A stretch of 64,000 bases of DNA from Limonium bicolor. Its lineage: Eukaryota; Streptophyta; Magnoliopsida; Caryophyllales; Plumbaginaceae. The stretch is from positions 299,284,167 to 299,348,166 of the forward strand of contig CM041779.1 in the NCBI GenBank assembly GCA_023374045.1, written 5' to 3'. Made by a program: the position numbers and the translations under genes. The notes beneath the pieces are model-generated. The model searched no databases and was not told the DNA's origin. It worked only from the letters and a program-made list of their open reading frames with translations. The number at the start of each line of letters is the position of its first letter. Position 1 is the stretch's first letter. This document shows, piece after piece, positions 1 through 64,000 of this stretch.

Positions 1-212
1 TGTCCAAATGTCCAAATGTCCAATTAATATTAACAGATTATTAGATAATTAATATTAACAAAATATAGTAGATAATTAATATTAACAATAACGAAAATAA
101 TATAGAAATATTATTAACATATTTAAGAGAACAAAATATTTATAATTAAACAGGTGAATAATCCGGGGCTTAGGAACTAGAATAAATCTAGTCCCCGGCA
201 ACGGCGCCATTT
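1..212 (-). mobile_element. Element G internal leader with primer-binding site
   Basis: This is the start of the internal region of a minus-strand LTR element whose body lies left of the window. At 192-209 the plus strand reads TCCCCGGCAACGGCGCCA. That is the 3' end of plant tRNA-Asp, so the minus strand carries an 18-base primer-binding site matching that tRNA. Three bases separate it from the LTR. The rest is AT-rich leader with a short repeated TGTCCAAA motif at the window edge. No coding sequence is visible. Confidence 0.85.
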
Positions 213-1857
213 TGCAGACGTTAAAATCTGAGTGGTTTAAGTGGTGTAATTAAAATTAAAGAAAAGAAATTAAAACCCAAAATAAACGTCGGGCTGCAAA
301 CAAATCCCGGTCGCAGTAGTATAGTGAAATGTAAGCGACCGGATATCGAACCACGGGACTAATGTACATATTATAGTACCTAAGCGTGTCACAAGAGGGG
401 GGATTAATTGACTTGTTAAATATAAATAAAAACAGTTAATAAAATTAACTAAGTAAGCAAATAAACTAAACGGGACTCTGGTTCAGACTAATATTATCTG
501 TTCTTTCATGCTAGGTCTACTGGTTTAATTATAACTGTTTGGCAAGATTCCTGATATTTTCTTAAGGTCCGATGAAAACTCATAAGAACTCGTTCACCTG
601 TAAAGCAAGGTCCGATGAAAACTCAAGCAAAAGCCTGCGAACGGCAGAGGAGTGTTGAGGGATTACATTTGCAACTGAGTACTAACTTAAACGATGAGAA
701 TAAGTTTCCCCCAGTTTTACGGCTTAATCAACCCATCTGTTTCCAACCGATGAAATCAAAAACAGACTTAGTAAAGCATTTAATAAATTCATGAGGTTTA
801 TTAAAAGATGGCGAGAAAACCTTTAACCGTAACAAACTTTATTAAAACTAAAACCAGTAAAACATATTGCATAATTAATACAGAAACATAATAATTATTC
901 CCAGAGTATACGTAAACTAGCCTAACATATTAAATAGATAGACAGAGACAAGAGTAATAGAAATCATCCGTAATCACTCCGGCTCACTCTGCTATTTTGT
1001 ATACGTAGGCTAGAGGTGGATTTAGTGGAATGTAAAATAAATAAAATGGAGAAGGCGGAAGAGAGAAATGAGATGGTGTGTGAATTGGAACTCCAGAGGA
1101 ACCACGGAAGGAGCCTCCGGAAGGACACTGGAGAAGGTGAGACGAGTGTTGTATTTATAGAGGAAGAAGAAGCAAGCAGCAGCTTCATTGATTGAGCTCG
1201 ATGATTGCAGCTCCCCATTGATTGCAGCTCATTGATTGCGCAGGGGACAGGGCTGCAACGCGTGCATGATTTCTGGTAGGCGCCGTCTCAAGTTGCAGAG
1301 CGAGTTGGCGTAGAAGATAACCGGTTGATTTCCAGACATTTACACGTGTCCGCCACTTATCTAGCGGTCTCCTCTATCTCAACCGCCCATTATGGGGCGG
1401 TTTCTTCTGTCTTGTCCGCTTCCTTCTCTTGTCCGCCTCGCGGTTGCATTAGAGTTGTCCCCTCTTAAGTGGCGGTCTTCTCTGTCTCAACCGCCTCGCG
1501 GTCTTCTGTCTCTTGTCCGCTAGATAACTAGCGGTACGCTCTGTCACGCCCACCTGATAAGGAGGCGGTCGCCTCTTGTTTCCTCCTCTGTGTCTCGTCC
1601 GCCTTGTTATGTGGCGGTTGCATGCTATGGAGGCGGTACTAGGGGTGGACTCGCGTGACATGCACGTGAGTTTCTTCAATCCTTATAATATATGTCTTTG
1701 TTTGTCATTTTTCCTACATTTTAACACATATAATACATCAGTTAATATAACAACATAAATATAGGAAAAACCCAAGATAAGTGAGAAACATTACTAAAAA
1801 TGCTGCAATCAATAAGGTGATTAAACCTTAATACGTCTATATGTTTTGCACTTATCA
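213..1857 (-). mobile_element. 5' LTR of element G (tRNA-Asp-primed Ty3/gypsy type)
   Basis: On the minus strand this LTR starts TGATAAGTGCAAAACAT at 1857 and ends CGTCTGCA at 213, directly before the tRNA-Asp primer-binding site. The start resembles the LTRs at 20991 and 63297. A minus-strand TATAAATA box lies at about 1152-1159. The interval 1330-1630 holds many short GTCCGC/GCGGAC-type inverted motifs, and an 8-bp inverted repeat (CCGGTCGC/GCGACCGG) lies near 307-342. The 19-base motif AAGGTCCGATGAAAACTCA is repeated 43 bp apart near 564 and 607. It interrupts the LINE to its right. The partner LTR is outside the window, so no target duplication can be checked. Confidence 0.85.
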
Positions 1858-4250
1858 GAGGGACATAAGGTAAACTGGAATAGACTGCAGTACACTAGAG
1901 ACAAGCACCACTCTACCAGCTTGAGACATAGGCTTACCCCAACTGTAAACTCTCTTTCTAATAGTCTCAACAATGTAACTGAACATTTGGAATTTGTTTC
2001 TTCCCATACCAGTAGGAAGACCCAGGTATTCTGAAAAGAAACACTCTCATTGACTTCTAGAATGCTACAGATTTGAGCCTTGATTTGAGGATTCAAATTT
2101 TTACTGAACACTATGTCTGACTTCTAACTGTTGATTCTATGACCAGAGGAAGCTAGAAAGAAGTTCAGAGAATCCTTAAGAAAAAGGGAATTGTTGACTA
2201 AAGCCTTACCACACACTAGAATGTCATCCGCAAAAGCTAGATGATTAATTCTAGGACCTGAGGAGAAGAGATTAATGCCTTGGAAACTGCCTAACTCTTC
2301 AGCTTTTATCAGGAAACTGGAGAGGGCTTCTTGAGCTAAAATAAACAGATAAGGGGATAAGGGATCCCCTTGTCTGATTCCCCTAGATGGAGAAAAAAAA
2401 TTCTCCCGGAGTACCATTGATAAGAACTGAACATTTGGTAGAAGAGATACAATTAAGGACAGGTCTTAACTAGAGCTCAGGAAATCCCATCGAAATAAGA
2501 ACATCCTTCAGAAATTGCCATTCAATTCTGTCATAAGCTTTGCTCAAGTCCAACTTAAGAGCAAAGTTTCCTTTTTTTAATGGCTTTACTCTTGGCTAGA
2601 TTATGCATAATTTCCCCTTAAACTATAATGTTGTCTGTGATAAGTCTTCCTCTGACGAACCCTGATTGATTAGGAGAGATACTATCTGGCAGGAGATCTC
2701 TAATTCTATTTGCCAGCACTTTAGACACAATTTTATATACAAAGTTACATAAAGAAATTGGTCTAAAGTCTGCAATATTGACAGCTCCTTTAACTTTTGG
2801 AATAAGAGTAATAAAAAACTGATTCATCAAATCAGAAATTGAATACCTTGTACGATGGAGAGAACCGTTGAAATAATCTGATCTCCCACCATACTGCGAA
2901 GGGATTTAAAGAAATTGCCATTGAAGCCATATGGACCCGGAGCCTTGTCACCACTGAGCTCCTTCATATCAGAAACAACCTCTTGCACTGCATAAGGAGA
3001 ATTGAGATTCGTAATGTGGTCAACACTGAGCCTGCCTCCAACTGGTTCGAGGAAGCAGCTATCTGTCACTGAGTTAGACGACTTAAACAGATTCTGAAAG
3101 TACTGCCTATCAATCTGTTCAATACTGTTCAGGTCATATCTCATACCATTATTTTGGTCCACCAGCCCAAAGATAGAGTTTTTTCTTCTTCTTGCAGTAG
3201 CTAGAGAATGAAAAAAAACTAGTATTTCTATCTCCTTCTTTAACCCATTGGATTCTAGCCCTCTGCTTCCACCAAGCTTCAACTTTAAAAGAGAGGAGTT
3301 CAATCTCAATAAGCAGTCTTTTTCTATTAGCAACAACCCAAGAAGAGTCTAAAGCTTGATTCAAATAATTAAGCTCTTCTTTCTTTTTATTAATTTTCCA
3401 CCTAATCTTGCATAGAGACCAGCCTTTACATCTCTCCAAAGCTTTAGCACACTCTAAAATCTTACTCTCCAGATTGCTTGTATTAGATCCCCAGACGTTA
3501 GAAAAAATGCTAAAGCATTTTTCTTCTTTCAACCAACCAGACTCAAATCTGAAAACATGCTTCTTTCTCTTCTGGTAACCAAAAAGGTGTATGAGGAGAG
3601 GCCTGTGATATGATTTATCCCATTGGAGATGCTCAACTGAGAGCCTAGGAAAAACTGACACAGCCTTGTCACAAAGGAGGACTCTGTCCAAACAGCTAAT
3701 GGACTGGGATCCATCATATTGACAATTAGAAAAAGTACCCGCTTCTCCAAAAAAAACCTGATTCAGTAAGGTTGCAGTCTTCAGCCGAATCCCTGAATTC
3801 TTTCATAAATCTATCACTTCTAACTCTTCCACCTGTTTTTTCTGAATTCCACATGATCTGGTTGAAGTCACCAGCCACCACCCAAGGGATAGAAACTTTA
3901 TTTCTAAGAACTTTAAGAAGCTTCCACGAAAGATATTTTCTCTGCCACTCAGGCCAGCCATAAAAACCAGAAAAATGAAAAGCAATGCCACCTGGTAAAT
4001 CTACCTCAGCTGCGGTATGATGAGAAGAGTTGTTAACAATGGTAACTTTGAGTTCTTCCTTCCAAAGAAGAACTAACCCTCCACTTCTCCCGACACTTGG
4101 GCAAACAAAAAACAGGTACCCTTTGAAACTTTTACTAATATTATTCATTTCTTCAGTAGACCTGTGTGTTTCCATGTGAAACACTAAATCTGGTGCCTTA
4201 GATCTTAAAAGATCCCGCACCCAAATAACTGCCCGAGGGCGGCCTAACCC
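1858..4250 (-). pseudogene. LINE L1 ORF2: endonuclease and reverse transcriptase
   Basis: The endonuclease part (about 4250-3500) shows RAVIWVRDLLR, then HMETH, SGGLVLLWK, GFYG and GDFNQI, the pattern of plant LINE exonuclease-endonuclease-phosphatase domains. The reverse transcriptase follows in broken frames: KAPGPYGFNG near 2940, FRPISLCN near 2760, SGFVRGRLITDNI near 2650, GIRQGDPLSPYLF near 2360 and the catalytic FADD near 2230. The last recognisable block (YLGLPTGMGRNKF) is at about 2010. The frame is then cut by the LTR of G. Multiple frameshifts exclude activity. Confidence 0.9.
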
Positions 4251-4273
4251 TCAGCATTTATATCTTAGGCAAG

Positions 4274-5875
4274 TCATTTATCTTGGCAGCCTTGCTCCTT
4301 AGCAAGGTCTGCTTGAGACTGAATCCAAGCTTCCTCTTGAGAGTCCTTGGTCAAAATTTCAGAGTGTGAAGTAATAACCACTAGAGACTTAAAATTCCCA
4401 CTCTTCATCTTGTTGATTTTTATGGTAATCTTTCTTTCTTTCCGACCTTAAAAGCAATGCCTTTCCCATCCCTCTGAAGATACTTATTAGCAGACATCTT
4501 TTTATCTTTACTACCCTGACTACTTAGAGATTCTTTTCCTTCGGAATCTGTCTCTTTCATAATCTCAGCTATCGACATTTCTATATCATCCTGTGAGGTA
4601 GGATTAGCTTTAGCTTTTTTGAGTTGCCGGGCTGAGAAAGATTCCAAAGCAAATGCCCAGTCGAAAGCTTGATAGAAGTCCCTCTTATTCTCTAACTCAG
4701 AAGACTTTTTCACATGTTCAAAACCTGGGGGAATGTCTAGACTGCTAAGCTTCTGAACCTGATTTTGTACCTCCCCAGTTAAAGCAACAAGAAAACCTTC
4801 AGAAAAAGGATCCAGATTCCTTTCTTTTTCAGACACATGGAGAAAGTCTGACTCCAATTGATCTAGCCCTAGAGACACCCCTGGCATTAGCAGATCCTAT
4901 CCCACTGAAGTAATCTTATCAGGAACTCCACGTACTTTGCCTCTATTAACATTAGTCTTAACGAGCTTTGAGACAACTGTATCTGGGATAACCTGAAGTA
5001 ACTGATTATACTTAACTAGAAAAACACTAGCTTTTCCTTTTTCCGCATCAAAGTGAATCTCTAAATTCTTGACCCCTTCTGAATGATCTGATTTCTTAAG
5101 GAGGCTAACATTCTGATTCATCAGGAATTTTTCTGACAGAGCAGCAATAGACCCTGTAAACTCAGATCTCAACCATGGCCCCATACCTTTTAATGTCATC
5201 TATATTTTCTTTTTTCATAAGACATTCCACTAACATGTGATCAACTCTACCACACCTAAAACAGAAATGAGGTAGATTCTCGTACGAGATCCTACAACAT
5301 TTGTCTCTAACCCAATCATTGATAATCAGAACTCTACACAAAGGTTTAGAAATGTCAATCTCCACCCTGACCGTTAGCACTTTAGTCGACAGTGAGTTGA
5401 ACTTATCAGCGTAGCTAACGAAAACACCTATCTTGTTCCCTAAGATCACCATTGAATCTTTGTTGAAGAACATCATAGGCAGGTTATGAATCCCCACCCA
5501 AATTATGATTTTCCTAGGTTCCAGTTCATCAATGTGCTTAGAGGGGTCGAAGTGCATGATGGCTAGGAGGCGGTTATGAAAGTTCCAAGGCCCATTTGCG
5601 ACAACATGTTTAAGATCACTCCCAGCAGCGAACCAGAAAGTGAATCTATTAGGACCTATCTCATTAACTCTTATATGAGCCTTTGGTTTCCAGATATAAA
5701 CTATAAAATTTTGTAGAAGTTTGGCAGATATCCTACTCGGGTGCCAAACCTTACCTAACAGGGCATTGTTTATATCCCAGTTACTAGGATCTTGATGAAG
5801 CATTTCGCCTTCAACCTTCTCGAGTTCAGCTGGGTGGATCTTCAGGTCCCTCCACTTTGACAGCATACCATCCAT
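4274..5875 (-). pseudogene. LINE L1 ORF1: DUF4283 plus CCHC zinc knuckle
   Basis: The nucleic-acid-binding ORF1 protein of a plant LINE. The likely start is the Met codon at 5875, within a longer open frame from 6202. An N-terminal DUF4283-like region (key stretch WHPSRI, then NGPWNF and WVGIHNLP) is followed by a CX2CX4HX4C knuckle (CFRCGRVDHMLVEC) near 5210-5250. A one-base frameshift lies near 5175, where the conserved GPWLRSEF block changes frame. An in-frame stop follows at 4897. A further frame change near 4440 leads into a short tail ending at 4274. The protein is homologous to the LINE ORF1 at 15951 but keeps a central stretch that copy has lost. Confidence 0.85.
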
Positions 5876-6230
5876 GTTCATAGCCATAGGAAGCAAAAGA
5901 AGGAGAGTATGAGAGGTCAGACAATAAACTCGGCTATCTATCTTGATCTTGATACAGTCGGCTCCTTTTAACCAAGACAGAGTCTTCTTCTTTGTAGCAA
6001 AACTGCCCCAGATTATCCAGCGAACAATAACCAAACTCGGATTATCCTCAGTGTAATACTTCCAATCCAGCCATCGATTTGTTTCTCGAGCAGAGATATT
6101 TTCAGAGGAAATCTTCGGAGGTAGATGGCCATAATGATGGCTAAGCAACTGCTCTTGCGATTGAGACACGTAAGAAAGAATTGGACTTGGCTTCTCCCAC
6201 ACCCTTATATTAGCTTTACTAATAGTGATT

Positions 6231-6799
6231 ACCCTACTCTCCCTCCACCAGCTGCATGGAGTTATTGAAGTTGCTCAGATGTCCCTTCTACTATTCCACG
6301 TCTCCCTTACTATACTCATAACTTTTACGTTAGAAGGAGAGAACGAAATAAAATCGCCCTCTAAATTGCCTTTCAAAAGAGAGAGCGATAACATTCGTGA
6401 TCCAATTCTACAAAGCTAACTGATTTCCAGGAATCAAACAATTCACTACATATATCCAGTTAATGGTTAGTAACGGGAAAGAGTGAGCATCTGGCATGAA
6501 CCACGGGCGGGCCCTGTCCCCCTCAAAATACGGTTCCCTTGATTGTTTAGTATTAGTTTGCAAAAGGATGCCATGGTGATAGATATGAGAATTATAACAG
6601 AAAATAAGTGGAGCTAGAACTTCATATGGAAAAGAAGGTTGTTTGGATATGAAGATAATATGATGGCGGAAATGCTGGAGCTGATTGAAGGGCTACGACT
6701 AGTAGAATCATCTTAAGTTTTGCTGATATGGAAAGGAAATGAGAATAAGAAATATAAGGTTAAAAGCATGAGCTGATATGATTAATGGTGGAGTGATCA
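6231..6799. other. No recognisable feature
   Basis: AT-rich sequence between the 5' end of LINE L1 and the next LINE fragment. It may include L1 leader sequence up to about 6420. I see no gene, RNA or repeat that I can support. Confidence 0.5.
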
Positions 6800-7522
6800 A
6801 TAAACAAGTGAGTGAGCAAATCCCAGAATGTGGGGTGGATTTGCACCACCCCGGGTTGAAATGGTGGTCTGGTTTAACCTAAAAGGTTGGTTGTGTACTC
6901 GTGATGTATTATTTGAGAAAAATATAATACCGCTTGGGGGCAGTTGGCGTCCAATATGCTGTAGACAAATGGAGACTATGGAACACTTATTATTCAAATG
7001 TCAACATACTAGGATCTTGTGGCAGGAACAATTAGAGTGGTGGAGGGTGGACGGTTTGATTGAGGGATCGTGTGAAGTGTTATTTTCCTTATGGCTTAAC
7101 AAACCTCAACTTGGCAAAAACAAACGGGTGTGGATCTCTACCTTTTTCTTTGTAGTGTGATTCATATGGAAAGCTATAAATGAGGTGGTGTTTCAACAAT
7201 GAACCTTTGATGTGAACAAAATATGCACAAGAGCGAAAAGAGATATTTGGCAGTGGACAAAAGGTTGGTGGAAGGAGTTTCCGATAAGAGCAGAAGTGTT
7301 TGTAAGTTCCTCAAATGTGGCAGATTTGTTGTTGGGGATATCTTAGGGATGTTAGTATGGGAGTTAATATTTGAATGGCAACCTCTGGGATGTACTCTTT
7401 TTCCTCTTAACATTTCCTTTAGGTTTTGGCTAGGGGGGGGGGGGGTAGGGTTGTTTGTTATGATTACTTTCTTAACCCCATGTATTGTACTCTGAACTCT
7501 AAACTAAATAAAGAAAAAAAAT
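6800..7522 (+). mobile_element. 5'-truncated LINE fragment L2 (RT zinc-binding domain and tail)
   Basis: A plus-strand frame at 6828-7160 contains the reverse transcriptase zinc-binding (zf-RVT) signature found at the C-terminus of plant LINEs. It shows FAPPRVEMVVW, CTRDVLF, then C(C)RQMETMEHLLFKC and LW. After it come about 350 bp of 3' sequence with a G-run near 7434-7446, and an AATAAAG plus A-rich tail at about 7508-7520. The endonuclease and most of the reverse transcriptase are absent, typical of 5'-truncated insertion. It lies opposite in strand to L1, so it is a separate insertion. Confidence 0.75.
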
Positions 7523-8486
7523 CCCAAATAACCCTCATTTACAAAATAAATTTGTCTATTAACTTCCTTTTAAAACTAATTCCTAAAATAATACTCCAGT
7601 GAGGAATCTTCTCATCAAAAGACGATTTCACTAATTCTTGAAATCGAAATCATCTTTTGAAGAGACATTCACCTGTTACCCAAAAATAATAAAATTAATG
7701 AAATCGTATTTTGAAGGTACGATTCCTAAGGATTATTATTTTAAGAATTAGTTTCGGATAAAGATTAATAACAAGAATATTTTTGAAGGAACATGATATT
7801 TTAGACGTTTTTTCCTAAATAAAGGCCAAAAGCCATAATTATAAAAAAAACAATATCTACTTATAACAATTCCCACATTTTTTCGATCTATGGTCAGCTA
7901 GTAAAGAGATTGAAATCGTAGGGTATTTTGGCGGCGTCAACGATTCGGAGTCTGACGTTCCTGACTCGATCAACGCATTCCACAACGAAGATCTTGAATA
8001 TCTCCCAGCTCGAATCTTCCCCGCACTCTCTAGTTATCTTGTCTACGAGACCTCTGTCATACGTACCCTGGCTTAAATTACTCTTCCCCTCTGTCTCTTT
8101 CCTGGTTTGTGAATTTCATCGATATTCCAAAACGGGGCGGACAGTAAATCAAAGCTGTCACAACTTTGCATCTTCGATCTATCTTTGGCGTTGTTTTGGT
8201 ATATTTTCTCATTCCCACGTTGTTTTTGGGGTTTAGTTCTTATCTCAAATCTGATACTCCTTGCGTGTCTAGGGGCCGAACTCTTCTGAATAAATTATCG
8301 GATAGTGTGGGGTTCGATTTGAAGGCTCAAAGTACTTGATGCTATGCGAAATTCGACTTATCTTGCGGGATATTTGGTCCCTATTTTGTGAGAATTTGAG
8401 CATTTCTCTTAGCGTGCCTTGGTCTCTGGTCTCTGTGAGTTCTTAGTCCCTTTCAGGGAGCATCTCGTTAGATTTTGATAAGAAGA
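7523..8486 (+). promoter_or_regulatory. Upstream region of the host gene (promoter and possible 5' UTR)
   Basis: A non-coding interval between the LINE tail and the start codon of the host gene. It includes a short AT-rich inverted stretch (about 7605-7735) with repeats of GAAATCGTATTTTGAA-like sequence, and a more GC-balanced part from 7910 that could be 5' UTR. No TATA box or transcription start can be assigned with confidence. Confidence 0.4.
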
Positions 8487-11400
8487 ATGGGCAACAACAA
8501 GCCCCATTTCGCAATAATTCTGTTTTGCCTCCTTGCCATGGATGTTTCGCGCGCTTCCTTCCTGGACAATTTCAGGAAATTGGTTGCCCAGGCACCAACT
8601 GAAAGCATCGGCAGAACAGTAAACCTTCTCCGTTATTCTCAATTGTTTTAAAACTCTTTCTTTCAATTGGAGTGTGGAAACGTGGAATCGGTTGATCAGA
8701 TATTTGAGGTTTGACTTTTCAGGGTTCTCCGATCCCGAGCCCAAGCTCGAACAAATCTGAGGATACTCCCCCCGTGACGGTGACACCATCAGCAAGCAAG
8801 CAAAAAGAGGTAAAGCAAGAAGAGGCCAGCAGCGTGGAAAGAACCAACGAGTCTTGTGACGGAGCTGAGAGGTTTTGCAAGGACTTGAATTCTATGGTCG
8901 CCTGTGTCAAGGAGGTCGACAATGGTAACTTGAGCTTCAAATATGCGTTGTCAACTTTAGTTGGTGTTGAAATATACTTTGATCTATGCTCTGCTAAACG
9001 CTGCTGAACTTAGCTACTATATTGAGTTACGATCTCTGCATAGCACGATATGACCTATATATTCTAATGTAGATCCTTAGTAAGCTTAAATGGGATTACC
9101 ATTGGCTCTTGTCCTTGGAAGGAAATGAAGTTGGAGATCATGCAAAAACATTAATGGAATGGATAGGGGTCAGAAAGGATGCTTAGTTAGAAAATGGTGG
9201 GTTTTGGCAGTCTTACCATCTATGTGATGCATAAATTTCTATGACATCCTTTTCAATTTTATATTCTGTGAGGGCAGGAACTACACATCAAAGTGCATTA
9301 CCTATGGAGATTTTTTACAATGCTGTATATTGACTGGATTTTGCATGTGAAACACAACAAATATTCAATAAATTTCTGATTGGAGCTTAAGATAAGAACA
9401 TTCCAGTTCAGATGGGCAACTAATTTACACCTGGTAGTTTCATTAGATATTAGCTTAAGGACTACAGAATAGGTGTCAGGCCAAGTAGGCAGCAGAAGTT
9501 GGAAAAGCCTTTAAGTCTATCTAGGATCCTCTCCTTTATTTAGTACTCTCTCCTGTTCCAAATAGATGATGTTTTAACTTTAGGCACAAGAATTAAGGAG
9601 AAAAAAAAATTAGACAATTTTATCCTTACTTTTTGCATTGGAAATTAAAGTAAATTGCTAAGTAGAGTTGTGATGGAAAAAAATGAGCGTTAGAGTTGGA
9701 AAATGAATGATAAAAAAGGCAAAACATCTTATATTTCGAAAATAATGTGAAGAGCTAAAAAATCATCTATTAAGAACAAAAGGGTGCTATTTATATTGCG
9801 AATTCTATTTACTGTATTTTTTTCCTAATTCACCATGAGGCAATTGCTTTCCCGGTGTCACATATATATAATGATGATGATATTAGAGGTTAAGGGCACG
9901 AGTATGGGCTGAATGGATTATTGGGGCAAATAGGCAATATGGGCCAAGGTGTTGAGTGGTGTTGCTACCTAAAAGCTAGGAATTGCCTCTTATATACGGA
10001 ATGCATAGCTACAATTTTAGGGTATCAAGAAGAATAGTGTTCATTGGTCACTCGTGTGGAAGTAGGCAGGGGCAACCCTGATTTGGAAATAGGAAGATCT
10101 TGCCCTGATTTATGTTAGTCTTTCTTTAGTTAATTTCTCTATGTTTTCTTACTTTTCTAGTTTTGTTGTGTTTTTAATTCTCTGAAAGCAGATTGTAAGG
10201 CTCTATGAGCTTGGTCTTTTATCCATGAATCAGTAGCTACTTCTTTGTTACATGGCGGAAGCTGTTGTGGTTTCATCAGATATGCTGTTTGCTCTGTCAA
10301 TGTTTCCCTCCTAATGGGCAAATATATTTTTGAACTGAACTGCTGGGATTGACTCTATATGATGCTTTTATAGAAATGATGAATATGTATGAGTGAAGTC
10401 TTTGTACGCTGAGTACTTGTTAAAGTAAATGTCATTTTGATTTGTGTGTAGTTTTTGCTCGTATTTACCCTTTATATTTAGTTTATCTTCTTCTTCCTAA
10501 AGTAGGCCCCATTCTTTGGCGTATAATGAGCAGACAGTTGATACCAGCTGATATTAATTGATTACTGATTTTAAAAGAATGAGCCGAGCTGGTCAACCCC
10601 GTCAAACAGGCTAAACTAGCTGAAAACGAGACACAATTTGAGTTTTAGTAGTTGATAGCTGGTAGCTGATATTGACTGATGACTATTTATGAACTGAGCT
10701 GATCAACCCAGCCAAATATGCCCAAACCAGCTGAAAACTGGACAAAAGTTTAATACCCCGGATCTAAAAATGGTGATTAAATTACTCTAATAAAATTATT
10801 AAGGGCCTAATGGTGCCTAAAGAGTATTGGTAAAAAGAATAAAACCAAAAGAAAAGAGAAAACGCTTGAAAAGCGAAAAACGCTAAAATGCGCGTTAAAT
10901 GAGTGTAAGAGATATATGATCTCGAGAGGGTCCGAGAAGGATTCCTAAGGCTTAGTTAGGCCTAATTAGTATACGGGAATGATTCCCGAAGAAAACGGAT
11001 CCAAATAATGGATTAAAACGCTAATTAAGCATAAAAGCACGTTTTTCGAGAAAACCCGAAAACGTGACTTTAAGTGGTCAAATGGACCCGTAAAAATTAT
11101 AGTTGATTAAATAACTATAATTAAGTATTAATGGAAGCTTAACAACCATTGAAATTAATTAAACGAGAAAATTCCGGGAAACGGACCCGGTAAGTGAATA
11201 GTAACGAAACCGGGAGACGAGACGCGTTTAATTCGAAAAGACGAAAAACGACCCGGGCTACTAATTAACATGGCCGGTTTTAATTAATGTGTACACACTC
11301 ATTAATAGCTTGGTAGCTATTTAGTAATAAGATGACAAGGAAATAAAGTAAAGGGGTGAATAGTTAAAAGTAATATAAGTACTCTCTCTCCCCCTCTTTT

Positions 11401-14400
11401 ATTTTCATTCACGATTCTTTCTTTTCCCCACCAGAGCCTCTTCTTCTTCATCCTCTGTAATGGCGATTCCCATACGTGAGCAACAGCCCACCTTCAACCT
11501 CTCCTCACTTGCTCATTTCTTCACCGAATCGCACAAAAACTGTACCGTTAGATTCGTATCGGCGAGGGCTACGTTTTCCACCCTCAAAACCTTGGTTCCT
11601 CCACCTTCACTTCCATGGATGTTGGGCCTTTTGAAGCTTAAAAGGGTGCTTTTAACTCCCATTCACCTCCTTGATGCCTCAAGGTAATTATAAGCTAGAG
11701 TTTTGCTCATTTCTAGCTTGTTCTTGTAGTTGTGGAGAATTTTCCTCACGTTGAAATTTTCCCCCATTCTAGCCGTGAGCTCCTTGCCCTTGTGGAGTGT
11801 TGGAAATGCCCATTTGATTGCCAAGCTAGCCATTTGGTTATTCTAAGGTAATACCTAAACTAAACTTTAAAATTAGCTCCTTAATATGTTAGGTTGTGTG
11901 GAGAGAATTGAAATTGACTTGTGGTTATATGTGTGATGGGATATGGTTGTAGTTAGCAATCCATAATCCTTGTGTGGGTGGAAAACAAGAAGAGAAAGAG
12001 GGAACAAGATAAAAAGAGGAAGAAGAGGAGTGAAAACCGAAAGTAAACAAGGTAAAGAGCTTACCTTGTGCTTGTTTTATTTTCTTGTGAAACCTATGTT
12101 GGTGTGGTGTAAGTAACCTTGAGCTTGTGTAGTCTTGGTACTACAATATTCATAGCTGAAAGATAATGTTTTAATGTGTGGGAGTGTGTAAATAAACCTT
12201 GAAGTTAGGTTAGTGTACTTATGTGAGCAAATGGGACTTTGATGTGTTGTTTATGTTAAAACCAAACAGGAGGGAGAAGAGTGTTGTGAGCTGTTTTAGT
12301 GTGGTGAAAATGCTAGGGAAAGCAAGTAAGTGCTGTCAAAATTTACCTAGGAATGGAAAGTCTTGAGTGTTTTATGATGAGGAAGAGATTAGGTGTGCTT
12401 AAGAGGTTTAAGTGAGTAGTAATGGTTTGCAAAATCAAGCTAAGGAGAAGGGTGTATTAGGAGTAAAAATAATGTCATTTGAGTGCCAAGAATGACATTG
12501 GTGAGGGAAGTTTGAATGGTATAATGATGCAACCAAAATCTGTTACAAGAAGTGAAGAAGACAAGAGAACTAGTTATGAAAGTGTAAGTGATTTTGAGTA
12601 AGAATTTGGGTAAGGGTTTCACCCATGAATTGATGAGTTTTAGAGCATGTTTTAAGGTGATTAAACATGTAGAAATATTGTGGAAAGTTTAGGGAAAGAT
12701 TGGAAGTGGATTAAGGATTGAATTGGGGTTGAAAAATGATGTATGTTGCAGGTTTTAGCAGGGTCCGGGACCTAGTCCATGGACAAGGACCCGGACCACC
12801 CCTTATTTTTATGTCGAGAGTGCATATACATGTTGGTCCGGGACTTGGGATAGGGACAAGGTCCCGGACCATAGCAAAAATTGAGCCGAGAGTTTGTTTG
12901 TGATTGGTCCGGGACTTAGGGTATGGACCAAGTCCCGGACCACCCCGAGAAACCTACAGAGAGTGTTTTAAAGGGTTTAAATGATGGGGGTTTGAATGTT
13001 AATGATGTTATAAGATGTTAAGGCCTTGTTTGGTGACATGTAAAGGCCCTAGGGAGTGTGAGAAAGTCTTAGAAGTGATTGAGAAGTGAGAACTCAAATT
13101 AATAAAAGTAAACCGAGAAAACGGGATAACGGGGTAATTACGGGAGTAACATTTTATTATGTTCCGTATGATATTAGTATTAATAATAATGTTGAAACAT
13201 TATCAGAGAACCGTGCGTGACCCGAGCTTGGTGAGATGACACGGTAAAAGTAAAAACCCCGGTGAAAGGTATGATTTTCTCATGCCCCGTATGCTAACCG
13301 AGTTACTCTGATTTGTGTGTTTGTGTGCCGGCTTAATCAAGATTAAAGCATGAAAATAATCCCTTGTTTGATTATGCATGCATTGTTGTATGTTGAATGA
13401 GCTAACATACTTGTATGCCGGTGTGGCCTAACTTAGTGCATAGACCGACTCTTAGTGAGTATTGACTGACTAGAAACCCGTTGAACGGGTAGTCACATAA
13501 CCAATGGTATTATGCAAACACACACAAGCTATCGATTAAAGTATAACGATAACACAAACATATGAACTCCCTAAAATGCGAGGGGATGTACGGGTTGAGT
13601 ATATACCCGATAACGGTTAGAGAACCTTATTGAAACAATCCACGAAATAAATATGAGTGGAGAGATAAATGACCTCCATCGAGAGGATTGAAGTTAGTCC
13701 AATAATGTAAACATATAAGAAAGGTTAAAGAGACCTAAGGGACTATGTGACTCCCTTGAGATACGGTCGACCTCTTATATGAGGATTTTACCCGGTATAA
13801 GAAAATATCCGAATGTACAAGCATATGATTGTGAGGGTAACACTTAAACCTAAGATTACCCGAATTTAAGTAAAGTTCCCAAAGTCATTAGACACATCGA
13901 GAATGATGCTTCTAGACTAATATACATGATATTACTATAACTCCGAGAGAGGAGTGTATGGGAACGAGAGTAGTCCGAGAGTAGTCGGACCTAAGTAAAA
14001 GAGATAGGAACTAAGAGAGAGTTCCGTGAGCTAGTTGAACCTTTCCACCATGCTAGACCCAGAGTAGGGTCGAAACCGGGGAAGTAAGACTATGCTAGAG
14101 GGCCATGAGTTTTGGCTTAAGTATGTAAGAGAGTAACAAGCGTGACGTAGGAGACCTGTAGTGTCTCGAGAATCTACAAGAGCTTGAGTATGAATAACCC
14201 AAGAGTGTGGGTGAGACAACGAGTATAAATAACCCGAGAGAAAGGGGTGAGTATATGTATGAGTAACCTAAGAGAACGGGTAAGTATAAGAATGAGTAGC
14301 CCAAGAGAATGGGTGTGTATACGAATAAGTAACCCGAGAGAGAGGGTGAGGTATTGAATAAGTAAACAAGGCATAGTGAGGAATAACCCTCAATGCCTAA

Positions 14401-17400
14401 GAGTAACCAGTTACCACTAACAACATTGTTATGTTAGTTAGGAATCGTGTTCCGTGATTGGATGTTGATTCCTTGTATGATATACATATATATTGTATTG
14501 CCATGATGCATGCTGTTTGATTTAAATGAACTCCATGTATATCCGACCCAAAGTAGTCGGCGTACCGCGGTTAGCACGCGGTATATGCGAATTTCATGCG
14601 CAGCGTAAGCTGACCCCCTAGGGGGAACGTTTTTAGTGTGCAGGTACTTGTAGCTGACCACCGTTCGAGAGAGTAGGACGGGGACTGCTGTGAGCATGGG
14701 TAGTTAGATTGTAATTACTTATGCGGTTGAATGAGGTGTAAGTCCGAGTATGTTATCGGCATCCGTATATTGTAGACTCGGTATAGTAGAGATATGAATT
14801 GAGTATTGTATTTGTATGAAGTACTCGGTTGTTCCAGTCCATCAGACCGTTACTGTGTGTGAGATAGGCCTGATTAGCCATATGGGTGGCTAACGGCGTT
14901 GTTTCACCCCTCGTTGTAACTAGAGTTCCGCTGCGTGAGTAAGAGTATTTGGTGACAATTTGAGAGGTAATGACGAGCTTAACGGTTGGGGTGTTACAAA
15001 AGAATGGATCTAAGTTTACTTATATCTTGCCCCGTATAAAAACTAAAGACATAGGCCTGTTTGGGAGTGACTGCTGCGAATGACTGGTGGAGGACTACAA
15101 GTACCTCCCAAGGAAGCCCGTACCTGTAGTAGTCTCTCTGTAATCTTCCTTACATGATGTCAAACCTAAATGGCTATTATTTAGAGATGAAATATATATA
15201 CATATTCCAGATCCTGGCAATTAGCGACGAAAACCAATTGGGATTGCATATGTATAAATGACAAAAAAGGGTATACGTATCTCCTAATATGGAAATTTTT
15301 GAGTAGTGTAATTAATATATTATTGCTACCAGGTAGGCACAGTGAATGCCTGAAACTTCACGGGAACAATTAAAATGTTTTTCTCCAGCGAGTCGCTATA
15401 TGAATAGTATCTCTCACCGTTTCCATCTCCTGTGATTGCCTGTAGTGTTTCTTCCATTATCTACACTTTAAACGTTCATCTGTATTAAGTGCTTTTCTGT
15501 CCCTTGTTACATCAAACAGCGGCCAATGTATTGGTTCTACTCATTCAAAATAAACGTGATATGAAGTTAATGGTGGATATCAGAACTCCTTCAGCAAACA
15601 ACGTAAAGCAAGTGGAAATACCAAAGCACATGGCAGAAAAGGCAAGTAGTAAAGCTTCTCTGGTACTCTTCCTAATTTTACCGTTTTATCTGTTGTATAC
15701 AATATTAAAAGGTGAAGGTTCGAAAGATTGATTAGTATTACACTTTCTCATGCTTATTGGGTCCAAGTTTAGGCATCTTAGGATGTACCGTTTTTTCTTT
15801 TTGCTGGAGTTTCTTTCCAAAACTAACCCGGGTGGAGAAGACCGTAGAGCCTGGTTTCCGTTCCTCGTTGCTTGGCTTCGATCTCTCCAATCGTATTTCC
15901 TCCTTGAGCTGGTGTTCTCGATTTGTTTTTCCTGTTTAGTGGTGCGACCCATGGAGCTGCTTACAGATAGATGCAAACTTCTGCGTCTTCACCCGGCAGA
16001 AGCAGAGATAGTTGATGGAGATGCCTTGCTTGTGGGAAACAGACCGAAAGACTTGAACAAGGCCCTCTTTGGTAGACTTTGGCATCCCAAGCGGATCAAC
16101 TGTAAAGCTCTACACAGATTTCTCAACCTCATTTGGAAGACAAAGTCTCAGTTTACGGTAAATGACAGAGACCGGTTGAATCCTCTTGCTGCAAAAGTTT
16201 TAAAAGTCTGTGTCGAAGTGAAAGTATCAGATCCTCTATGCAGATTGATTATGTTGTCGGTAGAAGGTAAAGATAGATGTTGTAGAGTCTCCTATGACAA
16301 CCTACCTTTCTTATGCTTCAGATGTGGTAGGATAAACCATGTTATTTCTGAGTGCCCTTTTACTAGTGATTCCCCATCGAAACAAGATAAGTATGGGCCT
16401 TGGATGCGGTCAGAATTTGCGGGTTCCCTTGCTGTTTTAGATGATGATGTGCTTTCTGATCATGTTAGTGGTAATCTGAGGATTCTGGGTAATGAACTTC
16501 TGATAGAAAAAGAAACGGCAGATGGAGTAGTTATTAAAACTGGAGGTAATATCACTGAGGTAGAGCAGGCTACAACAGACAAGAATGGCATGGGTCTGCT
16601 GGATATGGAAAGTAGCAGTAAGAATAATCCTGTTAAAGTCTGTGAACAGGAGAAGTTTCCTAAGATTCGAAAGGAAAAACTCAAAGGAAAAGAAATAGAT
16701 GAGTCGGGTGCTACCAGGGAGAGACTGATAACTGAGAATAGTTCAGATTTAGTGAACAGAAAGGCTCCAGCAAAGCTAGTGTTTTCTCTGAAAAAGAAAC
16801 AAGACAAGGAAAAGTCAAACCATTCTCAGCGTTTGGATACTGTGTGTCTAAATATGGAGAACAATGAAAGGCCGATCCCTTTTAAAAAGAGGACCATTTA
16901 TCAAATGGAGGACTGGAAAGAGGCCCTCGAAAATTTTAAAGAAGCAAAGGCAAAGAAAAATAAGGTGGGCACAGAGGATGAATCTGATCTAAACAAGTCC
17001 ATAGCTCAACTAATGGAAGAGGCTGATATCCTATCACCTCCCCCGGGTTTCCCAAATAGAATAGCATCTCAGTCGGATACTGGGAATCAGAGAGAAGGGA
17101 AACAGATCTTCTCTATAGGATCAGTGGAAGAGAAAGATAAGCAGAAGGGTAAGGGAAATAAATCTCCATTCAAGAAGAGTAATATAAGCTGGAAATCTCA
17201 GGGCACAAAACCAAAGTCAGATTCGATGAAGTCAAAAACTAAACTGTCAAAGGCTGTCCTTGCTGATAAGCAAGACAGCCAGGGGAAATGAGTCTAGTTA
17301 AGCTGTGCTGCTGGGGGTATGGTCTTCTCCTAGCAGCCTTCCAGGAAGCTTTGCTCAATCTTATCAAGAGTGGGGGTAGCATTCCTGTGACTGTGTCTGA

Positions 17401-18825
17401 TAAGCAAGAGACCAGAAGTAGTGGTAGTAGGTTGTACTCTAGGAACAACAGGTCAGGAGGAAGGTGGAAGTCGAGTAAGCTGGGTTATGCTGCGGTTTTG
17501 CAGTTGCTAAGAGTGTTGTTCTTCAGATGGATCTTCGGGGTGCAGATTTATATGGAGAAGCATAAGTGGAGTAATCATATCAGAAGGGATAGGAAGAAGA
17601 ATGGAAACAAACAGCAGAAGAATCAAAGAAAGTGGTATCTGGCAACATCAAAGTTCAGATTTCATATACGAACTAGAAAGATCTCAAGCACTTTGAATGT
17701 GCAAAGAATTGGACTTGTAACACACCAAATAGCTCTGGAGCTTGTCAATCAGACGGGTAGCCTTAGCTTGTGTTTTATTCCAATGGTTAGATCAATCAAG
17801 TATAGTGTTTGGAGGGAACCAACGGTTTCAGTTATCAAGAGAAGTCAAGATGGGAATACCAAGGCCAGGAGTCATCGAGAAGGTCAGTCAAGACTCACCT
17901 GGGTGGTTCAGATTAGTGCATGGTATAAGCTAAGTTGGAGTAGTTTAAAGATTAGAATGGATACTCCTTTTTGGGTTATTGTCGGGGTGAATCCCAATCT
18001 AGGTGGGTTGTTTAATTCTGTTTGTTTCATGTGGCTGCTAAATTGCCCTGCTTTTGTCTCTATAACTACAGTTAGTGGTAGGTATAGAGTTGTTAATATT
18101 CTTGGGTTCAGTAGTATTTTGTGGAGGGAGTTGTTTCTGTGCCTCCTAAGTCAGGGAGCTTATGTAATATCTGGACTCCGTATGTTTTTAGTATTATGAA
18201 TGGATGTATCACAATTTCGGTCAAAAAAAAAAAAAAGAGAAGAATATGCTAAAGCTGATATGCAGTAGCAGCATAGGTTGGAATTCAGACTGTGTAATGA
18301 TCCCAAATATTTTAAGGCAATGCATGCATCCTTCTTACATCCAATCTTGTCATTCTCTTTCAGGTCAACATCTCGGCTAAGGCATTTCCTACTCAAATTA
18401 TACTCAATGTTGGAGACGGAGATTGTGTCTTGCAAATGAGCTCTTCTTCAATGAGCCCCCCAACTGCCTATGGAAATTTCCTCAACGGGCTTCCCTCTTA
18501 TAGTAGCTTCTTGACACCAATCTATGGTGCATACTTCCTTTTAGGATTGTCCTTGATAGCTGGTGGGGTGTTTGGTTGTTGTAAGCTAAGAAAAAGAAGA
18601 AGACAGGGTGATGAAATCCCATATCAAGAACTAGAAATGGGTGGCACCGGAACAACAGTTGATGTGGAAACGGCAGATGGGTGGGATGAAGGATGGGATG
18701 ATGATTGGGATGATGAGAAGGCCGTGAGATCACCGGGTGCGCTACGACGTCAAGGAAGTATCTCTGCGAATGGTCTAACTCCTCGAGCGGCTAAGAAAGA
18801 AGGCTGGGAAGACTGGGATGATTAG
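8487..18825 (+). CDS. Single-pass type I membrane protein, four coding exons (305 aa), DUF7356-like
   Basis: Exons are 8487-8618, 8723-8924, 15520-15641 and 18364-18825; they join in one frame (918 nt with stop) with intron phases 0, 1 and 0. Residues 1-23 look like a signal peptide (hydrophobic AIILFCLLA). A Ser/Pro/Lys/Glu-rich linker follows. A small ectodomain has Cys89, Cys96, Cys105 and Cys173, consistent with two disulphides, and a beta-rich VLVLLIQN...KLMVDI stretch. A membrane helix lies at about 205-225 and is followed by KLRKRRR. The acidic tail repeats Trp-Asp motifs (GWDEGWDDDWDD) and ends WEDWDD. I associate this layout with plant DUF7356 transmembrane proteins, whose function I do not know. 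The third intron has a GC donor. Introns 2 and 3 carry transposable elements, yet all exons are intact. Confidence 0.85.
9535..9830. repeat. Possible diverged MITE in intron 2
   Basis: The left end reads TACTCTCTCCTGTTCCAAATA, like the CTCCCTCCGTCCC terminus of Stowaway-type MITEs. The following AT-rich sequence (AGATGATGTTTTA, then blocks such as AGAGTTRTGA and CATCTTATAT) recurs in diverged form at about 19255-19490. The right terminus is not clear. Confidence 0.4.
10538..10748. repeat. Tandem duplication of a roughly 110-bp unit in intron 2
   Basis: Two adjacent copies share AGTTGATA, AGCTGATATT, a GAGCYGAGCTG/CTGAGCTGATCAACC block and a CTAGCTGAAAAC/CAGCTGAAAACTGG end. The sequence is rich in CAGCT/AGCTG and resembles a decayed hAT-like MITE, but no clean termini are visible. 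The solo LTR E1 is inserted at its right edge. Confidence 0.45.
10749..14998 (+). mobile_element. Solo LTR E1 (about 4.25 kb) in intron 2 of the host gene
   Basis: The left end, TTAATACCCCGG, and right end, GGTGTTACA, match the termini of the E2 and A LTRs (TGAAATACCCC...TGTTACA). There is no primer-binding site or coding sequence beyond the right end, so this is a solo LTR left by recombination between two LTRs. AAAAG occurs directly before the left end and overlaps the right end, a plausible target duplication. It holds a three-hairpin array at 12762-12941. The E2 LTR at 28739 and 62045 is a diverged relative. Short open frames inside (for example at 11460) look like chance. Confidence 0.82.
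12762..12941. repeat. Array of three GGTCCGGGAC hairpins, about 72-bp period
   Basis: Inverted-repeat units lie at 12762-12797, 12835-12870 and 12906-12941. The last has perfect 12-bp arms (GGTCCGGGACTT and AAGTCCCGGACC) around a 12-base loop. Start-to-start spacing is 73 and 71 bp. Spacers carry TCGAGA or CCGAGA at a fixed offset, the reverse complement of the TCTCG found in the arrays of Athila element B. Confidence 0.9.
15003..15519. other. Remaining part of intron 2
   Basis: Intronic sequence between solo LTR E1 and exon 3. It contains a GGCCTGTTTGGGAG motif near 15055 of the kind seen at plant DNA-transposon termini, but no element can be delimited. It ends at the splice acceptor ACATCAAACAG before 15520. 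Confidence 0.45.
15740..18236 (+). mobile_element. LINE derivative L3 lacking ORF2, in the host gene's last intron
   Basis: It contains a LINE ORF1 (15951-17291) and a LINE-like 3' tail that ends in a run of A at about 18222-18235. No endonuclease or reverse transcriptase is found between them; the 17288-18199 frame has no recognisable motif. It is on the same strand as the host gene. The exact 5' end and target duplication could not be fixed. It probably moved with enzymes from a full-length relative such as L1. Confidence 0.75.
15951..17291 (+). pseudogene. LINE L3 ORF1 with internal deletion
   Basis: The Met at 15951 aligns with the start of the L1 ORF1 (LLRLHPAEAEIVDG against the related LKIHPAELEKVEG). 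WHPKRI and the CCHC knuckle CFRCGRINHVISEC are present. Relative to L1, about 80 residues of the DUF4283 core are missing between VNDRDRLNP and LAAKVLKV. The C-terminal part is long, Lys/Glu-rich and hydrophilic. The frame is otherwise open for 446 codons, which suggests a fairly recent insertion. The missing core may impair RNA binding. Confidence 0.78.
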
Positions 18826-19944
18826 AGAGGCTCTAAACTCGGCGCGATGAGCAGCAGCAGCTGGTGCTTACTGTTTTAAGGAAGTGATTTTGGCTTTTTT
18901 TTTCTATTTTTTTTTCTTCTAGAACATAGCCACAAACCCAAACTCCCCATTCAGTACTTAAAGTGACAAAAAAAAAAGTGGGCAGTCAGGAAATTTTGAT
19001 TCAGGGGAAAGTTGCATGTTATACAAGGTCTTAGGTACAGTCAGAAATTTATATGCTAGACAAGGTCCTAGGTACAGTCCTTTTACCTCATCTATCTGTA
19101 ACATTATTTTATTATACGGGAAAGTGGAGCTGTAGAAATATGGGTGAATCAATCAATTTCTTCCCGTGTGTACAAAGGCCCTCGTTACAACTAGCGGAGG
19201 GCAGTGCCCTTTGGTCTTGTGGAAATTGGTTTGTCTCCCCTCATTTTATCGATAGATGATGTTTTAGTTGGAAAAAGTTAAACTATTTGTCTTTACTTTC
19301 TTCGTTTGGAATTGAAATAAATGATAATGTAGAGTTATGAGATAAAAGATAGGAGTAAAATTGAAAAGTAGATGATAATAAAAAAATTAGAATATCTCAT
19401 ATATTTGAAAATAGTGAAAAGATTTAAAAAACCATTTATTAAGAATGAAGAATATATTATTTTTTGTTTCATTTACTTTAAAAGTCAAAACATGACACAA
19501 ATTATATCTTAGTGTAGAAGTGAAGTTTATTATCTAAAAAAAGAAATCAAACTGACGATACTGAGTTTATTAGTGGTGTAGCTGCTAAAAGTTGCCAGTT
19601 TGACGTTATTGGAACTTTGGAACGCAGATATTAGGAAGATGAATTTAATTATGAAAACGTCATTGGCTTGTTAGAGTTAGTTATCTGAACTGTATGTGTT
19701 AAAAAAACATGTTACAAATAGTGTTCTATTACGTTTTTCCTAATTTGCATAGTATGATAACTGAAGTTGTTCAGTTCGTATAAGTTACATATACCGTTTT
19801 TTAAACACAATAAAAGATGTAGTTAATAAAATACCCTGTAAAAATGACAAGTCCACAAACAAAAATTAAACAATTGGTTTAAAGCAAAACAACTAAAATA
19901 CTCCAAAATAAAACTACACCGATTAAAACATTTTAAACGGTAGT
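18826..19944. other. 3' flank of the host gene
   Basis: The first few hundred bases after the stop probably form the 3' UTR and contain T-rich tracts near 18893-18917. A near-duplicate of about 20 bases (AGGTCTTAGGTACAGTC and AGGTCCTAGGTACAGTC) occurs near 19026 and 19063. At about 19255-19490 there is AT-rich sequence related to the possible MITE at 9535-9830. No other gene is seen. Confidence 0.5.
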
Positions 19945-20990
19945 TTAGCTACACTCACTTAGCTGCCCCTCATAAACCCTATCATCCATGATAAGATCTG
20001 TGATACTATCATGAACAACATCCATACCGGTAGGATCTGGTGTATCTGAAGGTGGTACACTAGCAGCGACCTCGTCATCACTATCATTGTCGTTGTCATT
20101 TTGTTCATCGCTTTTGTACTCATTTTGGACAAAGTCAAATACAGAATAAAGAGGATCTAAGCCGGACGTAGTTTTTGAGAGAGAAGCAAGCAACTACTAT
20201 CCTGTTTTGCTTGTCTGGTGAGTCAGGAGGTACATACTTCAGATACTTCCACTGACGCTTAAGCATAGAAAATGCTCTTTCAATTGCACTCTTCAAAAAC
20301 GCATGTGCTCGATTAAACATCTCATTACGAACACTTGGTGGTGCACCTCTCTATTGTGTTGAATGGTATCTAGTAGAGGAAAAAGGAGTCATAACAATGT
20401 CTTTATTCGCATAACTCTTGTCCCCCAAGTAATATTTACCTGTTACAATTTCACGTCATCTTAGTGACATTATACAACAAATGGTCAAATCAATGTACAT
20501 CATTAACAGCTAGGACAAGTTACTTACCATTCAGAGGTGTTGGATAGTTTAAACTTTCCTTTGCATCTATGAACACAAGTGCATCATGTGCTGAACCAGC
20601 CCACCCTGTGACTACTGATGTGAACAACAAGTCAAAGTCACATATTGCTAAAATATTCATCGTGGTATCTCTCTTCCTCCCCCTACGTGGTTCCTGTCTA
20701 ACGCATCAATTGTAGTTTGTATAAAGTGTGATGTACAAAAACTAATCAATAATTTAATTTATAAACGACGTGTTCATATGGTGTTTGTAAAGCATTGACA
20801 ACATGTTCATAATAATGATTAACTAACCTTGATGTCATCTAAGGAATTGGGAAATATTTTAGGTGTTTTCTTGAAAAGTAGATCACGCGATTTGACGATA
20901 TCCCGACCTAACCCTTCCATTGCATCAAGCCCCTCACTAAAATTGTGACTAACCGCGTATCCAGATCTACCAAATCTTTCTGCAGTGTCC

Positions 20991-22699
20991 TGATAAGTGT
21001 AAAATATATCTATTCTTAGGACTTTAATTCTTCCTATTTTTATAGCAATGCATGTCACATTTTACACTTATCATATGATTTTCCTAGATTTATGTTTTGA
21101 TATGAATTGATATATTTTATGTGTTAAATGTAGGAAAAATCCATGTTACTGGATAGATGATCTCATAAGCTTTCCAACGCTACAAACGGCGAGTAAAACG
21201 GACTTATAACGAAGAATCTAGAGCCGGTCGAAAATGGCAACACAAATATACACGTACACATGTTGACATCACAAGAAGAGGCGGACAAGGACTAGGCGGT
21301 AGAAGCTGCAACCGCCTGATAAGGCGCAGACTCATGTGAGGCGTCCGCCTCCTTTCGCGCGGACAAGAGTGGAGAGTCCGCCTGTTTTCGAGCGGACAAC
21401 ACAGAGGAGTCCGCCTCCTTTCGAGCGGACACGACACAGAGGACTCCAATTCAGTGTTTTCTTCTCCGTTCTTCCTTCTTACTTCGGCGCCGCACTTCAT
21501 TAATTGCAGACGTCTGCGCCTACCGCAATTCACTCACGCGTGACGCCGCCTTCAATCAATTGCTGCTCTCTGACTGTAATCTCCGCGATCTGCTCACCAA
21601 CTGCACCGCCTGCTCCGTTGTCTGCTTCCCATTTCTTCTGCCTATAAAAACCAACGCCCATCCTCAGTATTAGGCAATCCCTTCTTAAATCCAAAGTTCA
21701 CATACGCCCACCTCGCCAATTCATCATCAGCCCACCACACTCGTTCATTACACTCGCCCACCACACTCGTTCACGAACAGATCACTACACTCGCTCACCA
21801 CACTCACTCACCACGTACAACCACATCAATTTCTATTCTCTCCATTTTCTCCATTTTTATTTGTTTTTCCACCACACCACATCTCTACCATTTATTAGTA
21901 TTATTATTAGTACGACGTGGATACAGAGGCGGAGCTGGATTCAGAGTCAACTTGCTAGCTGGAGTTTTCTCTACCCTTTCTCTTATTTTGTTTAAGCGTT
22001 GTTTATATATAGTTATGTTTAATTAATAAACTGTTATGCGAACCTATTTTATAATTATGTTATGTTAAGCTTTCCACTATGATTTTATCTAAAGTAATAG
22101 TTTAATTCCAGTTATTCATCTGCTTTAATTCTCTGATCAATTATTAAAGCAATATTTGTAGTTTTCTAATCAACACGCGAGAGCTGAGATAGTAAACAAG
22201 ACATAGGAATTAAACCTGATTAACAGCTAGAAGCCTGATCCGGCCTATAGGTTAATTAGTCTCAAATGGAAGCTGTTCTTTATGCGATTGGTTGTGTCCG
22301 GATTAGAGCATTAGTCTGCTGCTAGTTCTAGCAACTGGTTAGGGTTCGTTAGATTTAGTCGTCAACGAATTATTTATAGTTTCTGAGTTTATTACTTAAG
22401 TGGTAAAGTTTATATTAATATAATTGATAAAATAGGTGAGCAGAACTAACCCGGGATGCTTTCTTAAAAGACAAAAAATATTGTTTTTATTATTTTGTTT
22501 TTGTTCAGGTTAGGTTTTTCGATTATTTCTTCTCCTTAAAAAATGATAAAATCTATTTACTAGAAGTCTCAGTAAATTTAATCACTGTCAGTTATCCACA
22601 GCGAGGTCCCCAAGAGTACGACAACCCCACAATCCACTATCCCGCAAAACGATTAGGTACACTGCCTATGTGGAAGAAGTAGTCACATATTTCTCCACA
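20991..22699 (+). repeat. 5' LTR of element C
   Basis: It starts TGATAAGTGTAAAATATAT and ends TTTCTCCACA. A TATAAAA box lies at 21643-21649, followed by a C-rich, G-poor leader (about 21660-21860) of the kind expected for a 5' UTR. Three GTCCGC...GCGGAC hairpins with a 33-bp period (21343-21364, 21376-21397, 21409-21430) lie about 215-300 bp upstream of the TATA box. Confidence 0.9.
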
Positions 22700-22705
22700 A
22701 GTTTT

Positions 22706-22723
22706 TGGCGCCGTTGCCGGGGA
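22706..22723 (+). promoter_or_regulatory. Primer-binding site of element C (tRNA-Asp)
   Basis: TGGCGCCGTTGCCGGGGA is fully complementary to the 3' end of plant tRNA-Asp and lies six bases after the 5' LTR. Confidence 0.93.
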
Positions 22724-22934
22724 CCTCCAGCACGGTTAATTGATAGTTTTTAAATTTTATTGGGATTTCTATTTTTATTTACTTTTATTTTATTTTCGCT
22801 TTATTTAATTTTACTTAAAAAAAAAATATTTCTATATATTTCTTATTTGTTTTTTCTATCTAGTTAATTTTGTTTATTATTTTTCTTTTCTACTTGGTAT
22901 TTTTATTTTTGTTTTTATAGGATAATTACTGACA

Positions 22935-23690
22935 ATGGAGAGCAGCCACGATGAGGTGAGAAGATTGTTGATCAATTGGAATGGACACGAATGCAAGAGG
23001 AATATCCTCATATCAAAGATTGGTCAAGGATTATCAACCACCTCAACAATCAAATCGAGAGCCGTATTGGTGGGAAGTCACCAGGCTAATGCACAACAAC
23101 GAAACTCAGTTGGGGTATTACTACTTCAATCAGAACGAACAATCTACACGGAGGCTAGACGAATTCTCCTGAGTCAGGCCGAGCCACCAGAAGAGATTCC
23201 AGTGGTGACTCCAAGGAGTGAAGACCAATTCGAGCCAGATATTATTGAAGCTACAAGTTCTGATGAGGAGATAAAGAAACTTCTCAAACATTTTTCTCCG
23301 ACGCCGAGTTGGAGCAGATGTCTGAGAGTTACATTTCTCCTCCATCCCCATCCCCAACACAAGAGGCAATTAAAATACGAAGATAAGTTGTCTGAGCGGT
23401 CTGCGAGCTTGAGAAAGGTGATCCTATTGAGCCTCACCTACCGGAAGAGGAAATTTACATCCTCGAATCTGAGGAAGGAACACCACTACCACCGGTCTCT
23501 CATCAACTTCCATCCTGCCTCCATAAGCCTCAACAGCAAGAGGAGGATGTTTACATCCTCCAATTTGAGGAATGAAGCCAATCACACCTGGTCTCCTGTT
23601 AAACTACGTACCGGCAGTACCTCCTCAAACACCAGGTTTTGTGGAGTATTCATTTTCCAATTTATATGCCGAAGTAACGTTTTGTTTTGA
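22935..23690 (+). pseudogene. Degenerate element-C open frame of unknown function
   Basis: An ATG at 22935 opens a 251-codon frame, but composition suggests the original coding frame shifts. One frame at 22981-23172 reads YWWEVTRLMHNNETQ and GYYYFNQNEQSTRRL. After a shift near 23290 another reads DAELEQMSESYISPP, then repeated acidic EEEIYILESEE and EEDVYILQFEE motifs. No gag or enzyme motif is present. The 3' part is closely matched on the minus strand of element D (about 50970-51250), so it is a family-specific sequence, not a chance frame. The function is unknown. Confidence 0.5.
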
Positions 23691-23779
23691 TCCAGGTGGT
23701 TTGCTTTTAATTTTACTAACTTCGTTTTCCTGGCGAAGATATTATCTACTTTTATTTTTGATCCAGGATAACGAAGCGA

Positions 23780-23831
23780 TAGTCTAGCCAAAGACTAAAA
23801 CTACGGGCAGCTTACTGGGAGGCAACCCAGT
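23780..23831 (+). ncRNA. Two-hairpin structured element in C
   Basis: Hairpin one (23780-23797) has stem TAGTCT/AGACTA and loop AGCCAA. Hairpin two (23814-23831) has stem ACTGGG/CCCAGT and loop AGGCAA. They are separated by 16 bases containing ACGGGCAGCTT. The same arrangement occurs in B (38131-38182) and D (50909-50957, minus) with different stems. Confidence 0.75.
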
Positions 23832-25118
23832 GGTTAAACTTTATTATCCTATTATTATTTTTATGATTTTATTTTATTTTAATTTTAACAAAAAAAGAAG
23901 TGGAAATGGTCTATGCTTTCATGCAACGCTTTTTAGCGTTATTTTTGGGTAGTGTGTGCAGGTGAAATTCTTATCATGGTATCTGAAGAACTCCAAGGCT
24001 GGACACTTGCTTGAACGCAAGTGTGAGGAACGCTACTACCCCCATTGTTCACTTAAGTGTGAGGAAGGACACCTTCCTCAATCTACGATATCAGGGGAGT
24101 TTCAGTTTCTTTATTTTAAATTTGTGTCCAGTCTATCACGCTTAATGATTATTATTATATCAGTCCATGATTGTCCTGAATGAAATTCTTCATGAGTCTG
24201 GCATATTTTGAAAGGTCTTTTCTTGATTATTTTATGAACAATGAGGACATTGCTCCTCTTAAGTGTGAGGAAGTTTAGACCTTTCCCTGAAAATATGCCA
24301 GTTGCACTTAATGCCACACATGTTTTTAATTGTCTTCTTGCATTGAGGGAATCACTGCTCTGAGTGCTTATAAATGTTGAATTCTTGGGTGAAAATTTTT
24401 GCATAAATTTTGAAGTAAGCCAGGTGGCCACCTCAAGAATCTTTCTGCTCTAGGCTGTTTGATTGTTTAGTTTTATTAAAATTAATCTGTTTTCACTAAA
24501 ATTTGGTGGATTAAGTTGATTAGGGAAACTGAATTAGTTTATCTTGGGATTTTGGAAATGATGTGAAAGTTTGGTATGAAAAGGATAAGGCAAGGTACTC
24601 CTCTGATCATAAAATTTTCTGAACCAAAACAGGCCTCTTCATTCGGTTATTAAGTCCTTGGGGTGCCTCATCACCCATCTACCTAAGGTCTTGTGATCTG
24701 GGATAGAAGGCCCAAAGCCGCTACATGGGTGAAGAGAAAAGTCTGGGGGATGAAACAAATTGTGCGAAAAAAAAATGAACATGCAAAACTCTTAATGCTG
24801 GATGATTGTCGCAATTTTTCATATTTTGATCATGAGTATGTGGTGTTGAAAGGTATCACGGAATAAGGTGTTACTTCACACCCCTTGTCATCCAAAGGTT
24901 AGAGGAAAGAAATGGTGGAAGATCCCAAGTTAATCTACATTCAGATTTTGTAGTCTAACTTATCCATGCTTTTTAAAAAAAATTTCTTTTTCACTGTTTG
25001 TGAAAACCTACAACCAGGAGCAGAACTATTCTTTTAATTGTCACTTTGCTTGTTCTGTTTTGCATCTGTTTAATCCTGAGGTTTGACACTACGGCCTTAG
25101 AGATATATTTATTCTCTA

Positions 25119-25157
25119 TTTGCTTGAGGACAAGCAAAAGCTAAGTGTGAGGAAGTT
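25119..25157 (+). promoter_or_regulatory. Terminal hairpin and polypurine tract of element C
   Basis: TTTGCTTG-AGGA-CAAGCAAA is a perfect 8-bp stem with an AGGA loop. A purine-rich AAGTGTGAGGAAG then leads into the 3' LTR at 25158. This tract is the expected plus-strand priming site. The same module occurs at 42025-42062 in B and, on the minus strand, at 49762-49797 in D. Confidence 0.8.
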
Positions 25158-26869
25158 TGATAAGTGTAAAATATATCTATTCTTAGGACTTTAATTCTTC
25201 CTATTTTTATAACAATGCATGTCATTTTACACTTATCATATGATTTTCCTAGATTTATGTTTTGATATGAATTGATATATTTTATGTGTTAAATGTAGGA
25301 AAAATCCATGTTACTGGATAGATGATCTCATGAGCTTTCCAACGCTACAAACGGCGAGTAAAACAGACTTATAACGAAGAATCTAGAGCCGGTCGAAAAT
25401 GGCAACACAAATATACACGTACACATGTTGACATCACAAGAAGAGGCGGACAAGGACTAGGCGGTAGAAGCTGCAACCGCCTGATAAGGCGCAGACTCAT
25501 GTGAGGCGTCCGCCTCCTTTCGCGCGGACAAGAGTGGAGAGTCCGCCTGTTTTCGAGCGGACAACACAGAGGAGTCCGCCTCCTTTCGAGCGGACACGAC
25601 ACAGAGGACTCCAATTCAGTGTTTTCTTCTCCGTTCTTCCTTCTTACTTCGGCGCCGCACTTCATTAATTGCAGACGTCTGCGCCTACCGCAATTCACTC
25701 ACGCGTGACGCCGCCTTCAATCAATTGCTGCTCTCTGACTGTAATCTCCGCGATCTGCTCACCAACTGCACCGCCTGCTCCGTTGTCTGCTTCCCGTTTC
25801 TTCTGCCTATAAAAACCAACGCCATCCTCAGTATTAGGCAATCCCTTCTTAAATCCAAAGTTCACATACGCCCACCTCGCCAGTTCATCATCAGCCCACC
25901 ACACTCGTTCATTACACTCGCCCACCACACTCGTTCACGAACAGATCACTACACTCGCTCACCACACTCACTCACCACGTACAACCACATCAATTTCTAT
26001 TCTCTCCATTTTCTCCATTTTTATTTGTTTTTCCACCACACCACATCTCTACCATTTATTAGTATTATTATTAGTACGACGTGGATACAGAGGCGGAGCT
26101 GGGATTCAGAGTCAACTTGCTAGCTGGAGTTTTCTCTACCCTTTCTCTTATTTTGTTTAAACGTTGTTTATATATAGTTATGTTTAATTAATAAACTTGT
26201 TATGCGAACCTATTTTATAATTATGTTATGTTAAGCTTTCCACTATGATTTTATCTAAAGTAATAGTTTAATTCCAGTTATTCATCTGCTTTAATTCTCT
26301 GATCAATTATTAAAGCAATATTTGTAGTTTTCTAATCAACACGCGAGAGCTGAGATAGTAAACAAGACATAGGAATTAAACCTGATTAACAGCTAGAAGC
26401 CTGATCCGGCCTATAGGTTAATTAGTCTCAAATGGAAGCTGTTCTTTATGCGATTGGTTGTGTCCGGATTAGAGCATTAGTCTGCTGCTAGTTCTAGCAA
26501 CTAGTTAGGGTTCGTTAGATTTAGTCGTCAACGAATTATTTATAGTTTCTGAATTTATTACTTAAGTGGTAAAGTTTATATTAATATAATTGATAAAATA
26601 GGTGAGCAGAACTAACCCGGGATGCTTTCTTAAAAGACAAAAAAATAATGTTTTTACTATTTTATTTTTGTTCAGGTTAGGTTTTTCGATTATTTCTTCT
26701 CCTTAAAAAATGATAAAATCTATTTACTAGAAGTCTCAGTAAATTTAATTCACTGTCAGTTATCCACAGCGAGGTCCCCAAGAGTACGACAACCCCACAA
26801 ATCCACTATCCCGCAAAACAATTAGGTACACTGCCTATGTGGAAGAAGTAGTCACATATTTTTCCACCA
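25158..26869 (+). repeat. 3' LTR of element C
   Basis: Nearly identical to 20991-22699, with a few substitutions and single-base indels. TATAAAA lies at 25808-25814 and the hairpin array begins at 25508. It ends TTCCACCA where the 5' copy ends TCTCCACA. Confidence 0.9.
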
Positions 26870-27469
26870 TCTCCCTTTTTGATGCTCCTTTTGTAACTAT
26901 GTGAAGGAACATTCCACCATTTCCCTCACACTGAATGTATCTGTCATAGTGACGCCATATTATTCAGACATTTGCGTGCATGGACTAGTAAACGTAAACT
27001 TGTTCATCCGAAATTCATTAAATACTCTAGTGTCAGTAGGAAATTAAAGAAATCCATTTGTCCTAGTTAAATTCTCCTGAATTAGTAAGAACGCGAGAGG
27101 AGGGATCGTCTGCCATGATTGATGTTATAAGTGCTTTGGACCTTATCACAATCCTAGTAGTTTCGACTGAGTGGCGAAGAGCACCCAACATTTTGTCAAT
27201 AGAAGTTTTTGTCGTCCAACTAACAATCTTCATCGCTACTCATTGTAGAATTACCTTAATTTTAAATCACAACTGCAAAATTTGACAATTAGTAAGATTA
27301 ATAGGCATCCATTTGACAATATATTACAACATCACAGTAAAGTCGTACAACAAGTGCTAACAGAAAACATAGTCATCACAAATACAACTCCTGAATTAGG
27401 GAAGACGCATACTTGCAAAATAAATATAACATAACAACATACTCTCGTACACTTGTTTCTCAATTTTTT

Positions 27470-28610
27470 AGAAATAAAATGTACTCAAATAGGATCCTTT
27501 GGAGAGCAATGTCATCATCCTTGTGCTCGAAGAATGCTTATCGTTTTGCTTTGTTTGTAACCAACGTGGTAGCAAACATAAACTCCATGCTCGTGGGGTC
27601 CAGCCCCAGCAACGAGTACAAACAAGCCAACGCTTCCCCAACTGTAAACTCCTCTCTTCGCTTACGTGCTCTCTTAGACTTGTCCACCAGACACTCCTTG
27701 ATTCTGTTACTTTCAGCCGCTCTTTTATCAACATTTATCATGTTCTCGTGAATGCCTTTAAGGACCATAGTTGTCTCATGGTGTTGGAATTCTTCTTGCT
27801 ACAGTTATAGTCCTCAGATGATGAGTTTCTTTTGCCAGGGTTGGAAGTTACACTGGGGAAGGGGAGTAACGAGAGGTTTCAAAAGGGCTGGTGCTCGTTG
27901 TCTTCTCTTTATGTGAAAAAGGATTGTGCTCCATTGAGTAATCGACGCCGTTGATTGTAATGTCGGCCATGCGGTTAAGGTATGATCCTTCATTGTGAGA
28001 GCTACCCTCAATGATCTTCAATATGTAACCGGACATAGTGTCATCGTTATCTATCGTGCTCTGTCGCCTGGCGGTAGAGTACTTGCGAGAACCACAGCAG
28101 AGCAATCACTGTACACCTTGTATAGGTATTCTTTCCATGTGTCTGTTCTAACCCCCTTTCCTGAATTTCATCATATTTGGGTTCTCCTAGAACAATAAAA
28201 GAGATTCAAACGTGAATGATGTTACAAAATTTTGTAAACATCAATAAACTAGTGTCGAACAATATACTAGGATTCTTTCATTTGTACTTGTCGCTTTCTT
28301 TCGCAAACTCCTCGTCAGCATCTATGGTGTTCAGATCAAAGTCCCAACCTAAGCCTCTCTCATCCCCCTTCAGTTGTAACCACAGTGTCCCGTATTTGGC
28401 AAATACATCATGTTTACTCTTCAGTATAGCCTTTGTGTACATGGTGGCAAACAATTTCTGGAACTCTGCAGTGTATGGCTGCCACCTAACTTGTTTTGAT
28501 ACGACTGCTCCTTTTGGCCAATGCTCAAGTCTATATACTTGGAAAACAACTCTGCCGCAAGCTCATTCAGTTGAGGTGTCCATTCAGTCTTGTTTTGATA
28601 CAACTACTCC
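27470..28610 (-). pseudogene. PIF/Harbinger ORF1: Myb/SANT-like DNA-binding protein remnant
   Basis: Minus-strand fragments between about 28610 and 28270 read EWTPQLNELAAELF, then KYGTLWLQLKG and GLGWDFDLNTIDADEEF. This is the pattern of Myb/SANT-like domains (Myb_DNA-bind_3) encoded next to plant Harbinger transposases. Further left, 27768-27470 encodes a C-terminal segment with SKRARKRREEFTVGEALACL and a helical end, typical of the same protein class. Frames are broken by stops and shifts. It is upstream of the transposase on the same strand, as expected for ORF1 of this superfamily. Confidence 0.68.
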
Positions 28611-28738
28611 CTACTATGGTTGTGACTTGCTATTAATTGTACTGGAGTACTGGATGATGGTTACGAATAATTGTTGTATGGAACTAAAACTTGTGCTTTC
28701 AAATAAAATTAATTTTACTATACGAAGTGGTAGTTTAC

Positions 28739-29753
28739 TAAAATACCCCGGACTTAAATATGGTGATTAAATTATTCTAATATGATATGTAGAGGCCTAA
28801 AGATGCCTAAAGAGCTTTGGTGAAGACAGTAAAACCAAAAGAAAGAGGAAAACGCTCAAAAACACAAAACGTAAAAACGTGCGTAAGCGACCATAGGAGG
28901 CATATGACCTCAACTAGGGTGATAGATGGATTCCTAAGACTTAGTTATACACTAAGAACATGTGGGAACAATTCCTGAAAAAAACAAATCCATATAGTGG
29001 GTTAAAACGCAAATGAAGTCCTAAAGCATGTTTTTCAAGAAAACCGGGAAAGGGTGACTTTAAGCAGTTCAATAGACTTTTAAAAAATTACAGCTGATCT
29101 TATAACTATAATTAAACCTTAATGAACATCTAAGAACCATTAAAATTAAATAAACGGAAAAAAAATCTGAAAAACAAGCCCGGTTGATGAATAATGCCAA
29201 ACCGAGAAACTTATGGGTGTTTCTTGCTAAAAGACTAAACTACCCCTGCCTAAATATCTAAGGGGGCGGTTTTTGGGGGCTGAATCACCCTTCTCTTTTC
29301 AGAAAAATTGACTCCCCATTTGTGAGAGAAGAGGCCAATAAAGTAAAAAGTGATAAAGTAAAAAGTGATAAAGTAAATAAGTACACTACTTTCCCTCTCT
29401 CTCCTCTCATTTTTCTTTCTTCCCACCCATCCCCTTATTTCTTCTTCAGCCGGCTCCTCCCTCCTCTCTTCTTCCTGAACGATTTTGAAGCTCCTCCCAT
29501 GGCTTCATGAACTTCTCTCCCTTGCCCAAGCTACTACCAAGCTCCAAACTCAAAACAAAATACATATTTTTCTTAGTTGGACCAAGGGCTATCTTCTCCA
29601 CCTTTTAGAATCCCCAAAGCATGAAGTCCACCTCCATGGGTAGAGCTCCATTAGAAGAGATAAGCACATTTTCTGGAGCTAGATTATCTCCTCTTTGATT
29701 TAAGGTAAGAAAAATCTCAAAAGCTCCTGGTTTCCTCTATTTCTTACCCAGCC
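28739..29753 (+). mobile_element. LTR E2, left part (interrupted by chromovirus A)
   Basis: It begins TAAAATACCCCGGAC. Its next 300 bp follow solo LTR E1 (GGTGATTAAATTA, GAGGCCTAAAGATGCCTAAAGAG, AAAACCAAAAGAAA). It is cut at 29753 by element A after the target copy CAGCC (29749-29753) and resumes at 62045. Whether it is a solo LTR or part of a full element cannot be seen because the right side leaves the window. Confidence 0.75.
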
Positions 29754-30513
29754 TTAAATACCCTAAACCTAGCTATGGTGATTAGAGGTCAAAATAAGAC
29801 ATAATAAGGATAAAACATGCCTTAGCAACATTATTAAACAATTTAAACCATATAAAACATAAGAAAACACCATAAAGTCTATTTAAGCAAGAACATGCTC
29901 TAGACTTGGTGTAAGCTTTATTAGGACCCAAAGGTTATTCTTAGACCTTATTAACATGCTAATGGACATGTTAAATCAATTACAAAATAAAACCAAGCTC
30001 AAAAAACAAGTTAAAACACAAATTGTGCTTTAAGGAGTCTTAAAGCACATTTTTGAAAAATTGTCTTAGAAAGAGGTTTTGAGTGGCTAAATGACCAAGA
30101 TTATACCTTAATCAACATGTGTACTACTTAGTATCACATTAGGAAGCCTAAATCAATGAGAAACCAAAAAGTTCACAAGTATGTGCACTAATTGTGAATA
30201 GTGTCCAAATAGTGCTCAATTTAGGCTTAAGTCAACTTTGCTTAATTAATTGGTCAACATAGCCCATAAATATCCTAACTAAGGAAGGGGGCCGGTTTTT
30301 GAAGGTGATGAGTCACCATAAGACTTCAGCACTTGAAGAAAAGAAGAGGGAAAAGTAAGGAAAAAGAACTATTTGCTTTTAAGGAAATATCTTACCAAAA
30401 CCAACCTCTCTCCTCTCTTCTCTTCATTCCTTCCTTCTCACACCGTGTTCTTCTTCTTCTTCCTCTCAAGAAAACCGTAAGAACCAGCTCCATCCTTCCC
30501 CATCTTGACTTGC
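29754..30513 (+). repeat. 5' LTR of A, left part
   Basis: It starts TTAAATACCCTAAACC (TG expected, so the first dinucleotide is mutated) and matches the 3' LTR from 57950. It is interrupted at 30513 by element B. The last five bases, CTTGC, are the B target site, repeated at 43574-43578. Confidence 0.9.
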
Positions 30514-32011
30514 TGATAAGTCGGGAATTTATCTATGTCTATGGGGTTTATTTGTGCTTAATTCATCGTTATCTGTTAGTAAATTCCCGCCTTATGGTTA
30601 GTTTTATGCTTTTATTTGCAACTGTCTTTTATGATGGGTTTACATGTTATTTCAGGCGAAAATCTCAAGAAAACGCATTCCCGATCATTGTAATGTTATT
30701 CTGGACTGTCAAACGTGTTGAACAGAGTGAAGACTTGCACTATCTCTCAATTTTAGGATGGGTCCGGGACCTTGCACAGACCCTAAGTCCCAGACCATCC
30801 ATTGGAGTTACTCTCGAACTGTTTTGGAGACTGGTCCGGGACTTGTTACAAACCCTAAGTCCCGGACCAACCAAAGGCATTACTCTCGACCTGTTTTAAT
30901 GACCGGTCCGGGACTTGATACATATCTTAAGTCCCGGACCATACTTGGAGATAAATTCTCGGCGTATTTTAGAGACTGGTCCGGGACTTCATACTTGGAC
31001 CAAGTCCCGACCAATTAGATAAAATGCGGCCAGAGTATGCGTGGAAGAAGAGAATTATTATTGTTACAAAAGTAGAGGTCAGCCAACGTGAGAGACATGC
31101 TTGGATACACCACAGAGCTTAGTTTTACACAGAAGAGAAGAGGGAGAGAAAGACGGAGTCTTGGGCAGATCTTGGAGGCTAACAGAGAGAAGGCTGAAGC
31201 AAGAACAACAGAGAATCCACGACGGCTGTTGACATTAGAGTTTCTTCTTGTTCTTGTTTCCCTGAGTCTTTACTATTAAACTTGTGCACTATCATTATGA
31301 ATATGTCTGAGTAGTCTTTTTTAGATTCCGGTTTGCTATGTATCCCTAAATTGACTATTCCTATTCCTTTGTGATTTATTGCAATTCTATTGAGTAAAGT
31401 TATTTTCCTTGCTTAATTTCTTTAATCGTTATAATTTGGCCAATTATAAAGATTAGTATTTTGTTAGTTTATATGTGACGACTGCGGCTTTCAATTGAAT
31501 ACAGGGAAATAACCGGTTAGTTTAGAGACGGTAATTCCTCTAATTGCTAATTGACCGATAATCTAGATTGTTCTTAAGGCGGTTAGTAAACAGTGGGTTC
31601 GTAACGAGAGTTAGAATTCGGTCTTTGCTAGCTAGAATTTGCTAAGCGGGAGACCGGAGGTGAATTATCTTTGTTCTAGGGTTTTATTCAGAATTGTCTT
31701 GGAAATCGCTTAGGGATAGGAATTACAGATTTAGGGAGAAGTAGTAAACCGGGATCTCTTTCCCAAATCAGTTTCGAAACAATTATTTTGTTGCTTTTTA
31801 CTGTTTTACATTATGTTTACAGCTTTTATTTATCATCAAATCAAAACCCCCAATTTCCTGTTTTAATTTGTTATTCAGTCTTTTTATTCCTTTCTGTTTA
31901 GTAAAGATTTAAACTAGACATCGCCTCCTCTGGTTCGACACTTAGGGAATGCTCTCTATTAAAACTTGCTAGAACTGACCGGTACACTTGCCGTTAGGTT
32001 TTATCCCAACA
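30514..32011 (+). repeat. 5' LTR of Athila B
   Basis: It begins TGATAAGTCGGGAATTT and ends TTTTATCCCAACA. It contains four GGTCCGGGAC hairpins at 30761-30796, 30833-30868, 30905-30940 and 30978-31012, spaced 72, 72 and 73 bp. I found no convincing TATA box. The partner is 42063-43573. Confidence 0.93.
30761..31012. repeat. Four-unit hairpin array in the 5' LTR of B
   Basis: Each unit is a roughly 36-base inverted repeat (GGTCCGGGACTT ... AAGTCCCGGACC) followed by a spacer with TCTCG at about offset 16. Units two and three have perfect or near-perfect 12-bp arms. The 3' LTR copy is at 42310-42562. Confidence 0.92.
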
Positions 32012-32017
32012 AGTTTT

Positions 32018-32035
32018 TGGCGCCGTTGCCGGGGA
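32018..32035 (+). promoter_or_regulatory. Primer-binding site of B (tRNA-Asp)
   Basis: TGGCGCCGTTGCCGGGGA, six bases after the 5' LTR, is complementary to the 3' end of tRNA-Asp. It is followed by about 600 bp of T-rich leader (32040-32655) with no coding content. Confidence 0.94.
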
Positions 32036-32655
32036 GGCACGATTATTTAGTTTAATATTTATCTTATTTATTTTGTTTTTTTTCATTATTTTCTTTATTT
32101 TGTTCGAGTGTTATTTTCATAACCACCGTTTCTTTTGTTCTTGATTTCGATTAGTATAATCGTTAGGTTAGAATAGTTTAGTCATTTTCTTTTTTTCAGT
32201 CACGTTTTATTTTAGATTTTACTTTTCATATTTTCTTATCTGTTGTGTCATTCGATTAGGTTGGAATAGTTTCTATATTTTACTGTTACGTTTTGTTTTA
32301 GATTTTGCTTTTCTATCTTTAAGTTGTCTTTCCTAATCGGTTTTGCTTAACTTGGTTCAATTAGATTAGATCATTTTATGTGTGATTTTGTTTTATCGTT
32401 TTGCTTTGTTGGTTTTAGTTAATCAATTTCTATTCTGTTTTGATTTTGTTTTAGATTTTCTTTTATCTTCCAGATTTTATTCTTGATTTTATTTCTTTAT
32501 TTTGGATTTTCTGTGTTCAGTAATTAGGATTTTTATCTGCTTATTGTGTGAGTTAATTTCTTTTTATCTCTTCCTAATTTTTGGTTGTTTTAATTTAATT
32601 GCTACTGTTCTTTTAATTTACGCTATTACAACTTCAGTTTACAAACTCCCGGTTT

Positions 32656-33690
32656 ATGGTTAACACCCGTTCTACAGGTGAACCGGAGTTCGGACTCAAT
32701 CTTGAGATCGAGAGATTTGCAAGACAGCTACGTAAGGATTTGAATCTGGATCCACCAGTTGAGGAGAAGGTCCCTGAACCACCTGTTGACGAGGAGGTAC
32801 CGGACGTTCAACCGGAAGTTAACATGGCAAACAACCAGAGGCAGATGAGGGATTACACCCGTCCAAGTGTTGAAGGGTTGGTGTCGCCGATAGTGATTCC
32901 TGCACTGCCAGCAGGAGTGCAGTGGCAGTTCAAGACCCACTACGTGACCATGGTGATAAACGCACCTCAGTTCAGCGGGACGGTTACTGAAGACCCAAAT
33001 GTCCACCTCACTACATTCCTGAGATTGGTAGGAGCGTGTTCGACACCAGCTTCGCAGGAGGTTGCTCGGCTCACTCTGTTTCCGTTCTCCCTGAGGGATA
33101 GAGTAGCTGAATGGTTGAACTCACTGGCGCCCGACAGTATTACTACCTGGGAAGAGTTGGCTAATGCATTCCTGGCGAAGTACTTTCCACGCTCTCGGAT
33201 GCTGACCATGAGAGGTGAAATTACCAACTTCAAGCAGTTTGCCGGTGAGACCCTATCTGAAGCTTGGGAGCGGTTTAAGGGGATAGTAAGGAAAGTACCG
33301 CATCACGGACTAGGAGAGGAGGTTGTACTGCAGTCGTTTTACAAGGATTTGGACCCTTCTAGCCGGTTGCTGGTCGATACGTGCGCTGGAGGAAGTTTAA
33401 TGGAGCTGCCCATTGCAAGAATCAAAGAGCTGTTAGAGACTATTACTACAACAGCTAATCAGTGGGGAGGTACTAGAACCGGAGAAGCTACACCGAAGAA
33501 AACTACTGGAGTTTATGAAGTGGATTCGAATACTTTTCTGGCTGCCAAGATAGAAGCAATGTCGAAGCAGTTTGAGCGTATGTGTGCAGTGATGAACCCG
33601 CAGTCAAGTGCAGCAGCTGCTCCTGAGGTTTATCCACCTTGCGAATACTGTGGTAGGGCTTCTAACATGTGCCAATGCGCTCCACCGTAA
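32656..33690 (+). CDS. gag: Athila B gag, ending at an in-frame stop
   Basis: The structural protein of the retrotransposon particle. It begins MVNTRSTGE after the leader. The retrotransposon gag domain is visible at about residues 100-250 (FSLRDRVAEWLNSLAP, TWEELANAFLAKYFP, ETLSEAWERFKGIVRK). A cysteine motif, CEYCGRASNMCQC, stands where a zinc knuckle is expected. The frame ends at TAA (33688-33690) but the same frame continues open to 35736 with gag-like Asn/Gln/Gly-rich sequence. The stop is therefore either a nonsense mutation or a read-through codon inside a gag-pol polyprotein. I favour mutation, since Athila gag-pol is normally one frame. Confidence 0.88.
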   Translation: MVNTRSTGEPEFGLNLEIERFARQLRKDLNLDPPVEEKVPEPPVDEEVPDVQPEVNMANNQRQMRDYTRPSVEGLVSPIVIPALPAGVQWQFKTHYVTMVINAPQFSGTVTEDPNVHLTTFLRLVGACSTPASQEVARLTLFPFSLRDRVAEWLNSLAPDSITTWEELANAFLAKYFPRSRMLTMRGEITNFKQFAGETLSEAWERFKGIVRKVPHHGLGEEVVLQSFYKDLDPSSRLLVDTCAGGSLMELPIARIKELLETITTTANQWGGTRTGEATPKKTTGVYEVDSNTFLAAKIEAMSKQFERMCAVMNPQSSAAAAPEVYPPCEYCGRASNMCQCAPP

Positions 33691-36600
33691 GAAGAAGCAG
33701 CGAATTATGTTGGTAACAGGCCGGGTAATTATTTCGGGAATCAAGGCAACCCGGGTTATCATTCTCAGCAGCAGAATCGTTACCAAGCTGGCGGTAACAG
33801 CAACTACAATCAAAGGCCCCAACAGCAGTACAATTCCTCCTACCAGAAGCAACCATTGCAGAATCAGCAAGTGCAGAATTCGGGTGTTGGAGCGTCTTCT
33901 AGTATGGATGAAGTTCTGGCCAGAATGAATGATTTCATCTCGGTTAACATGAAGAAGTTTAATGAGCTGGAAGCCTTCAACCTGGAGCAGAGAACCTTCA
34001 ATAATGATCAGAGGACATTCAATAGGAACATCGAGACTCAGCTGTCTCAGTTATCGCAGCAGTTGGCTCAGCGTCCTTTGGGTTCCTTGCCAAGTCAGTC
34101 CGAGCAGAATCCGAGAGAGCATGCCAAGGCAATCACATTAAGGAGTGGTACACAGCTTGACCCGGTGGTCCCTGAAGCTGAGGCTCCTCTTCCTAATGGT
34201 GAGCAGAATGTAGAAACTGCACCAGCAGGTTCTCAGGAGGAACCAACTGAAGAGGAGGTGACGATTAGCAAGACTCCTAAGACTTCCACACCTCCACGAC
34301 GCGCAGTTGCTGAAGTGCCAGTTCCTTTCCCAAGCCGGTTGAAGAAGAGAGACTTGGATGAGCAGTTTGGTAAGTTTTTAAGTATCTTTAAGAAACTAAC
34401 CATTAACATTCCTTTTTCTGAAGCTTTGAAGCAGATGCCGATATACGCAAAGTTCATGAAGGACATCCTGTCCAACAGACGATATTTAGTGGAGAAGGAT
34501 ACTGTGCAGCTTACCGAGAGCGTTTCAGCTGTTCTTTCGAAGAAGCTTCCGCCTAAGCTTGATGATCCAGGTACTCCGGTCATACCTTGCGTGATAGGTA
34601 ATGTGAATTGTGGTAAGGGTTTATGCGATTTAGGAGCGAGTATTAATTTAATTCCCTTATCCATGTATTTGAAGCTTGGTTTAGGAGAATGTGAACCTAC
34701 CCGAATTACTTTGCAATTAGCTGATAGGTCGATCATTTTACCTAGAGGGGTGGTACAAGATTTAATTGTTTCGGTTGGTACTTTTGCTTTTCCTGCTGAC
34801 TTTGTTATTTTAGACATGGAGGAAGACAAGGTAGTACCGCTTATTCTAGGACGACCATTCATGCGAACAACAAGGACCCTCATTGATGTTGAAGGAGGGA
34901 AGATTATACTGCGGTTACATGATGAGCAGCTTGTATTTGATATGACCAAGGTTGTTACTCACCCCTCTGATGTTCATGCTTGCTTCATTTTAGATTGTAT
35001 TGACACTTTGATGCAGGACTATTCTTACAGCCCCACGGAGTTAGATGCATTGGAGAAGTGTTTGGTAGACTCCATAGAAACTGCTCACGATGATTCTGAA
35101 GTTTCTGCTGCAGCGTTCCAGCTTGCTGCTGGGAGGCCATATAGGAAGAACCATCGGGTCGAGGAGGAACCGCTGGGCCGCGTTCCAAAGACGCTGGCTC
35201 CTTCTGTGGAATCACCACCTTCTCTTGAACTTAAACCTCTTCCTAGTCATCATAAATATGCATTCTTAGTACCTCCATCTGATCTGCCTGTCATTATTTC
35301 TAATAGTTTGACTGATGAACAGGAGAAAGCATTGTTGCAGGTCCTAAAGAGGAACAAGGAGGCGCTAGGATGGTCCATTGCTGATATCAAGGGTATTGCT
35401 CCTACGTTCTGCACCCACCGCATTTATCTTGAGGAGAATTACAAGCCATTGAGACAGCCCCAACGGAGATTGAACCCGCACATGAAAGAGGTAGTTAAGA
35501 AGGAGGTTATCAAGCTATTGGACGCAGGTATAATCTATCCAATCTCTGACAGCGAATGGGTAAGTCCTACACAGGTAGTACCTAAGAAGGGTGGTTTAAC
35601 TGTGGTACATAATGATAAAGGTGAATTGGTTCCTCAGCGTACTATTACTGGGCATAGAGTCTGCATTGATTATAGGAAATTAAATGCCGCCACTAGGAAA
35701 GACCATTTCCCCTTCCCTTTATTGACCAGATGTTAGAAAGACTTGCAGGACAAGAATATTACTGTTTCTTAGATGGTTACTCTGGTTATTTTCAAATTCC
35801 AATTGCTAAAGAAGATCAGGAGCAAACCACTTTTACATGTCCATATGGTACTTATGCTTATCGTCGCATGCCCTTTGGTTTATGTAATGCACCAGCTACG
35901 TTTCAACGATGCATGACTGCTATCTTTGCTGATTTTATTGAACAGTGCATCGAAATCTTTATGGATGATTTTTCTGTCTTTGGACCGACTTTTGATTCAT
36001 GTTTGAGAGATTTGGATTTAATCTTAGCTAGATGCAGGGAAACTAACTTGGTGCTCAATTGGGAGAAGTGCCACTCCATGGTGCAGGAAGGCATCGTGCT
36101 TGGACATAAGATTTCTAGGAAAGGGATCGAGGTAGACAAGGCCAAGGTTGAAGTCATCGAGCAGCTGCCACCACCGTCATCGGTAAAGGATGTCCGGAGT
36201 TTCCTCGGTCACGCAGGTTTTTATAGGCGTTTTTTTAAGGATTTTTCTAAGATCTCTAAGCCTCTTTGCGATTTGTTAATTAAGGATGCTAAATTTGAGT
36301 TTACAAAAGAGTGCTTAGATGCGTTTAATTTGCTTAAGGCTAAATTGGTTTCTGCACCTATTATTGTTGCTCCTGATTGGTCATTACCTTTTGAGATTAT
36401 GTGTGATGCTAGTGACTACGCATTGGGAGCAGCTTTGGGAAAGAGGCATGACAAGGTACTGAGGATAGTTTACTATGCTAGTAAGACCATGAATGAGGCG
36501 CAGAAGAACTACGCCACGATGGAGAAGGAACTGCTGGTGATTGTCTTTGCTTGTGATAAGTTTCGACCGTACATTATTGGCAGCAAAGTCATTGTGCACA

Positions 36601-38117
36601 CCGACCATTCCACTCTCACGTATCTCTTTGGGAAGGTTGATGCTAAACCTCGTTTGATCAGATGGATTTTACTCTTGCAGGAATTTGACATTGAGATTAG
36701 AGACAAACCTGGAGCGCAGAACGGAGTGGCGGATCACTTATCCCGTATGGAAGTTCCAGATGATGGCAGGCCGATCAACGAGTATTTCCCTGATGAGTAT
36801 GTCTACATGATCGGTCATTCCACGGACCCTTGGTATGCTGATATTGCGAACTTCCTAGCTAAGGGCATCGTTCCTCCGGAGTTGTCATATCAGCAGAAGA
36901 AGAAGTTTTTCTCCACAGTCAAGCATTATCTTTGGGATGACCCGTTTCTGTTCAAGGTCTGTGCAGACGGTATGATTCGTCGGTGCGTTTCTGAGGAGGA
37001 AGCTCGAGACATCCTGACACATTGTCATTCTAGAGAAGCAGGGGGTCATTTTGGTCTGGCTAGGACAGCCGCGGAAGTTTTGGAAGCTGGCTTCTTTTGG
37101 AAGAACTTGAACAAGGACTGTTATCAATTTGTTTCCACTTGTGATCAATACCAGAGGCATGGGAATTTATCCAGACGTCATGAGATGCCATTGAATTCAA
37201 TCTTGGAGGTTGAGCCGTTCGATCTTTGGGGCATTGATTTCATGGGACCGTTCCCATCCTCTCAAGGTAACCTCTACATCTTGGTAGCAGTAGATTATGT
37301 AACCAAGTGGGCTGAAGCGATAGTGGCACCTACCAATGATGCAAGAGTGGTGCTTAAGTTTTTAAAGAGGAATATCTTTACCCGTTTTGGTGTCCCACGA
37401 GCGATCATTAGTGACGGGGGTACACACTTCTGCAACAAACAGTTTGAAGCTCTTCTGCAGAAGTATGGTGTACGGCATAAGGTTTCTCTACCGTATCATC
37501 CACAGACGAACGGGCATGCCGAGATCACCAACAGGGAACTTAAGTGGATCCTCCAGAAATCTGTCACATCTTCGAGGCGAGATTGGTCCCTTAAGTTAGA
37601 TGACGCCTTGTGGGCATACCACACTGTATTTAAAACACCTTTAGGTATGTCCCCATACAAGTTGGTTTATGGCAAGGCGTGTCACTTACCCGTGGAGCTA
37701 GAGCACAAGTCTTTTTGGGCAGTTAAGACATTGAATTTTGATCTCCAAAAGGCTGGTGAGAAGCGTAAGTTGCAGCTGTGTGATCTGGAGGAGTTTAGGG
37801 AGGAAGCTTATGAAAACGCCAAAATTTATAAGGAGAAGACGAAGAGATGGCATGACACGCTATGGGTCAAGCGTGAGTTTCACGTTGGGGATAAGGTTCT
37901 GCTATTTAACTCCCGTCTGAAGTTATTTCCAGGAAAGTTGAAGTCTCGTTGGTCTGGATCGTTCACAGTGACGAGTGTCTCGCCTTATGGAGCCATCGGT
38001 TTAATCAATACGGAAGGGGAAACATTCAAAGTCAACGGGTCTCAGTTGAAGCATTATCTCAGTGGTGACATCAACGAAGTCCATTCGGTGATCACGGTGC
38101 ATGATCCTCCATACTGA
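33691..38117 (+). pseudogene. pol: Athila B pol: protease, RT, RNase H, integrase (one frameshift)
   Basis: In the gag frame, 33691-35736 holds the gag tail, the protease active-site region (CDLGASINLIPLSMYLKLG, near 34630) and the start of RT. A missing base near 35715 breaks the frame in the [13 protein letters not shown] block. The rest is open in the next frame to 38117. RT has [28 protein letters not shown] and FMDDFSVF. RNase H has [15 protein letters not shown] and HTDHSTL. Integrase has the His pair in [12 protein letters not shown], a second Cys changed to Tyr in CDQYQRHG, then Asp in GIDFMGPF, Asp in IISDGGTHF and Glu after HPQTNGHAE. The C-terminal domain ends before the two-hairpin element. 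Confidence 0.92.
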
Positions 38118-38130
38118 TCTTACAGTTGCA

Positions 38131-38182
38131 CGGTCTAGCCAAAGACCGAAAAGACGGGCAGCTCATTGGGAGGCAACCCAAT
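38131..38182 (+). ncRNA. Two-hairpin structured element after pol of B
   Basis: It starts 13 bases after the pol stop. Hairpin one is CGGTCT-AGCCAA-AGACCG (38131-38148). Hairpin two is ATTGGG-AGGCAA-CCCAAT (38165-38182). The spacer is 16 bases with ACGGGCAGCT. Loops and spacer are conserved in C and D while stems change in a compensating way. Confidence 0.8.
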
Positions 38183-38345
38183 CTTCGTTAATTTATCTTT
38201 TTGTTTTTAGTTTTGATTCATGTTTTGCTTTTTCTAATTCTTTTGTTAGTTGTTTTTCTTTGTTTGGTTTTAATTAAGTTGTAGGTTTGGTGAAGGGAGA
38301 GGAACAGAGTGCTGGGTAGCAAACCTTCGGTTGATTAACAGGGGT

Positions 38346-38673
38346 GGTCCGGGACATGATCCGTGGCTTAAGTCCCGGACCAGACAGAGCAGGAAGTCTC
38401 GGCATGATAACCAGGGGTGGTCCGGGACATTGTGCATACCCTAAGTCCCAGACCGCCTAAGGCGCAGACTCTCGCCAAGAAAATATGGGTTGGTCCGGGA
38501 CATCGTCCACAACCTAAGTCACGGACCGGTAACAACGGGAAATCTCGAACAGAAAACATGGGGTGGTCCGGGACTTGCTACATAACTTAAGTCCCGGACC
38601 CAGAGTGACTACAAGTTTCGGCCTGTTTTTACATTGCGGTCCGGGACTTCATGCATAACTTAGGTCCCGGACC
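38346..38673. repeat. Five-unit hairpin array downstream of pol in B
   Basis: Units start at 38346, 38419, 38492, 38565 and 38638, exactly 73 bp apart. Each is a 36-base inverted repeat with GGTCCGGGAC and GTCCCGGACC arms. Spacers of 37 bases carry TCTCG (or TTTCG) at positions 16-20. It is the same repeat as in the LTRs of B, but in the internal region. Confidence 0.93.
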
Positions 38674-38699
38674 AACAACAGTTCAGAAAATAAAAAACG

Positions 38700-39317
38700 C
38701 CGTCTTCCATCTTCGCTACCCCTACTCACATCCCCAATTTAGCCTACAATCCCTAACCTTCCCCGACCTTCCTCGCCGCACACATCCACCACATCCATTT
38801 TCCGGTCACCCACTCCCACCCGCCACCAATTACCGCCACTCAGTTCACCGCCAACACATCCCGTCACCACCTGCATTTCCGCCACCACCACTACTATACC
38901 CCATTTCCGTCGCTCTCCTGTATTCCACCACCACTTCACCGTCCCAGTCGCACTAGCACTTCGCCACCAACTTCTGCCCGCCCTCTCGCCAGCTTCTCCT
39001 GCCATCGCTACCAGTCCGATACCCACACCTATCTGTCGCCTCCACCACACCATTATCACCCCAACCCAAAGCTGCTCGCATCACCACGGTGCTCACCCTC
39101 CTCCCTCCGGCTCCGCGTCATCACCCATCACCACCACATCCGCCAATACCACCCCCAACCCGACACTTGTTCCCAGTTCTCACTTCCGTCGGTTCCTCCC
39201 TCCCTTCCATATCACTACCACTTCGCCGCGCCCCGGTTTACCCACTGCAGTCCATTTCTACCAGTGACCCAAATTCGCAATACCACCCGACACCAATTTC
39301 CATTTTCCGAATTATCC
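38700..39317 (+). promoter_or_regulatory. C-rich, G-poor leader before ORF3 of B
   Basis: About 600 bp dominated by C, A and T with very few G on the plus strand (for example CCACCACATCC, CCCACTCCCACCCG). There is no conserved coding signal despite open frames. It resembles a plant 5' UTR or pyrimidine-rich core promoter and stands directly upstream of the ORF3 start, so it may be an internal promoter or the acceptor side of a spliced transcript. Confidence 0.5.
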
Positions 39318-40331
39318 ATGGCACCCAAACGTGCTCGACGGTCGGTCACAGTCGGTGCTTCTTCATCTGCTGCCGCTCCTCCATCACCCGACGCAGCTCC
39401 AATTCGGGTCCGGGAGACGGTTGATTCTGAATTCATCAGTGAAGCCGCTGCAAACTGGTACCGCGCACGCGAGAGGAAAATCATACCCGAAAGGTCAGTT
39501 TGCCCGACCTTAATTGCTGAGTTTGATCTGGAACGCATTTTTCTTGCACGTAGTTGGTTATGTCTGCTTAATAGAGGTGGGAGATTCTATCCGAGACTGG
39601 TGAAATTATTTTATGCTAATGCGACGGTGAATGAGGGGAGGGATGCTATTAATTCTGTGGTTAAGGGGGTGGATATTACGGTGACTGCTTCCACCATTAG
39701 GCACTCTTTGGGATTACCTATAGCTGTTCGGGTCCCAACTCTGGAGAATAGGGCAAATATGCCATTGTTAGAACGACAGGCTAAGGAGCATTACATTAAT
39801 CTGATTGTCAATGATCCAGAGGTTCAAAACCGGCAACGGAGGAATAAATGGGACAAGCGGGTTGTCACGGGGGATAAGTTACCGACACCGAGAGAGCGTC
39901 TGATTTTAGGGGTGCTGATGTATAATGTTCGCCCCCGGGAGTGCGCTGATCTGAATATGTATGACTGCTGGCTGATGCGCTACATCCTGGATGACGACTA
40001 TGCCCAGGCAGGGGTTCCACCCGCTATGCATCGAGTTATCTATGACTCCATGGTCCGGGTGGTTGAGACCGATCACTCCGCTTCTCTCCCATTCCCACAC
40101 CTCCTACAGTCGTTATTTGCTGACGCGGGGGTGGATGTGTCTGATGAGCAGCCTCAGTATCCTCGGTATACTCTCGATATGACGATGATGCGCTTCTTTC
40201 AATGGGAGAAGATCGATGGACAGTGGGTGAAGCGTCAACGCGCTGCACGAGCACCCCGAGTTGTTGAGGACGCTGCTGAGGACGCTGCTGAGTTTGCTGT
40301 TGAGGCTGATGCCGTTGGTGATGGGGCCTAG
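39318..40331 (+). CDS. Athila B ORF3: putative plant transposon protein domain
   Basis: The chosen start is the ATG at 39318 (MAPKRARRSVTVG, a basic N-terminus) after the C-rich leader. The body shows LNRGGRFYPRLVKLFYANA, then VVKGVDITVTASTIRHSLGLP and a later block NVRPRECADLNMYD. I recognise this as the plant-specific 'putative plant transposon protein' domain found in the extra ORF of Athila elements, where an env-like role has been proposed. I see no clear signal peptide or membrane helix here. The frame ends at TAG (40329-40331). The same frame continues to 40649 with two further stops and a Gln/Ala/Arg/Glu-rich, coiled-coil-like segment (ARQDAQFAEFQARQEARF), so the original protein was about 100 residues longer. 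Confidence 0.75.
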   Translation: MAPKRARRSVTVGASSSAAAPPSPDAAPIRVRETVDSEFISEAAANWYRARERKIIPERSVCPTLIAEFDLERIFLARSWLCLLNRGGRFYPRLVKLFYANATVNEGRDAINSVVKGVDITVTASTIRHSLGLPIAVRVPTLENRANMPLLERQAKEHYINLIVNDPEVQNRQRRNKWDKRVVTGDKLPTPRERLILGVLMYNVRPRECADLNMYDCWLMRYILDDDYAQAGVPPAMHRVIYDSMVRVVETDHSASLPFPHLLQSLFADAGVDVSDEQPQYPRYTLDMTMMRFFQWEKIDGQWVKRQRAARAPRVVEDAAEDAAEFAVEADAVGDGA

Positions 40332-42024
40332 GACATTCCGATACCTGCTGGACCGGCCCTGGGTTATGACGAGCTGCTGCATGAGTTTCAAGACTGAAGG
40401 GGGACGGCTACAGCTCGCTTTGATGGGTTTTCGGATTATATGACTCAGATGGATAGTCGGCTGGACGGGATGAGTTCGACGATCTATGACTATGGTGCGT
40501 GACTCTCGGCTTTGGAGACTCGCCAGACAGAGTACGAGGCTCGGCAGGATGCACAGTTTGCTGAGTTCCAGGCTCGTCAGGAGGCCCGTTTCCGCGACTA
40601 TGATGACCGCTTTGCACCGCTAGAGTCCTGGCGCCTACCCCGTCAGTAGTACATGTGTCGGTTTATGTCCTCTCCTTCATCGGTCTTCCTATCTTTTATT
40701 GTTATTTTGATGACTTTTTATATTTTGTCATTTGAGATATTTTGATGTTTTTTTAGATTGTTAGCTTTTTATTCCTTTGGTTTTTTTCGTTTCAGTTTGG
40801 GATGTAATTGATGACTATAATGATTCTGCACTTTTCTCTCCATGGTTAATGAACTACTACTCTATCGTAGTACTGTGTTTGATATTCATCCAGGTCTTCT
40901 TATATTTTGATAAGTTTCATACACCATACAAAGGAGACTCTGCCCGATTCTTTCCAGAACTCCATCCGCTCGATTATGTCACAACTTAACCAGGGGAGTT
41001 CTGTTCTTCCTTTTACATTTTGTTTTAATTTTGGAAGCAATGAGGGCATTTCTTGATTTTAAGTGTGAGAAAGGAAGGTTATACTAGGTTTTATATTGGA
41101 AGCTATGAGGACATTGCTCACTTTTAAGTGTGAGAAAGAGGGGAGTTTACACTTGGTTTTATTGAGGATATCAATTTGTTTATCTTTCTTTGATTTTTGA
41201 CGTCATGTTTTTCTATCACTGATGTTTGCTTACCCTCAACAAATTTTTGATTGAGACTTACTTGGTTTAATTGGTGGTAAGATGAGTCAGTTGGGAATAC
41301 CGTACAAGTAGCACATTTTCTAAAGTCGAATTTGGATTTCAAGTCAAAGACACTTGGGTTATGCTGCTTGTATGTATAGATTTTGCTAAATTTTATCTAT
41401 TTCTTTCAGTAAAAGGTGAGACCATTTTTGTGACTATTTTTGTTTGGATTAATCTAGGGCTTTGGAAAGTTATGGCATGAAAGGAAAGAAAGGACAATGG
41501 CAAGGTACTCCTCTAATCTATTCTGAACCGGAACAGGCCTCTCCCATCTGGTTATTAAGCCCTTGGAGTGCCTTATCACTCATCTACCTAAGGTCATCTG
41601 ATCTGGGATAGAAGGCCTAACACCGCTACATGGACGGGGAGAAAAGTCTGGGGGGATGAAAAAGAATAACGCTAATTCAGAAAGAAGGAAAGTACTTTCA
41701 ATCTAATAAGTTATTGCAAATTCTTCTTTGATTATGAGTACGTGGCAATGAAAGGTAATATGGAATATGATATTACTTCTTGTCCCTTGTCGTCCAATGG
41801 ATTGTGGAGAGTAAAAGGAAAGTAAAGCCCTGGGTGAAATCTGGACTAGATAGTTATGAAAATTTTCTCAATCATTTAACAACGTTCCCACTTCACTGTT
41901 TATGAAAACCTGTAGTACTAACCATTGTGTCTTTTGGTTGTTGTTCAATACTAGATTTCCTTGTACACTTTTCCTAATCTGATGACTCCCCGCTATTGAA
42001 ATCCAGTATATTCTTATTGCAGTA
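40332..42024 (+). other. 3' non-coding region of Athila B
   Basis: After the degenerate ORF3 tail (to 40649) there is about 1.4 kb of non-coding sequence. TTAAGTGTGAGAAAG-like purine tracts recur near 41055 and 41130, each preceded by an AATGAGGGCATT or ATGAGGACATTGCT motif. At 41504-41660 a block (AGGCCTCT... to GATAGAAGGCCT, then AAAAGTCTGGGGGGATGAA) is closely matched in element C at 24594-24740. Confidence 0.7.
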
Positions 42025-42062
42025 TTTGCTTGAGGACAAGCAAAGGTTAAGTGTGAGAAAGT
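42025..42062 (+). promoter_or_regulatory. Terminal hairpin and polypurine tract of B
   Basis: TTTGCTTG-AGGA-CAAGCAAA (42025-42044) is an 8-bp stem with an AGGA loop. GGTTAAGTGTGAGAAAGT then runs to the 3' LTR at 42063. Confidence 0.8.
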
Positions 42063-43573
42063 TGATAAGTCGGGAATTTATCTATGTCTATGGGGTTTAT
42101 TTGTGCTTAATTCAACGTTATCTGTTAATAAATTCCCACCTTATGGTTAGTTTTATGCTTTTATTTGCAACTGTCTTCTATGATGGGTTTACGTGTTATT
42201 TCAGACGAAAATCTCAAGAAAACGCATTCCCGATCATTGTAATGTTATTCTGGACTGTCAAACGTGTTGAACAGAGTGAAGACTTGCACTATCTCTCAAT
42301 TTTATGATGGGTCCGGGACCTTGCACAGACCCTAAGTCCCGGACCATCCATTGGAGTTACTCTCAAACTGTTTTGGAGACTGGTCCGGGACTTGTTACAA
42401 ACCCTAAGTCCCGGACCAACCAAAGGCATTACTCTCGACCTGTTTTAATGACCGGTCCGGGACTTGATACATATCTTAAGTCCTGGACCATACTTGGAGA
42501 TAAAATCTCGGCGTATTTTAGAGACTGGTCAGGGACTTCATACTTGGACCAAGTCCCGGACCAATTAGATAAAACGCGGCCAGAGTATGCGTGGAAGAAG
42601 AGAATTAAAGATAGAATTATTATTGTTACAAAAGTAGAGGTCAGCCAACGTGAGAGACATGCTTGGATACACCACAGAGCTTAGTTTTACACAGAAGAGA
42701 AGAGGGAGAGAAAGGCGGAGTCTTGGGCAGATCTTGGAGGCTAACAGAGAGAAGGCTGAAGCAAGAACAACAGAGAATCCACGACGGCTGTTGACATTAG
42801 AGTTTCTTCTTGTTCTTGTTTCCCTGAGTCTTTACTATTAAACTTGTGCACTATCATTATGAATATGTCTGAGTAGTCTCTTTTAGATTCCGGTTTGCTA
42901 TGTATCCCTAAATTGACTATTCCTATTCCTTTATGATTTATTGCAATTCTATTGAGTAAAGTTATTTTCCTTGCTTAATTTCTTTAATCGTTATAATTTG
43001 GTCAATTATAAAGATTAGTATTTTGTTAGCTTATATGTGACGACTGCGGCTTTCAATCGAATACAGGGAAATAACCGGTTAGTTTAGAGACGGTAATTCC
43101 TCTAATTGCTAATTGACCGATAATCTAGATTGTTCGTAAGGCGGTTAGTAAATAGTGGGTTCGTAACGAGAGTTAGAATTCGGTCTTTGCTAGCTAGAAT
43201 TTGCTAAGCGGGAGACCGGAGGTGAATTATCTTTGTTCTAGGGTTTTATTCAGAATTGTCTTGGAAATCGCTTAGGGATAGGAATTATAGATTTAGGGAG
43301 AAGTAGTAAACCGGGATCTCTTTCCCAAATCAGTTTCGAAACAATTATTTTGTTGCTTTTTACTGTTTTACATTCTGTTTACAGCTTTTATTTATCATCA
43401 AATCAAAACCCCCAATTTCCTATTTTAATTTGTTATTCAGTCTTTTTATTCCTTTCTGTTTAGTAAAGATTTAAACTAGACATCGCCTCCTCTGGTTCGA
43501 TACTTAGGGAATGCTCTCTATCAAAACTTGCTAGAACTGACCGGTACACTTGCCGTTAGGTTTTATCCTAACA
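42063..43573 (+). repeat. 3' LTR of Athila B
   Basis: It matches 30514-32011 with scattered point differences and a 12-base insertion near 42606. The hairpin units are at 42310, 42382, 42454 and 42527. It ends TTTTATCCTAACA, followed by the target copy CTTGC. Confidence 0.93.
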
Positions 43574-43578
43574 CTTGC

Positions 43579-46500
43579 TCACCAAATCCACAATATTGCT
43601 CCAAATCAAAAACTAAGCTTAGATTATTGTTAGTTGGAGCAAGACCTTCATTTCTATCTTTTCAAACCCCTCAAAGCTCAAGTTTGATTCCATGGAGAGA
43701 CTCCATTGAAGAGGGAAAATTCAGTTTTAAGAGCTCAATTTCATCTCCTTGCATACAAGGTAAGAAAAGTGACAGAAATTTAAGTTTCCTCCATTTTTCT
43801 TAATGTCCGAAAATCAACTTCTCATGGGATCTTGTTTTACTCCTCGAACTAACTTGTTTTAATCTCCAAGGGACTAGTGGAGGTCCTCTTTGATTCATTA
43901 CCAAAGTCTATCTAAAGAATCCAAAGGTAATCATCCATTTTAATGCTTTAAGCACTCTTTTAACCTAAGAGTAAATTCCATGAGTCTAGGTATGGTCCTT
44001 AGTACTCATTAGATTATTTGAATATCTATTAGAAGCTTAGCAAGAGAACTAAGAGTCCTTGCCGAAATCCAATCAAGAAACCCAAGGAGGAAAGTGAGAA
44101 AAGCTTGAGAAAAACAAGGTAAATTACTTACCTTAAGGTGGTTTAATGTTTTAAGGGATGGGATTTAGATAGATACTAAATGTAGCTTAGATCTTACATT
44201 ATATAATGAACTATATAACCTAGGAAAAAAATAATGTGATCACATTTATGAACTTGTGACTAAAGAGCAAATGGGAATTGAGTTAGTAAAACAATCATAA
44301 GGTGATTTACAAGAACACTTATATTGCTATGGGAGCATTGATGTGTGTAATTGCAGGTTGAAGGCTATATATGTGGGAAATTCAGTGTTTAAATTTATGT
44401 CATTTAAGGGCCTAAGAGCCAAGTCATTTAAGGGCCAAAGTGCCAAGCAATTTAAGTTTATGCACTATATTATGATGTGGTGTAGTTGGGTGTAGTTTGG
44501 GTGTAAAGAATGCTTGTTGAGGATTTTATTGTCTTAGGTGGTTTAAGGATGAAAAACTAAGTGTTTGGGTATAAGAATATACTAGGGAAGCTATGTCAAA
44601 TTTTAGTGAAGAAACTAGGTGTTTTAAGTGTTTTAATGAGGTGTTATGACCTAGAATGTACTAGGAATCATTAAGGGTTATTTTGGTGGAAATAAATAAA
44701 CTAAGGTGTTCTTGAGGATTGGAATGAACTAAGAATGTCTAAGTGGAACTTGAGGGTAGAATGGTGAATTCAAGACACCAAAATCATGGTGTGAGAGGTG
44801 TTGAGACTTGTGCAAAAATTTGAAGGAAATAAGGTGTATTGACTTGTGAAGATTTAAGTATGAACTAGAGAAGATAACCTTGAGAAGTTTGAGTAGTTTG
44901 AGTAAAGGAAATGGGGATGAATAATGATGCTTGAGGAGTGGTCAAAATGGGATTGAAGAAACACTTTGGTTAGTTAAGAATTTTAGGCAATGTTTGTATA
45001 TTGGAAGTGTAAGGAACTAAGTTTCAAGTGTTAGGAATTTGTTAAGAACTTGAACAAGTGTTTAAGGAATTTAGAAGTGAGTTAATCAATGATTCTGGTG
45101 GAGGAGTTAAGAGGGTTTTAAAGTGTCAAAATGATGTTAACGCATGCTAGGACACTTGTGGGAAAGATTGGAGTTAAATAAGCACTTTGGAGAAGGGTCT
45201 GCCTTCGACTGACCCAAGGGACCGACCTTGGTTGGGTCGGTCGGCTGCAAATTTCCAAAGGGGCGAAGTTTCTGACTTTGACCGACCCAGGGGGTTGCGT
45301 CGGTCGTGGGTCGGTCGGGATGGATTTATCGAAGGTTGAAGTTTCTGACTTCGACCGACCCAGTGGTGTTGGGTTGGTCGGGTCAGGCTGTTGGGTCGGT
45401 CAGGCCTTATAAAAAAATTTAGTTTAAAATTTAAGAATAATAAGAGGCATTAGTAGTAAGCCATTAGGAGGGCAATGATGATTAGAAGGATAAGCGTCTG
45501 AAGTAAAATGTTTTAAGTGTTTAAGGTTAAAACTACAAGGACTTAGTGGGTAAACAGTAGTGGTTAAGTAAGCTAGCTTAATTGGAAGTAATTAACAACC
45601 TGAATCAGATGAATGTTTTAGGACTTGAGAATTTGGACTCGAAAGGGGATTAGGCAACCGAAACAACCGACGGTGAATGGTATGGTTTTCTTGTAGCTTG
45701 TTTGCTAACGAGGTGTCCCTCGGCTTGTGTGCTATTTGTTTAATTGTTTAGACTAAAACAAGATAAAGCATGCAACCAGTTTAGTGTATTTCTTGTGTGT
45801 TTGCATTATACTAACACACTTTACATTGAGATTATTTACTAACTATGTTTAGTAAACAATGAGATGAGATAAGAATGCACTCCCTGTTATTGGTTGGTTA
45901 ATACCCGAAAAAGGTTTAACTAACACATTCGTCTTTGAGACTTTCACTAACTGGAACTTGGGGGTGTGAGGAATTCGGGACTGACTCCAGTCATGCATGT
46001 TAAGAAAAGGGGGTTGGTATTTGAATCAGATCCGACTTCCGATTGAGACTCGTCTTTGACTTGTCGCCTAGAGTCGACATATAGACTCGACCACCTTGGA
46101 TTACAGTTCAAGGTGGGAGGCCAAATTAAGATGGTGCGGTGGGATCTCCTAACTCCCAAATTAAGAAATAATGTTTATTTAAACCAATGGAGTTAATAGC
46201 TCATTGGCTAGAGTTACCTTTGACCCGACAAAGATAAACATTGAGTTAAGAGACAACCATTTATAATTAAAGAACGGCCGGTACACTGAGATAAGATTGG
46301 ATATGAGAATGAGAGGATACTTGACTTAAGGAGTTAAAAGCTAACTCACTTACTTAAGGAACACTTTTAAGTCGTTCATTGTGTTTGAACTATGAATTGT
46401 TCATATGTTGTGTGGTGTTTATTGTACTTCTTATTAATGTTGTATTAATAATCAACTGCATGTTTATGACAAAGTAGTCGTCGTAGCCCCTTTAGCTTGG

Positions 46501-46885
46501 GGGCTACAAGTTAATCGTACCAGCGAAGGTGCTAAGCCCCTCGGGGCATCCATATTAATTTTGCAGGAAAGAGGCCTCAGAAGACCCACCTCGAGAGTAG
46601 GAGCGGGTAGACTTAGGATAGCTTTATTTTGAGTACGGGTTGAGCATGTACACCCGTCTGTTGATATTAGAGGTTGTGGCAAACTATGTTAGACTTTGAG
46701 ATACTCGAAACTCGATTGGTATTTTTGGATAAGCCTTGTAAATATTAAGTTCGGTATATTCTGGTATGTCAGACCGTAGCAAGGTTCTGGTTGATGATGT
46801 TTAATTCCGCTGCGATGTTGATATATATATATATATATGGGTAAGATTTCGCGACAACCACGTTTAGTTGAGTTGGGATGTTACA
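43579..46885 (+). repeat. 5' LTR of A, right part
   Basis: It continues the LTR after the B insertion and aligns with about 58714-62039 of the 3' LTR at high identity. It contains the GACCGACCCA hairpin array near 45207-45420 and a TA microsatellite near 46820-46838. It ends GGATGTTACA at 46885. Confidence 0.9.
45207..45420. repeat. GACCGACCCA inverted-repeat array in the A LTR, 73-bp period
   Basis: Units start at 45207 (GACTGACCCA), 45280 and 45353 (GACCGACCCA), exactly 73 bp apart, each with downstream TGGGTCGGTC or close variants able to pair. The 3' LTR copies start at 60339, 60412 and 60485, again 73 bp apart. The stem sequence is unrelated to the GGTCCGGGAC arrays. Confidence 0.85.
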
Positions 46886-46890
46886 AAAAG

Positions 46891-46902
46891 TGGTATCAGA
46901 GC
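46891..46902 (+). promoter_or_regulatory. Primer-binding site of A (initiator tRNA-Met)
   Basis: TGGTATCAGAGC, five bases after the 5' LTR, is the classic plant site complementary to the 3' end of initiator tRNA-Met. Confidence 0.95.
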
Positions 46903-47585
46903 GTTTGTGAACCGAGACCGTTGTAAACACAAGCCTAATGTGCTTAATGCTTATTCAGATGTCAGGAAAGAGAGGAGGCCTAGGCCGTGGCCGAGGCTAT
47001 GATGCTACCAATATACCGGGCGGGCAGACGATCGCTAAAATCGTGGCTGCCGCTCTGGGGCACATGGGATACCATCCCGGTGCACCACTGCCACCACCCC
47101 GGGAGCCAAATTGGGTGAAGAGCCTTGCTGATCTCCGACCCACGTCATTCAAAGGGGAGACAGATCCTGCTAAGCTTGAGGCGTACATCTCCGAGCTGGA
47201 GACCGCCTTTGAGACCCTTGACGTTCCTGCTGGAACCAAGGAGCGACTTGCCACTTTCTATCTAAAGGGGGTGGCGAGCGATTGGTGGAAGTTGGTAAGG
47301 GCCGAGCATGTGGCCAACCCCGATTTCGGCTGGGAGCAGTACACGGCCTTGCTGCGAGCCAAGTACTACCCCGCCCATGTCCAGACCAAGAAGCGTTTAC
47401 AGTTGGATGCGCTGAAGCAGACGGACAAGATGACGGTGGGCGAGTACTACTCTGAGTTCACCTCTCTGTTACGTCTTCTACCGGAACTAGGGTACTCGGA
47501 CCAGATCCTAGTAGACCGCTTCTACGACGGGCTGAGCCATCGACTGCAATATGGCATGGGGCTGGCGAGCTACACGACCTTGCAG

Positions 47586-47663
47586 GTAATGAGAGAGTTT
47601 GAACCGTTAGTAAGTGATTGAATTTTTCACCGTGTGAATGTGAGACTAATACCTTGAAAGCAG
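47586..47663 (+). other. Apparent 78-bp intron 1 in A gag
   Basis: The donor is TTGCAG followed by GTAATG. A CTAAT branch-like motif lies near 47645 and the acceptor is TTGAAAGCAG. It contains in-frame stops. Its removal joins TTLQ to ECYHAVAKVE in phase 0, a natural gag sequence. Confidence 0.7.
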
Positions 47664-47913
47664 GAGTGCTATCATGCCGTTGCAAAGGTTGAGATCAGCG
47701 TCCAGCTAAGGGACGAGGACAATGCTGCTAAAAGAAAGACTACTGGTAAGAGTTCCGACAACCAAAGGCAAGGCGGGTACAAGAAACAAAAGTACCAGCC
47801 TCAGTCCCAGAAGGGTTCGAAGGGAAAGGGAGAGAATGAGAAGGCTACGGAAGAGCCTTTAAAGCTGACATATGCAATTGCTGCTAAGCCTCTGCGCTCG
47901 AAAGCGCCTGAGG

Positions 47914-47991
47914 GTAATGAGATACATCTTAAGTGAGTTAACAATCATTTAGTAACCTAGAGATCATATTACTAATGTTGAGAATGATCAG
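47914..47991 (+). other. Apparent 78-bp intron 2 in A gag
   Basis: The donor is CTGAGG followed by GTAATG, the same six bases as intron 1. TACTAATG near 47970 is a good branch motif and the acceptor is AATGATCAG. It is also 78 bp. Removal joins in phase 1 and puts the zinc knuckles in frame with the gag core. Confidence 0.7.
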
Positions 47992-48122
47992 GTTCAGAGT
48001 CTGGGAAGGGAGCTGGTGGGAGTTACCAGCGTCGTTACATATGTTCGTGGTGTGGCAAGGACCACCCCGGAACCGACTGCGAGGGCAACAAGGTGCAGTG
48101 CCACCATTGTGATGGTTGGGGG

Positions 48123-49761
48123 TGTTGGGCAAAATAGTAGTTAAACTATCTTGCTAACTATGGGCAGTGAACCCAATCTTTGTAGTACAACAAGGTCGTA
48201 TCCACAGAGACTTCGCAACTATCTAATTAATTATCCAGTTTAGTAAATGTACAAGAAGATAAATAAAAGTGCATAAAATGTAAATTGGGGGTTTAGCCGG
48301 AGGCAAGCTTGATTTGTTTTAGGATTAATGCAAAAATAATAAACACAGTAAAATAAAGTAAATGGATGGAAAAAGATATCCTAGGATAGCGGGGGAATTT
48401 CCTAAATTAATTAAACAATTTTATAACCCTGTCTCAATTATTTATTGTCTATTAGAGTTAATAATTGTCAATTACGAACTCTTAGTAATAGCCTCAGTAT
48501 TTTCCTGCTCAATCCGGAGTGTAAATTCCAAGGTTTATTCCTTTGTGGTACCTTGACTATCTCAAAATCATATGTTGATAGTTACCAAATAAATGCAGTA
48601 GTTTGTCACGCTAAGCATTTAACAATATTTGCTGAAAGGAATTGAAACAAGTTTAATAAGAGAGACAGGTGATAAATATTTATTTAAGTAATATTATGAT
48701 CAAACCCCATCCTAGGATATGAGTAAAAATCACTCAGACATTAACAGAAATAAAAAGAAAGCAGAGATAGCCATTATTTTGGAGACTGCCGGCGGAGACT
48801 GGACTGCGATTCGCTTCTGCTCCAGCTCCCTTTTCTTCTCTTCTTCTTATCGTGCTTCTGCTTCGTGGTGGAATGAAGAATGAAAATAAAATGGAGAAGT
48901 GGGAGATAAGAGGATGGAATGGATCGTAGGTGTGGAACGATGAACGGTGGTGGTCGATGGTGAACTGTGGTCTTTGGATTCAGGAAGGGATGGTCTATTT
49001 GAGCAGAAGCAGCGTGGGTTTTATAGAAGAAAGGAAGAGGAAGAAGACAGAGGGAACACCGCGTGAGCAATTTAAGGAATGCACCGCGTGAGGATTTTAA
49101 GGCAGGCGCCTGATATGGTTTAATGGAGTAGATGGATATGTCTGCAGACGCCGCAAAGGAAGAAGCAATTGGGGAAGACAGTCGGTGAAGAAAACCAGTC
49201 GTGACAGTTTCTGGATCTGGGTTGCATTTATTTCCTGTCTGTGCTTTTCATCAGGGATTAATTTATCTCTTGTCCGTCCAGATTTCCACGGACACATTTC
49301 TTCCTTGCTCACGTCCGTCCCTTGTCCGGCCTAATCTCCGCGGACACAATTGCCCTGTCCGTGCTTTTTTCCTCGGTCAACACACGGACATAAGTCCGTC
49401 CGGCCCTTGTCCGGCCTTTGTTATGCGGACAAGACACGGACGCAAATGTTCTTTTCCTGCCTTGGTTGAGCGGACACACCACGGACGCAAGTCTTTGACT
49501 CGTTTTCTTTTGCGAACTTTGACCGGCTCTAGATTCTTCGTTTGGACTCCGTTTTTTCGAGCCGTTTGCGCCTATGCGTTCGTCTCTTTGTCTACTTTGC
49601 TTCTAGCTTGGTTTTCCTCATGTTTAACCAATAAATTTGTGAGATAACCAATAAAACATAAACTAGAGGAAAAACATACGATAAGTGAGAATTGAGCAAG
49701 AAAAGTGCTGATATAATATATAAAATACACCCATAAAACATGCTCATTTGGATACTTATCA
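48123..49761 (-). repeat. 3' LTR of element D (left side)
   Basis: On the minus strand it begins TGATAAGTATCCAAATGAGC at 49761 and ends TTTTGCCCAACA at 48123. A minus-strand TATAAA lies at 49020-49025. Many GTCCG/CGGAC inverted motifs occupy 49270-49490 (for example 49272-49293 and 49324-49345). Confidence 0.92.
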
Positions 49762-51355
49762 CACCCCACACTTACCTTTTGCTTGTCCTCAAGCAAATCC
49801 ATGTACCCAAGCAAGTAGGGAATGCTCAATACTAACAAATATTATTATGAAGGGTAGGATAAAGAGGTGTACAGTACACGATCTTTAAACTTTTCGAGGA
49901 GTGTGATCCATCAACTGCTGGTGGCACAGGTGTACTCAGGGTAAAAATAAAAATTAGAGTTTCGGGGTATGATCCGGAGTACTTCAATGCTTCTTAGTTA
50001 AGGTGACTTTGAGAACTTTTGCCATGGCCAACTTCTCTCAAGAATGGGCATTGAGGAGAAAACAAAAGGAAAAATAGAATTATGCATTTGTTTCACTTTT
50101 GCATAAGAGATGAGAAGATAATATGTAAGCATCAAGCTTTTGTATTTAAGAACACTCAACTCTCTTTGTTGGTTACCAATGGTGTCTTGCAAGTCCCTTA
50201 TTTATTATTTTTTTATTTTTTTGACAGAGAAGCACCCCTTAGCAATCCCTAAGAAAGAAGACAGAAGGAACCCCTGAGCAATAAAAATCCAACCATTTCA
50301 GATCATTTGGTCACACCGCATAAAAATGCTCCTCAAAAGCAAAATTTAAAATTTTTGTACCATTTATCCCACAATTCATAACAGTATTTATTCATAAAGA
50401 GAACAACCCACATATAGAGGGTCCACGATATTGAATTTGGACAAACGCAAGATAAGCAGAGAGATTAAGCATTTTAAGCACAAAATGACACTGAAAAGGG
50501 CACACTCCCCCACACTTAAATTGAACAATGTCCTCATTGTTCACTAGAAAAACAAGGGAAATTTTCAAAAGACCTTTTCGGTAAGTAGATAAAATAGAGA
50601 GAACACAAAGCTCACAAATAAACATTTAAGCATAGAAACTCTCCTCAGTAGATTTTATTTAAATAAAAGCATAATTAAAGAAACTGGTACTCCCCTGAGA
50701 TTATTTTTGCTTGTGTTATAGGAGTTCCCCCACACTTGAGCTTCAGCCTCAAGTAGCGTAGCTTGGTTGCGGTGTAGACATGAAGTTACACCTGCATAAG
50801 ATACTAGAAGCAACCATACTACAAGCGGGGTTAAGAGTTAGCAAAAACAAAATTTAAAGAGAGCATGAAAATTAAAAGAGCATAAAAACAAATAAAAGAA
50901 AAGTTCATCCGGGTTGCCTCCCGGGAAGCTGCCCTTCTTTAACGTCTTTGGCTAGACTCCCGCTTCGTTATCCTGGATCAAAAATAGAAGTAGAACAGCT
51001 TTGCCAGGAAAACGAAGTTGGCAGTAATTAAAAGCAAACCACCTGGATCAAAACAAAACGTTACTTCGGTAAATATAGTAGGAAAATGAATACTCCACAA
51101 AACCCGGTGTTTGAGGAGGTACTGCCGGTAGCGTAGTTCTAACAGGAGACCAGGTGTGATTGGCTTTGCTTCCTCAAATTGGAAGATGTAAACATCCTCC
51201 TCTTGTTGTTGAGGCTTATGGGAAAAGCCGTGATGGAGATGACCATCCATCATAATTAAGTACCTTTAAAAAGAAACAAAAATTTATACACAAAACGGGC
51301 AAATAACGGAAAAAGAAAAACTAAACAAATAATAAACTAGATAGTTGGACCGAAG
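49762..51355 (-). other. Internal region of element D
   Basis: Read right to left after the primer site there is leader, then a stretch (51253-50970) with an acidic EEDVYIFQFEE motif close to the element-C sequence. The two-hairpin element follows (50957-50909). Then comes a non-coding 3' region with an 8-bp GAACAATG-AGGA-CATTGTTC hairpin and TTTAAGTGTGGGGGAG tract (about 50510-50545). The terminal TTTGCTTG-AGGA-CAAGCAAA hairpin is at 49797-49778, with a purine tract into the LTR. No gag or pol is present. Confidence 0.75.
50909..50957 (-). ncRNA. Two-hairpin structured element in D
   Basis: On the minus strand, hairpin one has GTCT-AGCCAA-AGAC (50957-50944) and hairpin two CCGGG-AGGCAA-CCCGG (50924-50909). 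The spacing and GGGCAGCTT spacer are as in B and C. Hairpin two has a third, compensating stem sequence. Confidence 0.75.
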
Positions 51356-51373
51356 TCCCCGGCAACGGCACCA
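51356..51373 (-). promoter_or_regulatory. Primer-binding site of D (tRNA-Asp, one mismatch)
   Basis: The minus strand reads TGGTGCCGTTGCCGGGGA, one base different from the perfect tRNA-Asp site, six bases inside the 5' LTR of D. Confidence 0.9.
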
Positions 51374-51379
51374 AAAACT

Positions 51380-53016
51380 TGTTGGGCAAAATAGTAGTTA
51401 AACTATCTTGCTAACTATGGGCAGTGAACCCAATCTTTGTAGTACAACAAGGTCGTATCCACAGAGACTTCGCAACTATCTAATTAATTATCCAGTTTAG
51501 TAAATGTACAAGAAGATAAATAAAAGTGCATAAAATGTAAATTGGGGGTTTAGCCGGAGGCAAGCTTGATTTGTTTTAGGATTAGTGCAAAAATAATAAA
51601 CACAGTAAAATAAAGTAAATGGATGGAAAAAGGTATCCTAGGATAGCGGGGGAATTTCCTAAATTACTTAAACAATTTTATAACCCTGTCTCAATTATTT
51701 ATTGTCTATTAGAGTTAATAATTGTCAGTTACGAACTCTTAGTAATAGCCTCAGTATTTTCCTGCTCAATCCGGAGTGTAAATTCCAAGGTTTATTCCTT
51801 TGTGGTACCTTGACTATCTCAAAATCATATGTTGATAGTTACCAAATAAATGCAGTAGTTTGTCACGCTAAGCATTTAACAATATTTGCTGAAAGGAATT
51901 AAAACAAGTTTAATAAGAGAGACAGGTGATAAATATTTATTCAAGTAATATTAGGATCAAACCCTATCCTAGGATACGAGTAAAAATCACTCAGACATTA
52001 ACAGAAATAAAAAGAAAGCAGAGATAGCCATTATTTTGGAGACTGCCGGCGGAGACTGGACTGCGATTCGCTTCTGCTCCAGCTCCCTTTTCTTCTCTTC
52101 TTCTTATCGTGCTTCTGCTTCGTGGTGGAATGAAGAATGAAAATAAAATGGAGAAGTGGGAGATAAGAGGATGAATGGATCGTAGGTGTGGAACGATGAA
52201 CGGTGGTGGTCGATGGTGAACTGTGGTCTTTGGATTCAGGAAGGGATGGTCTATTTGAGCAGAAGCAGCGTGGGTTTTATAGAAGAAAGGAAGAGGAAGA
52301 AGACAGAGGGAACACCGCATGAGCAATTTAAGGAATGCACCGCGTGAGGATTTTAAGGCAGGCGCCTGATATGGTTTAATGGGGTAGATGGATATGTCTG
52401 CAGGCGCCGCAAAGGAAGAAGCAATTGGGGAAGACAGTCGGCGAAGAAAACCAGTCGCGACAGTTTCTGGATCTGGGTTGCATTTATTTCCTGTCCGTGC
52501 TTTTCATCAGGGATTAATTTATCTCTTGTCCGTCCAGATTTCCACGGACACATTTCTTCCTTGCTCACGTCCGTCCCTTGTCCGGCCTAATCTCCGCGGA
52601 CACAATTGCCCTGTCCGTGCTTTTTTCCTCGGTCAACACACGGACATAAGTCCGTCCGGCCCTTGTCCGGCCTTTGTTATGCGGACAAGACACGGACGCA
52701 AATGTTCTTGTCCGGCCTTGGTTGAGCGGACACACCACAGACGCAAGTCTTTGACTCGTTTTCTTTTGCGAACTTTGACCGGCTCTAGATTCTTCGTTTG
52801 GACTCCGTTTTTCGAGCCGTTTGCGCCTATGCGTTCGTCTCTTTGTCTACTTTGCTCCTAGCTTGGTTTTCCTCATGTTTAACCAATAAATTTGTGAGAT
52901 AACCAATAAAACATAAACTAGAGGAAAAACATACGATAAGTGAGAAATGAGCAAGAAAAGTGCTGATATAATATATGAAATACACCCATAAAACATGCTC
53001 ATTTGGACACTTATCA
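51380..53016 (-). repeat. 5' LTR of element D (right side)
   Basis: Nearly identical to 48123-49761 with few substitutions and small indels. A minus-strand TATAAA lies at 52276-52281. It begins TGATAAGTGTCC at 53016 and ends CCCAACA at 51380. Confidence 0.92.
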
Positions 53017-53242
53017 GGGGGCACCAAGCCTATGAGTGCTTTAGAAACCCTGAGAGCAAAGCCTATCGACCCGACTGGAAGGGCAAGGGCAAGGGCAAGG
53101 GTAAGGCCGACCAAGGCACTGGATCCGACGGTCAGAAGGGACACAGCTAGCCGCCAACAAAGGACCCGGGTAGTCCAGAAGTTGGGGCCTACTCTTCATA
53201 TATTGGACCGGGAGGATGAGGCTGAACCCTCATCGAGACCAG

Positions 53243-53376
53243 GTACCGCTATAACCCATTAAGTGATAAAACTGCCTGCTTACCGCATTTCATGCATGTT
53301 TGAGTGAATGATTGAGTTAGATAAGATTTAGTATTTAATTAGACCACATGTAGGATATAACTTACTACCACCTTAG
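53243..53376 (+). other. Possible 134-bp intron between A gag and the AlkB block
   Basis: The donor is GACCAG followed by GTACCG and the acceptor is CTACCACCTTAG before 53377. The join is phase 1 and would fuse the gag tail to the AlkB frame at NFNICYP. Frames inside contain stops. It is inferred from sequence only. Confidence 0.5.
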
Positions 53377-54116
53377 GAAACTTCAACATTTGTTATCCAA
53401 TACCTTCAACACTTAACCCGGAAGTGACCGACATCGAAACCCGAGAGATCACGCAAGATCAGTGTCAAGTTATCCACCCAGGTATGATTTTATTAAGGGG
53501 ATACCTGACACCCGAAGCACAAATAGCCATCATCATGAGATGCAACTAGCTAGGAGTGGGACCGGGAGGTTTTTATACACCGGAGTACCCTGGAGGAGCA
53601 AAGATGAAACTAAGGATGATGAGCTTATGCAAGGATTGGAATCCGTATGCCAAGACATACCATAACACGAGAGCACAAGATGGAGCATCACCACCGGAAA
53701 TACCAGAAGAATTTCATCCAGTTGTTACGCAAGCTGTGGAGATCGCTCAGCAACTTGAAGCTGATCCGATCCCAGACATACAAGCAGATCTGTGCATCGT
53801 CAACTTCTATGAAAAAGAAGGATGACTTGGATTACACCAAGACAAGGACAAGACAGTGGAGTCTCTCGAAAGAGGGATACCCGTAGTGTCTTGGTCCATT
53901 GGAGATGACGCGGAATTCCTTTATTGCAAGCAGAAGCGTGTGGATCGTGCCATGAAGTTGGTACTTAAGTCTGGAGATGTGTTAATCATGGGTGGAGAGT
54001 CAAGAATGTTGTACCATGGTATTAATAAGATCAAGCTGAATACAACACCACCAACAGTAATCAATGCTATGCATATGAGACCAGGGCGACTAAACCTAAC
54101 CTTTAGGCAGTACTAG
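53361..54116 (+). pseudogene. AlkB-like 2-oxoglutarate/Fe(II) dioxygenase domain captured by chromovirus A
   Basis: One frame of 252 codons with no frameshift resembles the plant ALKBH1-like group. Ordered motifs are GMILLRGYL, LGVGPGGFY, GGAKMKLRMM, ADLCIVNFYEKEG, LGLHQDKD, IPVVSWSIGDDAEFLY, LKSGDVLIMGGESR, MLYHGI and MRPGRLNLTFRQY. The Fe ligands His (53835), Asp (53841) and His (54015) and the 2OG-binding Arg pair (54087, 54105) are all present. Family members remove methyl groups from nucleic acids by oxidation. In-frame stops at 53547 (TAG) and 53823 (TGA) fit C-to-T decay of CAG and CGA. It lies between gag and protease of A, and no intron is needed within the domain, so it may be a processed copy. 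The N-terminal third of a typical host protein is missing. It ends at a stop where host proteins end. Confidence 0.92.
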
Positions 54117-54120
54117 CCAT

Positions 54121-54262
54121 GTAATACCTTAAGTATGATGTAATGAAGGAAGCACATGATGTAAAAAGGATGGTTATCAATTAAATAACAACGTTGTTCA
54201 TATTAATTGTTACGACTCGTGTTATACCATCAATACTCATGAAAGATTGTGAAATACATTAG
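54121..54262 (+). other. Possible 142-bp intron between the AlkB block and protease
   Basis: The donor is GCCAT followed by GTAATACC, and the acceptor is GAAATACATTAG before 54263. The phase is 1, matching the upstream intron. The same acceptor paired with the donor at 53243 would skip AlkB and join gag to protease in frame. Confidence 0.5.
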
Positions 54263-57200
54263 GTCATGGACTCGGTACGGAAGGTGCGTTAAGCATTCTT
54301 ACGGAGGCACAGGCCGACGAAAGCAGTACTATCCTTACCGGCACCTTTCCGATCAATGGCGTTGATGCATCAGTGCTATTCGACTCAGGGGCCTCGCATA
54401 CCTTCATCTCATCATCATTTACGAGGAGGTTGGGGCTAGACGCTGATGAGCTACCGGACTTCCCGGTTACGCTCCCGTCTAAGGAGAAGGTTTGATGCAC
54501 TCGCTACTACTGAGAAGCCACCATCAGAATCAAGGGTGAAGACTTTCTAGTCACCTTCATTGAGTTCAGAGATTTGGGATTTGATGTGATTTTCGGGATG
54601 AACTGGTTGGAGCGGCACAAGGGTCGTATCCTCTGCGCCGAGCACCGACTGCTACTCAGGAGTCCATCTGGGGTTACAATCTCATACCACTAGAGGCCTA
54701 GAGAGCCTTCGACCAAGATCATCTCCGCCATAGAAATGTTTAGAGAACTGAGGAGGAAAGAGGAAGTATATATTTGCTATGTCCAGGACATAGAAAGAGA
54801 CCCCGAGTTTGACCCCGATTTACCGGTAGTGTCGGAGTTCCCCAATCTCTTCCCACAGGAACTGCCCGGCATGCCACCCACTCGGGAGGTAGAGTTCACC
54901 ATTGAGCTGCTACCTGGAACTGGACCGATAGCTAAGGCGCCTTACTACATGGCTCCAGCTGAAATGAATGAATTAAAAGAACAACTGAGAGACCTACTCG
55001 ACAAAGGATTCGTGTGACCTAGTGTTTCACCATGGGGAGCACCAGTACTCTTCGTCAAGAAGAAGGATGGCAGTCTTCGCCTCTGCATCGACTATAGAGA
55101 GCTGAATGCAGTGACAGTGAAGAACAAGTACCCGCTACCACGCATTGATGATTGGTTCGATCAGTTGAAGGGGGCATCCATGTTCTCCAAGATTGATCTC
55201 AGATCTGGGTACCATCAGATAGCCATTAGAGAGGGAGACATTGAGAATACGGCATTCCGGACACGATATGGCCACTACGAATTTACAGTGATGCCGTTCG
55301 GTTTGTCGAACGCACCAGCGAAATTTATGGATCTGATGAACCGTTTATTCAGGGAGCAGTTGGACAATTCGGTTGTAGTCTTCATCGACAACATCTTGAT
55401 ATATTCAAAGTCGAGAACTGAGCATGAGAAACATTTGAGGAGAGTTTTGAAGATACTGAGGGAGAACCAGTTTTATGCTAAGTTCTTCAAATGCAAGTTT
55501 TGGCTTGACCAGGTCTCTTTCCTTGGTCACGTCATCTTGGATGCTGGGATCGTTGTAGATCCAGCAAAGATCGATGCCGTACGCACCTGGCCAAGACCGA
55601 AGACAGTTACCGATATCAGGAGCTTTCTCGGCTTGGCAGGTTACTACCGTAGATTCGTGAAAAACTTCTTTAAGGTCGCAAAGCCGATGACCAGTCTGAT
55701 GAAGAAAGATGCACCATTTGTATGGACGACTGACTGTGAGAGTTCGTTTCAGAGTTTGAAGGAGTCATTGACTTCTGCACCAGTTCTGACTATTCTAAAC
55801 GGTACGAAGGGCTTTGAGGTTTATTATGATGCATCCGGCAGGGGATTGGGTTGTGTACTCATGCAGCACGACAAGGTGGTCGCTTATGCCTCTCGTCAGC
55901 TGAAGAAACATGAGGAGAACTACCCCACACATGATTTAGAGTTAGGAGCTGTAGTCTTCGCCATGAAGATATGGCGCCACTACTTGTACGGGGTTAGTGT
56001 GACTATCTACACCGACCATAAGAGCTTGAAATATATATTCACTCAGAAGGAGTTGAATCTTCGACAGAGGAGATGGTTAGAGTTTCTGAAGACTACTATA
56101 TTGACCTCCAGTAAAGAAGGGAAGGCCAATGTTGTAGCTGACGCCCTGAGCCGTCGAGCACACTCACTCCATTCGCTACTCGCTTCTTCTATCTTGGTTG
56201 ACGAGGTGCGAGAGGCTCAGAGGAACGATGAATACATGAGAGAGGTCAGACAGAAGCTGACAGAGGGTACCTTTGAGAGTCAGAAATACGACTTCAGACT
56301 TCATGATGATGATCTGATCATACTTAAGGGCCGGTTATGCATACCACGAGGCAGCGCTGATCTGAAAGAGCGCATACTACGAGAATCGCACTGTTCTTCA
56401 GTTTCTATCCATCCAGGAGCCTCTAAGATGTACAAAGACATGAAGAGGTACTTCTGGTGGTCAGGGATGAAGGCAGATGTTACCAAGTTCGTACTGAGGT
56501 GTCTCACATGCCAGGAGGTGAAATTTGAGCACCGACGACCGGGCGGAATGGTACAATCGATGCCAGTTCCGGAGTGGAAGTTTCATGATATCTCCATGGA
56601 TTTCGTGGTCAGACTCCCACCTACCAGGGGAGGTCTGAACATGATATGAGTTGTAGTTGATCGCCTGACCAAGGTAGCCCGATTCATTCCGATGAAGGAC
56701 ACCTGGAAGGTAACTAAGCTTGCAGAGCTATTTGATGAGGAAATCATGAGACACCACGGGGTACCGAAGACCATTGTATCCGATAGAGACACCTGATTCC
56801 TTTTGCGGTACTGGAGAGCTACACGGGAAATGCTGGGTATAGAATTGAAGTTGAGTACTGCGTTCCATCCTAAGACAGATGGTCAGAATGAGCGTACGAT
56901 TCAGACACTTGAGGACATGCTGAGAGCATGTGCCTTGGACTTCCAGAGCAGTTGGATTGACAAGTTGCATCTGATCGACTTCTCGTACAACAATAGCTAT
57001 CATGCTTCGATCAAGATGACACCTTTCCAAGCGTTGTACGGTAGACCATGTCGTACACCGCTCAGCTGGGATGAGTCAAGTGAGGCGGTCATTATAGGAC
57101 AAGAGTACTTAGAGCAAGTTCAGGATGAGGTTCAGCAAATCAGGGAGAATATGAAAGCTGCTCAAGATAGGCAGAAGTCGTATGCTGATGTCCGACGACG

Positions 57201-57620
57201 AGACCTCGAGTTCACAGTGGGCAACCAGGTAATTCTGCGAGTTTCACCGATGAAGGGTGTATTTAGATTTGGGCAGAAGGGCAAACTAAGCCCGAAGTTT
57301 GTAGGTCCTTATGCTATTACGGAGCGGGTGGGCCCAGTTGCTTACAGGTTGATTTACCAGCTGAGCTGGGTAAAGTGCATGACGTCTTTCATGTTTCACA
57401 GCTTAAGAAGTACATGCACCACCCCTCTCATGTTTAAGAGCCGAAGAGATTATCCTTAGAGCCGAATATGAGATCAGGGGAGACCCCTCAGAGGATCTTG
57501 GATACTAAGACTAGGGACACTCGCCATAAGTCAGTGCGACTGTGAAGGTTCTCTGGTCAAACCAGGATGTCGAAGAGGCCGCTTAAGAGTTAGAGGATAA
57601 GATGAGAGCGAAGTACCCTT
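54263..57620 (+). pseudogene. pol: Chromovirus A pol: protease, RT, RNase H, integrase, chromodomain-like end
   Basis: One frame runs from 54265 to about 57350 with only nonsense codons. Protease has VLFDSGASHTFIS. RT has [51 protein letters not shown] and FIDNILIYS, in which the second catalytic Asp is Asn (GAC to AAC). RNase H has [13 protein letters not shown] and [10 protein letters not shown]. Integrase has the His pair near 56385, CLTC, DFVVRLP, IVSDRD and HPKTDGQNE. Most of the stops are TGA where Arg CGA is expected. After a frameshift near 57350 the tail resembles a chromodomain (VLWSNQDVEEA, then ELEDKMRAKYPSLF). Confidence 0.92.
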
Positions 57621-57668
57621 CACTTTTTACCGACTAGATTGTCTGTATAGGGTACGGGGCGTACCCCT

Positions 57669-57949
57669 TTTTAAGGGGGGTAGAGCTTCATTGTTTTTGA
57701 GTTAGTAAACGAGCAATCACGTTGTGTTGTTTGTCGTTTGCTTGGTTTATGTAAGATACTTTGTGTATTACACTTTATAGTAGACATGAGATATGTATGG
57801 TACTTATGTATTGTACTTTGTGACAGACCAAATGAGTCTGATGGTGTGTGTATGTGAATATAATCTATGGTATTGAGTTATCCGTGTGTTACAAATAATA
57901 TAGCATACATGTGAACTTTGGGGACAAAGTTCTTTTAAGGGGGGTAGAA
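57669..57949 (+). promoter_or_regulatory. Polypurine tracts of A, one internal and one at the LTR
   Basis: TTTTAAGGGGGGTAGA occurs at 57933-57948, directly before the 3' LTR, and again identically at 57669-57684. The LTR-proximal copy is the usual plus-strand primer site. The upstream copy sits in a palindrome-like ACCCCTTTTTAAGGGGGGT. Confidence 0.85.
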
Positions 57950-60900
57950 TGAAATACCCCAAACCTAGATATGGTGATTAGAGGTTAAACTAAGACATAA
58001 TAAGGCTAAAACATGCCTTAGAAACATTAGTAAACAATTTAAACCATAGATAACATAAGAAAACACCATAAAGTTAATTTAAGCAAGAACATGCTCTAGA
58101 CTTGGTGTAAGCTTGATTAAGACCCAAAGGTCATTCTTAGACCTTATTAACATGCTAATGGACATGTTAAATCAATTACCAAAGAAAACCATGCTCAAAA
58201 AACAAGTTAAAACACAAATTGTGCTTTAAGGAGTCTTAAAGCACATTTTTGAAAAATTGTCTTAGAAAGAGTTTTTGAGTGGCTAAATGACAAATATCAT
58301 ACCTTAATAAACATTTTTACTACTTAGTATCACATTAGGAAGCCTAAATCAATGATAAACCAAAAAGTTCACAAATATGTGCACTAATTGTGAATAGTGC
58401 CCAAATAGTGCTCAATTTAGGCTTAAGTCAACTTTGCTTAATTAATTGGTCAAAATAGCCCATAAATATCCTAACTAAGGAAGGGGGCCAGTTTTTGAAG
58501 GTGATGAGTCACCATAAGACTTCAGCACTTTAAGAAAAGAAGAGGGAAAAGTAAGGAAAAAGAACTATTTGCTTTTAAGGAAATATCTTACCAAAACCAA
58601 CCTCTCTCCTCTCTTCTCTTCATTCCTTCCTTCTCCCACCATGTTCTTCTTCTTCTTCTTCCTCTCAAGAAAACCGTAAGAACCAGCTCCATCCTTCTCC
58701 ATCTTGACTTGCTCACCAAATCCATAATATTGCTCCAAATCAAAAACTAAGCTTAGATTATTGTTAGTTGGAGCAAGACCTTCATTTTCATCTTTGAAAA
58801 TCCCTCAAAGCTCAAGTTTGATTCCATGTAGAAACTCCATTGAAGAGGGAAAATTCAGTTTTAAGAGCACCATTTCATCTCCTTGCATTCAAGGTAAGAA
58901 AAGTGAAAGAAAAATCAAGTTTCCTTCATTTTTCTTAATGTCCGAAAATCAACTTCTCATGGGATCTTGTTTTACTCCTCGAACTAGCTTGTTTTAATCT
59001 CCAAGGGACTAGTGGAGTTCCTCTTTGATTCATTACCAAAGTCTATATTAAGACTCCAAAGGTAATCACCCATTTAATGCTTTAAGCACTCTTTTAACCT
59101 AAGAGTAAATTCCATTAGTCTAGGTATGTTCCTTAGTACTCATTAGATTATTTGAATGTCTATTAGAAGCTTAGCAAGAGAACTAAGAGTCCTTGCCGAA
59201 ATCCAATCAAGAAACCGAAGAAGGAAAGTGAGAAAAGCTTGAGAAAAACAAGGTAAATTACTTACCTTAAGGTGGTTTAATGTTTTAAGGGATGGGATTT
59301 AGATAGATACTAAATGTAGCTTAGAGCTTACATTATATAATGAACTATATAACCTAGAAAAAATAATGTGATCACATTTAAGAACTTGTGACTAAAGAGC
59401 AAATGGGAATTGAGTTAGGAAAACAATCATAAGGTGAATTACAAGAACACTTATATTGCTATGGGAGCATTGATGTGTGTAATTGCAGGTTGAAGGCTAT
59501 ATATGTGGGAAATTCAGTGTTTACATTTATGTAATTTAAGGGCCTAAGAGCCAAGTCATTTAAGGGCCTAAGTGCCAAGCAATTTAAGCTTATGCACTAT
59601 ATTATGATGTGGTGTAGTTGGGTGTAGTTTGTGTGTAAAGAATGCTTATTGAGGATTTTATTGTCTTAGGTGGTTTAAGGATGAAAAACTAAGTGTTTGG
59701 GTATAAGAATATACTAGGGAAGATATGTCAAATTTTGGTGAAGAAACTAGGTGTTTTAAGTGTTTTAATGAGGTGTTATGACCTAGAATATACTAGGAAT
59801 CATTAAGGGTTATTTTGGTGGAAATAAATAAACTAAGGTGTTCTTGAGGATTGGAATGAACAAAGAATGTCTAGGAGGAACTTGGGGGTAGAATGGTGAA
59901 TTCAAGACACCAAAATCATGGTGTGAGAGGTGTTGAGTCTTGTGCAAAAATTTGAAGGAAATAAGGTGTAGTGCCTTGTGAAGATTTAAGTATGAACTAG
60001 AGAAGATAACCTTGAGAAGTTTGAGTAGTCTGATTAAAGGAAATGGGGATGAATAATGATGCTTGAGGAGTGGTCAAAATGGGATTGAAGGAACACTTTG
60101 GTTAGTTAAGAATTTTAGGCAAAGTTTGTATATTGGAAGTGTAAGGAACTAAGTTTCAAGTGTTAGGAATTTGTTAAGAACTTAAACAAGTGTTTAAGGA
60201 ATTTAGAAGTGAGTTAATCAATGAGTCAGGTGAAGGATTTAAGAGGGTTTTAAAGTGTCAAAATGATGTTAACACATGCTAGCACACTTGTGGAAAAGAT
60301 TGGAGTTAAATAAGCACTTTGGAGAAGGGTCTACCTTCGACCGACCCAAGGGACCGACAGTGGTTGGGTCGGTCGGCTGCATATTTCCAAAGGGGCAAAG
60401 TTTCTGACTTCGACCGACCCAGGGGGTTGGGTCAGTCGTGGGTCGGTGGGGCTGGATTTATCGAAGGTTGAATTTTCTGACTTCGACCGACCCAGAGGTG
60501 TTGGACCGGTTGGGTCAGGCTGTTGGGTTGGTCGGGCCTTTTAAAAAAATATTTAGTTTAAAATTTAAGAATAATAAGAGGCATTAGTAGTAAGCCATTA
60601 GGAGGGCAATGATGATTAAAAGGATAAGCATTTAAGGACTTAAGAAATAAAGTGAAGTAAAATTATTTAAGTGTTTAAGGTTAAAACTACAAGGACTTAG
60701 TGGTGATTCGTGGGTAAACAGTAGTGGTTAAGTAAGCTAGCTTAATTGGAAGTAATTAACAACCTAAATCGGATTAATGTTTTAGGACTTGAGAATTTGG
60801 ACTCTGAAGGGGATTAGGCAACCGAAACAATCGACGGTGAGCGGTATGGTTTTCTTGTAGCTTATTTGCTAACGAGGTGTCCCTCGGCTTGTGTGCTATT

Positions 60901-62039
60901 TGTTTAATTGTTTCGACTAAAACAAGATAAAGCATGCAACCGGTTTAGTGTATTTCTTGTGTGTTTGCATTATACTAACACACATGACATTGAGATCATT
61001 TACTAACTATGTTTAGTAAACAATGAGATGATATAAGATTGCACTCCCTGTTATTGGTTGGTTAATACCCGAAAAAGGTTTAACTAACACATTCGTCTTT
61101 GAGACTTTCACTAACTGGAACTTGGGGGGTGAGGAATCGGGGATTGACTCTGGTCATGCATGTTAAGAAAAGGGGGTTGGTATCTGAATCAGATCCGACT
61201 TCCGATTGAGACTTGTCTTTGACTTGTCGCCTAGAGTCGACATATAGACTCGACCACCTTGGATTACAGTTCAAGGTTGGAGGCCAGATTAAGATGGTGC
61301 TGTGGGATCTCCTAAATCCCAAATTATGAAATAATGTTTATTTAAACCAATGGAGTTAATAGCTCATTATCTAGGGTTACCTTTGACCCGACAAAGATAA
61401 ACATTGAGTTAAGAGACAACCATTTCTAATTAAAGAACGGTTGGTACACTGAGATAAGATTTGATATGAGAATGAGAGGATACTTGACTTAAGGAGTTAA
61501 AAGCTAACTCACTTACTTAAGGAACGCTTTTAAGCCGTTCATTGTGTTTGAAATATGAATTGTTCATATGTTGTGTGGTGTTTATTGTACTTCTTATTAA
61601 TGTTGTATTAATAATCAACCGCATGTTTACGACAAAGTAGTCGTCGTAGCCCCTTTAGCTTGGGGGCTACAAATTAATTGTACCAGCGAAGGTGCTGAGC
61701 CCCTGGGGCATCCATATTAATTTTGTAGGAAAGAGGCCTCAGAAGACCCACCTCGAGAGTAGGAGCGGGTAGACTTAGGATGGGCTTTATTTTGAGTATG
61801 GGTTGTGCATATACACCCGTCTGTTGATATTAGAGGTTGTGGCAAACTATGTTAGACTTTGAGATACTCGAAACTCGGTTGGTATTATTGGATATGCGTT
61901 GTAAATATTAAGTTCGGTATATTCTGGTATGCAGACCGTAGCAAGGTTCTGGTTGATGATGTCTAATTCCGCTGCGATGTTGATATATATATGGGTAAGA
62001 TTTTGTGACAACCACGTTTAGTTGAGTTGAGGTGTTACA
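57950..62039 (+). repeat. 3' LTR of chromovirus A
   Basis: It begins TGAAATACCCCAAACC and ends GAGGTGTTACA, 4,090 bp. The uninterrupted copy shows CTTGACTTGCTCACC at the place where B split the 5' LTR, confirming the nesting. The hairpin array is at 60339-60535. The target copy CAGCC follows at 62040-62044. Confidence 0.93.
60339..60535. repeat. GACCGACCCA array in the 3' LTR of A
   Basis: Units at 60339, 60412 and 60485 are each 73 bp apart, with TGGGTCGGTC-like partner arms downstream. It is the same array as at 45207-45420, with several point differences. Confidence 0.85.
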
Positions 62040-62044
62040 CAGCC

Positions 62045-63296
62045 AATTTTGGCTTCTTAAGGTGACTGATCCCTTGACTTGTATTAGCCTTGGTTCAAGC
62101 TTCAAAGGTGTAGTTGGGACTCTTCGTTAATTCCCTATAGAAAATCAGCTCTAGGGTTGCAAAGGTAATGCCCGATTTTAGTGCTTTAAGCACCTCCTTT
62201 GTATCCTTAAGTTAACTCATGAGCTTAAGTGTCTTTACTTAGCCTCATTCCCCCATTGAATGCTGGTTTATAGTGTGGTGTCTCCCCTTGGCCGGTTGCA
62301 ATCAAAGAGAAGAGAAGAAGAGAACTAAAAAAAATACTTGGGAACTTAAGGTAAATAATCTACTTTGATGTCTATCCTTAGTGCTTTTAAGATTATGGGA
62401 TGGGAAATCAAAAGAATGAATCGAAATATGTGCTGGAAAATGTGTGTGGTTGCGATGAGAGAGAATTGTGATTTATGCTTAATGCAATGGTGATATGTTG
62501 TATGATTTAAAGGCCGTGGAGCCAAGTCATTTAAGATTATTGCATTGTATGTGATTGAAGAGATTTTGGAGTAAATTGTGTGCTGGTAGAATCCATTAAG
62601 GATTTGGTTAGTTGAAATTGATTTAGGTGAATGTTATGGTGCATTTGGGCATGCTAGAACTGTAGAGGAACTATGGCAAAATTTCTATAGAAATCAAGTG
62701 GTTAAGGTGATGTTATGAGTTTGAAGAACCTAAGTTTATCTAAGAGTTAATGGGGATTAATATGGTTAGTTAATCACCCTAGAATGCTTGTTGAGGGATG
62801 GAAATGAGTTAAGCAAAAATCTGTAGCAAATATGATGTATGATTGTATTATATTGCCTAGAGATGAACTAGGGTGTATGACCTTGAAAGTAATGAGTGGA
62901 CTTGGGTAATAGAGATGAAAATGTCTAAGAAGAATTTGGTATGGACAAAATGGTTGAGAGTAAAATGTAAACTGTCATGAGAATGTCGGTGACGCATTAG
63001 TGTGCATAAAGTGCAGAAAATGAGGATGGAAATTGTATAATTGATCAAGGATTAAGTGATGGGTTTGATCAAGGGATTAAGGAAGCTTAATGTGTGATTG
63101 AGGTGTTAGAACATGTTGGGATACATGTGGAAAGACTAGAAAAGAAATGAGTAAGAAATGGAGTTAGAATGGCATTAGGAACTATCAAAATGCTACAGGT
63201 TATAGCAGGGTCCGGGACTTGACTCTTGTATAAAGTCCCGGACCACATGTAAAAACTTACCGAGAATTTCCTATAAAGGTTGGTCCGGGACCTAAC
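62045..63296 (+). mobile_element. LTR E2, right part
   Basis: It resumes E2 after element A. Near 63200 it matches solo LTR E1 (TTATAGCAGGGTCCGGGAC against TTTTAGCAGGGTCCGGGAC) and carries hairpin units at 63209-63244 and 63282, 73 bp apart. The second unit is cut in its loop by element F at 63297. Confidence 0.75.
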
Positions 63297-64000
63297 TGAT
63301 AAGTGTGAAACATATAGGCTTTTTAGGGTTTAATTACCTTATAATTTGTAACAATTCAGGCAATGTTTCCCACTTATTATGTGTTTTTCCTAAGATTGAT
63401 ATTTTGATAAGAACTGATGTATTTTATATGCTAAATATAGGAAAAACCCAGGGAAATGAAGATTTTACATCATAAGGATTACAACGCAACAAACGGGGAA
63501 CAAATCAGGAGAAGAGACACAAAAATTGGTCACGTCCGGGTCAACTTGGCCGGACGCAAATCCGGACTTCTCATGTCCGGATCCGGACGCAAGCCGGACG
63601 TGACCCGAGATCTAGCTCCAAAAGTTCTGTGTCTTGTCTGGATCCGGACACAGATCCGGACATAACCCGAGTTTCAGATCTAAAAGTTCTGTGTCACGTC
63701 CGGATCCGGACACAGATCCGGATGTCACACAGAAACGAAAAATAAAAACGCATGTGCTGATAATCGGGCTTTCGGCGCAATTATTAGCCGAGCAGCGGTA
63801 ATGCCCATACCTCAGCCTAAATTAAGGCACGGCCATGCTCAATTAATTTCCCCAACTCACCACACCACTAACCTATGTTTTTTCTTCTAAGCCTATATAA
63901 ACCCTGCTCCTGCTGCCATTTGAATTCGTACCTGACTTCACAGTCTAACTCCTCTCTACTAATCCTCTCGCTCACGACTCATTCCATCTCCGTTCAATAA
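63297..64000 (+). mobile_element. LTR of element F (runs off the window)
   Basis: It begins TGATAAGTGTGAAACATATAGG, like the LTR of G (TGATAAGTGCAAAACATATAGA), with further shared blocks (ACTGATGTATT, ATATAGGAAAAA). GTCCGGATCCGGAC units start at 63575, 63636 and 63698, 61-62 bp apart. TATATAAA lies at 63894-63901, followed by C-rich leader sequence. The 3' end of the LTR is not in the window. Confidence 0.8.
63575..63725. repeat. GTCCGGATCCGGAC array in the F LTR, 61-62 bp period
   Basis: Three palindromic units (the second with one mismatch) are followed by CGCAAGCCGGAC or ACAGATCCGGA and then, after the first two, by ACCCGAG and AAAAGTTCTGTGTC spacers. They lie about 170-320 bp upstream of the TATA box. 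Confidence 0.85.

Follow-up and report, generated by a model that had tools for sequence, protein, structure and literature searches.

A chromovirus-like Ty3/gypsy family, one complete member of which (element A) lies in the 64,000 nucleotides of Limonium bicolor DNA analyzed here (the window), appears to have taken up an ALKBH1-type dioxygenase long ago and to keep it as an alternative 3′-terminal exon within the intron between gag and protease; the Gag-AlkB protein would be packaged and would demethylate the RNA or the cDNA of the element. The probability of this reading is estimated at roughly 0.6. Its fuller version is put at about even odds: a multi-intron chromovirus whose single donor after gag chooses between the ALKBH1-type exon and protease/pol, whose packaged Gag-AlkB cleans element RNA or single-stranded cDNA, and whose enzyme stems from a second, independent capture, with dS now near saturation. 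An ALKBH1-type enzyme kept for so long suggests that the element may rid its own nucleic acid of chemical marks.

The AlkB block occupies 53361–54116 (+), where the window reads as a 252-codon frame interrupted by two premature stops (TAG and TGA) ahead of the terminal one. Such a mostly open frame is weak evidence because 536 of 18,070 sampled 251-codon frames of the window contain no more than two stops; homology has to decide. When the frame was cut at its stops, PF13532 matched the middle piece (53550–53822; E 3.9e-8, profile positions 25–106) and the third piece (53826–54113; E 2.9e-24, positions 109–194), and the first piece (53361–53546), searched alone, gave no AlkB match. The top PDB sequence match of the third piece was 5xeg (E 6.9e-32), and ALKBH5 was absent among the PDB sequence matches of this piece. 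The whole block, with its stops written as X, retrieved plant ALKBH1-type proteins from the protein database. The ordered motif set that the sequence-only reading had described, including HxD, the distal His, and both 2OG-binding Arg, is present, together with N-x-Y; the catalytic motifs (the HxD...H iron ligands and the two 2OG-binding Arg) were retained in all six AlkB rows checked. In a further copy of the element, L010, the AlkB exon covers PF13532 from position 1 to 194 of 194 (E 1.2e-49). The fold was assessed on an AlphaFold model not of the window copy but of P0001, a relative from the protein database (70-row alignment, pLDDT 92.9). Its best PDB match was again 5xeg, by title rice OsALKBH1 (TM 0.92, E 7.6e-28, 52% identity), and the ranking by fold was headed by OsALKBH1 (ranks 1–2), followed by E. 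coli AlkB (3–25), mammalian ALKBH1 (from 26), and the first ALKBH5 at rank 43. By homology, the block is a real ALKBH1-type 2OG-Fe(II) dioxygenase (PF13532), as had been proposed from the letters alone, and not a member of another family; its demethylase activity is putative, judged from the enzyme type and the motifs. Two details of that proposal fared less well. The AlkB frame stands, but its start does not: 53361–53376 belongs to a predicted intron, and the exon most likely begins at 53377, right after an AG acceptor. C-to-T decay as the source of the two stops could not be shown: compared with six other copies, either codon has changed at two of its positions.

Element A is one complete insertion (29754–62039) with CAGCC, a 5-bp target-site duplication, on both flanks (Table 1); the placement of the AlkB block between gag and protease of a chromovirus-like LTR element is supported. 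The lineage is putatively chromovirus, Tekay/Del-like. The L010 counterpart of the chromodomain-like stretch after integrase matched PF00385 in the expected place (E 2.5e-4; 21.3 bits against a cut-off of 25.1), and two pol relatives, P0186 and P0234, carry Chromo among the best 120 of 7,976 pol matches. The primer-binding site is presumably of the initiator Met tRNA type. The LTRs of the window copy differ by a K2P distance of 0.044–0.048, which at a substitution rate of 1.3e-8 per site and year corresponds to an insertion age of about 1.7–1.8 million years. Two younger elements are nested in element A. The one splitting the 5′ LTR, an Athila-like element, contains an additional ORF (39264–40331) matching PF20167, a putative plant transposon protein. 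The one in the gag zinc knuckle looks non-autonomous because no pol-like ORF of at least 120 codons was present among the window ORFs listed for it. Outside element A, a pair of LTR-like direct repeats (20991–22698 and 25158–26867; 98.8% identical, ∼2.5 kb between them) spans 20991–26867.

Table 1. Features of element A and of the elements nested in it, in window positions; a slash marks a predicted splice junction, and rows are those of the alignment of the window with 12 further copies.
Feature	Position	Strand	Evidence
5′ LTR of element A, first part	29754–30513	+	Target-site duplication CAGCC at 29749–29753; blastn 29756–30514 vs 57952–58713, 95.3%
Nested younger Athila-like LTR element, splits the 5′ LTR	30514–43573	+	LTRs 30514–32011/42063–43573, 97.4%; target-site duplication CTTGC; gag/pol Pfam matches
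5′ LTR of element A, second part, end TGTTACA	43573–46885	+	blastn vs 58707–62039, 94.4%
Primer-binding site TGGTATCAGAGC	46891–46902	+	Read from the sequence; motif also in several other copies
gag exon 1 (capsid core, Retrotrans_gag)	46938–47585	+	PF03732, E 5.2e-19; donor CAG/GTAA at 47586
Predicted intron A, 78 nt, phase 0	47586–47663	+	Donor CAG/GTA in 13/13 rows; acceptor AG/GA in 11/11
gag exon 2, 250 nt	47664–47913	+	Frame uninterrupted; 10/11 rows have length 1 mod 3 with GT donor
Predicted intron B, phase 1	47914–47991	+	Donor AGG/GTA in 11/11 rows; AG acceptor in 10/10 aligned rows by eye, 8/11 by pattern
gag exon 3, first part (zinc knuckle)	47992–48117	+	Ends at nested insertion, target-site duplication GGGGG at 48118–48122
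Younger LTR element nested in gag zinc knuckle	48123–53016	+	LTRs 98.5%; target-site duplication GGGGG
gag exon 3, second part	53017–53242	+	Ends at donor CCAG/GTACCG; gag frame shifted in window copy
Predicted intron C, short form (to AlkB acceptor)	53243–53376	+	CCAG/GTA and AG/GAA in 13/13 rows; phase 1
AlkB (ALKBH1-type), putative alternative terminal exon with own stop	53377–54116	+	Two premature stops in window copy
Predicted intron C, long form (AlkB skipped, up to TTAG/G)	53243–54262	+	13/13 rows; phase 1 in three subfamilies
Protease to RT start, several stops in window copy	54263–55110	+	PF08284, E 5.3e-14
RT, RNase H, integrase zinc-binding part of pol	55111–56649	+	PF00078, PF17917, PF17919, PF17921
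Integrase C-terminal part	56803–57459	+	PF24626; then chromodomain-like stretch, frame-shifted in window copy
3′ LTR	57950–62039	+	Target-site duplication CAGCC at 62040–62044

The genome (2.92 Gb in 2,686 contigs) was searched with PF13532, and the best 150 of 38,325 first-look candidates were scored. All 150 matched with E < 3e-45, all but one (149/150) were free of internal stops, and they were spread across all eight large chromosomes; their number is a lower bound on the AlkB matches in the genome, and the share of intact copies cannot be derived from it. From these, 12 copies were chosen by AlkB score and fetched with their flanks, and since both sets were picked by this score, intactness as well as ratios within subfamilies are biased. 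All 12 fetched copies share the order gag, AlkB, protease, RT, integrase, each with AlkB, protease, RT, integrase, and the zinc-knuckle tail of gag; the gag core was found in 11 (all except L012). The AlkB block therefore has further copies at the same gag and protease flanks, and neither a single copy nor a separate later insertion, two of the outcomes that would have spoken against the sequence-only reading, was encountered in what was testable. Because AlkB of the fetched copies is only 67–72% identical to that of the window, the window copy was treated as a separate subfamily (win), beside S1 (10 copies) and S3 (L013 and L015).

In an alignment of 13 rows (the window and the 12 fetched copies), every row has CCAG/GTA after gag, AG/GAA at the conserved N-terminus of AlkB, and TTAG/G before protease. 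Joined in phase 1 to the first acceptor, AlkB is open for 246 codons to its own stop in nine of the 13 rows and broken in the other four (window, L009, L012, and L018). Joined in phase 1 to the second acceptor, the protease frame runs without a stop up to the 300 codons tested in four of the 13 (L010, L016, L013, and L015). Phase 1 is also that of the longest upstream frame in 11 rows; in the two S3 rows (L013 and L015) it is not, and there the phase was assigned by homology of the gag tail, which is similar before the donor in all three subfamilies. When read without splicing, the frame meets a stop within seven codons in every row but L015 (12 of 13). Identity between subfamilies is only 46–65% for the intron parts, with 13–98 gap columns, whereas the AlkB exon is 70–72% identical without any gap. 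One conserved donor facing two conserved, in-phase acceptors makes AlkB look like a putative alternative terminal exon that would yield Gag-AlkB, the other product being Gag-Pol.

Two further intron-like gaps (introns A and B in Table 1) lie in gag between capsid and zinc knuckle, with sites and phases kept in the three subfamilies. They measure ∼78–90 nt in the window and in S3, and the exon between them is 250 nt long in the window, 241 and 238 nt in S3, and 259 or 256 nt in S1 (one row is damaged). With these gaps, several apparent stops in gag would be intronic and not a sign of decay. Judged by its predicted splice sites, the element would thus be a multi-intron Ty3/gypsy element.

Beyond the splice-like sites that hold their phase in three subfamilies, which the sequence shows, we infer splicing itself, a fusion product, its packaging, and its substrate, as follows. 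A single transcript would give rise to three proteins: when the donor after gag is left unspliced, translation would end as Gag; when the same donor is joined to the AlkB acceptor, a Gag-AlkB fusion would result; and when it is joined to the protease acceptor, with AlkB skipped, Gag-Pol would be made. The Gag part of Gag-AlkB would take the enzyme into the virus-like particle, as it would with Gag-Pol, and, once inside, AlkB would strip methyl groups (of the m6A/m1A type) off the genomic RNA or act on single-stranded cDNA. Demethylation may then shield the element from methyl-dependent sequestration or damage. For plant LTR elements, m6A on the RNA has been described to lead to sequestration in stress granules, from which ALKBH9B releases ONSEN (PMC12786077), and plant ALKBH1 has been reported to be active on DNA carrying 6mA, either single-stranded or in R-loops (PMC10469495). 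The substrate here may thus be RNA or single-stranded cDNA.

The enzyme could instead be directed at the host, demethylating host RNA, DNA, or R-loop DNA in order to blunt silencing and leaving the nucleic acid of the element alone. In rice, ALKBH1 has been reported to take 6mA off R-loops and to influence histone marks (PMC10469495), which would suit such a role, but the predicted fusion to Gag would place the enzyme in particles, and a host-directed function is considered somewhat unlikely.

Slightly less probable still is that AlkB forms a separate internal ORF, unfused to Gag, whose translation starts at an internal ATG or relies on a subgenomic RNA, with the AG sites being remnants or coincidence; if the internal ATG were used, a Gag-AlkB fusion would not be required. 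P0001 and P0003 are indeed called from an internal Met, and the orchid enzyme discussed below is described as sitting on its own ORF2 (PMC9289625). Against this, the 36 codons from the AlkB acceptor to the first conserved Met have pN of only 0.20–0.30 at pS of 0.68–0.78 and hence look translated from the junction onward; constraint upstream of the internal Met thus extends back to the acceptor. Moreover, the donor and the two acceptors hold site and phase in three subfamilies while the sequence and length of the intron drift. The alternative-exon reading is preferred for the family.

Between subfamilies, AlkB showed dN of 0.18–0.22 and dS of 1.60–2.55, the latter being near saturation, with ratios of 0.08–0.13 (NG86; ten AlkB rows, 23 pairs). 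Bootstrap intervals of pN/pS for three between-subfamily pairs fell within 0.18–0.34. For comparison, dN of RT was 0.11–0.12 between the window and four S1 copies (pS 0.76–0.79), and that of gag was 0.22–0.25 between the window and L010, L014, and L009. Ratios for AlkB within S1 ranged from 0.07 to 0.47, a range biased by the choice of copies. Judged by these substitution patterns, AlkB is under long-term purifying selection, looser than that on RT, with dN ∼1.7-fold that of RT and much like that of gag. A dN/dS of ∼0.1 between subfamilies, and not near 1, together with the presence of the gene in 12 of 12 fetched copies, agrees with the earlier proposal that it was kept through transposition. 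LTR elements do pick up host genes, and the two stops in the window copy and the broken frame in four of the 13 rows would fit a passenger caught by chance and copied without use; this is highly improbable given that AlkB occupies the same place in three subfamilies, that its dN/dS is ∼0.1 at near-saturated dS, and that nine rows are open, with the catalytic motifs kept wherever they were checked (6/6). A separate later insertion is likewise rejected, as AlkB sits at one and the same place in all 12 fetched copies and the ratio is low.

In a tree of all 120 database matches listed, a branch with support 100 set the window AlkB and four proteins, P0001–P0004, apart from the rest. A second tree combined six AlkB rows of this genome, P0001–P0004, and, from the remaining 116 plant proteins of that list, 42 that were taken as host genes; the first ten sequences stood apart from the 42 plant proteins (support 100/99). 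Within them, P0001 and P0003 were nested among the AlkB subfamilies of this genome, in a clade of eight rows (96/98), and P0002 and P0004 were basal to the element clade, in uncertain order. By this topology, the ALKBH1-type gene seems to have been acquired before the subfamilies split. P0001–P0004 come from short contigs. They could not be tied to elements: the gag search of the protein database yielded none among 5,848 candidates, and in the pol search none of the 120 listed of 7,976 matches could be assigned to their contigs. In P0002, Leu-Gly directly precedes the FDIC motif, which could be compatible with an AG/G acceptor there too. A viral or prokaryotic source gained no support, as pattern-based scans found no AlkB relatives in viral or genome contigs and no pol relatives in viral contigs.

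Element A combines an ALKBH1-type enzyme between gag and protease with predicted alternative acceptors and an iMet-type primer-binding site. The Phalaenopsis Ogre/Tat elements (Gypsy_Pa_2799) likewise are LTR retrotransposons with an AlkB dioxygenase in many copies and with kept cofactor residues, and their paALKBH5-like ORF2 product was reported to have m6A RNA demethylase activity in vitro; according to that report, an ALKBH5-type domain in LTR elements was found in no other of 121 plant genomes (PMC9289625). They are described, however, as 25 kb long, with a single gag-pol ORF1, the ALKBH5-type gene on ORF2, dual RNase H, and a tRNA-Arg primer-binding site (PMC9289625). Membership of element A in this group can be set aside: its enzyme is not ALKBH5-type and is found between gag and protease in 12 of 12 copies, not on a separate ORF2. 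A single RNase H region was found in 55111–56646, where it follows RT and precedes the zinc-binding part of integrase, and none in the other pol pieces scanned (56803–57456 and L010:7302-8189). Descent from the orchid elements by one shared capture, for which the common superfamily and the same broad idea might speak, hardly deserves weight, as the orchid enzyme groups with ALKBH5 and sits, in an Ogre/Tat element with dual RNase H, on an ORF2 apart from a single gag-pol ORF (PMC9289625), whereas here an ALKBH1-type gene lies between gag and protease and the scanned pol pieces hold one RNase H region. Identity with the orchid elements is rejected on AlkB type, place, and lineage features as given in their published description. 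The ALKBH1-type capture thus looks independent of the orchid ALKBH5-type capture.

The predicted splice arrangement also has partial parallels. Ogre elements contain an intron that must be removed for pol and is spliced in part of the transcripts, but it is described as lying after protease, between gag-pro and RT (PMC6317226); in element A, by comparison, the predicted intron lies between gag and protease and holds an alternative coding exon, with two further gaps in gag. In EVADE and BARE1, alternative splicing sets the gag product, a short Gag; EVADE, however, is a Ty1/copia element in which the splice removes protease, and the account of it mentions no added enzyme exon (PMC12786077). OsALKBH1 (5xeg/5xoi) is alike in fold and motifs, with P0001 52% identical to 5xeg, but is a host gene. 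Plant RNA viruses (Alpha- and Betaflexiviridae, Closteroviridae) offer a further case of a parasite-encoded AlkB, but in RNA viruses (PMC9289625). A review of December 2025, as far as its relevant sections go, gives the orchid case as the sole AlkB example and Ogre and EVADE as notable intron-bearing elements (PMC12786077). In the literature searched (top-ranked results, with subscription papers mostly outside), no ALKBH1-type or chromovirus AlkB element was found. The earlier statement that no chromovirus with AlkB had been described has to be narrowed accordingly: a Ty3/gypsy AlkB was already published from orchids, but as that one is Ogre/Tat, ALKBH5-like, and on ORF2 (PMC9289625), the chromovirus, ALKBH1-type case is unmatched in the literature searched. 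No literature case found matches the predicted choice of a gag donor between AlkB and protease acceptors either, for which a function is proposed here from sequence.

Two kinds of plant Ty3/gypsy element thus appear to have acquired different AlkB enzymes, an ALKBH1-type one in the present family and an ALKBH5-type one in orchid Ogre/Tat. This suggests that retrotransposons repeatedly meet nucleic-acid methylation as an obstacle. Should the splice arrangement be confirmed, LTR elements would have a new way of balancing Gag, Pol, and accessory enzyme and of targeting the enzyme to the particle. A large survey is described as having sought extra ORFs upstream or downstream of the polyprotein, with a minimum of 250 codons (PMC6317226), a design that may help explain how such genes could escape it.

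LTRs were sought in ten of the fetched copies, five of which were re-examined, and clean ends were obtained in four. Their LTRs differ by K2P distances of 0.0085 (L017), 0.018 (L011), 0.024 (L019), and 0.036 (L015), and three of them have exact 5-bp target-site duplications (ACAGT, GGCAT, and TTGTA); the duplication of L011 had no exact match. The four datable copies of the AlkB element are young, which indicates recent activity. As for the others, L013 gave no clean ends, L009 no LTRs, and L010, L014, and L016 partial ones, and L020 turned out to be a tandem repeat. Because strong AlkB copies are numerous and mostly free of stops, and because some insertions are young, the question becomes testable in the living plant. 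The locus of L020, which also holds L035 and L036 (G000:C1:497439466-497470353), contains four AlkB matches ∼10.1 kb apart; the flanking pieces of one of them are 99.6% identical over 5.1 kb, and the AlkB element seems to be arrayed in tandem at this locus.
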